Of a DNA stretch of 64,000 nt, positions 1-64,000 are shown in pieces. The position numbers were made by a program, and so were the translations under genes. Location: positions 29,250,359 through 29,314,358 of the forward strand of contig CM055092.1 of the NCBI GenBank assembly GCA_029204225.1, in the 5' to 3' direction. The stretch's first letter is position 1, and the number at the start of each line of letters is the position of its first letter. A model generated the notes under the pieces. It worked only from the letters and a program-made list of their open reading frames with translations, had not been told where the DNA came from and did no database searches. The DNA is from Diphasiastrum complanatum (taxonomy: Eukaryota > Streptophyta > Lycopodiopsida > Lycopodiales > Lycopodiaceae).

Positions 1-685
1 TTATATAACAGTCTATTTAATACAAAAACGTACCATTCTTCCATTTACTCGAAAACCATAGCTTTGAGGTATGTCAAATTGGAGCATTGTAAGTTATGAT
101 CGTATATATTTTAGACTCCAATCTCCTCCACTTCAATTGTCGCAATAACAACCTCATTTTGCTTCACCTCTATTTGCATTTGCTCTTGATGGTTCACTGT
201 AAAGTCTTGATCTAATGCTTTCCATTCATTATTATCTCTAATCCATCTTCTATAATAAAACATAAAAGAAAGCATTTGTGTTTCAATATGGTATCGAAAT
301 ATCATGGATGATTTGTTAAATGTTGCCATCAATTTTCACATCCCAATGATCATCATGGAGTTCTGATATCATTTCATCAGTTAAATCCTTAGCAATGAAC
401 ATTGTGGCTGTTTTACGAACATTACATTTAGCAAACAAATCTACAAAAATTGCAAATGGTAAATACCAATATAGTCTATTGGTTTTTGACCTTGTGCTAC
501 ATTTCATGCAGTTTTGAATGTCCATAAAAAACTTCGATCTAAAACTTTCTGCTATGGTAGAATCGGGAGGAACCCATTCCTCTAGTTTGCCATTCAAACC
601 ATTTTTGCATGGTATGTAAAGAGAATCGTAAAAAAAATGCCAGAATCCAAAAGTGACTTTAAAGGATGATGCTTATACTGGAGTT
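1..685 (-). pseudogene. gene-Y 3' part (unrecognised transposon-associated gene)
   Basis: Two minus-strand reading frames (597-316 and 332-111) together match, in order, the plus-strand segment 51370-51939. Shared landmarks are a start near WVPPDS/WISPDS, a KCNVRKT/KCNVRRT stretch, a FRYHIE motif and YYRRWI. Below 111 the match continues into an exon ending in a GTACGT-type donor, with one in-frame stop (TAG or TAA class) in that part. I do not recognise the family. The paralogue has a CxxC ahead of FRYH, which could be a zinc-binding site, but here those cysteines are lost. Block A begins at 686, so the join there is a rearrangement breakpoint. Function is unknown; the copy is frameshifted and not expected to be functional. 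Confidence 0.5.
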
Positions 686-973
686 TGTCTCTTTCCCCAT
701 TGAATTCGGCTTACAGTTAGTAGAAATATTACATGGGCTTGAAACCGATTTATTGCTTATGATGTGCTTGTGGGGTGCAAGTTATACACACCGATTTGTT
801 TGATAAGCGGTGGTATTTTTGCCGACCATTGGGTCTAGGTATTTCGTTAGACAATATCGATGGTGGGTGTGACTAGTGTGACGCTTAACCAAGGCAGTGC
901 ATTTCAACCGCGGATGGTGGACGGCCCGCTCTGGTGTTTCACAGAGGTCGTGTTCAGTTGATACGTTTCATAA

Positions 974-1745
974 TTGACAAAACCTGAAAAATCGTTTCAC
1001 AACTTGACGATTCCGCATGGTAGTTTAACTAACAAACCTAATTTGGCAAACCGTAAAACACATTCTAGATCTGTACAACTCTTGGCTACAATTTTTCTGC
1101 TTTCACTAAACAAGTCGAAGAACCTATTCTCTATTAGCAAGATTACAAATCAGGGCTATAGAGCCATGTTCACTACCAGTCGACGTACTATTTTAGATGA
1201 GAATTCAAAAGAAATCCTCTCTGCTTTCAGAGAAGGAAATTTGTATATACCGAATCACAATTTTTCACTTTCTATGAGCTGTTCAGATGCTAATTTATGG
1301 CATCAAAGATTAAGTCATCTAAACAAGCAATCAATCTTGTATATGCATCATAACAAAAGGTCAAGGACATGAATATAAATGTTGTTACTACAGCCAATCT
1401 GTTTGTCTATGAAAGTTTCTTACCAGGGAAACAACCTAGAACTAGATTTCCAAGAGGACAAGCCAAAAGGACAAAGTCCATTTTGTCACTGATACACAGT
1501 GACTTATGTGGTTCTATGAGCATACCTTCATTAAAACAAGCTCTATATTTTATTACATTCATTGATGACTACTCCCGATTTACCAGAGTTATGTTCATAA
1601 AGAACAAGTCAGAAGCATGTAGTTGCTTCAAGGATTTCAAGCAATACGCTGAGAATCAAACTGGTCAGAGAATCAAGGCCCTACGGCCTGATTCATGGAG
1701 AGAGTACTTATCAAATGAAATGCATATACACATGTTGAATCAAGA
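974..1745 (+). pseudogene. copia-B remnant: GAG-pre-integrase and integrase N-terminal half
   Basis: Frame 974-1372 ends with a LWHQRLSHLN motif, the signature of the Ty1/copia GAG-pre-integrase zinc region. Frame 1369-1752 continues with LIHSDLCG, FITFIDDYSRF and KALRPDSWREYLS, matching the copia integrase core where the second catalytic Asp usually sits in a SDNGGEY-type motif. The fragment has an internal frame break. It stops at about 1745, where it meets an inverted gene-Y piece. Protease, RT and RNase H are absent. Integrase normally joins retrotransposon cDNA to the genome; this copy cannot. Confidence 0.8.
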
Positions 1746-1986
1746 CTTCTGAAATGAATTGAACTCCCTTTGAAACTTTGAACTCTAAAATTCTTCCTTT
1801 CCAAAAGTTTCTGTAATCCATATTTGATTTCTTTCTTTTGCAAAATGCACCTTTTGATGAGGGATGCATCACAACCCATTGAAACTTTCTGTATGTGCAT
1901 GGTATCCATAACCCTTCATAATCCCTTTCATTACAAATAGTGACCGAATTGATCGCACTACGCGGTCTTCGATTGCAAGCGGCCAT
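1711..1986 (-). pseudogene. gene-Y first-exon remnant (block A copy 1)
   Basis: Minus-strand ATG at 1986 opens MAACNRRPRS and runs through HPSSKG and a basic KRKKSN stretch. It is clearly homologous to 9046 and 49405 (MATHNRRPRE/MATHNRKPRE, HPSSKG, KRKRSN). It breaks off against the copia-B integrase. The product is unknown; the motif pattern WIP.xYRK.QW...HPSSKG is shared by four copies in this window. Orientation is opposite to the adjacent copia scrap. Confidence 0.6.
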
Positions 1987-2435
1987 TGCATAACAGTGCA
2001 AGATACAAAACGATTGATAATGAACATCCAAGATACAAAATGATTGATAACTTCAGTTAGTTGAACCATCTATGCAAGTTAGTTTAACTTCAGTTAGTTA
2101 AACTCGGGCAGTCTTTTCCCGACGGGCAACAATATATTATCCAATCACATATCTAGACTCTGCCCGGCGGGAGTTTTGAACTGGCTAAAAATATGCCTAG
2201 GAAATTGTAAAAAAAATTTGTCCGGCAAACACCGTTACCGTCCTGCACACATGTAAAAATATTATTGGGACATGTGGACGTTGAATAGTTGAAAAGTCAA
2301 AAAAAAATCTTTACAAAGGGCCCTTATAGCGCTTGGACCTCCCCCAATGATGGAAAGTCCATGTTAAATTGTTACGATGTTTTAACTCGGCTTTTTAACC
2401 CTAGACCCAAAACTCTATATCCTAACAACTAAACC

Positions 2436-2445
2436 CTATATATAG
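2436..2445 (+). promoter_or_regulatory. TATA-like box in block A copy 1
   Basis: CTATATATAG lies after a run of AACCCTA-like sequence and about 30-130 bp before a transcript-leader-like stretch. The site and its surroundings are preserved in copy 2 (19762-19771). No convincing downstream gene was found, so this may be the promoter of a dead LTR or gene. Confidence 0.3.
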
Positions 2446-3628
2446 TCAATGCACATGTTCAAGAGGGACAAAGCTTCTCACTTTTGAAAGCATAGCTTGT
2501 AGTGAAGACAATCGTGAGGAGTATTGTAAACATCAAAACTAATCTAGCTAACAACTACGAGTAGTCAAAACCATAATACCATGTCATTTTTACCAAGTTT
2601 CAAGCTTGGTACATTCTTAAAAGTACAATATTATGTGTCCATGGCATTTAATTTGCAATGTTTTTTTCTTCTATTTTTACATATATATACGGATTCATTC
2701 TCCACTCTGACTATGCCTATCTTCTTAGGCTATCTCAGCCTCTCAGGTATCACATGGGATAGAACCTTGGTAGGCCAGAATCCACAGCTGCCCACAATTT
2801 ATTTTTTGCGGGCACCTGTCTTGTCATCCCAACCACCACGTGTCTAGTGTGCCGGCGCCTAGTTTTCCTCGAGCCCAGTAGTTGGCCCTACCTATTCCGG
2901 GCTACCGGGCACCCACGCATCCCGAGCATCGGCGCCCACCTGTCCCAGAGTCTCTCGCCCATCTCAGCCAGGCACTCACACATGCAAGCTACAGGGGACA
3001 TTTCTAGTTATATGGCTCACTGGGAAATCCCCCCTTTGATTATGGGATTTTCCATTGATTGCCACATATGGCGCTCCAAAAATGCGGGGCAGGGAGCAGG
3101 AGCCAGGGGCCGGCTCCTAGAGCGTCAGGGAACCGGCTGGGAGGAGGGGGTGTGGACGTACACTTCGTACGTACCCTTGTGTCGGATTTAGCCTAAGGCG
3201 AATCATATGTACCCATAATCCCAAATGATGATGTTTATTTTATTGCCAACTATAGGTAATTCAACTAGCATCATTATGTACCATATGGACACTTTACATC
3301 ATGTAGTTTTGCATCAATATGTACAATATGCACACTTTACATCACGTAGTTAAGGCAATCCAAGACGTTGCCTAGGGCTCTAGACATGTAATCTCCCAAG
3401 AGTTGGGATTCAAGTCTTTGCCCAAATGGACATAGTTCATATTCTCATCCAACTTTACTCATGTTGAGGGCACATATTGATCTTTCATGAAATTCTCCTT
3501 CAGCTTTTGCTCCAATCAAATATGTGCTAATATCAACTTTCACTCTGTTATCCTACCATCTTCTCTGTATTTATTTTACGCTTAAGTATTGTTTTGCTCA
3601 TGAGACAAATTTCATTTTGCCAAAATAA

Positions 3629-3838
3629 TTGGAGCACGTTTTGAGCCTCCAAATGGCAAAGCTAAGTGCTATTTTTGCTTTGGAGCCAGTATGTACATTT
3701 GTCGTATTCATAACAGATATGGCAAGAGTATGGGAGAGGGTTATGGCTAGTCTTTGCTCTCATCTTTTTAGCTGGCTTATCCTACAAAAGGTATCCTTAC
3801 ATCTTGTTTTTGTTGATGGTGAAATGATTGAGAGCTAA
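3629..3838 (+). CDS. small hypothetical ORF conserved in both block A copies
   Basis: This 69-residue frame recurs at 21035-21220 with few substitutions and no frameshift. Its middle (ALEPVCTFVVFITDMARVWERV) is hydrophobic and could be a short membrane segment. A possible splice donor (AAAAG/GTATCC) sits inside the frame near 3790, so it might be an exon rather than a complete gene. No family is recognised. Two recent copies are weak evidence for coding, because duplication alone would preserve the frame. Confidence 0.25.
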   Translation: MEHVLSLQMAKLSAIFALEPVCTFVVFITDMARVWERVMASLCSHLFSWLILQKVSLHLVFVDGEMIES

Positions 3839-4915
3839 GCTTGAATTTAAGCCTATGTTTTTATATTGTTAACATTTGTGTGACTCATAGAAATAGAATA
3901 CGTGAATGTAAGTAAGGTGAGAAAGTCTTTCCATCATGAGATTCATTAACAACATGTAAATAATAATGTCATCCAATCCAGGCAATTATCATTTTTCTAA
4001 GTTGTTGTCGAACTTAGTCTAGCTAAGGTACTAGTTAGTCTCTCTGTTGTATTGGACCCTTGGGCACATGTTAGAAGTCTTTAGATCCATAGAACGGTGG
4101 ATTTGCATAACGTTTTTACAATGGATGGTAAACGTCAAGGTCTCAAATCTCATGATTGGCTTAAGATGGTTCAATTTATTTATCCATTTTTTTTATGTCG
4201 TGTGTGCTTGTCAAACGATCAATCATTGTCAGGTATATACATTTACTTGGTGTATATTTCTATTTTATATTAACTGATTGGAAATTTAACTACACGTAAA
4301 ATGAAGTGAATATATTGCAAATGGTTGACAATTTGTGAGTTGGATCTTCACAAGAGACATGAGGATATGGTGGAGATTGTGTGCATGTTTGAGAGATATT
4401 TTTTGACTTCCATTATGGACTTGCAAGTGCATTTACTAGTGTGCATTTCAAGTATTTATTTAAAAAATCGTTATCTCATAAACTATGTGGAATCACATCA
4501 AATCCTTTCACATGTGTGTTCTTCATATATATATTTACAAATTAAAAATTTTGAGATTTCATTTTGAGCAACTTATATATAAGATATGATGTGTCAAACA
4601 TGTGGGAGTACAGATGAAACTTCAATATTTTCATATATGGGACTACATTATTGTGAATTTTACATTCAATTTTTTGCGTGTTTGCTCTTAAAAATCCTAT
4701 GTGATTATAGAAACATGCCTAAACGCACTGGTAATCTGCTATAACAGTAGAGAGATTGCATTTGAAGCTTCAAGCATCTAAAATAGTTAAAAAACTACTT
4801 ATAGAAAGCTAATAAGCAACAGTTATGGGCTTCCATGTCCAGCCCTATCAACGTTTTACAATGCGCCCTCCAATCTCGGATCTTTCTGCTTGTGAGAGAA
4901 ACTACCTCCATGGCC

Positions 4916-5033
<118 letters not shown>

Positions 5034-5164
5034 CAGTAGAAGGGGTTTTCTGCTCGGGCCCAAAGGTTTTTGTTTATGGAGAAAGAGGGGGGGGGGCGTA
5101 GGTGTAAAGTTTTAGTCAACATTGAGTTAAGTTGAGTTATAGGTTTAGATGGCCATGTTAGGTT

Positions 5165-5185
5165 GGGGGGGGGGGGGGGGGGGGG
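5165..5185. repeat. poly-G run, 21 bp
   Basis: An uninterrupted G run lies about 130 bp after the CT tract. The copy 2 counterpart (22547-22569) is 23 bp. Such runs are quadruplex-prone and mutable, and may be misassembled or miscounted. Confidence 0.9.
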
Positions 5186-6205
5186 AATTGGAAGTTTTAT
5201 TGACTGTAATTTTTTCGTTTTTTTGGAGTTTCCATGGGCATTTTTTAGTAGTTATAGACTACAAAACATTAAGTGCAGTTAAATTCATTATGGAATCGTA
5301 ATGGCCAAAAAATCTATGTGAATTAGATTTCGATGCTTACATTGGTTTTTTTCGCATATTTGTTGCTTAAGCTTCCATTTTGCAAAATCACTGGTATAAA
5401 GTCTATAAGCACGATGTTGTTCGTTGAAAACTGCATTTTTAATGGACATTGCTCGACTAGAAAGTTATACCCGTATTGATTTAACCGAATGTAAAAATTC
5501 TCAAAAAATTTCGGTTTTTTTATTTGCAAAAAAGATGGAATGAAATTCCATTTAGGGGTATCAAATGAACATTTGGTCGGCATCACTCTATAGTGATTAC
5601 CCCCCAAAAATATTCAACACATGGTTGAAATTTTTGTACCACGGTGTGTTGGAATTTCATCTTAGCAACAAATAGAAAAAACCGAATGCAGAATCTATTC
5701 AATAGTTAAGCATTATGATTTACAACTTGGGCTAATAACCAGAAAATTTTGTGATGATTAAAAGCCTCGAAGTTGTCGATGACTAGATAATCCGTTGGGC
5801 GAGCTTGTTAGCTTACACAACATCCCAGAATAAAATAAGTGAATTTCGTTGGTTTTTTGCTTTGGGTAAGCCTCCTCGTGGGGGAGGATGCAACTCATAA
5901 AACTGTGATTGTGCTCAATTCCTGAAGGAATTCCGTAAAACTTTTTCACAATTCACGAATTATATTCGCTTTAATTAACTACTGTGGGCAACTGAGAATA
6001 GGACTTCTTGTATTTTTTGACCAAGGTGTCGGAATCGGACATGGCTAAAAACGGCCCAGAAGCCTAAGTTGGAAAAACTGAAATGGAACAAAATGGTGGT
6101 TTTCTTGATGTGCTTGAAGTGTGGGCATTCCAACAAAGTATTTTTTAAGAACAGAAAGAAAACCGTGTCATTCTTACCCATTTTATTAATCTGTCACTCA
6201 AGGCA

Positions 6206-6884
6206 TGTATACTTTGATCCTTTCAGTGACCGCAAAGATTGTGAAAAGGGGCGAACGAATGTCTGAAGTGGTAATTGTTTTATTGAAGTTGAAATTTGTA
6301 ACTAATTCCCAAAAACTTCATATTCTTGTATTATTTTTCTGAAACTTTGATCAAGAAGTGGAGGGCCTTTGTGGAGGAAGAACCTGTGGTATGGGACGCA
6401 GACAATTCCAAAATGAATATCTGAAACTAACTGGATTAGTTGACTATAGTATGGTCGTAAGTCTTAGTGATGCCAAATACTATCGGTCATATATTGGTCA
6501 TGACCCCTTTTTTGGATATCTCAAATTTACAAAACCAGAAACCCGACAAGCTATTTCTTTATAAAGGACATATTGGTGAATTTCTCAACACATTAATTAA
6601 CTCGATTTTTTGTGATTTCTTGGAAGGTAATTTTAATTACCCATTTATGTCACAGAAATGGTTAATGAAACTGTTTTCTAAAATTGTTTTCTCTACTTGA
6701 ATCTTTAAGAAATCTTTTTTTGATTTACAACTTAATTCTCAAGCTTGGTAACAAAGAAGATCTTTGGTTTAGTCACTGTGTTGGGACATCATTGCTATTT
6801 ACTAACAATGATGCAACATTTCTTTGGCTTTCAATATTTTCTTGAATCTTTTCACGAATGATATGCACCCCTTGGAAACTCGTG
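6206..6884. other. unique linker between block A and block B
   Basis: This stretch is not seen elsewhere in the window. A 68-residue frame (6358-6564, with GYLKFTKPETRQ) is not recognisable. No repeat ends or promoter are evident, and the rest is AT-rich. Confidence 0.4.
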
Positions 6885-8650
6885 GTGTTATAAGCAAGAC
6901 ATATTATGATTTTCCCACATTGACAGAGGGTGCAGATGATGAACACTTGGAACAAGATGTTCACTTACCACCTAAGTTGAGTGATGACTCAGACGATGAA
7001 CGGTGGGCTGCAAACCTGCTTGTAGCTAGAAGATCAGGAACCTACAATGGTTCTGCACTTAGCCGCAAAGAGAAAGGAAAAGCAAAGACAACACCCAAGC
7101 AATCTCTATGTAGATCAGCAAGAAATTGCAAAGCACCTGTCAGATATGCCCTTGGTAGTTCATCCTCAATGATGGAATTTTTTTTTGTGGATTCGAAGGT
7201 GGACCACAAAGCTATGAAGAAGCTATCGATCGTCCTAACAAGGACAAGTGGATACAAGCAATGGAGGAAGAAATTCACTCCATGGAAATGAACAAAGTCT
7301 AGAAACTTGAATTAGTTCTAGATGGCAGAAAGACTGTGAAATGCAAATGGATCTACAAGTACAAGTATGAAGCTGATGGCAAGGTATCAAGATACAAAGA
7401 ACGACTGGTAGCCAAATGTTTCTCTCGGAAATATCGCATTGACTACACCGAAACCTTTTCTCTAGTTGTCAAACATACCTCTGTACGCTTATTGATCGCA
7501 TATGCAGTAGCATATAACTTGAAAATCAACATTGTGGATGAGAAGACTGCATTCCTACATGGAGAACTCAAAGAGGAACTCTACATGGATCAGCCACCAG
7601 GTTTTACATGCATTAGAGGAGTTCTAAATCCAAGGAAGACCCTTTGTAAAGATTCTTTTTATATTTTTTCACAAATTTTTCCTACACATGGACCAATCAA
7701 AACACTCAAATTTGAAATCTACGTAACGTAACTTTTTGAGTCCACATTTTGATTCCATACTAAAAATGGCATAGCTTTTTAGTGGTAAGTCCAAATTTAG
7801 CATAGTTTGGTGCATTAAAAAGCGCACAACAAGGGCTTTCCAATGATATCTTAGATGATATACTTTGAGCTATGATTAAAAAGTTATGGCAAGTCAAAAG
7901 TATTAGTGCTATAATATTTTAATAATAAAAAAGACATCTTGCACGAATTTTTAAAGGGTCTTTTTGGAACTCAAAACTCCTCTAATGTGAATCATTTTCT
8001 GATTATGCACGTGGGATGCACAAGAGCATCTATGGATTAAAATATTCTGCCAGACAATGGTATAAGAAAAAGGATCATGCTTTAAGATCCTTGGGCTTCC
8101 AACCTCTAATAGCAGACCGTAATGTCTATGTAAAGGTTTTGCATGGAGAGATCATCATAACCGGTGTCTATGTAGATGTCTACGTAGACGACACACTCAT
8201 CCTATCAAGGAGTGATGACCTGAATGCACAAGTGAAGCAGGATATTATCAGACTTGCGTAAAGCACGATGCTACCTAGGATTGGAATCAATTGAGACTTT
8301 GAGAATGGCAGATTATATTTACACCAATCACAGTATACTCAACTTGATCATTGATGTCTTTTAGATGAGTGAATGTAAAGGAGTAAACACTCCGATGATC
8401 ATAGGCACAATATTGACCAATGTAGAAGACGATTCGAAGAATGACGAAGAGAGTAAAGCAATGCTCAACAAGACCTACAGAAGGCTGATAGGTTCTTTAA
8501 TGTATTTGGCAGACAACACCAGGCCGAATATTGCATATGCAGTATTCAAATTGAGTTGTTCAACATCAATCTAGAACCAACACACTGGAAGATTGTCAAA
8601 AGAGTCATAGAACTCTTAATGGGCCCTTTGTCAAGATGTTTTTTTTGACT
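6885..8650 (+). pseudogene. copia-C reverse transcriptase / RNase H remnant (copy 1)
   Basis: Pieces in several frames read CKWIYKYKYEADGKVSRYK, then DEKTAFLHGELKEELYMDQPPGF, then KSIYGLKYSARQWY, then VYVDDTLIL (the YVDD catalytic box of copia RT), and finally RLIGSLMYLADNTRPNIAYAV before RNase H. The order is right for Ty1/copia RT, which copies retrotransposon RNA. Frameshifts, stop codons and the MITE at 7611-7984 break it, and RNase H is missing after about 8575. Confidence 0.85.
7611..7984. mobile_element. MITE inserted in copia-C copy 1
   Basis: Copy 2 of block B reads straight through here (about 48310), so this is an insertion. The left end CATTAGAGGAGTT and right end AACTCCTCTAATG form a terminal inverted repeat, extended imperfectly to about 40 bp through AAGACCC/GGGTCTTTT. 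The empty site TTACATGTGAATC implies a 3 bp ATG duplication (7608-7610 and 7985-7987). It has no coding capacity. The superfamily is uncertain; a 3 bp duplication fits PIF/Harbinger or CACTA types, but the ends are typical of neither. Confidence 0.8.
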
Positions 8651-9045
8651 TCGCACACTTTCAACGCTTATGTGTCCCAATCAATGGTGTCCATCTGTGA
8701 CGAAATATAACAATGGTTGATGGACAGTAATTGTTTTTGTCTTTCCTGGACAAATTTTCATGATATTCAAATATCCCGCTAGGGATTGGACCATAGTTAC
8801 TGCCCAAATACTCTTTTGTTGCCTGGCTTTGTACACTCGAGGTTTATTTGACTTCAATAGTCGTAAACTGTAGTTAACTAATCCTTGTAGTTTAGGAACT
8901 TCTTGTCATTCTTAGATATACCTCTCATTCTCTTCGTTCTCTCTGTTCTTAGCTTCCATAGACATTTTGGATTGTCATTCATAGGTTTACCTTTCATTCT
9001 CTTCATTTTCTCCGTTCTCGGCTTGCGAACACATATTTTGGACTA

Positions 9046-9620
9046 ATGGCTACACATAATCGGAGACCAAGAGAAACCATTGATGTAATCGATATTTGCA
9101 ATGAACAAAATGCAGAAGATCAATGGATACCAAGAATATATCGTAAATATCAATGGATCTTGATGCATCCATCCTCAAAAGGACTTTCTGGAAAAGAAAA
9201 AGATCGAATAACATATATAGAAGCTCTTGGAAAGGCAAGACAATGATTTTTAAAGTATCAGCTGTCGGTCAATCTATCACATAAGTTTTCAGCATGCTAA
9301 TCTTCACAAAGAGCTCAACATTCAGGATTTGAACCCAAATGATAGAAGAAAATGCAATTGTATATATACGATTAATATGTGCATATTTAGATTAAATTTC
9401 TTTAGTTTTAGCATTTTTTTATATCAAATTTTTCTCACGATGTTTTTGTTGGCTTTGCAGATTTGTCTCCATCAAATTTTGTTAAATGGAAACCAATTCA
9501 ATCGATTGTAGGAATAATTGATGTCATACATTTTGATATCGGTATTTTACAATATAGAGGTCGATCTCCAAAATCTCTTTTAGAGTTAGGAGTTTTTTTT
9601 ATGATCACACCTATATTCCT
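9046..9620 (+). pseudogene. gene-Y first exons (block B copy 1)
   Basis: ATG at 9046 opens MATHNRRPRE and aligns with the better copy at 49405. A deletion after HPSSKG shifts the frame. The intron donor that is GTAAGT in copy 2 has become GTATAT here, while the TTTGCAG acceptor (about 9461) survives. Exon 2 (about 9462-9620) is recognisable. A copia-A fragment truncates it downstream. Confidence 0.6.
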
Positions 9621-9856
9621 GATAGAAATAGTTTAGGGGGTAGATTAGAGCCATATTTCTACTAGATTTTTCAAGTGAGGAATTGTCGTACTATACCAAC
9701 AGGGTTAATATAGATCTTATAGTAAACAATGTCATTCCCGTAGAGGACAATGCTAGAAAGTTATGTATTTGGTACAATTATGGCAAGTGGTTTTGAGTGT
9801 TATTCTGGTTCTCAACAGACATTAAAAAGTAACCAGTATTACTTATGGTTTGGGAA

Positions 9857-11565
9857 ATGTAATGTTTGAAGATCCTTGATCATCCTCTTGAACCATACCA
9901 TCTCCTTTGTGCAATTTGTAAGAGCTTTGTACTCGACCTCACTAGATGACAATGAAATAGTGGCTTGTTTCTTCAACATCCATGATATAGCTCCATCACC
10001 TTTGAGAATACAATGAGCACTAATGGATTTTCTATCCATTACATATCTAGCATAGTCTGAATCTGAAAATCCAAAAATATTAGATGATGATCCCTCATAC
10101 AATATGCCAAAATCTTGAGTTCCAATGATGTACCTCAAAACTCACTTTCCTAGCTTCCAATGCTCCTCACTAGGATCTTGCATGAATTGACTCAATCTTC
10201 CAACACAATAGCTTAGATCTGACCTAATAATGGTTAGATAGATGAGTGAACCAACTAGCTTCCTATAGAGAGTAATGTCCTTGAAGGATCTTTCACTAAC
10301 TCTTATAGTTAGCTTTACATGAGACTCCATAGGTGTATCACTAGCTTTTGCATCTACCATATGAAATCTTTCTAGAATAGAATTAGCATACTTCTCTTGA
10401 AAAATGAAAGTAGATTGAGAAGATCTAATGACTTCTATTCCCAAAATGTAATGCAAGTTACCAAGATCATGCACCTCAAACTCCTTCTTAAGAGCACTCT
10501 TGATATCCTCCACATCTTGATTGTCACCACAACTCAAGATGATATCATCCACATAGATTAGCAAGATGGTAACGTTATTTCCAGCAAACCTATAATAAAG
10601 TGAATGATCATACTCACTCATAACAAAGCCTTGAGAGAGTAAAAAAGTATTAAGCTTAGCATACCAACTCCTTGGTGCTTGCTGAAGGCCATACAAACTC
10701 TTTTGTAGTAGACACACATGATTTGGCTTTGTTGATGAAATGTAGCTCTTGGGTTGCTCCATGTACACTTCCGCCTCAAGATCACCATTCAAGAATGCAT
10801 TTGTAATGTCCATTTTCCATAGATCCCATCCATAAAGTGTAGCAAGTGAGATGATGACTCAAATGCTTACCATTTTTGCCATGGGTGAAAAGGTCTCATC
10901 ATAGTCAATCCCTTTTCGTTGAGCATATCCTTTTTCACTAACCTTGTCTTTGTACTTGTTGATAGATCCATCTTGGTTTGTCTTCACCTTGAAGATCCAT
11001 TTTCATCCAATAGCTTTCTTGTCCTTAGGCAACTCCACCAATCTCCATGTTCCATTCTTCATAAGAGCTTGATACTCAAGATCCATTGCTTGGATCCACT
11101 CCTCTTATTTCCTTGCTTCATCTACACTTGTAGGCTCATCAAAAGAGGTTAGGAAAGCAACATAATTTGCAGAAACTAAATGCTTACTGTGTTCATCATA
11201 TGTGAGCCTTGAAGGTACTTGTCTTTCCCTTGATGTTCTCCTTGGCTTTTGACTTGATGAAGGTTTATCATCATCACCATCTAAAGTAGGATCATTTACA
11301 TCAACATCAAGAATGTTAGATCCATCCACATCACCATCAATAATGCTTGAAGATACTTTTGGAATGTTCCCCTCATAAAAAATGACATCTTTACCAACAA
11401 TCACTTTGTGAGTAGAAGGAATGTAAACCTTATAGGCTTTACTCACCTCACTCTATCCAACAAAAATACCTCTTCTTAAAGATGGATCCTCCTTGGTCCT
11501 ATCATCAAGAGTAATGTTGACATAGCATGTGCATCCAAAGGTTCTTACAGAGTTGACACACACCT
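9857..11565 (-). pseudogene. copia-A1: truncated copia pol (integrase end, RT, RNase H)
   Basis: Minus-strand frames 11446-11105, 10813-10142 and 10138-9839 carry, in order, SKAYKVYIPS (region after integrase), MDITNAFLNGDLEAEVYMEQP, LYGLQQAPRSWY, LLIYVDDIIL (RT active site) and the RNase H motifs DSDYARYVMDRKS and SLSSSEVEYKAL. Identity to copia-A2 and A3 is high. Gag, protease, most of integrase and both LTRs are missing. Its left edge cuts into block B. Confidence 0.9.
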
Positions 11566-11872
11566 TTGGCTTTTTCGCATTTTTTGCAAAATGGAACTAG
11601 GGCCTGAACGCACAGTATAAGCAATTGAATACATAGAAATGGTGGAGGAAAGCGACATGCAACCAAAATCAGTTGGAATTAGCATAATGGGTTCTTCTGA
11701 TTACTACAGTTTAGATTAGTCATCTCTCATGCAAAAGCCTCCATCCCGATTCATAGATGATCCGACCTGCTACTTTGTGCATGAACCAAACACAGTTCAT
11801 GAGCAATGAAAACACCTGATGCTAACTAGTGGAATGCTGCCATGGATGCATAATTTGATTCTTTGATCGAGA
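11566..11872. other. linker with no recognised gene
   Basis: Between the copia-A1 integrase end and the copia-D RT start there is no ORF of note, no repeat end and no motif I can assign. It may be decayed copia-D integrase sequence. Confidence 0.35.
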
Positions 11873-13308
11873 GTCAAATTGGACTATAACTAAGCTACCA
11901 AAGGATCAAAATCTGATTCTATGCAAGTGGTTATGCAAAGTGAAGTATGAGGTTGAAGGTGAAATAAATCATTATGAGGCCAAATTGGTAGCCAAAGGCT
12001 TCTCCCAGATTCTAGATATGGATTATTCCAAAACCTTCAGCCCTATAGTAAAGCATGCTTCAATTCGTTTACTTCTTTCCTATGCAACTGCAACCAACCT
12101 TGAAGTTCATCAAATGGATGTCCAAACTGCCTTTCTGAATGGCACCATTGAAGACGAAATCTACATGTCCCAGCTAGAAGGATAAGAGCTAAAGAGAAAG
12201 GAACACCTAGTGCACAAAATTCATAAAGCTCTATATGGTTTGAAACAGTCTCCAAGAGCCTGGTTTCAGAAAATTAATTTCTTAATCGAGAATGGTTTCA
12301 TTCCAAACTCGACAGACTCAAATGTTTATTTTAAGTCTGTATTGGATTCCTTCATAATCATCACTCTTTATATTGATGACACGTTATTGTTTAGTAACAG
12401 TTTAAATTTGTTGAAGGATACCAAATGCTTGTTAGCACAGGAGTACAGGATGACCGATATGGGTCCAGCACACTACTGTCCCAGAATCCGTATTTTTTGT
12501 ATTCGACCTAACAGACATATTTTCATCAGTTAGTAGAGATACCACACCAATGTGCTGAAAAAATATGGAATGGTCGAGTGCACACCGAGCCACTTCCCAC
12601 TCGACCTTGGTTTGAAGTTATGAAAGGAGAAATGTCCAAAATTCGAGTCAGAGAAGGAGGAAATGAAGCAGTATCCATTTCACTCCATAATCGGATCATT
12701 GATGTATGTTATGCTCTGCACTCGACTCGACCTTGCTTATCTAATCAGCTCTCTCAACCAATTTCTTTCAAATCTAGGTCCAGTCAATCAAAAGGCTCTC
12801 ATGAAGGTCATGAAGTATGTCCAAACTACAAAACACCTTAGCATTTGCTATGGAGGTAGCCAATTTGCCAATATTCTAGAGAGCTACACATATGCATATT
12901 GGGCAGGAGATGTCGATACAAGAAAATCAACCTCTGGATTTGTGTTCTTGTTCAACAAATAACACATAGCTGTCACGAATGCTACCAAGGAAGCAATTTG
13001 ACTGAGGAACCTGCTTGCAGATATCGAAATTATCCAGTCACACCCAACGACCCTCTATTGTAACAATCAAAGTGTCATTGCACTATCTTTGAATCCAAGA
13101 TTCCACTCTCGAAGTAAGCATATCAAAATCAAGTATCATTACCTTATGGAGAAAGTGCAAAGCAAGGAAATTTCTCTAGTTTATTGTAGGACAGAGTTAC
13201 AGGCAACAACTTACTTCACCAAGGCTCTATCAAAGGAGCATCATCTCAAATTTAACAACATGCTAAATCTGAAGATCAAAATTTTTCAGGATTCACATGA
13301 AGGGGGAG
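11873..13308 (+). pseudogene. copia-D: RT and RNase H 3' half
   Basis: Frames 11940-12185, 12210-12533, 12663-12962 and 13089-13334 give CKWLCKVKYEVEGEINHYEAKLVAKGF, QMDVQTAFLNG, ALYGLKQSPRAWF and LYIDDTLL (RT active-site variant), then GSLMY, YWAGDVDTRKSTSGFVF (RNase H) and the C-terminal SKHIKIKYHYLMEKV block. A purine tract GAAGGGGGAG (13299-13308) directly precedes an LTR. At least three frame breaks or stops inactivate it, and the 5' half is missing. Confidence 0.88.
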
Positions 13309-13735
13309 TGCTGGAATTTCATGCTCAAGTCTAATTCCATTAGGTAATGAGCATCCTAAAATCTGTTTATACTTATTCAAAAAAAAAAAAAACTACAACA
13401 ACAAAAAGGGATGCTCAAATTTCCTTACATGGTATAGAAAAATTCAGGATTGTAAAAGTCAAAGTCAAGTTTTCTAAAATGGAACTTGCATTGCATATTG
13501 AGATTTAAAGTGTCTTGTCCCATAAGTAAGTGTAGAAAGGAAACTCCACAAGCTTCTATAAAGAGAAGCTCTCTATATGTGATTTTCATCCTTAATGACA
13601 AAGAGCTAAGTGTTGCTATTTTGGATCCACGTGTGCTAACTTTGCTGTTTGGCTAATATTAGTGTGACTTTGTGTTGAATGCATTTATCTCTAAGTTCTT
13701 GCTATTTTAGCCCCTTTTTAGCCTATGTGCTTAGC
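13309..13735 (+). repeat. copia-D 3' LTR, truncated
   Basis: Starts with TG (TGCTGGAATTTC) immediately after the polypurine tract. 13449-13735 reappears inverted at 36321-36606. The right copy extends further, so this one lost its end at about 13735. It contains an A run at 13380-13392 and the leader-like AGAAGCTCTCTATATG. Confidence 0.75.
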
Positions 13736-13744
13736 CATTTGGCA

Positions 13745-13908
13745 GCCGTATGGACGCGCATGCAAAAAGCACACCACAAAGATTTTGGAAAAAACAGATG
13801 CATAATTTGCATTTTTATCTGTTCAAAAACCAGGCAGAATACTCACAAGCTATCTATTATGTCATCATACATGGACTACACACCTTCATAGTTACTCTTG
13901 ATTTATCC
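13745..13908. repeat. segment inverted relative to 34150-34326
   Basis: It reads as the reverse complement of the region downstream of the oxygenase gene (shared GGCAGCCGTATGGAC, CAAAAACCAGGCAGAATACTC, TATGTCATCATACATGG). This implies that the left arm once extended beyond the oxygenase stump and then lost about 2.6 kb internally. 13909-14011 next to it matches nothing else here. Confidence 0.75.
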
Positions 13909-14011
13909 TTTTCAATTCATTTTTTGTATATTCACTTGAAGTACTAGGATAATGCAATCATCTTGCTGAAACAATGACGACTTTGGCTCAATGACAATAT
14001 AAGAAATTGAA

Positions 14012-14253
14012 GACTGCCTTGAAGATTTGGCAGTTTCCTCTTCCCCGTTCGCTCCATGCATTTTCCCATAATCAATAACGAGAAGCTCCACACTGAAACC
14101 ATCAATGACAGGAAGATCATTGTGCAAAGACTTGTAGCGAACATATTTGGATGGGACCTCTTTCACTCCTTTCTCCACCAACAGTTGAATGATCCACCCG
14201 GGCGCATCATCTGTGTGCTCTAAGATCTGGTCTGTAGCTGCGGCGGGCGCCAT
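14012..14253 (-). pseudogene. 2-oxoglutarate/Fe(II) oxygenase, exon 1 stump
   Basis: ATG at 14253 opens MAPAAATDQILEHTDDAPGW, nearly identical to the start of the intact gene at 31265. It covers about 80 residues, with a small deletion near EEETAK that shifts the frame, and then breaks off before the end of exon 1. All catalytic residues (HxD, distal His, Arg) lie in lost exons. It is the inverted, dead copy. Confidence 0.88.
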
Positions 14254-14267
14254 GGCCAAGAGAGAGC

Positions 14268-14463
<196 letters not shown>

Positions 14464-14587
14464 TAAATCTGATGTTGAAATGGAGAAATTATCTTTATAT
14501 TCATAGACATACGCTTGATAACCAAAAGCATTACGTCCTTCTCGTTTATCTCGTGAACACAGTAATAGCTATTATGGAAGCAGCCTG

Positions 14588-15535
14588 ACAGAGGCCATTC
14601 TGCCCGGTAAGGATTGTTGAATTTCACACGTGTGGACTATCCACAAGATGTACTTGTGATCTCCTAAGGTGTGTAGATGCACCAAGATCAAGACTAGATT
14701 GAGATTCAAGATCTATCTTTGATTCTATGGCAAAAACACACTACTACATGCATTCAATCACTTCCAACTCTCACTCACACATGTGGGAAGCGTTCCAAAA
14801 GTAATCTAAGTAAAAACAAGCTGCTCTCCTTGGGTAGAGAGAGAAAATCATCAATGGCTCTCGGGTAGAGAGAGAAAGCTAGAAATTCAATGACACTCAA
14901 AATTCACTCAATCTCAAAATCAATTAGATCCAAATGAGGAGTACAATGATACTAGTAGATCCATGAGCTACCACTATGCTTAACTATGATTGGACCACAC
15001 TTTGCCACCTCTTAATCCTATTGGACCATTGATCCATGCACCTCTAAATTCTATTGGACCATTTTCAAGCAAACGTCAAATTCTATTCGACCACTCATGG
15101 TTCCTCCTCTAGATCCTATTGGACCTCTTAAACTTCATCAAACAAAAGCTTTACATTTGTCTACACTCTAATTGGCACAAGTTTGGCCTCCTACTCTATT
15201 TTGGCTCAATAGTCGCATTACAAGTGGAAATGGATAATTTGCCATCTATGCCAAATTTGACCCTATCAACATCCTACACCTAAATGCTTGACTATGAAAT
15301 TCTATGAGACCCCTATATCAAACATTTTTATTTACTTTACAATTCTCCACACATGTGAGATTCACTTACAAACTTCTATCATAAAAGAAATACCAAGCTA
15401 GATTTTTGCCAATTTCTCACAAGGATTTCTAGAATTTTTTTAGGCGAGCCTGGAGGGGCCGAGCCTACAAAATTTTGGAAATCCGAACCGGGCAGAATGG
15501 CCTCTGCTCGGCCCCTTCCATTGCGTAATGGATTT
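14588..15535. mobile_element. foldback element FB1, split by a solo LTR
   Basis: AGAGGCCATTCTGCCCGG (from 14590) and CCGGGCAGAATGGCCTCT (about 15494-15511) are inverted ends. Between them, outside the LTR, is CTAGAATTTTTTTAGGCG and a GGCCGAGCC stretch. Related elements are FB2 (30859-31082) and FB3 (34404-34504). No coding capacity. Confidence 0.7.
14615..15421 (+). mobile_element. solo LTR, family S (807 bp)
   Basis: Begins TGTTGAATTTCACACG and ends CAATTTCTCACA, with a perfect 5 bp AGGAT duplication at 14610-14614 and 15422-15426. The right arm keeps the empty site (ATCCT at about 31043). A second member is 24084-24779. There is no internal region, so this is the usual product of recombination between two LTRs. 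Orientation is arbitrary; no primer site is present to fix it. Confidence 0.92.
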
Positions 15536-16525
15536 TTGGACCCTTTTTAAACCAATCCTTAGCTGCCACGTGGCAAGTGCAAGTAGAATCAGCACTAAAA
15601 AAATTTGAGACCAATCCGATGCTGCCACATGGCAGACACAGGCAGAATTTGCACTAGATTTTTTTTAAAAAAAATAGGTCACTATTATGCTTTTTAATCT
15701 GTTCATAAATGGGCAGAATAGTCACCAAAAATCCATTACGTGTTTTGTACCTCCCCATCTCCAAGCTTGGCCACATGAGTTGTTTTGTCACACCCATCCT
15801 AGACCTCATCTGGGATGGATTAAGATGAGCATGAGCAAACTCGTTGTTCCAAGATGAGCGTGGAGGATGAGCTGCAACCTCAAGTCTAGTAACTTACCTT
15901 AGAGCATGGTTCTTAGTTCTCATCCAGGATGAGTTGGAGGAGCTCATCACGAAGCACATGTGAGCAAAAAATGAAAATAGTGCATTTCTGGAGGCTCATC
16001 CCGGATGAGCAGGGATCATGTGGCACTCCTTTTTAACATTATACTTTTTAAGAAAAAAGAAGGGTCTTTTCTCAAACACATTAGGGGAAACCTCAACTCA
16101 AAAAGGGTCCTATAAGAAACTTGAACTTAGTGAGAGAATAATCAGAGAGAGAAAGTAAAAACGACAAGATTTGTTGCCGTTTTTCTAGTTTTCGGTGCTG
16201 CTCGCCATCTAACTGGTGTGGTTAACTCATTACAACTCAAACCAAATAAACATGTTGCCTAAGCAGACAGTCGACTAAGCACACACCGCCTAAGCTATCA
16301 GTAGCGGAAAGAGAAGGAGAGGATAATTTTATTCACGCTCTCAAGAAGATATCAGTAGCGGGAGGAGAAGGAGAGGATAATTTTTTGGTGTTCCCTCCAA
16401 AAATATTTGAAAACATTTGAAAGGTAGATTATATAACATGCATATTTAATGATTTACAAGCTTGTTTTGGTTTCGTGTGAATCGTTTTTCTCTTTACATG
16501 ATTTAGTTTATTTGATTTTGGAATA
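15536..16525. other. promoter-side non-coding DNA of the left protease gene
   Basis: Shared with the right arm (about 30000-30858). It contains two near-identical GCCACGTGGC/GCCACATGGC blocks, several CTCATCC(G/T)GGATGAG-like inverted motifs around 15800-16020, and an AGTAGCGG(A/G)A duplication at 16301-16380 seen only here. No ORF of note. Confidence 0.5.
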
Positions 16526-17045
16526 ATGGAAAAGTTTGATCTTCATATTGTGCTCCCACTCGATTGTGCTCCAATTTATAGGAGAAACACCAAAGCTGGT
16601 CAGATTAATGAGACTTGTAAGAAAGAACTTAGAGAATTAAATTGTAGAAATATTGATTTGTGGACAGTTGGATCAATTTATCCCAAAGATCCAAGTACAT
16701 GATGTGATTTAGACTTTCAAACTATTGGCCAGTTATTGAATTTTGTGTGTAATGGACATAGTGGATTGTTGGGATACTGTCAAAAGTTGAGCCAATACGG
16801 GATGTATGAAGCAATGAAGTGAACACAAGTATTGGAGTATTTGTTGAATCAAACAAACAATGAGAAGGCAATACTTCAAGAAACTTTGCAGAAACAAATA
16901 TACGAGAATACGACATTGAGCTCCAATATATCAGAATTGAAAAGTATTATTATTGAGCTTCAAATATCCAATCAACTTATGTTGAGAGATGTTGAGAATT
17001 TTAAAAGAGAAATCTTGAGTGCTATTGCTGAAGGCGAAGTTCTCA
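16526..17045 (+). pseudogene. left-arm N-terminal region: unknown domain plus coiled coil
   Basis: A single frame starts at ATG 16526 (MEKFDLHIVLPLDCAP) and stays open through 17045 except for two TGA codons (about 16700 and 16820). The second half (from about 16832) is a Leu/Ile/Asn-rich heptad-like stretch (LLNQTNNEKAILQETLQ, ISELKSIIIELQ), typical of a coiled coil. It then runs, after a one-base shift, into the Pro-rich ESPSPPPPPKRR segment ahead of the protease. The right arm keeps only the first 16 residues and has a histone gene instead. No family is recognised for the N-terminal part. Confidence 0.55.
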
Positions 17046-18230
17046 GGAGAATCCCCCTCTCCTCCACCTCCGCCTAAAAGAAGATTAGTACTATCAGATG
17101 AGACCGACCAGATGATAGGCCAGACCCAATTGATTCTTGATACATTGAAAGGTCAAGAGGGTCTTCCTGTCACTCCTGGTTTAAATTTTTTACTAGATTA
17201 CTCTTCTGATAGTGACCAATCTTTGGATGTGTCGAGACGCACCACAGAGGATCTGGATAGATATATAACAAAATCAATTGCTCTTTTTCTTGAAGCCCAT
17301 CTCAGTTAATAGGAACTGTATATAAAAATTTAGCTGTTCAATATCCGGCGATCCCATGTTGACATTTTTTTATTCTGAGCGATATATAATTTTTGACGAG
17401 TACATAGCTAAAAAAATAGATAAATTAGGTGGTCACTTTGTATTCAATATATATTTGGCCTCCTATATGAATTATTTCAATCTTGTTATCTGTAAGGAGT
17501 TATTGAATAAGTCTTCGGACCTCACAAATCCAGTTGTCGAAGCTGGACTCAATTATTGAGTTCAATTGTACAAAAGAGACAGTATTCATGGTGTTTTTGT
17601 GCTTACTCAATTTTTTTGTCACCTGCTTAAGGACGAGCAGTCAGCTGCATCATGTTTACGATATATGACATGCGACTCCGAAAATTTTGTTGTACCATAC
17701 TGTCAAAAGTATGTCTTGTTTAATTTGAGTTGTATGTATTGTTTTCTTATATGCTTTATTTGTATTTCTTTCATTTGCATATCATTGACTATTTGGTTGA
17801 TTGCAATCATCATTGGTTTGTACATATTATATCAATAAGAGTGGATGGAGCCGGTTTGTGTAATCCAAAGGTTCTGAGAATGAACTCTTTGAGATCAACA
17901 CACCTCAATGTCGACATTGAGATGTACAAAAGCATGATCATTTATTTTCCAACGAAGGCCCTGTGTGTAGCAAGGGCACATAGAGATAATAGACGCACAT
18001 GTAACCAATTTTTCAGTTAGTCTTTTCGTGATGCAAATTGCCTTATAAAAAAAATGAAAAACTAACATTCTGTATTTTGATTCTCAGTCCTCTCAGCAAG
18101 TTGACTCATTCAGCTGTGGCAGGTATGCCATTAAAAATATAAAATGCTTTATGGAATGGTTCATCAGCCAAGGTGAAAATGTCGATATACATCAGGAGCA
18201 TCTACCAGTGGATTGCGAGGGTATAAATCA
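17046..18230 (+). pseudogene. ULP1/SENP-like (C48) cysteine protease, left arm
   Basis: Order: Pro-rich SPSPPPPPKRRLVLSDE, an acidic stretch, the FDEYIAKKIDKLGGHF block, an intron from 17709, HHW (from 17807, the catalytic His region), NSLRS where the family usually has Asp, an intron ending TTGATTCTCAG with an ACTAAC branch site, then QQVDSFSCG with the catalytic Cys codon at 18115-18117. C48 proteases release SUMO from proteins in the nucleus. The first intron acceptor has mutated from AG to AA (17805-17806), and stops interrupt the first exon, so this copy is dead. The homologous region ends at 18196. Confidence 0.75.
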
Positions 18231-18739
18231 CCTCTTACCCATAGGTCAATATGTTTTTTGCCTTCTAATCAGCTTTCTAGGGTTACGGTTCCGTAAAACT
18301 TCTAATCACTAATTCGCATTAGGATCTTGCTAATGTCTCTTTCCCCATTGAATTCGGCTTACAATTAGTAAAAATCTTACATGGGCTTGAAACCGATTTA
18401 TTGCCTATGATGTGCTTGTGGGATGCAAGTTATACACACCGATTTGTTTGATAAGCGGTGGTATTTTTGCCGACCGTCGGGTCTAGGTATTTTGTTAGAC
18501 AATATCGATGGCAGATGTGACTAGTGTGACGCTTAACCAAGGCAGTGCATTTCAACGGCGGATGGTGGACGGCCCACTCTGGTGTTTCACAGAGGTCGGG
18601 TTCAGTTGATATGTTTCATAATTGACAAAACCTAAAAAACCGTTTCACAACTTGACGATTCCGCATGGTAGTTTAACTAACAAACCTAACTCAGCAAACC
18701 GTAAAACACATTCTAAATCTGTATGACTCTTGGCTACAA

Positions 18740-19075
18740 TTTTTAACTAGGGAAACAACCTAGAACTAGATTTCCAAGAGGACAAACCAAAATGACAAAG
18801 TCCATTTTGTCACTGATACACAGTGACTTATGTGGTTCTATGAGCATACCTTCATTAGGACAAGCTCTATATTTTATTACATTCATTGATGACTACTCCC
18901 GATTTACCAGAGTTATGTTCATAAAGAACAAGTCAGAAGCATGTAGTTGCTTCAAGGATTTCAAGCAATACGATGAGAATCAGACTAGTCAGAGAATCAA
19001 GGCCCTATGGTCTGATTCATGGAGAGAGTACTTATCAAATGAAATGCATATACACATGTTGAATCAAGACTTCTG
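18740..19075 (+). pseudogene. copia-B integrase remnant, copy 2
   Basis: Frame 18792-19076 carries LIHSDLCGSM and FITFIDDYSRF as in copy 1, but the GAG-pre-integrase part is deleted. It is truncated at the inverted gene-Y scrap. Confidence 0.8.
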
Positions 19076-19311
19076 AAAATGAATTGAACTCCCTTTGAAA
19101 CTTTGAACTCTAAAATTCTTCCTTTCCAAAAGTTTTTGTAATCCATATTTGATTTCTTTCTTTTGCGAAATGCACCTTTTGATGAGGGATGCATCACAAC
19201 CCATTGAACTTTCTGTATGTGCATGGTATCCATAACCCCTTTAGAATCCCTTTCATTACAAATAGTGATCGAATTGATCTCACTACGCGGTCTTCGATTG
19301 CAAGCGGCCAT
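19040..19311 (-). pseudogene. gene-Y first-exon remnant (block A copy 2)
   Basis: Minus-strand ATG at 19311 opens MAACNRRPRSEIN. It keeps HPSSKG and the basic KRKKSN stretch, with a frameshift near KGVMDT relative to copy 1. Same inverted relation to the copia scrap. Confidence 0.6.
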
Positions 19312-19761
19312 TGCATAACAGTGCAAGATACAAAACGATTGATAATGAACATCCAAGATACAAAATGATTGATAACTTCAGTTAGTTGAATCATCTATGC
19401 AAGTTAGTTTAACTTCAGTTAGTTAAACTCGGGCAGTCTTTTCCCGACTGGCAACAATATATTATCCAATCACATATCTAGACTCTGCCCGGCGGGAGTT
19501 TTGAACTCGCTAAAAATATGCCCGGGAAATTGTAAAAAAAATTTGTCCGGCAAACACCGTTACCGTCCTGCACACATGTAAAAATATTATTGGGAAATGT
19601 GGACGTCGAATAGTTGAAAAGTCAAAAAAAGTATCTTTACAAAGGGCCCTTATAGCTCTTGGACCTCCCCTAATGATGGAAAGTCCATGTTAAATTGTTA
19701 CGATTTTTTAACTCGGCTTTCTAACCCTAGACCCAAAACTCTATATCCTAACAACTAAACC

Positions 19762-19771
19762 CTATATATAG
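19762..19771 (+). promoter_or_regulatory. TATA-like box in block A copy 2
   Basis: CTATATATAG, the counterpart of 2436-2445, with the same flanks. No gene is assigned. Confidence 0.3.
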
Positions 19772-21034
19772 TCAATGCACATGTTCAAGAGGGACAAAGC
19801 TTCTCACTTTTGAAAGCATAGCTTGTAGTGAAGACAATCGTGAGGAGTATTGTAAACATCAAAACTAATCTAGCTAACTACTACGAATAGTCAAAACCAT
19901 AATACCATGTCAGTTTTACCAAGTTTCAAGCTTGGTACATTCATGATATGATATGTTCGTAAGTTTTGTTTTTGTCTTGTTCCACTTAAAATTACAATAT
20001 CATGTGTCCATGGCATTTAATTTGCAATGATTTTTCCTTCTATTTTTACATATATACATGGATTCATTCTCCACTCTGACTATGCATATCTTCTTAGGCT
20101 ATCTCAGCCTCTCAGGTATCACATGGGATAGAACCTTGGTAGGCCTGAATCCACAGGTGCCCACAATTTATTTTTTGCGGGCACCAGCACACCAACTTGT
20201 CTTGGCCTCCCAACCACCACGTGTCCAGCGTGCCGGCACCTAGTTTTCCTCAAGCCCAGTAGTTGGCCGTACCTGTTCCGGGCTACCGGGCACCCACATA
20301 TCTCGAGCATCGGGGCCCACCTGTCCCAGAGACTCTCGCCCATCTCTCCCAGACACTCACACATGCAAGCTACAGGGGACATTTCTAGTTATATGGCTCA
20401 CTGGGAAAATCCCCCCTTTGATTATGGGATTTTCCATTGATTGCCACATATGGCGCTCCGAAAATGAGGGGCAGGGAGCAGGAGCCAGGGGCCGGCTCCT
20501 AGAGCATCAGGAAACCGGCTGGGAGGAAGGGGTGTGGATGTACACTTCGTACGTACCCTTGTGCAGGATTTAGCCTAAGGCGAATCATATGTATCCATAA
20601 TCCCAAATAATGATGTTTATTTTATTGCCAACTATAGGTAATTCAACTAGCATCATTATGTACCATATGGACACTTTACATCATGTAGTTTTGCATCAAT
20701 ATGTACAATATGCCCACTTTACATCACGTAGTTAAGGCAATCCAAGATGTTGCCTAGGGCTCTAGACATGTAATCTCCCAAGAGTTGGGATTCAAGTCTT
20801 TGCCCAAATGGACATAGTTCATATTCTCATCCAACTTTACTCATGTTGAGGGCACATATTGATCTTTCATGAAATTCTCCTTTAGCTTTTGCTCCAATCA
20901 AATATGTGCTAATATCAACTTTGACTCTATTATCCTACCATCTTCTCTGTATTTATTTGATGCTTAAGTATTGTTTTGCTCATGGGACAAATTTCATTTT
21001 GCCAAAAGAATTGGAGCACGTTTTGAGCCTCCAA

Positions 21035-21220
21035 ATGGCAAAGCTAAGTGCTATGTTTGCTTTGGAGCCAGTATGTACATTCGTCGTATTCATAACAGAT
21101 ATGGCAAGAGTATGGGAGAGGGTTATGGCTAGTCTTTGCTCTCATCTTTCTAGGTGGCTTATCCTACAAAAGGTATCCTTACATCTTGGTTTTGTTGATG
21201 GTGAAATGATTGAGAGCTAA
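21035..21220 (+). CDS. small hypothetical ORF, block A copy 2
   Basis: Counterpart of 3629-3838. Here the frame is open further upstream, to about 20906. A few substitutions separate the copies. Same caveat: it may be a dead exon. Confidence 0.25.
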   Translation: MAKLSAMFALEPVCTFVVFITDMARVWERVMASLCSHLSRWLILQKVSLHLGFVDGEMIES

Positions 21221-22307
21221 GCTTGATTTTAAGCCTATGTTATTATATTGTCAACATTTGTGTGACTCATAGAAATAGAATACGTGAATATAAGTAAGGT
21301 GAGAAAGTCTTTCCATCATGAGATTCATTGAACAACATGTAAATAATAATGTCATCCAATCCATGCGATATCATTTTTCTAAGTTGTTGTTGAACTTAGT
21401 CTAGCTAAGGTACTAGTTAGTCTCTCTGTTGTATTGGACCCTTGTGCACATGTTAGAAGTCTTTAGATCCACACAACGGTGGATTTGCATAACCTTTTTA
21501 CAATGGATGGTAAACGTCAAGGTCTCAAATCTCATGATTGGCTCAAGATGGTTCAATTTATTTATCCATTTTTTCAATTCGTGGGTGCTAGTCAAACGAT
21601 CAATCAATGTCAGGTATATACATTTACTTGGTGTACATTTCTATTTTATATTAACTGATTGGAAATTTAACTACACGTAAAATGAAGTGAATATATTGCA
21701 AATGGTTGACAATTTGTGAGTTGGATCTTCACAAGAGACATGAGGATATGGTGGAGATTGTGTGCATGTTTGAGAGATATTTTTTGACTTCCATCATGGA
21801 CTTGCAAGTGCATTTACTAGTGTGCATTTCAAGTACTTATTTAAAAAATCGTATCTCATAAATTATGTGGAATCACATCAAATCCTTTCACATATGTATT
21901 CTTCATATATATATTCACTGATTAAAAATTTTAGATTTCATTTTGAGCAACTTATATATAAGATATGATGTGTCAAACATGTGGGAGTACAGATGAGACT
22001 TCAATATTTTCATATATGGGACTACATTATTGTGAATTTTACATTCAAATTTTTTGCGTGTCTGCTCTTAAAAATCCTATGTGATTATAGAAACATGCCT
22101 AAAGACACTGGTAATCTGCTATAATAGTAGAGAGATTGCATCTGAAGCTTCAAGCATCTAAAATAGTTAAAAAAAACTACTTATAGAAAGCCAAAAAAAC
22201 AACAGTTATGGGCTTCCATGTCCACCCCTATTAGTGTTTGACTGTGCTCCCTCCAATCTCAGATCTTTCTGCTTGTGAGAGAAACTGTGCAACTACCTCC
22301 ATGGCCA

Positions 22308-22417
<110 letters not shown>

Positions 22418-23606
22418 AGCAGAAGGGGTTTTCTGCTCGGGCCCCAAGGTTTTTGTTTATGGAGAAAGAGGGGGGGGGCGTAGGTGTAAAGTTTTAGTCA
22501 ACATTGAGTTAAGTTGAGTTATAGGTTTAGATGCCCATGTTAGGTTGGGGGGGGGGGGGGGGGGGGGGGTTTCTTGGGCGGGGTGGGGAATTGGAAGTTT
22601 TATTGACTATAATTTTTTCGTTTTTTTGGAGTTTCCATGGGCATTTTTTAGTAGTTATAGAGTAAATAACATTAAGTGCAGTTAAATTCATTATGGAATC
22701 GTAATGGCCAAAAAAGTCTGTTTGAATTAGATTTCGATGCTTACATTGGTTTTTTTCGCATATTTGTTGCTTAAGCTTCCATTTTGCAAAATCATTGGTA
22801 TAAAGTCTATAAGCACGATGTTGTTCGTTGAAAACTGCATTTTTAATGGACATTGCTCGACTAGAAAGTTATACTCATATTGAATTAACCGAATGTTAAA
22901 ATTTTCAAAAATCTTCGGTTTTTTTATTTGCAAAAAAGATGGAATGAAATTCCAGTTAGGGGTATCAAATGAACATTTGGTCGGCATCACTCAATAGTGA
23001 TAACCCCCCAAAAATATTTAACACATGGTTGAAATTTTTGGACCACGGTGTGTTGGAATTTCATCTTAGCAACAAATAGAAAAAACCGAATGCAAAATCT
23101 ATTCAATAGTTAACCATTATGATTTACAACTTGGGCTAATAACCGAAAATTTTGTGATGATTAAAAGCCTCGAAGTTGTTGATGACTGGATAAACCGTTG
23201 GGCGAGCTTGTTAGCTTACACAACATCCCAGAATAAAATAAGCGAATTTCGTCGGTTTTTTGCTTTGGATAAGCCTCCTTGTGGGGGAGGATGCAACCCA
23301 TAAAACTATGATTGCACTGAATTCCCGGACGAATTCCGTAAAACTTTTTCACAATTGACGAATTATTTCGCTTTAATTAACTACTGTGGGCAACTGAGAA
23401 TAGGAGTTCTTGTATTTTTTGACCAAGGTGTCGGAATCGGACATGGCTAAAAACGGCCCAGAAGCCTAAGTTGGAAAAACTGAAATGGAACACAATAGTG
23501 GTTTCCTTGATGTGCTTGAAGTATGGGCATTCCAACAAAGTATTTTTTAAGAGCAGAAAAAAACCGTGTCATTCTTACCCATTTTATTAATCTGTCACTC
23601 AAGGCA

Positions 23607-23868
23607 AGAAGATCATATCCCATGCAAAGATTTATTGTCAAGCATAGAAATTGTCGAAACAAATTAAAGCTTTGATGAATCAGTAAATCTACAATATTGG
23701 TGAGCTTATCTTTCTTTGTGAAATTTTAGATTGCTAACTTTTGGCTTCTTTTATATTAACCCACATTGTTTAGGTGAACTGCAAATCATCAACAATAGAC
23801 AAGTTAGACGAATACACAAAAGTAAAAAATCATATAAATAGAATCAGTGTACATCCAAACCCAAATTA
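23607..23868. other. right-arm protease intron and flank
   Basis: On the minus strand this begins as an intron after HQ/GTAATTTGG and has no match in the left arm. It joins block A copy 2 at 23606. No ORF of note. Confidence 0.45.
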
Positions 23869-24083
23869 CCTGATGTATATCGACATTTTCACCTTGGCTG
23901 ATGAACCATTCCATAAAGCATTTTACATTTTTAATGGCATACCAACCACAGCTGAATGAGTCAACTTGTTGAGAGGACTGAGAATCAAAATACGGAATGT
24001 TAGTTTGCATCACGAAAAGACTAACTGAAAAATTGGTTACTTGTGCGTCTATTATCTCTATGTGCCTTGCTACACACAGCGCC

Positions 24084-24779
24084 TGTTGATTTCACACGTG
24101 TGGATTGTCCACTACATGTACTTGTTATCTCCTAAGGTGTGTAGATGCACCAAGATCAAGACTAGATTGAGATTCAAGATCAATCTTAGATCCTATGGCA
24201 AAAACACACTACTACATGCATTCAATCGCTTCCAACTCTCACTCACACGTGTGGGAAGTATTCAAAAATTATTCTAAGTAAAAACAAGCTGCTCTCTCTC
24301 GGGTAGAGAGATAAAGCTAGAAATCCAATAACACTCAAAATCCACATAATCATCAAATCAATTAGATCCAAAATGAGGAGTACAATAATACTAGTAGATC
24401 CACGAGCTACCACTATGCTTAACTATGATTGGACCACACTTTGTCACCTCTTAATCCTATTGGACCATTGATCCCTGCACCTCTTAATTCTATTGGACTA
24501 TATTCAAGGACACCTCAAATTCCTGTTGGACCTCACATGGTTCCACGTCTAAATCCTATTGGACCTCTTAGAATTCATCAAACAAAGGCATTACACTTGT
24601 CTACACTCTAATTGGCACGAGTTTAGCCTCTTACTCTATTTTGGCTCAATAGTGGCATTACAAGTGGAAATGCCATCTATGCCAAATTTGTTCCTATCAA
24701 CATCCTACACCTAGATGCTTGATGTAAAAAACATAAGACCCCTATATCTAACATAGATAATCTTTTTCAATTCTTCACA
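24084..24779 (+). mobile_element. solo LTR, family S, second copy (696 bp)
   Basis: Begins TGTTGATTTCACACG and ends CAATTCTTCACA. It inserted in the protease gene. Flanks GCGCC (24079-24083) and AGGCC (24780-24784) each differ by one base from the empty site GGGCC, readable in the left arm at 17957-17961, so they are a decayed 5 bp duplication. It is about 110 bp shorter than the 14615 copy. Confidence 0.85.
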
Positions 24780-24863
24780 AGGCCTTCGTTGGAAAATAAA
24801 TGATCATGCTTTTGTACATCTCAATGTCAACATTGAGGTGTGTTGATCTCAAAGAGTTCATTT

Positions 24864-25695
24864 TGTGCAAAAAGTACAAAAGGGACCAAGAGTGGATCCT
24901 AATCTGATCCTCAAGAGGGATTGGTTGTCAGATTACTTGATCTATCAATCTACTTTAGATTAAGATCAATCTAGATCAATTCTAGACACAAAATTCTAAC
25001 AAGAACAATCATTAATTGAAGGTAAGTGTACTTTATGGTTTCACACGTGTGAAACATTGTCTGCGTACGAACTCCAACCTGAAAATCAAGTACACATTGA
25101 TAGAACCTCAAAACAATCAAAACAAATGTAGACAAATGGAGAAAATCACTCAAAATTGCTTCCAAAACCAAGATTGGTGTCTCACAATGATTACGGCCAA
25201 ATGTGGCTCTATATATACAATAAGTGAGATCTCGTGGTACCGATCATCCCTCTGATCCCACATGTGTGAAGGTGCTTTGTCATATGATGATTCATCATGC
25301 AAAACTGACACTTGGACAAAACCTTCTATTTTGAGTACTTTTGGTCCATTTTTCTTCTATATGGAGATCTTCTTGAAAAGCTTCTAGAATTCCAAATCTG
25401 CCTACTTCAGCTTGTTCCACATGTGTGAGCTGTCCTCTACACATGGGATGTGACACCTAACTAAAGGATGTGGCTCATGCAATCAATAGACTGATGCCAT
25501 GTGTCATATGTATAGAAAACTAGTTTTTGGCCATTTTAGCCACTAGAACTTGAATTAAATCATATGTACAGCATATATGATTATGGTACATGACAAGTAC
25601 ACTAGTTTCACACGTAGGAACAAGCTCCACACACGTGTGTTTATCTATGTACAAGATTTTTGACCTCTACCAAGCTTATTTTTGCATTTTTCACA
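24864..25695 (-). repeat. LARD-like element, 3' LTR
   Basis: 832 bp; plus-strand ends TGTGCAAAAAG and TTTTTCACA. It contains the perfect palindrome GTTTCACACGTGTGAAAC (25038-25055). Confidence 0.92.
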
Positions 25696-27283
25696 CTCCT
25701 CAAAAATCTAGCCTGGTAAATCTAGCTTGATGGAAAACATGATGATCTTGAACTTGACTCCATGGGCTGAATTGGTCTTTGCTAGTTCAAAAGGTGTGAA
25801 GGTCAGCCAATGAGCTTGATGTTGATCTGAAATCACCATATCCATGATAGTGTGACATCTTTGATGAGCTTGAGAGCTTTGCACCATCCTAGCACCTCCA
25901 AAATTGATTCCTTCCAATTTTCATGTAGATGCTTGACCTTGAGGCTTGCTCCTTCACATGAGATATGCTCCTGATGGATTTTGTTTCAAACACATGAAAA
26001 TCAAACTTAATCACTTATTTTGGACTCACTCTTGACCCAAATAATCTCACACTTGAGATTTAGAATGAATTTGATCTGATTTGACAACAAACTATACCAC
26101 CAATTTTTCACAAAGCTTAAAAAATTAGACAACTAGAGATTCACAAAAGATCTCAACCATGCATGAATACTCAAATATGGACGACTCCTCATTCTAGACA
26201 TCCAATGGGATCTCAAATTGACCCTCACACTCTCACGAAGAAAGTTAAATAGAACTAATTTGAGTTTCATACATACTATGTCAATTTTTGCTCAATAAAT
26301 TGATTCAATTACCCCTATTGGATTCCACCAATTACTCTACCTCTTAAGACTTGGAATGAAATTCAAAATCAAAAGTTGTGATTTTTCTCACTAAGATATT
26401 TTGCTTCAAAGATCTAATGCCACTTAGAAAGATTTGATCACCTAGGAGAAGACAAACTCTCCACCAATAACAACACAAAATGAGCTTCTAGATCTTGCCC
26501 TCTACAAAGGAAGGAACTCTTAGAAAATTGGATCTGTCTCTACACATTTGCCATAGACACCTTAATGACTCTTTTCAAACCTTACAATCACTCAAAAAAA
26601 TTGAGTAGGGTTGAACAATGTGACTTGGATCTCAATCTCTTTTCTAGAACTCTCAATTCAAGCCAATCTATGTCAAATTCTACAAAAGATTTGCATACAT
26701 GCTCTATATGCACTAGAAACTCTCAAAGGTTTCACTTGGAGGACAGATCCAAGGATGTTTTCTAGCAAATTGATGCTTCTAAACTTGACCCTATCACTCT
26801 TGAACAAATCTAGAGTGATGGTACAATGGACTTTATCCTCTAACCTTGCATATCACTCCTTAATCTATTAATTTTGGCAAAATCTCTCTCAACTTCAACA
26901 TGCACTCAAAAAATCAGAGAAAATCATTTAATGCTCCTAATTCAAGCTTCAATTTAAATTTTTTGGCTGATCTAATCCGAGAACTAATCAAGGAATTAGA
27001 TTCTCTATAGAAAATGCTTGATTTTGCACTAAAAATCTCTCAAATTGGGTGTGTGAGTCAAATTGTACAAATTTTTGAATTTTCTCAGCAAAACCTGGAG
27101 CTATACGGCCTCACACGTGTGAAAAGGGTTCCTACAGCCCACAACAAGATCTGGACCAAAAATTTTGAGGATAGCTATCAAATCCAACTCGCTACACAAA
27201 ATTTGACTAGTTTCCAAAAAACTGCCAATTTTGGCTTTGATTTGGATTAACCCTATCAATTTCAACAAAAACTCTTGTGCTTG
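25696..27283 (-). other. LARD-like element, internal non-coding region
   Basis: No ORF above about 86 residues and no gag or pol motif in any frame. It is rich in CTCAA and AAATTTG words. A CTCACACGTGTGAAAAG motif lies at about 27109-27125. Confidence 0.8.
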
Positions 27284-27295
27284 GCTCTGATACCA
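27284..27295 (-). promoter_or_regulatory. primer binding site of the LARD-like element
   Basis: The minus strand reads TGGTATCAGAGC, continuing CAAGC, complementary to the 3' end of plant initiator tRNA-Met and directly abutting the 5' LTR. It primes minus-strand cDNA synthesis. Confidence 0.9.
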
Positions 27296-28128
27296 TGTGG
27301 AAAAAGTACAAAAAGGACCAAGAGTGGATCCCAATCTGATCCTCAAGAGGGATTGGTTGTCAGATTACTTGATCTATCAATCTACTTTAGATTAAGATCA
27401 ATCTAGATCAATTCTAGACACAAAATTCTAACAAGAACAATCATTAATTGAAGGTAAGTGTACTTTATGGTTTCACACGTGTGAAACACTGTCTAAGTAC
27501 GGACTCCAACCTAAAAATCAAGTACACATTGATAGAACCTCAAAACAATCAAAACAAATGTAGACAAATGGAGAGAATCACTCAAAATTGCTTCCAAAAC
27601 CAAGATTGGTGTCTCACAATGATTATGGCCAAATGTGGCTCTATATATACAATAAGTGGGAGCTCGTGGTACTGATCGTCCCTTTGATCCCACATGTGTG
27701 AAGGTGCTTTGTCATATGATGATTCATCATGCAAAACTGACACTTGGACAAAACCTTCTATTTTGAGCACTTTTGGTCCATTTTCCTTCTATATGACGAT
27801 CTTCTTGGAAATCTTCTAGAAGTCAAAATTTGCCTACTTCAACTTATTCCACACGTGTGAGATGTCCTCTACACATGGGATATGACACCTAACCAAAGGA
27901 TGTGGCTCGTGCAATCAATAGATTGATGCCATGTGTCATATGTTTAGAAAACTAGTTTTTGGCCATTTTAGCCACTAGAACTTGAATTAAATCATATGTA
28001 CAACATATATGATTATGGTACATGACAAGTACACTAGTTTCACACGTAGGAACAGGCTCCACACACGTGTGTTTATCTATATACAAGATTTTTTACCTCT
28101 ACCAAGCTTATTTTTGCATTTTTTCACA
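27296..28128 (-). repeat. LARD-like element, 5' LTR
   Basis: 833 bp, highly similar to the 3' LTR, with the same GTTTCACACGTGTGAAAC palindrome at 27470-27487. The promoter should lie here. Close similarity of the two LTRs implies a fairly recent insertion. Confidence 0.92.
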
Positions 28129-29097
28129 CATTCTCAGAACCTTTGGATTACACAAACCGGCTTCATCCACTCTTAGTGATATAATATGTACAGACCAGTG
28201 ATGACTGCAATCAACCAAATAGTCAATGATATGCAAATGAAAAAAATACAAATAAAGCATATAAGAAAACAATACATACAACTCAAATTAAATAATACAT
28301 ACTTTTGACAGTATGGTACAACAAAAATTTCGGAGTCGCATGGCATATATCGTAAACATGATGCAGCTGAGTGCTCGTCCTTAAGCAGGTGACAAAAAAA
28401 TTGAGTAAGCACAAAAACACCAGGAACACTGTTGCTTTTGTACAACTGAACCCAATAATTGAGTCCAGCTTCGACAATTGGGTCTGTGAGGTCCGAAGAC
28501 TTATTCAATAACTCCTTACAGATAACAAGATTAAAATAATTCATATAGGAGGCCGAATATATATTGAATACAAAGTGACCACCTAATTTATCTATTTTTT
28601 TAGCTATGTACTCATCAAAAATTATATATCGCTCAGAATAAAAAAATGTCAGCATGGGATCGACCGGATATTGAACAACTTAATTTCTATATACAGTTCC
28701 TATTGACTGAGATGGGCTTTCAGGAAAAAGAGCAATTGATTTTGTTATATATCTATTCAGAGCCTTTGTGGTGTGTCTCGGCACATCCAAAGATTGGTCA
28801 CTATCAGAAGAGTAATCTAGTAAAAAATTTAAACCAGGAGTGACAGGAAGACCCTCTTGACCTTTCAGTGTATCAAGAATCAATTGGGTCTGGCCTATCA
28901 TATGTTCGGTCTCATCTGATAGTACTAATCTTCTTTTAGGCGGAGGTGGAGGAGAGGGGGATTCTTCAGGTTCCACCCTAGACGGCCCAGCTTGATCATC
29001 AGTTGGCTGGTCTTCAACTGGCTTGATTTGGCTTTTTTTAGCCCTGGCTCCTGACCTCACTGGCCTTGACTGCTTTCTTTTCCCTTGTTAAGGCGGT

Positions 29098-29530
29098 CTA
29101 AGCTGGTCGGGGAGGTGGAGGTGCCTTGAATACCTGCTCGTACTGATTCCTCAGCCTAAACACAAGCTCCATATCCTTGGGCATGATAGTCACCCGCTTT
29201 GCGTGTACAACAACAAGCACAGTATCCTTAAAAAAACGTAATATGATAATCTTCGTAGGCTGTATGCAATGCTTCAATTACAGTCACGCACCATCTGACA
29301 TCCACGGACAAAGACCTTGTCACATCCCTCACTATTCGGTTGAAGTTGGATTTCGGTATCAGAAGGTTGATGGACTTCTGTAACCTCCTAATATCTCTGA
29401 GCCATGGGCAGGGTATTCTGCCAGGCCCCCTAGCACGAGGTCGAGAAGCTGCAGGATGCAAGGATGATGTGGCTTGACTAGCTGGCGGGACAGTAGACTT
29501 TGGACGCGCGGTGTGTTTGGTCCTTGCCAT
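29098..29530 (-). pseudogene. divergent histone H3-like gene inside the protease transposon
   Basis: ATG at 29530 (GCAATGGCA context) opens MARTKHTARPKST, close to the H3 tail MARTKQTARKST. The tail then becomes a Ser/Pro/Arg-rich region. A full histone fold follows: LRDIRRLQKS, LLIPKSNF, RIVRDV, VIEALHTAYEDY and, after one extra base in a seven-A run (29230-29236), DTVLVVVHAKRVTIMPKDMEL. From LRDIRR to the last helix I count about 40 identities in 84 gapless positions against canonical H3 from memory. There is no loop-1 insertion as in most CENH3, although Trp in VRWC and LLIP are CENH3-like. The one-base frameshift should abolish the last third. TAG at 29100-29098. The protease Pro-rich frame begins about 15-20 codons later. 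Confidence 0.85.
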
Positions 29531-29764
29531 TGCTTCCAATATCGCAGGCACCCGACTAGGTCGTAGATGAGTTGATCGAATGAAGATCATCGCGCGGCTC
29601 CGATATCAGGCCACTAGATTCCAATATCGCAGCGATGCGAGAAGCAAGCAGAACTCTCAAAAAAACTGTGGACGGTCGCGCGGCTTCGATATCGTGTTTC
29701 CGTGAGAGAGAGCAAGAAACGATTCAGGAATCGGGTAGCCAAATGGTTTTCATTCGCAGTGGTT

Positions 29765-29774
29765 GCTTATATAG
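29765..29774 (-). promoter_or_regulatory. TATA box of the H3-like gene
   Basis: The minus strand reads CTATATAAGC, about 235 bp before the ATG, followed by a CT-rich leader (GCTCTCTCTCACGG). Position and sequence suit a plant core promoter. The leader has two ATGs upstream of 29530, one in frame (29590), so the start is a judgement based on the H3 N-terminus. Confidence 0.65.
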
Positions 29775-29808
29775 AGAGAGATTTTTTGTGCATTAAATGT
29801 AAAAGTGC

Positions 29809-29939
29809 CACGTGCCAATTTATGATTGGTGTGTCCTATTAATGATTGCTCGACACGTGCAAATACACGTGTCATATTTTCAACCACACACGTGCCAAAT
29901 CCTGATTCGTGTGTTTTATTAATAATTCTTCCACACGTG
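29809..29939 (-). promoter_or_regulatory. duplicated G-box module upstream of the H3-like gene
   Basis: Five CACGTG cores (29809, 29854, 29866, 29889, 29934) lie within 131 bp. Two blocks of about 52 bp (29809-29860 and 29889-29940) share the order CACGTGCCAA, TGATT, GTGT, ATTAATRATT, CACGTGC with an 80 bp offset. This is a plausible bZIP/bHLH-bound upstream region. Confidence 0.55.
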
Positions 29940-29949
29940 CGGATAATGT

Positions 29950-29996
29950 GGAGCACAATCGAGTGGGAGCACAATATGAAGATCAAACTTTGCCAT
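29950..29996 (-). pseudogene. leftover start of the coiled-coil gene
   Basis: The minus strand from ATG 29996 reads MAKFDLHIVLPLDCAP, matching the left-arm start at 16526, and then changes abruptly to the histone promoter. It marks one edge of the swapped segment; the other edge is near 28970 (GAATCCCCCTCTCC). Confidence 0.8.
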
Positions 29997-29999
29997 TAT

Positions 30000-30858
30000 T
30001 TCAAAATCAAACAAACTAAATCATGTAACGAGAAAAACGATTCACACGAAACCAAAACAAGCTTGTAAATCATTAAACATGCTTACTGATAGCTTAGGCG
30101 GCGTGTGCTTAGTCGACTGTGTGCTTAGGCAGCGTGTTTATTTGGTTTGAGTTGTAATGAGTTTAACCACACCAGTTGGACGGCGGGCAGCACCGGAAAC
30201 TAGAAAAACGACAACAAATCTTGTCGTTTTTACTTTCTCTCTCTAATTATTCTCTCACTAAGTTCGAGTTTCTTATAGGGCCCTTTTTGAGTTGAGGTTT
30301 CCCCTAATGTGTTTGAGAGAAGACCCTTCTTTTTTCTTAAAAAATATAATGTTAAAAAGGGGTGCCACGTGATCCCTGCTCATCCGGGATGAGCCTCCAG
30401 AAATGAACTATTTTCATTTTTTGCTCACATGTGCTTCGTGACGAGCTCCTCCAACTCATCTTGGATGAGAACTAAGAACCATGCTCTGAGGTAAGTTACT
30501 AGACTTGAGGTTGCAGCTCATCCTCCACGCTCACCTTGGAACAACGAGTTTGCTCATGCTCATCCTGATCCATCCCAGATGAGGTCTAGGATGGGTGTGA
30601 CAAAACAACTCATGTGGCCAAGCTTGGAGATGGGGAGGTACAAAACACGTAATGGATTTTTGGTGACTATTCTGTCCATTTCTGAACAGATTAAAAAGCA
30701 GAATAGTCACCTGTTTTTTTAAAAAAAAAATTAGTGCAGATTCTGCCTGCGTCTGCCACGTGGCAGCATCGGATTGGTCTCAAATTCTTTTAGTGCTGAT
30801 GGATCCATGTGGCAGCTAAGGATTGGTTTAAAAAGGGTCCAAAAATCCATTACGTAAT
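30000..30858. other. non-coding DNA shared with the left arm
   Basis: Counterpart of 15536-16525. It includes a perfect 13 bp hairpin GGTGACTATTCTG / CAGAATAGTCACC (30662-30674, 30699-30711), GCCACGTGGCAG, and the palindrome TCCATTACGTAATGGA (30846-30861) next to the foldback element. Confidence 0.6.
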
Positions 30859-31082
30859 GGAAGGGGCCGAACAGAGGCCATTTTGCCTGGTTTGGATTTC
30901 CAAAATTTTGTAGGCTCGGCCCCTCCAGGCCTCGCCTAAAATTTTTTTGGAAATCCGAGCCTCACCTAAAAAAATTCTGGAAATCCAGGCCTCACCTAAA
31001 AAAATTTTGGAAATCCGGTCCTCACCTAAAAAAATTCTGAAAATCCTCACCGGGCAGGATGGCCTCTCCCTGGCACCTTCCA
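30859..31082. mobile_element. foldback element FB2 with a 30 bp minisatellite
   Basis: Inverted ends GAGGCCATTTTGCCTGG (left) and CCGGGCAGGATGGCCTC (right) enclose four tandem 30 bp units of the type (A)GGCCTCACCTAAAAAAATTCTGGAAATCC (30927-30956, 30957-30986, 30987-31016, 31017-31046). FB1 has only one partial unit, so the array expanded here after the duplication. Confidence 0.8.
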
Positions 31083-31182
31083 TAATAGTTATTATTGTGT
31101 TCATTCCATAATAGCTATTATTGTGTTCACGAGATAAACGAGGAGGGCGTAATGCTTTTGGTTATCAAGCGTATGTCTATGA

Positions 31183-31190
31183 ATATAAAA
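31183..31190 (+). promoter_or_regulatory. candidate TATA box of the oxygenase gene
   Basis: ATATAAAA about 80 bp before the ATG, followed by a CT-rich leader. The same sequence, shortened, exists in the left stump. The upstream promoter would then lie inside or beside the foldback element FB2. Confidence 0.5.
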
Positions 31191-31264
31191 ATGAGATAAT
31201 TTCTCCATTTCATCATCAGATCGATCCATCGATCTCTCTCTCTCTCGTCCGCTCTCTCTTGGCC

Positions 31265-31675
31265 ATGGCGCCCGCCGCAGATACAGACCAGATCTTAGAG
31301 CACACAGATGATGCGCCCGGGTGGAGCGTTCAACTGTTGGTGGAGAAAGGAGTGAAAGAGGTCCCATCCAAATACGTTCGCTACAAGTCTTTGCACAGTG
31401 ATCTTCCTGTCATTGATGATTTCAGTGTGGAGCTTCCCGTTATTGATTATGGGAAAATGCATGGAGCGAACGGGGAAGAGGAAACTGCCAATTTCTTCAA
31501 GGCAGTCCACGAGTGGGGTTTCTTGCAGGTTTGTTTTTCTGGCTGGATCTGATTTTGCAGCTCAAGTGTGGTTCTGACGTTCCAACTAGCTCCTCTTGTG
31601 TTTTGCAGCATTTGATTTTGCCTTTAGCTTCTTTCTTCCACATTTAATCCTTATAATATGTTCCTGTAGTAGACA

Positions 31676-31710
<35 letters not shown>

Positions 31711-33204
31711 AAGGATGCTGTAACAGCAGCAGCATTCTCATGACTGTGGGAGACTGCTTTCGGATGTTGCAAATCAGGACTGAATTGACCTGGTTAACTT
31801 GCTACTTTGAATAATTGTTGTTTCCGGATCGTTCCCCTCATGATGAGTGACGGTGTTGATTGTAGATTGTAAATCACGGCTTAACGGAAGGCCTAATCGA
31901 TCGAACGTTAGACGTGGCCCGGAGCTTTTTCCTCCTGCCCGTCAGCGAGAAACAGAAGTACTTCGCTCCTGATCCTGACGTTCCTGTGGAAGGATACGCT
32001 AGAATAAACAACGTGGATGGCTTAATGGACTGGGGAGACACGATCATGATGAATGGCGACGTTCCGGTTCTCAATAAACACAAAACGGACTTCTCAGATT
32101 GGCACCATCTACCTGAGAAGTTCAGGTAATCAGAACTTCTTTGATTTTTTGCCGCTTTCCCAAGCCTTGGCTTTACTAGATCCTGTTATTTGCTTTGCAG
32201 ATTTTTATTTTAAGTCAACCCGATTATATAACTCTACTGCTTTGCCATATCAGGGACACGTTGGTGACATATGCCAGAGAAACACATACTCTGGGCCTTA
32301 AAATGATGAAGCAGCTGGGGGACGCTATCGGTATGGCAGACGTCGAGGAGACTGGTGGACCTCAGGGATTGCAGTTAGCCTTTAACTTCTACCCGCCGTG
32401 TCCGCAGCCGGATCTGGTGTTGGGTATAAGCGCACATACGGATCCGCAAACATTCTCATTCCTCATTCAGGATCAGCCAGGTTTGCACGTTCTAAATAAA
32501 GGACGCTGGGTGCTTGTTCGGCCTATTCACGATGCTCTGATTGTTAATATCGGAGATCAGCTGGAGGTGGATGTCTTTTTTTATCCATATGCTTAGATGT
32601 TTCTTATTCCATTTTATCAAAACCTGCCTCAGTTTTTACAGAAGCATAATTCAAATTGCTGTTGGTTTTAACGATGCAATATGAGGTGCTTTCTCTTCGT
32701 ATTGACTGATCAGGGTGCAGCAGGACCCCACTCTCATCTATCATGTGATGGCTATTATCTATAATCATGATCAATTAGAAACTATCAAGGCTTATCGATT
32801 GGTGGATGAGCGTGGGCCTGGACTGCGCCATCAGTAAACATGAGCAATACGCTCCTCGGACCAAACATATGTTGAAATAGGTACTCTTGTTGTTGCAATG
32901 CATCCTGCAGATACTTTCCAACGGCAAGTACAAAAGTATTATGCATCGTGTCAGGGTCAGCTCCGAGTATAAACGATTTATTGTGGGATCATTTCTAAGA
33001 CCAGCTTTAGATGCTGTCATTGGTCCAGATCCGAGGTTGATTGACGTCGAGCATCCCCCTCTGTACAAAGCAATCAAGTACGCAGATTACATGGGCGACG
33101 GTATCGATGATGGATTTCTAGAGAAGCGAATTGTCAACAAGGGTACACACGCACACTTCCCAGTACTCCTACATGAAATAAATCTCATGCAGAATCAGAA
33201 CTGA
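31265..33204 (+). CDS. 2-oxoglutarate/Fe(II)-dependent dioxygenase, intact, four exons
   Basis: Exons 31265-31528, 31866-32125, 32254-32566 and 32911-33204 join in frame (1131 nt, 376 residues), all with GT-AG borders. An N-terminal DIOX_N region (LPVIDYGKM ... WGFLQ/IVNHGL) precedes the 2OG-FeII domain with NFYPPCPQPDLVLGISAHTD. Iron ligands are H236, D238 and H291 (SIMHRV); R301 should bind 2-oxoglutarate. The usual R-x-S is R-F-I here. Length and layout fit the plant DOXC class (flavonoid, hormone and alkaloid oxygenases), a soluble cytosolic enzyme hydroxylating a small molecule; the substrate cannot be told. Intron 1 holds (TC)n at 31681-31709. A truncated inverted copy lies at 14012-14253. 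The only gene here that looks functional. Confidence 0.9.
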
Positions 33205-34149
33205 ATTAATCTACTTCCCTGCAACAGTGATTATTGTTAAGCTAGCTTACTTCCTACTTCTTACTGAGCTTTGTTACATGTTTAGTGATTTAAAGCATCT
33301 AGTCTACCGTTATAAGTATTCTCATGCATGCAACGCTATTACTGTTGATAAATCTTCGACCCTGACGCTTCATTCCGGGTAACCATTCTAGAAAATAAGA
33401 GTTGTCATGAGTCGTAATTGACAAGTTGTGTTTCCTGCATGTGTACCTCAAATAATTCACACAACCGAGTTCTGATTTTGTGGACGCAGTGAGAATTCAC
33501 GAATGATGCTGCAGCACCAGACATCTGTGGAATGAAAATCGAGTGTTATACAATCAGGTGGATAACACTCGATTTGGTAGCTGTGTGTGGTGAACCGTAC
33601 GAATCTATATATCTGCTGACTGTACGCAGAAGAGAGCTATCTACGAGATGCATTTATGATAGCTGATGGTATGCTTTAGATTTCACTAGTGATAAGTGTG
33701 TTTAAACATTTTGCATGACTAGTTCGTGCATTAAATTCATTCCAAATTATATGGAAGTGTAACGATGCAATAGTAGTTCAACATATGCACAAGATGTCTC
33801 TGGGCAATAAATATCATGCAGATATTAGAATTTTCTTGTAGCTGATATCCATGTATGCAATAAATATCAAATTGAAATGTCACTAAACTAAAGTCATGGT
33901 TTTCAAAGCTAATTATAATGGCCTCAATTGTCCTCTTTTTTCTCATTTGAAGGCTGATGTGTTGTGGGCTTTTGCTAAGATCATCTTGGAAAAGTTGTAA
34001 GAGTAGATGCATGAACGCCAACCAGGGACAACACGCAAGTACTGAAAATTATTGACCCTTTAAAATGGCATAAAAGTCCTCTGTTTATAGTCAACCATCA
34101 ATTCCGCTTTGTAGGGTTAGAATTTGTGGTATGGCTATCTATTGGAAAT
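33205..34149. other. 3' flank of the oxygenase gene
   Basis: AT-rich, with no convincing gene. A 94-residue minus frame (34021-33737) has no motif and no paralogue. Polyadenylation probably lies within the first 300 bp (AATAA-like words around 33780-33870 are further out). Confidence 0.4.
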
Positions 34150-34326
34150 CAAGAGTAACTATGAAGGTGTGTTGTCCATGTATGATGACATAATAGATAG
34201 CTTGTGAGTATTCTGCCAGGTTTTTGAACAGATTAAAATGCAGATTATGCATCTGTTTTTTGCAAAATCTTTGTGGTGTGCTTTCCGCATGCATGTCCAT
34301 ACGGCTGCCAAATGGCATGTTCAGAG
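34150..34326. repeat. segment inverted relative to 13745-13908
   Basis: Contains GAATACTC-type and GCAGATTATGCATCTG words and GTCCATACGGCTGCC. It extends the inverted duplication past the oxygenase gene. Confidence 0.75.
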
Positions 34327-34403
34327 TGGTCCTTTAGAGAGTCAAACTGCTTAGTTTGCTTAGTAATGTACATGTGAAAAAAATCAAGGTACCCCAGCGG
34401 GCG

Positions 34404-34504
34404 GGCACAAGCCATTCTAGCCGGTAAGGATTTCTAGAATTTTTTAGTTTCACGCCTCGCATAAAAAATTCAAGAAATCCTTACCGGGCAGAATGGCTTG
34501 TGCC
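34404..34504. mobile_element. foldback element FB3: 42 bp arms, 17 bp loop
   Basis: GGCACAAGCCATTCT (left) pairs with AGAATGGCTTGTGCC (right); 39 of 42 positions pair, through GGTAAGGATTTC and AATTTTTT. It is related to FB1 and FB2 by the CATTCTGCCCGGTAAGGATT core. Small size and near-perfect stem suit a MITE and could yield small RNA. Confidence 0.8.
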
Positions 34505-36187
34505 GGGCCCATTCCAAAGTACATTAATGCTGGTTGGCATGATGTTCAGAGTTAGTTTGGACTAGGTAATACACCAATCTCAGAGTGTGATCATAAGGGT
34601 ATTCTCTCTAGGATTTGGCATGAAAGAAATTCTTTGGCAGTGGGAAGTTTGGGTCAAAGGGTGGTGTTTGATTGAGAGCGGATATGAGGTGTGAGCTAGG
34701 AATTGAGTGAATTGTAACCATCATCTGGAAGAATTGTACCCATCATTCCAATTTTACTTATGAAAGTTCATTCAATAATTACAAATACTACATTATGGAA
34801 TAGATTGTACAATGGAATTTTGATTCTAAAAATGGTGTCTAGCATATTATCTTTCACCTTTTGAGCTAATTTGAGAAATGTATGCCTAAGAGTCCTCTCC
34901 AACAATATGTTGAGAGGTAAAGAGAGTTTATGAATGGCCTAGTAGTTTGCATCATGTGCATTTCACCATTGAATGCTTCACTTATAATATTTTTCTAAAT
35001 GAAAGTTTGATGTGTGATGCTTTAGCATCCTTGTAGGTGGATAGCTCATCATTTGGCCATATTGACATGATCTATTGGAGGTTATTCCTTCAAACATGTA
35101 GGACGATGAGCCTTTTCTTGTAACTTGCTTCTAAGCTCGTTTCTCCTTCTGAAAGTATTTCTTTCTCATCATATTTTGTGTTAGTAGTTGGAATTAGCCT
35201 CTTAAGTAGGTGAATTAGATCTTTCGACATTAAAAAGAGCCAAGGAACCAAGTTGAAAAAACAATTAAAAATGACAAAAAATGCTTTCACAAGTCACATA
35301 ATCTCTTGAAAAAGATTGTAGACTAGCATAGGTAGTTATTTCCCTTGTCGAGCTTCTATAAAGTTTCTCATGCCAATAAATCCTATATCACAAATTTACA
35401 AGATGTTCCATTTTCATTATAATTTGATATAAATAACATGTCAAATTTTGACATGTTGGCATGTCATTGAGCCAAGTCAAAAAACAAAAATCCATGTGAT
35501 GTATCAAGTACTCTTCAAAGATGCTGGAATATGATGGACTCAAAATTCGTCATATTGCAACTTTTTGATTAAAATTAGGTTCTTGCAAATTTCACTCATT
35601 TTGATTTGTAGAGTTTTAAAGTTGCATGAAGGATTTGAGCATTTACGATTGGAGATTTTGGTGATTTAATGTTATTTTTCAAGTGAGTGTAAATGATATA
35701 TATTTTTCTTTTTGCGCTTTTATTTTGTGGTCTCACTTTTTTGCTTTTGATTTTTGCCGACATTTTAATTTATGGTTTTATAGAGTTCTTCGTTTACAAT
35801 TTGAGGACATTCAGTAAATAACAAACTCCTTCAGAAGGTAACCATGCCACAATATTTTGAAAATTGTTTTTTCTCACAATAATGTGATTCCACCATCATT
35901 ATTTGCATTTTTGAGTATTATTGGTAATTAATATTGTTAATTGGTATTATGCAATGTTCACATAATTTATTGTTGTTGTGAAGACGGAGAGGCCTTCTAC
36001 CTTCTCCTTCCAAGTCATTTGTAGCACGGGAGTGGGCTCGATCCTAGGAGCCGTGGAGATGCTTGCATAACCAAAAGAGTTAAAATCTACTTCTACTTAC
36101 AAGCCCAATACCATAAAAAAAAAATAACCAAGACAATATGGCACCACTATACTTTCTTTCTCCTTTTCATCTCTCACACATTCATCC
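34505..36187. other. AT-rich intergenic DNA
   Basis: No ORF above about 66 residues, no LTR ends and no motif recognised. Around 34880-35060 the text looks like decayed gene or gag sequence (AGAGGTAAAGAGAG...), but no frame supports it. Confidence 0.4.
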
Positions 36188-36229
36188 ACACACACACACA
36201 CACACTCTCTCTCTCTCTCTCTCTCTCTT
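36188..36229. repeat. compound (CA)n(CT)n microsatellite
   Basis: About 20 bp of CA then about 22 bp of CT, followed by CT-rich sequence to about 36240. Confidence 0.9.
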
Positions 36230-36320
36230 TTTCCCTCTCTTTAATCTATCTACTAACCAAGGCTCCACGCCCTCCTACTCTCTCTACAAGCTCTACTAAT
36301 ATTAGAAAACCTTGAAATAT

Positions 36321-36606
36321 TAAGCACATAGGCTAAAAAGGGGGTAAAATAGCAAGAACTTAGAGATTAAATGCATTCAACACAAAGTCGCACTAATATT
36401 AGCCAAATAGCAAAGTTAGCACACGTGGATCCAAAATAGCAACACTTAGCTCTCTATCATTAAGGATGAAAATCACATTCAGAGAGCTTCTCTTTATAGA
36501 AGCTTGTGGAGTTTCCTTTCTACACTTACTTATGGGACAAGACACTTTAAATCTCAATATGCAATGCAAGTTCCATTTTAGGAAACTTGACTTTGACTTT
36601 TACAAA
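36321..36606 (-). repeat. copia-D LTR fragment
   Basis: Reverse complement of 13449-13735 with high identity. It continues leftward into sequence lost from the left copy. No coding part of copia-D is attached here. 36607-36875 next to it has an imperfect repeat of ATGCCATACTTGGG (two units) and no gene. Confidence 0.75.
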
Positions 36607-36875
36607 CTCTTTTACGTCTAAGTTAAAACCTTGAGACTTTCCAAAATTGTTTTCTTGTCCCTAATGACTAATGGCACCACAATTTGGACTTATGCACACA
36701 AGATGCCATACTTGGGGCCTAACGTAACTAACTATTGATGGGCTCTTCAAGATGGGCTTATACATGCAGGATGCCATACTTGGGCCATTAGTTACACAAA
36801 ATCGTTATTTACATAGGCTATTTCTCTGTAAGTTGTTTTTTTCCTTAATGATCCTGGGTTCCTTTGAAATGCCCC

Positions 36876-37093
36876 ATTTTGGGTCTAGATTCAATGTACC
36901 CAACTTATTCAAATTGAATCTACTCAAACTCACATTCTATCTTTCCCACACTTTTCAAAAAGTGTTTATTCAAATGAAATTTAGACTAATGAACTTTGAA
37001 AAGTCAACCTCTAAGTCTAAAACAAGTTTTGGCCTCAATATGCCAAATATGAAAATATTGCAAAATGTGATGAAATTAGTTGAATCTTTCACA
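36876..37093 (-). repeat. copia-A2 3' LTR, truncated
   Basis: Matches 41800-42019 and ends GAATCTTTCACA, next to the purine tract complement CTCCCTTTT (37094-37102). About 430 bp of the LTR are missing on the left side. Confidence 0.85.
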
Positions 37094-40000
37094 CTCCCTT
37101 TTCAACTAGTTTTAGCATAGACTTTGATAATACTCCAAGTGAAGTCCTATGCTTCATGAACAAGTCTTTTCTAAATGGTTTGGTGAAGATATCAGCTACA
37201 CATTCCCTTGAAGACACATGTTGAAGCTCCACCTCCTTTGCAATGACTCGCTCCCTCACAAAATGATATTGTATCACAATATGCTTGCTCCTAGCATGAA
37301 AGATAGGATTGGATGCCATTCTTTGGGCTAATGGATTGTCACAAAAGATGATTGGGCTCTCTCAAAAATCCAGCAAGTGAAGATCCTTGATCATCTTTTT
37401 GATCCATATCATCTCCTTTGTGCAATGTGTAAGAGCTTTGTACTCGGCCTCACTAGATGATAATGAGATAGTGGCTTGTTTCTTTAACATCCATGATATA
37501 GCTCCATCACCTATGAAAATACAATAAGCACTAATGGATTTCCTATCCATTACATCTTTAGCATAGTCCGAATATGAAAATCCAAAAAGATTAGATGATG
37601 ATCCCTCATACAATATGCCAAAATCTTGAGTTCCAATAATGTACCTCAAAACTCGCTTTCCTAACTTCCAATGCTCCTCACTAGGATCTTGGATGAATTG
37701 ACTCAATCTTCCAGCACAATAGCTTAGATCTGACCTAATAATGATTAGATATATGAGTGAACCAGCTAGCTTTCTATAGAGAGTAATGTCCTCGAAGGAT
37801 CTTTCATTACCTCTTATAGTTAGCTTTAAATGAGACTCCATAGGTGTATCAATAGCTTTTGCATCTACCATATGAAATATTTTTAGAATAAAATTAGCAT
37901 ACTTCTTTTGACAAATGAAAGTAGATTGAGAAGATCTAATGACTTCTATTCCTAAAATGTAATGCAAATTACCAAGATCATGCACCTCAAACTCCTTCTT
38001 AAGAGCATTCTTGATATCCTCCACATCTTCATTGTCTCCACCACTCAAGATGATATCATCCACATAGATTAGCAAGATGGTAACATCATTTCCAGCAAAC
38101 CAATAATAAAGTGAATGATCATACTCACTCATAACAAAGCCTTGAGAGCGTAAAAAAGTGTTAAGCTTAGCATACCAACTCCTTGGTGCTTGCTTAAGGC
38201 CATACAAACTCTTTTGTAGAAGACACACATGATTTGGCTTTGTTGATGAAATGTAGCTCTCGGGTTGCTCCATGTATACTTCCTCCTCAAAATCACCATT
38301 CAAGAATGCATTTGAAATGTCCATTTGCCATAGATCCCATCCATAAAGTGTAGCAAGTGAAATGATGACTCGAATGCTTACCATCTTTGCCACGGGTGCA
38401 AAGGTCTCATCATAGTCAATTCCTTGTTGTTGAGCATATCCTTTTGCCACTAACCTTGCCTTGTACTTGTTGATAGATCCATCTTGGTTTGTCTTCACCT
38501 TGAAGATCCATTTGCATCCAATAGCTTTCTTGTCCTTAGGCAACTCCACCAATCTCCATGTTCCATTCTTCATAAGAGCTTGATACTCGAGGTCCATTGC
38601 TTGGATCCACTCCTCTTCTTTCCTTGCTTGATCTACACTTGTAGGCTCATACAAAGAGGTTAGGAGAGCAACGTAATCTCCAAAAACTACTTGCTTACCC
38701 TTTTTATCATATGTGAGCCTTGAAGGTACTTGTCTTTCTCTTGATGTTCTCCTTGGTTTTTGACTTGATGAAGGTCCATCATCACCACCATCCAAAGTAG
38801 GATCCTTCTCATCAACATCAAGAATGTTAGATCCATATACTTTACCATCAATCATGCTTGAAGACACCTCTGGAATGTTTCCCTCATAAAAAATGACCTC
38901 TCTACCAACAATCACTTTGTTAGTAGAAGGAATGTAAACCTTGTAGGCTTTACTCACCTCACTATATCCAACAAAAATACCTCTTCTTGAAGATGGATCC
39001 TCCTTGTTCCTATCATCAAGAGTAATGTTGACATAGCAAAAAGGCCTTGAACCTGTTAGATATGTACTCACCACCATTGTCACCTCTCAAGCACTTGACC
39101 TTTGTGGAAAATTGGTTCTCCCTTGCATTCTTGAACTTGACAAAGACATCATACAATTCATCCTTGCTCTTTAGTAGATAGATCCAACAAAATCTACTAA
39201 AATCATCAATGAATGTTACATACATCTTAACTCCACTATTGCTAATTATAGTAAATTCATGAATATCCGAATGTACAAGATGAAAAGGCTTTGTAGATCT
39301 AGAAATAGATCTAGTATAAGGTAGTCTGTGTGACTTAGACAAAGCACAAGACTCAAAAACATGCTTGTCATTACTTAAAGAACTTGGAAGACCAATCACA
39401 ACCTTCTTCCTTGCCATTACCTCCAATGACTGGAAGTTGAGGTGTCCCATCCTTTTGTGCCAAACCTCTTGAATAGAAATTTGCCTTCTTGCAACACATC
39501 CAACTTGGTTAGCAATAACACAAGCATCAAGTTTGAACAACTTCCCTTGCCTTTTACCTTTTCCAATCAAGACATCTTTCCTTTTGATCAAACAAGCATC
39601 TCCATCAAACTCCACCTTGAGGCCCTTACTTAGCATTTGACTCACACTAAGCAAATTCTTGGTAATAGATGGAATAAACAAGACATCCTCCAAATGAACA
39701 TTACTATTTGTAGAGAGAGAAATAGGAATTGTGCCAATCCCTTTGATTGCACACTCACTATCATTGGCCGTGTAGATCACCCTCTTGTCATCTACATATA
39801 CCAACAAAGAAGTGAAGTACTCTTTGTGAAAGGTCATGTGTGAACTTGCTCCACTATCAATCCACCAAGGATCTAGATCTCCATCATTAGCAAGCATACA
39901 TGAAGACATCACAAAAGCATCATCGTTTGCAGCTTGCACATCCAAACCATCCTCATCAAGAGTAAGATTACCTTGCTTGTCTCCTTGATCTCTCTTCTTC

Positions 40001-40770
40001 TTGTAGCACTCACTTGCAAAGTGTCCTTTGATGCCACAATAGAAGCACTTGAGCTTTGATCTATTCTTATTTTTGCCACTTGAAGAAGCATCCACTTGAT
40101 CTTGCCCTTTAGACCACTTGCTTTTGGTTTTGCCCTTGAATTTGCCCTTTGTGAACATAGCATCCTCTTGAAGTGTTGATGTAGATCCACCTCTTGCTTG
40201 AAGCCTATATTCCTCATTGATCAAGACCTCTTAAAGATCCATCAAACTTGGCAAAGTCTTTTGAATAGCAATACTTTGAACAATGTTAGCATGAGCATCC
40301 AACAAGCCATTAAGAATCACTTGAATAAGCTCTCCTTCCTTAATGCTTTCATCTATGCAAGCTAACTCATCATTCAATGCTTTCATTCTCAAAACAAAAG
40401 TACTTGGACTTTCTTCATTATTTTGAAAACAAGAAAAGATTTGCCCTCTTAGAGTCAACACTCTAGAAGTAGACTTATATTTATTAAGCTTCTTCAATGA
40501 ATTCCAAGCTTCCAAAGATGATGTGCACTTACCAACTTCCTTGAGAAGTTCATTGGTAACATTCATCTTTATCATGTGTAGAGCCTTCTTGGCCCTCTTG
40601 TCATACCTCAATTGATCTTGTTGTGTTGCTGGTCTCTCCTCCAAACCTACAACAATATCCAAAACATCATTCATCTCAAGAAGTGACTCCATCCTCACTT
40701 TCCATAATGAATAGTTACTTGAGGTAAGCCTATCATTGGCTTCCAACATGACTCCAATTGAGGTTGCCAT
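37089..40770 (-). pseudogene. copia-A2 gag-pol, nearly complete
   Basis: Start ATG 40770. Domains: gag (40770-40231, SSNYSLWKVRMESLL); zinc knuckle CFYCGIKGHFASEC; protease WWIDSGASSHM; pre-integrase EVWHKRMGHLN; integrase core up to RGDNGGEY; RT FLNGDFEEEVYMEQP, YGLKQAPRSWY, LLIYVDDIIL; RNase H with SLSSSEAEYKAL; C-terminal SKHIVIQYHFVRERV. Two in-frame stops interrupt otherwise collinear frames: TAA near 40230 (after SLMDL) and TGA near 37362 (after LLDF). A deletion near 39070 removes the integrase catalytic Glu region and breaks the frame. The stop codon overlaps the 3' LTR. Without that deletion the copy would be almost full length. Confidence 0.93.
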
Positions 40771-41358
40771 GTAGCAATGACCTGATCTTCTCTTTCAACC
40801 TGCTTCAATGCACAAAGCACTCCTTTGAACAACAACAAATGCTTTCAAAAGAAATCACCAAGATTTGAAACTATCTCACAAATTCCTTTCTAGCACTTAT
40901 CCAAGCAAATCAACACATAGAATCATGGAATCTTGATCAACCTATGATCTATCCTCAATCTAATGACTTTTGCCACTTCCTAAGATTGAAACACACTCAA
41001 ATGAAGTCCAGCAACCTCACTATCTAGATATCCAATCAAAATTAGGGTTTTGACAAAATCACAAAAAATTGACTATTCCAAATCAACATGCAAATGCTAA
41101 AAATTTGATATGCAATCTATAAGCCACCACTTAGGCTGAACCAATGATCCAAAAATAGGCCAAATCCAGTATGTGAATTCAAAAATTGGAATTGAACAAG
41201 TATATTGACCTATTTAGTGTTTTGATCTACAAAAGATCCAATCTACAAAAGCAAAAAATCTGATTTTGGTGTAGAATCCTCTCTAGCATGCTCTAGACTT
41301 GATATCTTCACCAAATCATTGATAGATCTGATTTCCTCCTTCATAACCTGAAACACAA
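40771..41358 (-). other. copia-A2 untranslated leader
   Basis: 588 bp between primer site and gag ATG. No ORF of note; it probably holds packaging and dimerisation signals, none identifiable by eye. Confidence 0.6.
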
Positions 41359-41370
41359 GCTCTGATACCA
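41359..41370 (-). promoter_or_regulatory. copia-A2 primer binding site
   Basis: The minus strand reads TGGTATCAGAGC, directly abutting the 5' LTR, complementary to initiator tRNA-Met as in most plant copia elements. Confidence 0.92.
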
Positions 41371-42019
41371 TGTGAAAGACTTCAGATCCTTAAGATCCAA
41401 TCTACTTGAATGATCTTTGGTTAGAAAGAGAAATACACTACCAATTTCACCAATGTAGAAAAATCAACATCTACACATTATTTGAGATGCAAACACTAAT
41501 AGAACTTGATCAAACTTGAATGAAATGATTATGTATTGTTGTTATCCATACAAAACCAACAAGCTACTGTATTTCACACGTGTGGATCCGAAAATAGCAA
41601 ATATAGATCATTCTACACATAGAATTGCAAGCAATCACCAAGATAGTGCACCAATGGATAGTAGAACCCAATAGGACCATGTATAAGCATGAAATGAGAT
41701 AGAGAAGAGAGAAGATGACTCTCTCCACGAGTTACATCCTTTTATAACAGGTCCAAACCCTATTTGGCCACTTGGCTTTCCCACCAAAATGCTAACCCTA
41801 CCAATTTTGGGTCTAGATTCAATGTACCCAACTTATTCAAATTGAATCTACTCAAACTCGCATTCTATCTTTCCCACACTTTCAAAAAGTGTTTATTCAA
41901 ATGAAATTTAGACTAATGAACTTTGAAATGTCAACCTCTAAGCTTAAACAAGTTTTGGCCTCAATATGCCAAATATGAAAATATTGCAAAATGTGATGAA
42001 ACTAGTTGAATCTTTCACA
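41371..42019 (-). repeat. copia-A2 5' LTR (649 bp)
   Basis: Plus-strand ends TGTGAAAGACTTC and GAATCTTTCACA. It contains TTTCACACGTGTGGA at 41572-41586. The right end abuts copia-A3 integrase sequence directly; the other side of A2 has no matching A3 part, so no target duplication can be read. Confidence 0.92.
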
Positions 42020-43972
42020 TCAACTCTCTAAGAACCTTTGGATGCACATGCTATGTCAACATTACTCTTGATGATAGGACCAAGGAGAATCCATCTTTAA
42101 GAAGAGGTATTTTTGTTGGATATAGTGAGGTGAGCAAAGCCTATAAGGTTTACATTCCTTCTACTCGCAAAGTGATTGTTCGTAAAGATGTCATTTTTTA
42201 TGAGAGGAACATTCCAAAAGTATCTTCAGGCATTATTGATGGTGATGTGGATGGATCTAACATCCTTGATGTTGATGTAAAGGATCCTACTTTAGATGGT
42301 AATGATGATGGACCTTCATCAAGTCAAAAGCCAAGGAGAACATCAAGGGAAAGACAAGTACCTTCAAGGCTCACATATGATGAACATGGTACGCAGCTAG
42401 TTTCTGCAAATTATATTGCTTTCCTAACCTCTTTTGATGAACCTACAAGTGTAGATGAAGCAAGGAAATTAAGAGGAGTGGATCCAAGCAATGGATCTTG
42501 AGTATCAAGCTCTTATGAAGAATGGAACATGGAGATTGGTGGAGTTGCCTAAGGACAAGAAAGCTATTGGATGAAAATGGATCTTCAAGGTGAAGACAAA
42601 CCAAGATGGATCTATCAACAAGTACAAGGCAAGGTTAGTGAAAAAGGATATGCTCAAGGAAAAGGGATTGACTATGATGAGACCTTTGCACCCGTGGCAA
42701 AAATGGCAAGCATTCGAGTAATCATCTCACTTGCTACACTTTATGGATGGGATCTATGGAAAATGGACATTACAAATGCATCCTTGAATGGTGATCTTGA
42801 GGAGGAAGTGTACATGGAGCACCCAAGAGCTACATTTCATCAACAAAGCCAAATCATGTGTGTCTACTACAAAAGAGTTTGTATGGCCTTAAGCAGACAC
42901 CAAGGAGTTGGTATGCTAAGCTTAACACTTTTTTACTCTCTCAAGGCTTTGTTATGAGTGAGTATGATCATTCACTTTATTATAGGTTTGCTGGAAATAA
43001 TGTTACCATCTTGCTAATCTATGTGGATGATATCATCTTGACTGGTGGAGACAATCAAGATGTGGAGGATATCAAGAGTGCTCTTAAGAAGGAGTTTGAG
43101 GTGCATGATCTTGGTAACTTGCATTACATTTTGGGAATAGAAGTCATTAGATCTTCTCAATCTACTTTAATTTTTCGAGAGAAGTATGCTAATTCTATTC
43201 TAGAAAGATTTCATATGGTAGATGCAAAAGCTAGTGATACACCTATGGACTCTCATGTAAAGCTAACTATAAGAGTTAGTGAAAGATCCTTCAAGGACAT
43301 TACTCTCTATAGGAAGCTAGTTGGTTCACTCATCTATCTAATCATTATTAGGTCAGATCTAAGCTATTGTGCTAGAAGATTGAGTCAATTCATCCAAGAT
43401 CCTAGTGAGGAGCATTGGAAGTTAGGAAAGCGAGTTTTGAGGTACATTATTGGAACTCAAGATTTTGGCATATTGTATGAGGGATCATCATCTAATCTTT
43501 TTGGATTTTCATATTCGGACTATGCTAGAGATGTAACGGATAGAAAATCCATTAGTGCTCATCGTATTTTCAAAGGTGATGGAGCTATATTATGGATGTC
43601 GAAGAAACAAGCCACTATTTCATTGTCATCTAGTGAGGTCGAGTACAAAGCTCTTACAGATTGCACAAAGCAGATGGTATGGTTTAAGAGGATGATCAAG
43701 GATCTTCAATCGCTAAATTTTTTCAGAGAGCCAATTAGCCCAAAGGCTGGCAACCAATCCTATCTTTCATGCTAGGAGCAAGCACATTGAGGTGCAATAC
43801 TATTTTGTGAGGGAGCAAGTCATTGCAAAGGAGGTGGAGCTTTAACATGTGTCCTCAAGGGAATGTGTAACTGATATCTTCACCAAAGCATTGGGAAAGG
43901 ACGTGTTCATGAAGCATAGGACTTCACTTGGAGTGTTATCAAAGTCTATGCTAAAACTAGTTAAAGAGGGAG
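42020..43972 (+). pseudogene. copia-A3: 5'-truncated pol
   Basis: Begins in the integrase-RT linker (RTFGCTCYVN region) and continues through SKAYKVYIPS, RT (frames 42130-42501, 42571-42957, 42858-43775) with LLIYVDDIIL, RNase H with SLSSSEVEYKAL, and a C-terminal block to 43972. Frameshifts at about 42470, 42570 and 42900 and a stop before the C-terminal block inactivate it. A purine tract AAAGAGGGAG (43963-43972) precedes the LTR. Opposite strand to A2. Confidence 0.9.
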
Positions 43973-44603
43973 TGTGAAAGATTCAACTAGTTTGATCATA
44001 TTTGCTATATTTTCATATTTGGAAAGTTGAGGCCAACTTTGTTTTAGACTTAGAGTTTGACTTTTAAAAGTTCATTAGTCTAAATTTTATTTGAATAAAT
44101 ACTTTTTGAAAGTGTGGGAAAGTTAGAAGTCGAGTTTGAGTAGACTCAAATTTGAATGTTGGGTACTTTGAATAAATACCCAAAAATAGTAGGGCTAGCA
44201 TTTTGGTGGGAAAGCCAAGTGGCAAAAGGGTTTGGACCATTATAAAAGGATGTAACTCATGGAGAGACATATCTTCTCTCTTCTCTATCTCATTTCATGC
44301 GTATACATGGTTCTCTTGGGTTCTACTATCCATTGGTGCACTATACTTGTGATTGCATGCAATTCTATGTGTAGAATGATCTATATTTGTTATTTTTGGA
44401 TCCACAATAGCTTGTTGGTTTTGTGTGGAAAACAATAGTACTTTATCTTTTGATTCATGTTTGATCAAGTTCTATTAGAGTTTGCATCTCATTTTGTGTG
44501 TGGATGTTGATTTCTCTACATTGGTGAGATTAGCAGAGTAGCTTCTTTTGTAACCCAAGATCTTTTTGTGGATTGAATCATCAATGATATGAGATCCTTC
44601 ACA
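43973..44603 (+). repeat. copia-A3 3' LTR (631 bp)
   Basis: Starts TGTGAAAGATTC and ends GATCCTTCACA. It is collinear with the A2 LTR in reverse complement, but the CACACGTGTG palindrome is deleted (GGATCCACAATAGC). Confidence 0.9.
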
Positions 44604-44793
44604 ATCATTTGTTGTAATCCATGTCGTAATCATTAGCCATAAAACGTCTCTCCCTCATCCTATTTAAGCACAAACAAGAAAACAAAAAAAATTTGCACAA
44701 TGGTTCATTCAGAATGGATTCAAAGGACAGATTATTCGGCCAATATCGATTAGGCGCATGAGAGTGATTGAACTGGGAGGAACGCCAACCAAT

Positions 44794-44904
44794 ATTGGAC
44801 TGCATTATGTATGATCAAAGCTTGCTTCGGTAGATTCAAAATACAGACTAAAGCTACGAAGATACTACCAAAGCAAGCTTTGATCATTCACAGTGCCATC
44901 CAAT
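44794..44904. ncRNA. candidate miRNA-like hairpin
   Basis: Inner arms ATGATCAAAGCTTGCTTCGG.. (44811-44833) and ..AAAGCAAGCTTTGATCAT (44865-44887) pair over 23 bp with one mismatch or G:U pair and a 31-base loop. Pairing continues imperfectly out to ATTGGA/TCCAAT, giving a 111-base foldback. Size and stem suit a plant pre-miRNA, but a decayed MITE would look the same. No known miRNA is recognised. Confidence 0.4.
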
Positions 44905-44957
44905 AACTTCACTGGAGGACACTTCAACTAGGGCAACTCTGATATCAATTCAGCGTG

Positions 44958-45021
44958 CCCGATAGAAGACCAACTAGCTGTTTGGCGCACCCGATGGAAG
45001 ACCGACTAGTTGTTTGGCGCA
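44958..45021. repeat. 32 bp tandem repeat, two units
   Basis: CCCGATRGAAGACC(A/G)ACTAG... repeated twice (44958-44989, 44990-45021) with four or so differences; both units end TTTGGCGCA. Confidence 0.85.
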
Positions 45022-45309
45022 CGTCGATTTGCTATTGGGTCTAAACAAGAATGTTGAAATCTGAAGTTATTTTGATGATAAAATATCAAAATTCTTTTGA
45101 TATTTATGGCCTATCTAATTTAATCACAAAACTACATTTATCATGAAATCAATTGTGATTTGGATCAATTAAATGTCTTTTAATTATTGTAGTTGTCTCA
45201 TACTAGTTCATGATTACCCTCATAATTAGCTTTATTGATCACTAATACACGATGACCGAGGACATTTATTAATGATTTGATTTTGAATATTACAGAAGAT
45301 TTATTGATC

Positions 45310-45642
45310 TCAGTTAACCGTGCATCGATATTCGCAACCACCACCACGACAATCATTAGGGATTTTGGCATTAGTATATGAAGAATAACATAGAATGGGA
45401 ATGGAATGATTCCTCCATGTTTCCACCTTTGAAATCTCTGTAAAACAGTAGCAAACATGTAACAAATGAAAGTGATGAATGCTTGCTTGCATGTCTTCTC
45501 TATATTTCACTTCTTGTGAAGTGTATGTGTTGAAATCCACCATGAATGAGCCTCCATTGCCTTCTTGCCATGAAGAACCATCAAGCCTTGGAAATCCATG
45601 AGTAAAAGATGTGAAGTTTTTATCACTTGTGAACTTCACCAC
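45310..45642 (-). CDS. hypothetical ORF, possibly a captured gene fragment
   Basis: A 110-residue frame opening MVKFTSDKNF and GFPRLDGSSWQEGNGG has balanced, non-repetitive composition unlike its surroundings. No family is recognised and no promoter was seen. The segment CATTTGTTACATG...TTTTACAG inside could be a splice region, which would make this one or two exons. Confidence 0.25.
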   Translation of the reverse strand: MVKFTSDKNFTSFTHGFPRLDGSSWQEGNGGSFMVDFNTYTSQEVKYREDMQASIHHFHLLHVCYCFTEISKVETWRNHSIPILCYSSYTNAKIPNDCRGGGCEYRCTVN

Positions 45643-46101
45643 ACACCCTACAAGATCTTACTGAGGTGTTGTGATTGCACAAGATTGATCAAAGAGCAAA
45701 ACACTTGATGGTGGATTTGTATGGGTCTATCAATGAGTCATTGGGGAACTAGATGATGTGGCCCAGATAGGCTGCAGAGGTGTCCAGTGAGGTGTCACAG
45801 TGAACTACTAGTGGTACATGGGCCTTGGAGGGTATAAGTATACCTATTGGGCTTTCACTAGTGTATGCTTGATAGCATGACCGGTGGCAGGATGCTACTG
45901 GTGTGATGCCACAGTCCTCTTTGTGATTGGTCCATAGCTTGGGGGCTATATCTATTCGATCTAGGTTTGGTTGGGTTGGTTTGTCCACCATCAGGTTCCC
46001 TTGTGTTGCTTGTGATTGGCATGCTTAGAATAGGATCCTTGGATTGAGGACTTTATAGGCATGGCCACAAGTTCATGTGATGTTGAGACATTCCCTAAGT
46101 A

Positions 46102-48950
46102 ATGCACTCTAGAATGGATGCATTGCACACTACAAAAAGCATCGCCATAAAAAGGGTAGACTACTATCAGAATCCAATAAACAAGAAGACACAGAGTAGG
46201 AAGGAGCCCTCCAATAGGTTGTCATATGTAGAGGAGCCAGAGTCCTCGAAGATGGCCGAGGAGAGAGCAACCAACAATTCATCCACCTATCTATGCATGA
46301 AGATATGTAGCACATCTCAAGCCAATGTACAAGAAGTCATTCTTGACTTCGGTGATATGTCACATTTCGTGAACACCAAGCACATGATTGTTGATTACTA
46401 TTAAACGGATTCCTCTAAATACATCATTTTGGGAGATGGATCAAGGCACCAAGTAAGTAGAACAGGCCGCCTATGGCTATATGCCAATGGTGGAGATAGG
46501 ATGCTTGACGACGTGCTATACGTCCCAACACTTCAAAAGGATCAATTATATGTCATGAAGTTGGTTGATGCAGGCATGAGTGTTACCTTTGCAGATGACT
46601 CATGTGAAGACCGAAAGAAAACAACACTTGCATCATCACACATGGAAGGCACAAAGGCAACCAGTACCATTTGAAGATACGTGTTCCAACCGAACAGGCA
46701 CATCAAATTCACGAGTCCACTGATATCTTATAGCACAGAAGGCTATGTCATACCAAATACGATGGCTTTATACAAAGGCCAGTCACCACAATATATCACC
46801 AACGTGATCATAAAAGATACAAATAGTCTAAAGACATGCGATGCTTGTAACAAAGAGAAGATGACAAAAACACCCTTCACAAGAGACTCGTTCAAGACAA
46901 CAGAGCTCTTGAAAATAATACATTCTGACATATGTGGACCTTTCGACATAGTCTCACTTGGGAGGCTCAAAATACTACATCACATTCATTGACGACTTTA
47001 GCAAGTTCATTGCCATATACTTCATACACAACAAATAAGAAGCACTTGACAAGTTTACAGAGTTTGTAAACTGGGCTGAGAAGAAGGTGAAGCAGCTAAG
47101 AACCGACAGAGGTGGAGAATACATATCTAAACGTTTTGTCAAGTTTTGTAGCAAGCACAGAATCTTACACATGAAGACCGTATCTTGCACACTGCAACAC
47201 AACGGTGTGGCCGAGAGAAGTAACTGCAGCAAGATACATGGTGGCTTACTCCAAAGCATCAAAATGGTTATGGGCTACAACCAAGTACATCCAAAATCGA
47301 ATTGGTAAATCTGGCATTCCAAATACCACACCACATGAGGTATTTGGAAGAACAAGCCGAGTCTAGTTCATATTTGCATATTCAGATGTGTAGCATATGC
47401 ACACATACCAGTTAGGAGCAGAAGAAGTTGGATGATAAAGTCGAACAAGGATTCCTTGTTGGCTATGATGTACACTTATCATACTATAGGTTGTACATGC
47501 CAGAGACCAAGCAGATCAAGACTTTCAAAGACGTCAAGTTTGATGAAGCTAGAATGATGGCCGATGGAGACCATGTTGGTTATGAGATTATAAGGAAGAC
47601 ATATTATGATTTTTCCACATCGACAGAGGGTGCAGATGATGAACACTTGGAACAAGATGTTCATTTACCACCTGAGTTGAGTGATGACTCAGACGATGAA
47701 CGGTGGGCTATAGAACTGCCTGTAGCTAGAAGATCAGGAACCCACAATGGTTCTGCACTTAGCCGCAAAGAGAAAGGAAAAGCAAAGACAACACCCAAGC
47801 AATCTCTATGTAGATCAACAAGAAATTGCAAAGCACCTGTCAGATATGCACTTGGTAGTTCATCCTCAATGATGGAAATTTTCTTTGTGTATTCAAAGGT
47901 GAACCACAAAGCTATGAAGAAGCTATCAATAGTCCTAACAAGGACAAGTGGATACAAGCAATGGAGGAAGAAATTCACTCCATGGAAATGAACAAAGTCT
48001 AGAAACTTGAATCAGTTCCAGATGGCAGAAAGATTGTGAAATGCAAATGGATCTACAAGTACAAGTATGAAGCTGATGGCAAGGTATCAAGATACAAAGC
48101 ACGGCTGGTAGCCAAATGTTTCTCTCAGAAATATCGCATTGACTACACCAAAACCTTTTCTCTAGTTGTCAAACATACCTCTGTACACTTATTGATCGCA
48201 TATGCAGTAGCATATAACTTGAAGATCAACATTGTGGACGAGAAGACTACATTCCTACATGGAAAACTCAAAGAGGAACTCTACATAGATCAGCCACCTG
48301 GTTTTACATGTGAATCATTTTCTGATTATGCACGCGGGATGCACAAGAGCATCAATGGATTAAATTATTCTACCAGACAATGGTAGAAGAAAAAGGATCA
48401 TGCTTTAAGATCCTTGAGCTTCCAACCTTTGATAGCAGATCGTAATGTCTATGTAAAGGTTTTGCATGGAGAGATCATCATAACCGGTGTCTATGTAGAT
48501 GTCTACGTAGATGACACACTCATCCTATCAAGAAGTGATGACCTGATTGCACAAGTGAAGCAGTATATCTCCAAACACTTTGAGATATCAGACTTGCGTG
48601 AAGCACGATGCTACCTAGGATTGGAATCAATCGAGACTTTGAGAATGGCAGATTGTATTTACACCAATCATGGTATACTCAACTTGATCATTGATGTCTT
48701 TTAGATGACTAAATGTAAAGGAGTAAACACTTCGATGATCACAGGCACAGTATTGACCAATGTAGAAGACTTTTCGAAGAACAACAAAGAGAGTGAAGCA
48801 ATGCTCAACAAGCCCTACAGAAGGCTGATAGGTTCTTTAATGTATTTGGTAGACAACACCAGGCCGAATATTGCATATGCAGTATTCAAATTGAGTTGTT
48901 CAACATCAATCTAGGACCAACACACTGGAAGATTGTCAAAAGAGTCATAG
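46102..48950 (+). pseudogene. copia-C: protease to RT, degraded
   Basis: The start resembles the gag end. VILDFGDMSHFV stands where copia protease has LDSG, so its catalytic Ser/Thr is lost. DDVLYVPTLQKDQLY is protease; CDACNKEKMTKTPF and IIHSDICGPFD are integrase; RLYMPETKQIKTFKDVKFDEA is the linker; CKWIYKYKYEADGK, VYVDDTLIL and RLIGSLMYL are RT. At least eight frame breaks or stops. From about 47588 on it is part of block B copy 2. No LTR found. Confidence 0.85.
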
Positions 48951-50205
48951 AACTCTTAATGGGCCCTTTGTCAAGATGTTTTTTTTTTGACTTCGCACAC
49001 TTTCAACGCTTATGTGTCCCAATCAATGGTGTCCATCTGTGACGAACCATAACTATGGTTGATGGACAGTAATTGTTTTTGTCTTTCCTAGACAAATTTT
49101 CATAATTTTCAAATATCCCGCTAGGCAGAACAAATGATTGTAATTGGACCATAGTTACTGCCCAAATACTCTTTTGTTGTTTGCCTTTGTACACTCGAGG
49201 TTTATTTGACTTCAATAGGCATAAACTGTAGTTAACTAATCCTTGTAGTTTAGGAACTTCTTGTCATTCTTAGATATACCTCTCATTCTCTTTGTTCTCT
49301 CTGTTCTTAGCTTTCCATAGACATTTTGGATTGTCATTCATAGGTTTACCTTTCATTCTCTTCATTTTCTCTGTTCTCAGCTTGCGAACACATATTTTGG
49401 ACTAATGGCTACACATAATCGGAAACCAAGAGAAACCATTGATGTAATCAATATTTGCAATGAAAAAAATGCAGAAGATCAATGGATACCAAGAATATAT
49501 CGTAAATATCAATGGATCTTCAGGCATCCATCCTCAAAAGGCACTTTCTGGAAAAGAAAAAGATCGAATAACATATATAGAAGCTCTTGGAAAGGCAGGA
49601 TAATGAATTTTAAAGTGTCAGATGTCGGTCAATCTATCACAGAAGTTTTAGTTCAGCATGCTAATCTTCACAAAGAGCTCAACATTCAGGATTTGAACCC
49701 AAATGATAGAAGAAAATGCAATTGTAAGTATACGATTAATATGTGCATATTTAGATTAAATTTCTTTAGTATTAGCATTTTTTTATATCAAATTTTTCTC
49801 ATGATGTTTTTGTTGGCTTTGCAGATTTGTATCCATCAGATTTTGTTGAATGGAAACCAATTCAATGGATTGTAGAAATAAATGATGTCATAAATTCTGA
49901 TATCGGTATTTTACAATATAGAGGTCGATCTCCAAAATCCCTTTTAGAGTTAGGAGTTTTTTTTATGATCACACCTATATTCCTGATAGAAATAGTTTAG
50001 GGGATAGATTAGAGCCATATTTCTACCATATTTCTCGAGTGAGAAATTGTCGTACTATACCAATAGGGTTAATATAGATCTTTTAGTATATAATGTCGTT
50101 CCCACTTTGGTACAATTATGGCAAGTAGTTTCGAGTGTTATTCTGGTTGTCAACAGACATTAAAAAGTAGCCAATATTACTTATGGTTTGGGAAATGTGA
50201 TTTTA
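47588..50205. repeat. block B, copy 2
   Basis: Direct counterpart of 6885-9856 without the MITE. Here block B continues on both sides into sequence of the same elements, so this copy is the source-like one. Confidence 0.85.
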
Positions 50206-51369
50206 ATAATTGCAAAACAACAATCTAGCCTCTATCAAATCTAATGAAACGCGTTCTACATATGAGATGTTATCAGGGTAGTACAGCAGTACTACACTCT
50301 GGCTCATTAAGGTGTCAACAAGAGTCGAGAGTTGTTCAATGTATTCGCGACAGTGTAGACACTTAATTAATCTCGTTTGTGAACTATTCGTTTCTAGACA
50401 GAAGTCCTCAACAACTAAAGTCCAAATTTATGGTTAAAGAATACGAATGGTTTTAGAGCACGTTAGAAACTTATGTCAATGCCAATCAGGAAAACAGAGC
50501 AAAGACTCAATTCTTCAGACAGGGACTATCATCTCATACATATACATACAGATTTATTCAATGATCGTGCTAGATTGTACCAAAGATATTTGTTATTTGA
50601 GTGCCGAAAAGAAAGTATTCGCGACAGACAAATAAGTTGGTTGTAAGACAGTTCTTTTAGAGCATGCTTTATGGATACACATCAAACGACTGTAATGCAC
50701 TAGAGCGTCTGTCTGATCAGAGAGTAATTCATGTAATGCGTTAGAGATTGTTAGCAGGCTCAAAATCACTCACACTCAGCAGTGTGGAGAACAGAGATAA
50801 GAGAGAATAACTCACAGAAATCTATTCACTTCTTCAATTTCTTACATATGCATAAACTCTTCTCTCTCGATGCTCACACTCAACAGTGCGGAGAACAGAG
50901 TTAAGAGAGAACAATTCACAGAACTCTATTCATTTCTTCAATCTCTTACATATGCATAAACTCTTCTCTCTCGATGCTCGAGACTGAAGTGTGAGATCAA
51001 TATATGTTCTATGGGACGAACAAACACACCTCTAAAACAATAGGTGCGTCGCTCCCGCGAAAGGGTCTAGTTAACAACTAGACTGAAAATACGTTCAATT
51101 ATACCATGAAAGGTATACTTAACTACGAGTTAAAGTTACTCTAGTTAAACATGTCTTTTTGTATCTAGTCGTTTCGTGTGGACGACCTAGTAAAGGTTAT
51201 CCAAGGTAATGTCTTTCTTATTAAAGGTCTTGTCCTTAATTACAAGGCAAGTACTTAGGTGGAAAAATGACTTTAGGGCTCTTCATAATTTATACTTAAC
51301 CAGCTCATATCTTCATTTTCGAGTATATTATGCCATATTTATGTTGATATTCAATTTTTAACAATAAGG
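50206..51369. other. long intervening DNA inside gene Y
   Basis: No exon recognised. It includes a 104 bp tandem duplication. Could be a large intron or an old LTR insertion; TG...CA ends were not found. Confidence 0.4.
50770..50977. repeat. 104 bp tandem duplication
   Basis: Two near-identical units (50770-50873, 50874-50977) begin TCACACTCA and end TCTCTCTCGATGC; a handful of substitutions separate them. Confidence 0.9.
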
Positions 51370-52479
51370 TGGCATCACATGAATGGATTTCTCCAGATTC
51401 AGCAATTTCAGAAAGTTTTTGATCTAGACTTTAAATGGATATTCAGAGTACATTAAAATGTAACACTAGTTCAAAGAATAATAGATTAAGTTGGTATCTC
51501 TTTTTTTTATTTTTGTTGATTTTTTTTTCCAAATGTAATGTTCGACGAACGAAAACAATATTTATTTGTAAGGATTTGTGTGATGAAATAATTTGCGAGT
51601 TGTTGGATGATGGCTAGAATATGAAACAAAATCAGCAATTTGAGTGCAGAATATGTAACTCATCAATGACATTTAGATATCACATCGAAAAACAAATGCT
51701 CACTTTGCTACTGTATTATAGAAGATGGATAAAAATGCAAAAATGAGTGAAAGCCACTTGATCAAGATTTTGCAATAAACCATAAAGAGCAACTTCAAAC
51801 AACAATGAAAAAAAATGACAACATTCATGCTATGGTCGAGGTTGAGGAAGATTGGTGTCTCAATCACATTCGATCGGAACTAGACATGTTGCAATTCGAT
51901 CTACCTCAATACTATCAATTTCGATTGAATGGTGTCAAGGTATGTTATGTCGTATGAAAATTTTCTTTTTTTCTATTTCTTAGTTAATCAATTTTACAAG
52001 ATAAATGAACCTAAACAATTTCTCTTGTGCAGATAAGAACAAGGCAGAAGGAGCATATAAAATACAAAGACATAGGAACATCCATCGAAATTGAAGATCC
52101 ATAGAATCTGAACAATGTAATTTTTTATTATGTTATATATAATTTTTTGTACACATCTTGATTCATATTATATGAACCGCTCAGCTTGAGTATCATTGTT
52201 CAAGTCGTGGGTCATTCTGTTCTATGATATCTAAATCCATTCGTCCAGTTGGAAGTAACTTCCATGGAGAACACTCTACAATTGAAACAAGATATGAATT
52301 TTTGATCACAAGTTTTATTGTCTCCTACAAAAATCCATTATCTCCATTGGGGAGACCTTCGGACATTTGCAAAAAAACATAAACACAAGTACATGTTATT
52401 AATCAAAGATAAGTTATTAGGAATTAGAAAAATTTGAATGTTATTGTTAACTAATAGATTTTTTTCAGCAGATTCAAAA

Positions 52480-52580
52480 GCTTATCTTGTTGTGCAAGCC
52501 AATTGAAAAATTATTAGGCATTGACTACCATATACCAACCACAGCTAACAGAATCAACCTACTGGGAGGATTGTAGTATT
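52480..52580 (-). pseudogene. ULP1/SENP-like protease, Cys-motif remnant
   Basis: The minus strand at 52557-52533 reads VDSVSCGWY, aligning with VDSFSCGWY of the right-arm protease; a stop follows a few residues later. The gene converges on gene Y, whose last exon ends about 380 bp away. Upstream exons were not found. Confidence 0.6.
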
Positions 52581-52624
52581 CAAATATATACGAAAGTTAG
52601 TAACCAAATTTAAACTTTATGCAA

Positions 52625-52800
52625 TATCGGATCAACACACATGAGATGATATTAAAATCTACAAAGGCAACAAGTGCGTGTCGAACAGATATCAAGAAAA
52701 ATATTGACAAAATATCGGATCAGTACACGCAATATGATCTTGGTAATCTACAAGCACTAAAAGTGCGTGTTGAACCGATATTAACAACTTCTTACCTCTG
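52625..52800. repeat. degenerate 88 bp tandem repeat
   Basis: TATCGGATCA...AAGTGCGTGT.GAAC recurs with units from 52625 and 52713, about 75-80% alike by eye. It accounts for the short ORF 52619-52843. Confidence 0.7.
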
Positions 52801-53680
52801 CATCAACCATTGTGAGCTTCATATAGGTTGTTGCACCTGGTAGTGGAAAGAATTCCAAAATTTTCTTGATATGGCTCCTCGCTATTTTGTGAGTGTGTAA
52901 TAGAGTTCATCTTTAGACAAATTGGATTACACACACCCTCATCATTGACATAATGTTGATAGGAACATAGATTTTAAGGTCTTTTGTGAAGATTATTAAA
53001 ATATTATCTTCCTATCTCGAGTTTGGGGCCATGTCCATGGTGATTTCCACTAAAATTCATGTTGTACATAAAAGGAGTGCGAATTGAGCACATATCCTTC
53101 TAGTGTAGCTCGGATTTGAGTTAGATAGGTTCAATTATGATGACATGCAGATGTTTAGATAGCATGCAAAGTCTTACTATATGCATGCAAGCCACATGCA
53201 ATCAGTGCATGCAACATGCAAAGTAGTTTCAGTGATCTACACATGTCTAGGCAGTTTTATGAGTTGACATGCAGTCCATGCAACATACATGCATGCAGTT
53301 ACACATGTGGATCTCTGGTAGGTGAATTAGTTCAGTTAAGTGGACTTTCCATGCAACTCCACTGTAGGAATTTGAGTCTCTCTCATGTAGGAAAAGCTGG
53401 GCATGTTTTGCCACATTGTGAATATTGAGGTTTTGGTATTTTGGACTCATTCTCTCTCTACTCGAGTTTTCTATGCTTGATTTTCTCTCTTTACCCGAGA
53501 GCAGCCTTTTTTCCCATACTGAACACTTAGAATTATTTCTGACATTCATTTTTCATAGTGAAGAGTTAGATTTTTTCATCTGATGTATGCCATTGTGCTC
53601 TTGCTTTAGATTTTTCAAGCATACTATTCTTTGAACAATCTTGTGCAAAAATCATCAATCTTGATGCTGTTCAAGAAGAG
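52801..53680. other. non-coding DNA with a CATGCA-rich patch
   Basis: At about 53163-53300, GCATGC/CATGCA words occur about nine times, resembling RY (Sph) elements of plant seed promoters. The rest is CT-rich leader-like DNA ahead of copia-E. No gene is seen. Confidence 0.45.
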
Positions 53681-54345
53681 GTGAGGCCGAGGCTTGAGGA
53701 GGAGCAAATTCAAGCAACCACACCAAGAAGATCTACACGAGCAAGATTTGAGCCAAGGAGGCTCACATATGATGAAGAAGGAAGGCAAGTGGAAGGTGAA
53801 ACTTCCTATCATGCATTTTTTATATCAGATGAAGAGCCTAAGGATGTCCAAGAAGCTTTTCAATCCAAGGAGTGGGTTGAAGCAATGACCCAAGAATTTG
53901 AAGCCTTGATGTCAAATAACACATGGGAGCTTGTGGAGCCACCAAACAACATGCATGTGATTGGATGTAAGTGGGTATTCAGAATCAAGTATAATCATGA
54001 TGGATCAATCAATAAGTATAAAGCAAGACTTTGTGCCAAAGGCTACTCACAGATCAAAGGTCTTGACTATGAAGACACCTTTGCACAAGTTGCAAAGATG
54101 GTAACAATTCGAATACTCATTTCTCTTGCATGTTTTCACAAATGGAGTATGTTCCAGCTTGATGTTTCTAGTGCATTTCTCAGTGGTTACCTTGAGAAGG
54201 AGATTTATATGGAACAGCCTCTAGGTTTTGTGAAGGAACGTGATGAATCAAAAGTTTGTATTTTGTTCAAAATTCTGTATGGATTGAAACAGGCACCAAG
54301 GTCTTGGTATGCAAGGCTCAATTCCTATCTCTGTCAAGTTTGTCA
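53681..54345 (+). pseudogene. copia-E: RT N-terminal two thirds
   Basis: An open frame of 224 residues with RRSTRARFEPRRLTYD, EWVEAMTQEFEAL, NNTWELVEPP, IGCKWVFRIKYNHDGSINKYKARL, QLDVSSAFLSGYLEKEIYMEQP and LYGLKQAPRSWYARL: the copia linker and RT fingers/palm. It ends before the YVDD box, at a join to a different element (about 54340). Composition is intact but the 5' and 3' parts are missing. Confidence 0.9.
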
Positions 54346-54721
54346 AATGTTTTGACAGTTGTCGAATGTGTTCAAGGTTGTTCGACAGTTTGAAGGGGTT
54401 CAAGTGATTCGACATTTTGAACATGTCAAATGTGGTCAACAACTCAAATTCACCCAAATGTCTCGGCAATCAAGACTTTTGGAAAAGGGTCATTGAGTTC
54501 ACCATTGCCAATACTCCCTCTTGAATGATACACCCTTTTCATTTGATCTCTATCGACTTTCTATGCTTCTGGAATAATGTTTCATCCAATGGGTTTGTTA
54601 GTATGTTTGCAATCATGTCTAATTTTACAAATTTGACACTGAGTTCTTCTTTTGAAATCAGATTTTGAACATGGTGATATTGTTGGGTTCTGATAGTTTG
54701 CTTGTTGGCTTTGATACCACT
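54340..54721 (-). pseudogene. copia-F: internal-deletion derivative (3' LTR part, C-terminus, primer site)
   Basis: Minus strand: primer-site-like TGGTATCAAAGCC (54719-54707) is followed within about 20 bases by YHHVQNLISKEELSVKFVKL and TNPLDETLFQKHRKS, the extreme C-terminus of a copia pol, then a stop, a purine tract AAGAGGGAG (54522-54514) and an LTR start (TATTGGCAATGG). Everything from gag to RNase H has been deleted. The 3' LTR portion runs down to about 54345. Confidence 0.8.
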
Positions 54722-55370
54722 TGTTGGGGTGGTACATGCTTTAAGGCTTAATTATTTATCAACTCGGATACCACTCTTGCTAAATAGAATTTCCAAACAA
54801 AAGAACTCAATAGTAAATTATTACAAGATCTACACGAACTATTAATTCAGACTATTTTTTAGATCGACAAGAGGAATATCTTTTTAGGTTTTTGAGACAA
54901 CCATGAAGACAACGATACAATTAGGCTTTAGACAACCATGCTTCCTTCGAATAAAATATTATGTTATGAGTCGTGAGAATGAGTATCAGTAGCAGAGAAA
55001 GAAGTTATCAAAAAACATTCATCAATGTAAACACACATTAAGAAATAGAGAATCTATGTATTAGCTTGTTGTGGTAACAACAATTAGATCACGATCTTGT
55101 GACCGAGAATGGTTCACAATACTAATGCACTATGTGCTATAATCCTACTACACTGATTATAGATTGAATAATCTCTCTACTTCTAGAATGACTTTCACTC
55201 TCTCTAATTATTTTTTATTTTATGGTATCAGATAGTCTGGTACAATGGAGTTCATGAAGGGACTTCACACTTCTGTTGATCTCTAATTGATCTTCGACTC
55301 TTATCTTATCATATTCTTGTTATTTTTATTCAACTGATTTATTGTGTATATACATACATCAGTTGTGGTG
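54722..55370 (-). repeat. copia-F 5' LTR, right end not located
   Basis: Starts, on the plus strand, TGTTGGGGTGG right after the primer site. The extent is a guess: the other end could not be fixed. It contains AATCTCTCTACTTC and no ORF above 60 residues. Confidence 0.5.
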
Positions 55371-55605
55371 GTTGTGAAGATTACAACTGTATCGTTTAGT
55401 GTGAACTATGTAGATAACAGTCGTGGAGTGATGTAGTTACTACATAGTGAATGGTGAGGTAGTCTATATTAAAAAGAGCAGAGAAAGAGCTTCCTATTGA
55501 GTGGTGACATTTGGCATACGTCGAGGGTGTCAAATGAGTCGAGTCGACTGTTTTTCCTTGAGTTGATGTCGATGGTGTTGGAGTAGGGTATGTCAAAGTC
55601 ACAGA
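55371..55605. other. non-coding linker
   Basis: No repeat ends or gene seen; a 68-residue minus frame (55602-55396) is Thr/Pro-rich and has no motif. Confidence 0.35.
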
Positions 55606-56535
55606 CTATCCTTGGTTGAAAGCAGAGGCGAGGGAAGCATCAAAGGTTGGGGGAATGGGAAGTTCAGTGCGAACAGCAGCAGGGGGTGGAAGCGCAGCTG
55701 ACGAGATATGCCTAGTGCGACATCGTGACGTGGAAGGCGAGTCATGAATAACGATCTCGCTGCGTGGACGAGGATGACTATGAGAACTCGAGGCCTGGTG
55801 AGATGACTCTGCTGGTGCTTCTTTGTAGACCGAAAGCACAGAATCCAAGTGGAAGCCATGGATTTTGTTTTCTAAGTGAGAAGCGGCTAAAAGGGACAAT
55901 AAAGAGCCGGCAACAAACTGTTGCTTAGTATTGGCCTTAATAGCTCGTTTGAGCTCACCAGAAACAGTCTTGAACCAATTATACGGTTCAAGAGGGGCTT
56001 TGGCTAACTTGGTGTGGGACTCCGCTATCCTATGGAGGAGCTGTGATGTGATGCGGTCTTTCCTGAGGTTGCCAACCATCAGAAAGCTAGGCAGCAGCGT
56101 GGATTGAAGGCTCAGTGATGGCTTCCAAAAGGTAGCCATCATTGGTCCAGTGTAGGTCGTTGGTGAGGCCAATAGATGGCTTGATGGTCTATTTGGCGTG
56201 CTTGTGATTGGGTGAGGCCTGCATGCCATATGTTTCTCTTCCTTCCATGTACTGAAGGCAAGAGTGATAAAATCCATATTGATGCGGCCCAAAAAGGCTC
56301 TCTCATGAATACCCATTGTAGTGAGCAGCGGCTCCGCAAGGGTCATCCACTGAGTGACCATGCTTGTGCTAGGAAGAATCATGATGTCCGTTGGAGATGG
56401 GACATCACGATGGATAGTATAGCGCGGAGACTGGGAAGTATCGGTAGAAGACATGATGATCAGAATGGAAATATAAAACGCATAAAAGTGTAAGGCTTTG
56501 GTCGGAAGAAAAATTCGCAAGAGCTTCGCTTGCAC
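55606..56535 (-). CDS. hypothetical ORF downstream of the gypsy pol
   Basis: A 309-residue frame; the likely start is the internal Met of MSSTDTSQSPRYTIH. The first 80 residues (SMVTQWMTLAEPLLTTMGIHERAFLGRINMDFITLAFSTWKEEKHMA) distantly resemble the start of plant mobile domain proteins, which accompany many plant transposons; the usual continuation is absent, and one or two frameshifts after KHMA are possible. The C-terminal 80 residues are Ser/Pro-rich and low complexity. On the same strand as the gypsy element, about 700 bp beyond its integrase, so it may be a third ORF of that element. Confidence 0.35.
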   Translation of the reverse strand: MQAKLLRIFLPTKALHFYAFYISILIIMSSTDTSQSPRYTIHRDVPSPTDIMILPSTSMVTQWMTLAEPLLTTMGIHERAFLGRINMDFITLAFSTWKEEKHMACRPHPITSTPNRPSSHLLASPTTYTGPMMATFWKPSLSLQSTLLPSFLMVGNLRKDRITSQLLHRIAESHTKLAKAPLEPYNWFKTVSGELKRAIKANTKQQFVAGSLLSLLAASHLENKIHGFHLDSVLSVYKEAPAESSHQASSSHSHPRPRSEIVIHDSPSTSRCRTRHISSAALPPPAAVRTELPIPPTFDASLASAFNQG

Positions 56536-57269
56536 AAGTGAGAAATGAATCGAATTCAGTCAACCTATAGGTGAATTTCGTGGTCCATTACACTGAATAC
56601 TAGTTCGGCTAATCAGTTTTGAACAAAAATTTGCAAGCATGTACAGAATTGTGAAAATAGGCTATAAAAATCTTGGCGAAGGTTTATGGGGATCTGAACC
56701 TATCAGGCGAATGCTTTCCAGGTCTGGCGAAGGATGAACCTTTGCCCAAGAGGGTCCTTCGCCCAGGTACTGTCATAAATGTATTTTTTCACAATATGAA
56801 CCTATGGACAACCTAATTTTAACATTTTAAGATCATCTAGCGGGTCGGTGAAGGTTCATAATGAGGTTAAGATGTTCGGCGAAGGTTTCCAAAATGGCAT
56901 ATAAGTGATACTTTGCCTAACTCAAAAACTGGATTTTCTCTTGACAGGAACCCTTGCCCACCTCAAATTCGATAGATCTAGAGTGGATGTATAGTCTGAG
57001 AGCCTAGCGAAGGTTTCTGGTACTATATAGGCCAAATCTGACCAAAACAATGATTTTCTAAGTCTATCAGAAAATTACTATGCTTCTTTTTTCCTATGTT
57101 GATGACTTTCTGACTTTTGCTCATCAGTCTTTTCTCATTTTTTGCTTTACTTTTCTTTCTTTTTCTTTTCTTTTCTTTTCTTTTTGTATTGTCTTTTTCC
57201 AAAAATCTCAGCAAATTAAGTGCTAAAAACAAAAAATTGAAAAACAATCAAAATTTAAAAAAGTATTAA
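56536..57269 (-). other. gypsy 3' region: GCGAAGG-rich, with purine tract
   Basis: The minus strand has a long purine run (GAAAAGAAAAG-type) at about 57127-57185, a candidate polypurine tract. Further on, GGCGAAGG or its complement occurs five times (56676-57015). CTAGCGAAGGTTCACT also ends the window at 63984-64000, which suggests that LTR or leader sequence is present on both sides. LTR ends were not fixed. Confidence 0.4.
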
Positions 57270-58700
57270 GATCAGACTTGCTGAACTGGCGGAGCAGGCT
57301 GCAAAACTTGCGTAATCGGCTGCCATTCACCGGGGTATCAAATCGTTTTCCATCCAAGTATTCAAGAATTACTGCGCCATTTCACTTTATACGGGCCTTC
57401 ACCGGTAAACTTCAACTTTCCCTTGATCAGCTTGGTTTTGTACATCAATGCCAGATCTCCTGCTTTCAGATCTTTTTGTGTAATCGACGATCGTGCCATG
57501 CCTTGTGGCATGCTTTCTCTACTGCTAAGGCATGAACTGCCATCAATCGGGTTTCACATAATTTGTGCAACGCTTCATGACGGAGCTGTAAAGACTTATC
57601 ATCATTTAATCGTTCTGTTGCCACTATACATAAGGATGGGATCAAACATTCAATTGGCAGGACAACATCTTGACCATAAACCAGTTGAAAAGGTGTTTGA
57701 TTTGTACTATTTTTGTAAGCAGTTCTGAATGCCCATAATGTTGCGTACAGTTTATGTTCCCAATCGAACCGACTCGCTACAACTGTCTTTGTCATAAGGG
57801 TGCAGAGAATCTTATTGGAAGATTCAGCTTGGCCATTCCCTCTAGGATAGTAGGGAGTACTGAATCTACGTATAACAAAAAAATCTTCCAGTAAACACTT
57901 TATTGTTTGATTTACAAAGTGTGTACCCCGGTCACTGACAATTTTGATTGGACATCCAAATTTGATTATAATATTTTCATATAGAAACTTGGCCATAGAT
58001 TTCGCATCAGCAACTTTGACAGCTTTGGCTTCAACCCACTTGGTCATATAATCAGTTGTGATGATAATGTATCGGGCCTGAGATCCTTGTGCGGCAGGCT
58101 GAATAGGTCCAACATAATCTAGTCCCCATTTTTTAAATGGTGCTTGCGATGAAACCGGATGGAAGAGTTCATAGTTCTGTCGAGTAGGTCGTCGTGCTCG
58201 CTGGCAAACATCACATGTTTGAATAAAAATTTTTGTGTCCTTGTGAAGCGTAGGCCACCAACAACCTGATTGTAAAAGTTTGCAAACAGTAATATCTGTA
58301 GAGAAGTGTCCTCCACCCATGCCATCATGTGAAAACATGATTAAATCTGGTACTTCATGCGGTAAAACAAACCTTTGTAAAATATTATTTGATCCACGAC
58401 GATACAATTGTCCTGAAATTAATTGATAAGGTTGAGCCTTATGAATCAATTGTCTCTTTTGTACTTTTGTCAAGGAGTCATTCGGTTGTTTTAGCATCAG
58501 GTACTCAACAATATCTGCTGCCCACTCGAGTACTGCTTCAACATAGAACAATGCAGCATCTGGTAGCTCATCATCCACTACAGTATTAACTGGTGCAGAT
58601 TCAAATCGCGAAACGTGATCGGTTAGATAATGTTGCTTGCCCTTTCGAACCACAATTCGAAAGTCAAATTCAGTCAATAACAATAACCATCTTGCAATAC
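57270..58700 (-). pseudogene. Ty3/gypsy integrase
   Basis: Frame 58758-57466 contains the HHCC zinc finger (SHDGMGGGHFSTDIT ... CDVCQR), the DD35E core (LDYVGPI, SDRGTHF, GQAESSNK), then YGQDVVLPIE. A one-base slip in the A run near 57480 shifts into DLKAGDLALMYKTK and a GEGPYKV motif (the GPY/F module), ending near 57270. No chromodomain is visible. The catalytic triad is intact, but frames are broken at both ends. Confidence 0.9.
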
Positions 58701-59250
58701 GTCCAATATTGCATGTCTTGTTTACCAAGTAACAGTTGATAATCTGTATAAAATGCAAAGTGCATTTCCATGAGGTAGTGACAAAATTTCCGAACAGAAA
58801 AGATCATGGCTAATGCCTCACGTTCTGTTGTTGAATAATTCTTTTCTAGATCTGTAAGCTGTCTGCTTGCAAATTGTATAGGATAATATTTCTTATAGTC
58901 ACTTGGCTGCGTCAAAACTGATCCAATGGCGTATTTTGAGACAAGTATGAACATGAAACTCTATCGTCCAATCTGGAAAACGCAGTATTGGTGCTGAAGT
59001 TAATGCTTTTTTTAATTTTTCAAAGGCTTCTAACACTTGTACTGTCCAAATAGGAACAATAGTCAGTTTGTATATAGGTCGTGCTAAATCCACAAAAAAG
59101 ATAATAAAGATTTGATAGTAGTTCACATGACCCGTAAACACATAAACTCGTTGCTAGCGGTGGCAATTTCGCAATAGCTTTGATCTTAGAATAATCCGTG
59201 GCAATACCATGTCTTGATATCACATGTCCAAGCACAACTTCGTGGGAAAC
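58670..59250 (-). pseudogene. Ty3/gypsy RNase H and RT connection
   Basis: Frames 59235-59020, 59141-58899 and 58954-58670 carry MLGHVISRHGI (end of RT), APILRFPDW, then YPIQFASRQLTDLEKNYSTTEREALAMI and FAFYTDYQLLLGK, the Ty3 RNase H. Three frame changes within 580 bp. Confidence 0.88.
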
Positions 59251-59922
59251 TCATATCTGACATTTTTTTTTATTTAGAGAAATATGATATTTGCGGCATC
59301 TTTCAAATACTTTCTCCAATCGATCCAGGTGGTCTGTATGTGTACTATGAACCCCCAAGTCGTCCAAGTAAATTTCAAGAAATTTTTGTACATAATCTTT
59401 AAAAGAAAATTGTATTACTCTTTGGAATGAACTTGGTGCATTACAGAAACCAAACGACATTATTTTGTAAGCATAGGTGCCCCATTCTGTTGCAAAAGTA
59501 GTTTTATGGCGATCGGCAGGTGCAATCTTAACCTGGTTGTAACCACTAAATCCATCCAAGAAACCCGTTCCAGCAAGGTGATCCAAAATTCTTTCAATGA
59601 AAGGTAACAGAAAGTGATCCTTTTGTGTCACGATCTCATAAATAAAATCAGCATCACGGAATCTTTGGAGTTCTTTCTTTATCAGGTCCGCCACATTAGG
59701 ATTACAGCGATAGAACTTTGTAACCTTTGAAACTGCATCAGGTACTAAAGATATGGTATATTTAATCACTGATGTCGGAATATCCTTCAAATCTTGATAA
59801 GTCCATGCAAAGCAATCTTGATACTTAATAAGTAACAAACGGAGTGCTTGATACTGTTCAGGAGTAAGTTGTGATCCAACTTGTACAATCTTTTCTGGTT
59901 CTCCTGGTTCGGCAAGATTCAT
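59251..59922 (-). pseudogene. Ty3/gypsy reverse transcriptase
   Basis: 223-residue frame: QYQALRLLLIKYQDCFAWTY, FIYEIVTQKDHFLLPFIERILDHLAGTGFLDGFSGYNQV, TTFATEWGTYAYKIMSFGFCNAPSSFQRVI, then IYLDDLGVHS (YLDD catalytic box) and KKCQI. The frame is nearly normal, but part of the fingers is shortened (the KKNGKWR stretch is missing between QKDHF and FIERI). Confidence 0.92.
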
Positions 59923-60729
59923 TGGTTCATCCTAGTTGGGCCATCATAAACCTCTTTAGATTCCGGCATATGTTCTTCAGGTTCACGATGTGCTTTATAA
60001 CATTTAAAATGTTCAGGCATATCATGCTGGACTACATCTGTTTGTTCTTTTTCGAAAGGACTTGTCTTGGATCTTCGCTTAGCCTTCTTAGCAAGAATTG
60101 ATCATGGAGGTGATGACTTTCGAGATGATAAATCTTTCTTCACAGGTGAGGACTTCCTAGATGATGATGTTTTACTAGAAATCTGACTTGAAGAATTACC
60201 CCCGGCTTTTCCTTTGTCTTTATCCAATAAGGGTGCCACTTTCTCTGAATCAATCTTTCGAGGGGGATTTTCCCATTTCAGGACCGTATTATAATGTTGC
60301 TTAGCTTGTTTCTTCTTCATCGATCATGTGATCCTATCTTCCTTTAATATAACTACTTTGGACGGTTTTACTATAAGTTCATCAAGAACATTACGCACTC
60401 CAAATCTGGTCGGATCCATATGATTTAGAATCTGCTCATCCATAAGTTCTGCATTGCCATCATAAGTCAAGGCATGACTCACAGAAATGAGTTTATCCTT
60501 AATCAGATCTGGTATAGGTTCCGTTGATATCCAGGCTACATTCAGCACATTCAGTGGAAACATGATTGGTGTATCCAAAGTTCAACCTAATAAAGAAATC
60601 TCGTTCAAATCTGATTGATTATCTTGTTGACACATATATCCTGCTTGTACAGTCAATTGTTGCAAGAGCTTCATTCCAATTGACAGTATCTGTTTGAGAA
60701 TCGTAATAAACTCCCAAATTTTTCTCTGG
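59923..60729 (-). pseudogene. Ty3/gypsy protease-RT linker, frameshifted
   Basis: Frames 60578-60324 (MDTPIMFPLNVLN) and 60320-60102 (Lys/Ser-rich, KSSPVKKDLSSRKSSPP) are separated by single stops. The Lys/Ser-rich part is low complexity. Position between protease and RT supports the assignment; no domain is recognised. Confidence 0.6.
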
Positions 60730-61377
60730 TCAATCACAAGTATGATCTGTTGTTGACAAATTGTCATCCTCTTTTTGAACCACTGGTTTGATAGTCCAAG
60801 TTGTAGGATCAATTTTAACTACACGTTCATGATTTTCAAAAGTGATTTTTCTGGTACCCCAGTTATGGATTACTTGCGCAACTCGTAACCATGGACGTCC
60901 TAATAGAATTCGGTAGACATTTGGTGCTTCTGATAAGTCCATCACTATGAAAGTAATGACGAACTGTACTCCCGCAATTCTGACAGGTATATCTTCCACC
61001 ATTCCTCGTGGACAAACTGTCATTTGATCAGCTAGCTTAATAGCAAAAGTAGCAGGCTTAATCTTTGTAAGGCCCCATTTTGCACATAGCTTTGTAGAAA
61101 TCAGGTTAACTCCTGAACCTCCATCTATCACGACTGCTTCTTTAGGAAATTGTCTATGCTGTATCGGCATAGTGATATTCTTTTGTTCACTTTCCCAAGC
61201 GGCTCCAACATGGAGTACTTTGTTAGATTCTTCAAATCCAGCACAAAAAAGAGGCTCATGATGGACTTCTGGTTCTTCTTGAGCTAACTTTTGTGCTAAG
61301 ACTTCTTTTGCTTTTGGCACCAACTTCAGGAACTCTCCCAATGAAATATTGATCTTGCTAGACAAAACGCTCATGAG
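60730..61377 (-). pseudogene. Ty3/gypsy aspartic protease
   Basis: Frame 61374-60730: VVIDGGSGVNLIS occupies the place of the D-(S/T)-G active site, with Gly replacing Ser/Thr; then VQFVITFIVMDLS and RILLGRPWLR, the conserved flap-to-C-terminal motifs of retropepsin-like domains. It is cut off from gag by the solo LTR at 61378-61969. Confidence 0.85.
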
Positions 61378-61969
61378 TAATCTACTTGAATGATCTTTGG
61401 TTAGAAAGAGAAATACACTACCAATCTCACCAATGTAGAAAAATCAGCATCTACACACAATTTGAGATGCAAACACTAATAGAACTTGATCAAACTTGAA
61501 TGAAATGATTATGTATTGTTGTTATCCGTACAAAACTAGCAAGCTACTGTATTTCACACATGTGGATCCAAAAAATAACAAATATAGATCATTCTACACA
61601 TAGAATTGCAAGCAATCACCAAGATAGTGCACCAATGGATAGTAGAAGCCAAGAGAACCATGTATAAGCATGAAATGAAATAGAGAAGAGAGAAGATGAC
61701 TCTCTCCACGAGTTACATCCTTTTATAGTAGGTCCAAATGCTAACCCTACTAATTTTGGGTCTAGATTCAATGTACCCAACTTATTCAAATTGAATCTAC
61801 TCAAACTCGCATTCTATCTTTCCCACACTTTCAAAAAGTGTTTATTCAAATGAAATTTAGACTAATGAACTTTGAAAAGTCAACCTCTAAGTCTAAAACA
61901 AGTTTTGGCCTCAATATGCCAAATATGAAAATATTGCAAAATGTGATGAAACTAGTTGAATCTTTCACA
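61378..61969 (-). mobile_element. copia-A solo LTR inside the gypsy element
   Basis: Matches the copia-A LTR (41400-42019) and ends GAATCTTTCACA. A perfect 5 bp ATGAG duplication flanks it (61373-61377, 61970-61974). The first about 29 bp of the LTR (TGTGAAAGACTTC...) are missing: it begins TAATCTACTTG right after ATGAG. It contains TTTCACACATGTGGA, a decayed form of the palindrome. Confidence 0.92.
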
Positions 61970-61974
61970 ATGAG

Positions 61975-63741
61975 TAGTTCTGTATGCGGTGCTTCTGGTT
62001 TAGTCATCTTGAAGGGTTCTTCGAGATGATGTAACTGATCATTCATATCCGTACGTAAATTTTTTGGCAGCTGCAATGGTGAAGACTGAACTTCAGCTGT
62101 TGCTTTAGCAGCTTCAAGCTCCTCTTCTTCTTGCAGATGTTTGATCCACTGTCTCATATCTCGATATCTTTGTTTTTCTGTATTAAGATTAGAATAGACT
62201 CCCGATGTTGTTGGTATATCATTCAATGGTATAGAATCAGTAGTTACTGGATCCATTACTGGTTCTTTTTGCTTCTGTGCTCTGGTGACCACCATCAAGG
62301 GTGCGCTTGGTTTATTCTGAGCTACTGGTCTTTGCCTGATTGTTATCAAATTTACAGGTGCTGTAGCTGGTAGTGGCTTCGGTCTTGTTGGACAGTCTTT
62401 ATAGCAATGCCCGTAACCACAGTCACGATAAAATGGTACAAATTTTTTTTTATTTGGGCATTCTACAGCTCTGTGATTTTCTCCACATGCAAAGCATCCG
62501 AGTGGTGCCTTGGTCCAATTCCTGGAAGCTTGCTGTTGAGCAACAGCATAAATGGCATATTGTTCTGAAGATCCACCTGAAGATCCACTTGCTTGATCAT
62601 TTCCATAGTTCCATTGCTCATCATTTCCGTAAGGTTTCGGTTCCATCAAATTGGCTGGAGGAGCGGAGTGCTTTGGTGGAGCAGGTAAAGCTAAACGTTC
62701 CGAGTATCCAAGAGCAAATTGTTGCGGTCTTACTGTTGGATTACCTCCATTTTGTGGTTCTCGATATCCCATTTGGACATACCGTTGTTGAATTATCCGA
62801 GGGTTGAAGTTGCAAAAAGCAGTCTCATGATCAGGTGAATTACACAGATGGCAAACACTGATTTCCATTCATTTTTTCAATTGAAGACACTCGTTCATTG
62901 TGTGGTTTCCTGTACAAATAGAACACCAAACATTATCCCTAGTAGGAAAAGTCTTTGCAAGCTTTTCAGGTTCGTTGTTTGCTTTCCCGTGGAAATTTTC
63001 CAATGCTTTAGACTTCTCATCAAATTGCAACTGCAATTTTTCCATCTGTTTCTGTTGGTTCTTCCCAAGTTTCTCGAACTCATTGAGCATCATTTCTATA
63101 GTAGCATTGGCATTTGTTGATGCAATAGTGGTGGATGTCATAGTAGTCTGCCCTGCTGTATAAGGCAACATACTGATATTTGGCTCCTCATCTGAATCTT
63201 CATCCTCCTCCCAAATTGCATCGTCCATAGCATCTTGTAAGAGTGCATACTCATTATGGCATTTCAACTCACGTTTGATCTGTTTAGGTAGACCTGACAA
63301 AAACCACATAATCATTGCATTTTCGTTAATCAATTCAGGTTCGCATTCAGATCTAAGACGTTTCACCCGTTCAATGTAATCTCGAACCATTTCCCGCTTT
63401 TCCATTTTAATTTTACTTAAAAGTAGGAAAGGGTCTTCCATAAACTTTCGGGATTTGAACCATGTGATTTGGGCTCGCTTAACAACCTCCCAATCTGTAC
63501 GCTCAGTTTCATCTTGATTATAGTACCAATCTTGTGTTGTGTCTATTAAGACCATAGGAAACAGCTTAGGTTTATCTTGAAGATAAATCTCACCATAGAC
63601 TTCACAAGATTCAACATAGATCTGAAGAAATCTAACTGGATCTGTTAATCCATTATATTTGGGTAGATCCAATCGGGGTGGTCTTCTAACAATAATTGGA
63701 TTGACTTCCTGTGGAGCAGTTCCAGGGACAACCATCTTCAC
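61975..63741 (-). pseudogene. Ty3/gypsy gag with four zinc-knuckle-like motifs
   Basis: ATG at 63741 opens the frame to 62869, with LDLPKYNGLTDPVRFLQIY (capsid-like) and WEVVKRAQITWFKSRKF; then CSICTGNHTMNEC, a knuckle with a short spacer. An in-frame TGA (AAA AAA TGA ATG) separates it from frame 62868-61846, which holds CHLCNSPDHETAFC, CFACGENHRAVEC and CGYGHCYKDC. Gag coats element RNA. Leaky termination at that stop is possible but unproven. Confidence 0.85.
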
Positions 63742-64000
63742 AAATTTAGATCAAATAGATAATGAGATTGGATCTAGATTTTCAAAAAACTATCTCAGAT
63801 TAGATCTACCAGATGTATTCCACTTTTCAATAATCTGATTCTATATGATAAAAAAACTTTTCGAAATTCATCAATTGATACTTCTCAAAAATGATAAATC
63901 TCTCAGAATCCAAATCAGAATATATCAGATTTGATCCAAATTTTGACAGAGATATGATCTAGAAAATTAGATCAAAAAATAGGACTAGCGAAGGTTCACT
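63742..64000 (-). other. gypsy leader, running out of the window
   Basis: AT-rich, GATC-rich untranslated DNA before gag. The last bases carry CTAGCGAAGGTTCACT, a word family also seen at 56676-57015, so the 5' LTR may start near or past the window end. No primer binding site recognised. Confidence 0.5.

Follow-up and report, generated by a model that had tools for sequence, protein, structure and literature searches.

Few proteins are as conserved as histone H3. Why, then, does a clubmoss genome hold a strongly diverged H3 gene beside a protease-like sequence, and what might such a gene do? The question arises from a 64,000-nucleotide stretch of Diphasiastrum complanatum DNA (the window), for which a sequence-only reading had proposed a captured H3 gene that evolved inside a mobile element.

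A divergent histone H3 domain

The domain occupies 29101..29530 on the reverse strand: a tail, MARTKHTARPKST, followed by an H3 fold that runs through the block HAKRVTIMPKD, with the reading frame broken at 29230-29236. A TATA-like stretch is found near 29770. The assignment to an H3-type protein, read from its start at 29530 down to 29101, was borne out by both domain and structure searches. With the frame bridged by one X, the Pfam Histone model matches at E 1.6e-20 (74 bits, against a cut-off of 26.4), and each half of the window copy matches this model alone (E 4.3e-9 and 1.7e-6). In the PDB, the 60 matches listed of 180 are all H3 types (best E 4.7e-23). Identity to Arabidopsis H3.1 is 42% over 137 columns.

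This copy is disabled. The homopolymer length change that had been held solely responsible is present at 29230-29236, but comparison with a sibling, L043, reveals further damage: 8 bases are deleted after ..PRPA, and stop codons follow. The 144-residue protein proposed earlier is therefore a truncation product.

Relatives throughout the genome

Searching the same genome with the Histone model gave 6,325 first-look candidates and at least 153 matches, dispersed over the chromosomes; the matches listed comprise 13 canonical H3 genes and others scoring 82-110 bits. When the window H3 itself was the query, there were 6,642 candidates, and each of the 150 that were scored is a match (E <= 3.7e-36). 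Of the 150 copies listed, 94, counting the window's own, have 69% identity or more to the window H3, and 16 of those 94 extend from residue 1 to 142 or 143 with no internal stop. These genome listings, like that for the transposase-like gene described below, are about 150 scored sequences from 6,325, 6,642, and 11,481 first-look candidates, respectively, and are samples rather than a census. One copy lies 18 kb left of the window start, and is 98% alike over residues 1-101. Pfam Histone scores are 93 bits in L040 and 98.6 in L037, representatives of two further subfamilies. Two more divergent H3 pieces were seen in L018 and at L035:7387-7914; the latter begins mid-fold.

Among annotated proteins, P0003 (O6H91_14G014700, Diphasiastrum complanatum, C14) is a close paralogue, 49% identical to the window H3 over 140 columns. 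A profile of the two retrieved no other close member among the best 120 listed of 2,928, in a search of a kind that would miss relatives sharing few words and much longer proteins. A sunflower protein (P0002) owes its high score to two H3 domains in tandem. Foldseek with the P0003 model listed 50 hits, all of them nucleosome or H3 structures (TM about 0.4-0.57); the predicted structure is of moderate confidence (pLDDT 67) and adds little.

One gene: H3, linker, domain X, and a protease-like box

The sequence-only reading had placed the H3 gene next to a ULP1-like protease in one arm of a palindrome. The two do adjoin, in the right arm only, but they are not separate: in sibling copies they form one gene. 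Behind the H3 domain, on the same strand, lie a basic, S/P-rich linker (ORFB, 28680..29087), out of frame with H3 here and in frame in siblings; domain X (28281..28679), which has no Pfam match and ends in ..PYCQK before an intron-like stretch; a first protease-like exon piece (28129..28173), interrupted by an LTR element; another such piece (24778..24864), flanked by two later insertions; and the final exon-like pieces of the H3 gene (23870..24091), with a C48 (Ulp1/SENP)-like Cys box, DSFSCGWYAIKN.

Translation of 17 window-type and related copies reveals the uninterrupted arrangement. In L054 (C13:31266243), which lies in an open frame of 527 codons, MARTKQT, the H3 fold, the basic linker, and domain X follow one another with no stop between them; L057, L058, and L059 are likewise stop-free; L043 and L044 have one or two stops; and the others are frameshifted or shorter. 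H3, linker, and domain X also share one stop-free frame in two copies of the SLS subfamily (L037 and L039), and the L040 frame continues from H3 into domain X. Because the sibling frame runs on into the ORFs that match window 29087-28281, H3 and the protease-like part constitute one gene. Siblings without in-frame stops, where intact copies had been anticipated, were found by the genome search (L054, L057, L058, L059, L037, and L039).

Is the last part a SUMO protease, as had been supposed? The Cys box that ends the exon-like pieces reads DSFSCGWYAIKN in the window, HSCGWFSIRN in L073, and DSVSCGWYTICN in L074. The residues corresponding to the active-site Gln and Cys (Q72 and C79, numbered by the first row) are invariant in all four aligned sequences, and the C48-like boxes keep the Gln-Cys spacing of the Ulp1/SENP active site. 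This much of the supposition stands; against it, the Pfam Peptidase_C48 matches to short exon pieces (E 0.0008 to 0.008, 16.5-19.7 bits) fall under the cut-off of 20.7, and inspection by eye of the frames of the window-type, SLS, L073, and L074 copies, whose exon borders are uncertain, located no catalytic His. A PDB search with a four-sequence C48-like profile returned SENP8 only (E 0.19 and 0.26). Given the weak C48 match, the single PDB relative, and the missing His, the module may be inactive or misnamed. A protein search with linker plus domain X gave 353 candidates, none at E <= 0.001.

The predicted gene is therefore an H3 domain, basic linker, and domain X, with an Ulp1/SENP-like box after intron-like gaps. 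The fusion appears dispensable in some relatives, since copies of the PPP subfamily keep H3 with no protease-like part detected in the 10 kb read in each of two copies.

A multi-gene DNA transposon

Five copies share the exact end base of ..GAACTCCTCTAATG, and the L034 element opens with the reverse complement of this same sequence. A genome search for CATTAGAGGAGTTCTCAATATCAAAAAGACCC, allowing up to two mismatches, found 990 + 1,034 = 2,024 sites; the control found 0 + 0. From this list two whole elements were chosen by repeat spacing alone, blind to H3: L065 (9,451 bp) and L066 (9,371 bp), with terminal inverted repeats identical at 35/35 positions. Each contains a coiled-coil gene; a transposase-like gene; an opposite SLS gene; H3 with the C48-like box; and two opposite 'BAH' genes. 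In both of the two, the H3 is decayed but in place between the terminal repeats.

Coiled coil, SLS, BAH, and transposase-like are names given by eye, and a Pfam scan of the corresponding pieces yielded no match above cut-offs. The transposase-like gene is conserved, but had no Pfam or PDB match by which a DDE transposase could be recognised (the PDB profile search returned 0 matches); viral contigs searched with the transposase-like part gave six pattern matches, none of them confirmed.

The L040 copy and the window-type copy on C6 (L061 + L043 + L062) both have the order coiled coil, transposase-like gene, opposite SLS gene, H3, which is common to three subfamilies: SLS, L040, and window-type. 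At the other end, the C13 copy (L063 + L054 + L064) and L057 + L073 present the C48-like box, then the opposite BAH genes. In the PPP subfamily (L015), MARTKQTARD comes first, next an acidic and proline-rich stretch of about 270 residues, and last the H3 fold; BAH genes adjoin. This second architecture, with a long acidic and polyproline stretch ahead of the fold, was noted in L015, L020, L022, L025, and L038.

Mutator-like elements generate a 9-bp target-site duplication. Here, no duplication of at least 4 bp was seen in any of five repeat pairs; L065 shares three bases (TCA). Two repeat pairs were fetched whole and three more read at their ends only, one of which is an inverted duplication and was omitted from the duplication count. 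The repeat ends L071 and L072 (C1:21359432 and 21391595), which lie 32 kb apart, have flanks of 30 bases that are reverse complements of each other and mark an inverted duplication like that in the window. Membership in the Mutator superfamily was rejected, with no Mutator match in Pfam among the pieces scanned, and so was membership in hAT, with no hAT match in those pieces and no duplication.

Together, these features place the H3 gene in what is, by its predicted genes and ends, a large multi-gene DNA transposon of Diphasiastrum complanatum, about 9.4 kb long with 35-bp terminal inverted repeats. Might the copies instead be host genes, a dispersed family of plant H3 variants that merely lie near repeats? 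One of them, P0003, is annotated as a gene. A host family is nevertheless scarcely credible: the sequences occupy well over a hundred dispersed places, the H3 lies inside repeat-bounded elements, and the gene order is fixed. A single domesticated copy may exist.

Element remains in the window

Each arm of the palindrome in the window holds a decayed member of this family. The right-arm element begins at 30309, with a diverged left terminal repeat (30271..30309, reverse strand) about 780 bases upstream of the H3 start. It retains its H3 gene, which is split by an LTR retrotransposon (24864..28139; LTRs 24864-25705 and 27296-28139, about 95% alike) that is absent from the left arm. Its right end was not found. 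The window H3 copy is a dead element member without a transposase-like gene.

The left-arm element spans 16079 to 19675: a diverged left terminal repeat (16079..16113, forward); a coiled-coil gene joined to the linker (16652..17020, forward); linker, domain X, and C48-like box (17049..18195, forward); a convergent 'BAH' gene, also named by eye and with no Pfam match (19044..19296, reverse); and the right terminal repeat (19641..19675, forward). Transposase-like gene, SLS, and H3 are missing, and a piece of the coiled-coil gene lies in their interval; we read the loss as a probable internal deletion.

The two arms have a flanking gene region in common as well. The palindrome is therefore a segmental inverted duplication and does not reflect the shape of the element itself. 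The shared gene, with introns, runs in the right arm from 31266-33130 (forward) and is truncated in the left; we take it to belong to the 2-oxoglutarate/Fe(II) oxygenase family. Enzymes of this type are known in Lycopodium alkaloid synthesis. A sequence of about 4.8 kb is repeated directly at 1416-6205 and 18740-23606, with 94% identity, and one copy fills the centre of the inverted duplication.

Elsewhere in the window, a 377-base non-autonomous element with SLS-type terminal repeats sits inside a copia ORF (7611..7987, forward); its filled site, compared with an uninterrupted paralogue near 48.3 kb, has no target-site duplication. Remains of an element of the same kind as the H3 carriers occupy 49420-52573: pieces of BAH and BAH2, together with a C48 box that is degraded and contains stops. 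Gypsy-type retrotransposon frames (57466-63750, reverse) and copia-type frames (37362-40794) were named by eye.

Linkage and constraint

A list of thirteen transposase/H3 pairs was picked by eye, and carries no statistic. For a blind sample, roughly every seventh of the 150 transposase-like genes listed (of 11,481 candidates) was taken, 20 in all and without regard to H3, and the slot inspected for each was the 901 bases at the predicted H3 offset. An H3 occupied this slot beside 10 of the 20. The chance expectation is about 0.07 of 20, even were all 6,325 Histone candidates H3. The remaining 10 slots held no H3; there it may be shifted, truncated, or absent.

The same sample provides a measure of selection. 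Copies reached through the transposase-like gene, plus an L037 reference, were compared in pairs of at least 60 codons, one of 45 possible pairs falling below this length and L085 being too short for the set. Across the 44 pairs, which are not independent, codons with a single change numbered 427 non-synonymous and 577 synonymous: a non-synonymous fraction of 0.425. When these changes are redistributed among sites matched for base and CpG context, the null fraction is 0.72, and hence the omega-like ratio is 0.29. By the same measure, three sets picked by protein similarity (without L056, L065, L024, and L014) give 0.42, 0.27, and 0.53. Between subfamilies (window-type, L057, L058, L059, L040, and SLS representatives), third codon positions differ by 0.51-0.68, near saturation, and second positions by 0.14-0.32. 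For comparisons of the window-type copies with L057, L058, L059, L040, and SLS, the ranges are 0.51-0.66 and 0.14-0.31.

The H3 fold is, by these codon comparisons, under constraint through purifying selection. The proposal of the sequence-only reading that a histone gene evolved within a mobile element holds up: there are copies genome-wide, H3 stands between terminal repeats, it is linked to the transposase-like gene, and it is under purifying selection. Neither of the two outcomes that it had named as contrary, a sequence with no H3 match or neutral debris at a single locus, was what we found.

These figures also bear on whether H3 is mere passenger, captured by chance through transduplication and amplified without a role, as with RIP-inactivated hAT copies in fungi. 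Many copies are broken, including the window's, L065, and L066, and the fungal case provides a precedent (PMC6710886). We nonetheless judge such neutral cargo very improbable, given the omega-like ratio of 0.29 in copies sampled via the transposase-like gene, the contrast between codon positions, with H3 retained across subfamilies despite near-saturated third positions, and the in-frame fusion to further coding sequence.

The tail and the descent of the fold

Of 21 tails, 20 keep K4 and one has lost it, whereas the ARKS motif around K9 is found in none. Seventeen of these tails are copies L043-L059; SLS copies were left out of the tally, and their start, MDRRKQTRRDFF, also lacks ARKS. For the window subfamily, one reading of the change is that a proline was inserted ahead of K9. 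The canonical H3 of the same genome is similar in its histone fold, HAKRVTIMPKD block, and ARTKQTAR start; by comparison, the transposon folds compared share 40-55% identity with it, ARKS is lost, and most subfamilies read have a C-terminal fusion.

Such a tail might work outside nucleosomes altogether, its free MARTKQTAR end and fold soaking up or misleading host readers, chaperones, or methyltransferases. An H3K4-type N-terminus is kept though the region behind it has diverged, and in L015 about 270 residues separate it from the fold. Mimicry of this sort seems unlikely to us all the same: the fold is constrained and most of the HAKRVTIMPKD block is kept, neither of which a pure tail mimic needs.

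Could the gene instead derive from, or act as, a centromeric histone? Plant CENH3 resembles it in being a diverged H3, in the MARTKH start seen in the window copy, and in the LLIP and RW signatures. Unlike CENH3, the window H3 scores nearer to H3.1 and occurs in high copy number. Loop 1, which is longer in CENH3, gives a mixed picture: there is no insertion in the window copy, and one of four residues in P0003. In a tree of 30 folds, from which P0050 was left out because its start motif was not found, 12 transposon-type H3s stand apart from H3 plus CENH3 (support 77/80); the core group, without PPP and L018, has support 91/96. The H3/CENH3 tree that had been suggested earlier thus separates the transposon-type sequences and does not nest them in CENH3, with weak support. 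Membership in CENH3 was rejected on scores of 95.9 bits to H3.1 versus 77.4 (Arabidopsis CENH3) and 62.8 (a second CENH3); the tree, weakly supported, agrees. The topology is consistent with, and falls short of proving, one old capture; long branches may distort it.

The same comparisons weigh on a targeting role, in which the H3 domain would tether the transposition complex to particular nucleosomes, such as those of recently replicated or centromeric chromatin, and so choose insertion sites while leaving silencing unaffected. The H3 gene does travel with the transposase-like gene in conserved order; the fold is constrained and the tail variable; and some members are CENH3-like in places (RW, FEDSM, and RVTLM in P0003). 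The preference of the window copy for H3.1 over Arabidopsis CENH3 and the failure of the tree to nest these H3s in CENH3 count against targeting, and we consider it improbable.

Precedents

The nearest precedent is found in fungi, where hAT transposons carry histone H3: H3L in Pyrenophora tritici-repentis (PMC3538342), for which a figure legend mentions ESTs, and an element of Pseudocercospora fijiensis with an 8-bp target-site duplication, whose copies are RIP-inactivated (PMC6710886). Like the clubmoss element, these are amplified DNA transposons with terminal repeats and an H3-like ORF (PMC3538342, PMC6710886). The fungal elements have a hAT transposase, and the portions of the papers available report no fusion of H3 to another domain. 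In the clubmoss element, by contrast, no transposase was matched in Pfam and no duplication was seen; its H3 gene continues through linker and domain X to the C48-like box, its subfamilies are several and deeply diverged, and there is constraint.

A second comparison is with the KIU and VANDAL Mutator-like elements, plant multi-gene DNA transposons with a captured Ulp1-like domain; the word 'histone' occurs 0 times in the review (PMC13317346). The clubmoss element differs in lacking a Mutator match in Pfam and a 9-bp duplication. KIU and VANC-type proteins counter silencing, and provide a functional parallel (PMC13317346). Among the open-licence PMC articles listed in literature searches, the fungal hAT cases and Ulp1-carrying MULEs were the only relevant precedents; no plant element with H3, and no H3-SENP-like fusion, was reported there.

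A histone against silencing?

We regard as quite likely, overall, that this is one gene of a large DNA transposon and encodes an H3 domain fused to linker, domain X, and a Ulp1/SENP-like box. The portion of this account that can be read from the DNA comprises the H3 homology, the H3-to-X frame in siblings, gene order, terminal repeats, dispersal, and constraint on the fold; the fusion suggests that the element meddles with host chromatin. Several observations stand against the account: both full-length elements (L065 and L066) have a decayed H3, 10 of 20 sampled slots held none, the C48 match is weak, the PPP copies have H3 but no protease-like part that was detected, and one tail of 21 has lost K4.

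How might the fusion work? By analogy, and tentatively, it may be placed in chromatin, escape K9 silencing, act on SUMO, and keep the element's chromatin open; this specific mechanism could easily prove wrong. The H3 part would pair with host H4, or ride on histone chaperones, and thereby be built into or docked on chromatin. The fusion would bring with it a tail that has K4 but lacks ARKS around K9, and a SUMO-binding or deSUMOylating module would come along with the H3 part. The outcome would be open chromatin over the element, as VANC proteins achieve for VANDAL elements.

A bolder proposal, which we hold to be rather doubtful, is that the element represents a new superfamily of multi-gene plant DNA transposons, using its own H3 and SENP-like module as a selfish histone against silencing. 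Its traits would be 35-bp repeats beginning CATTAG, no target-site duplication, and a transposase without a Pfam match; its product would be a nucleosome component unable to carry K9 methylation in the usual setting, and able to strip or bind SUMO.

If true, a transposon H3 that has diverged strongly yet stays under purifying selection, is joined to more coding sequence with a SENP-like box at its end, and lacks the K9 motif would offer a natural experiment on the reading of histones by the silencing machinery. Whether a selfish element can write its own chromatin would become a testable question, with a clonable protein in hand, and the element may define a new transposon superfamily in lycophytes.
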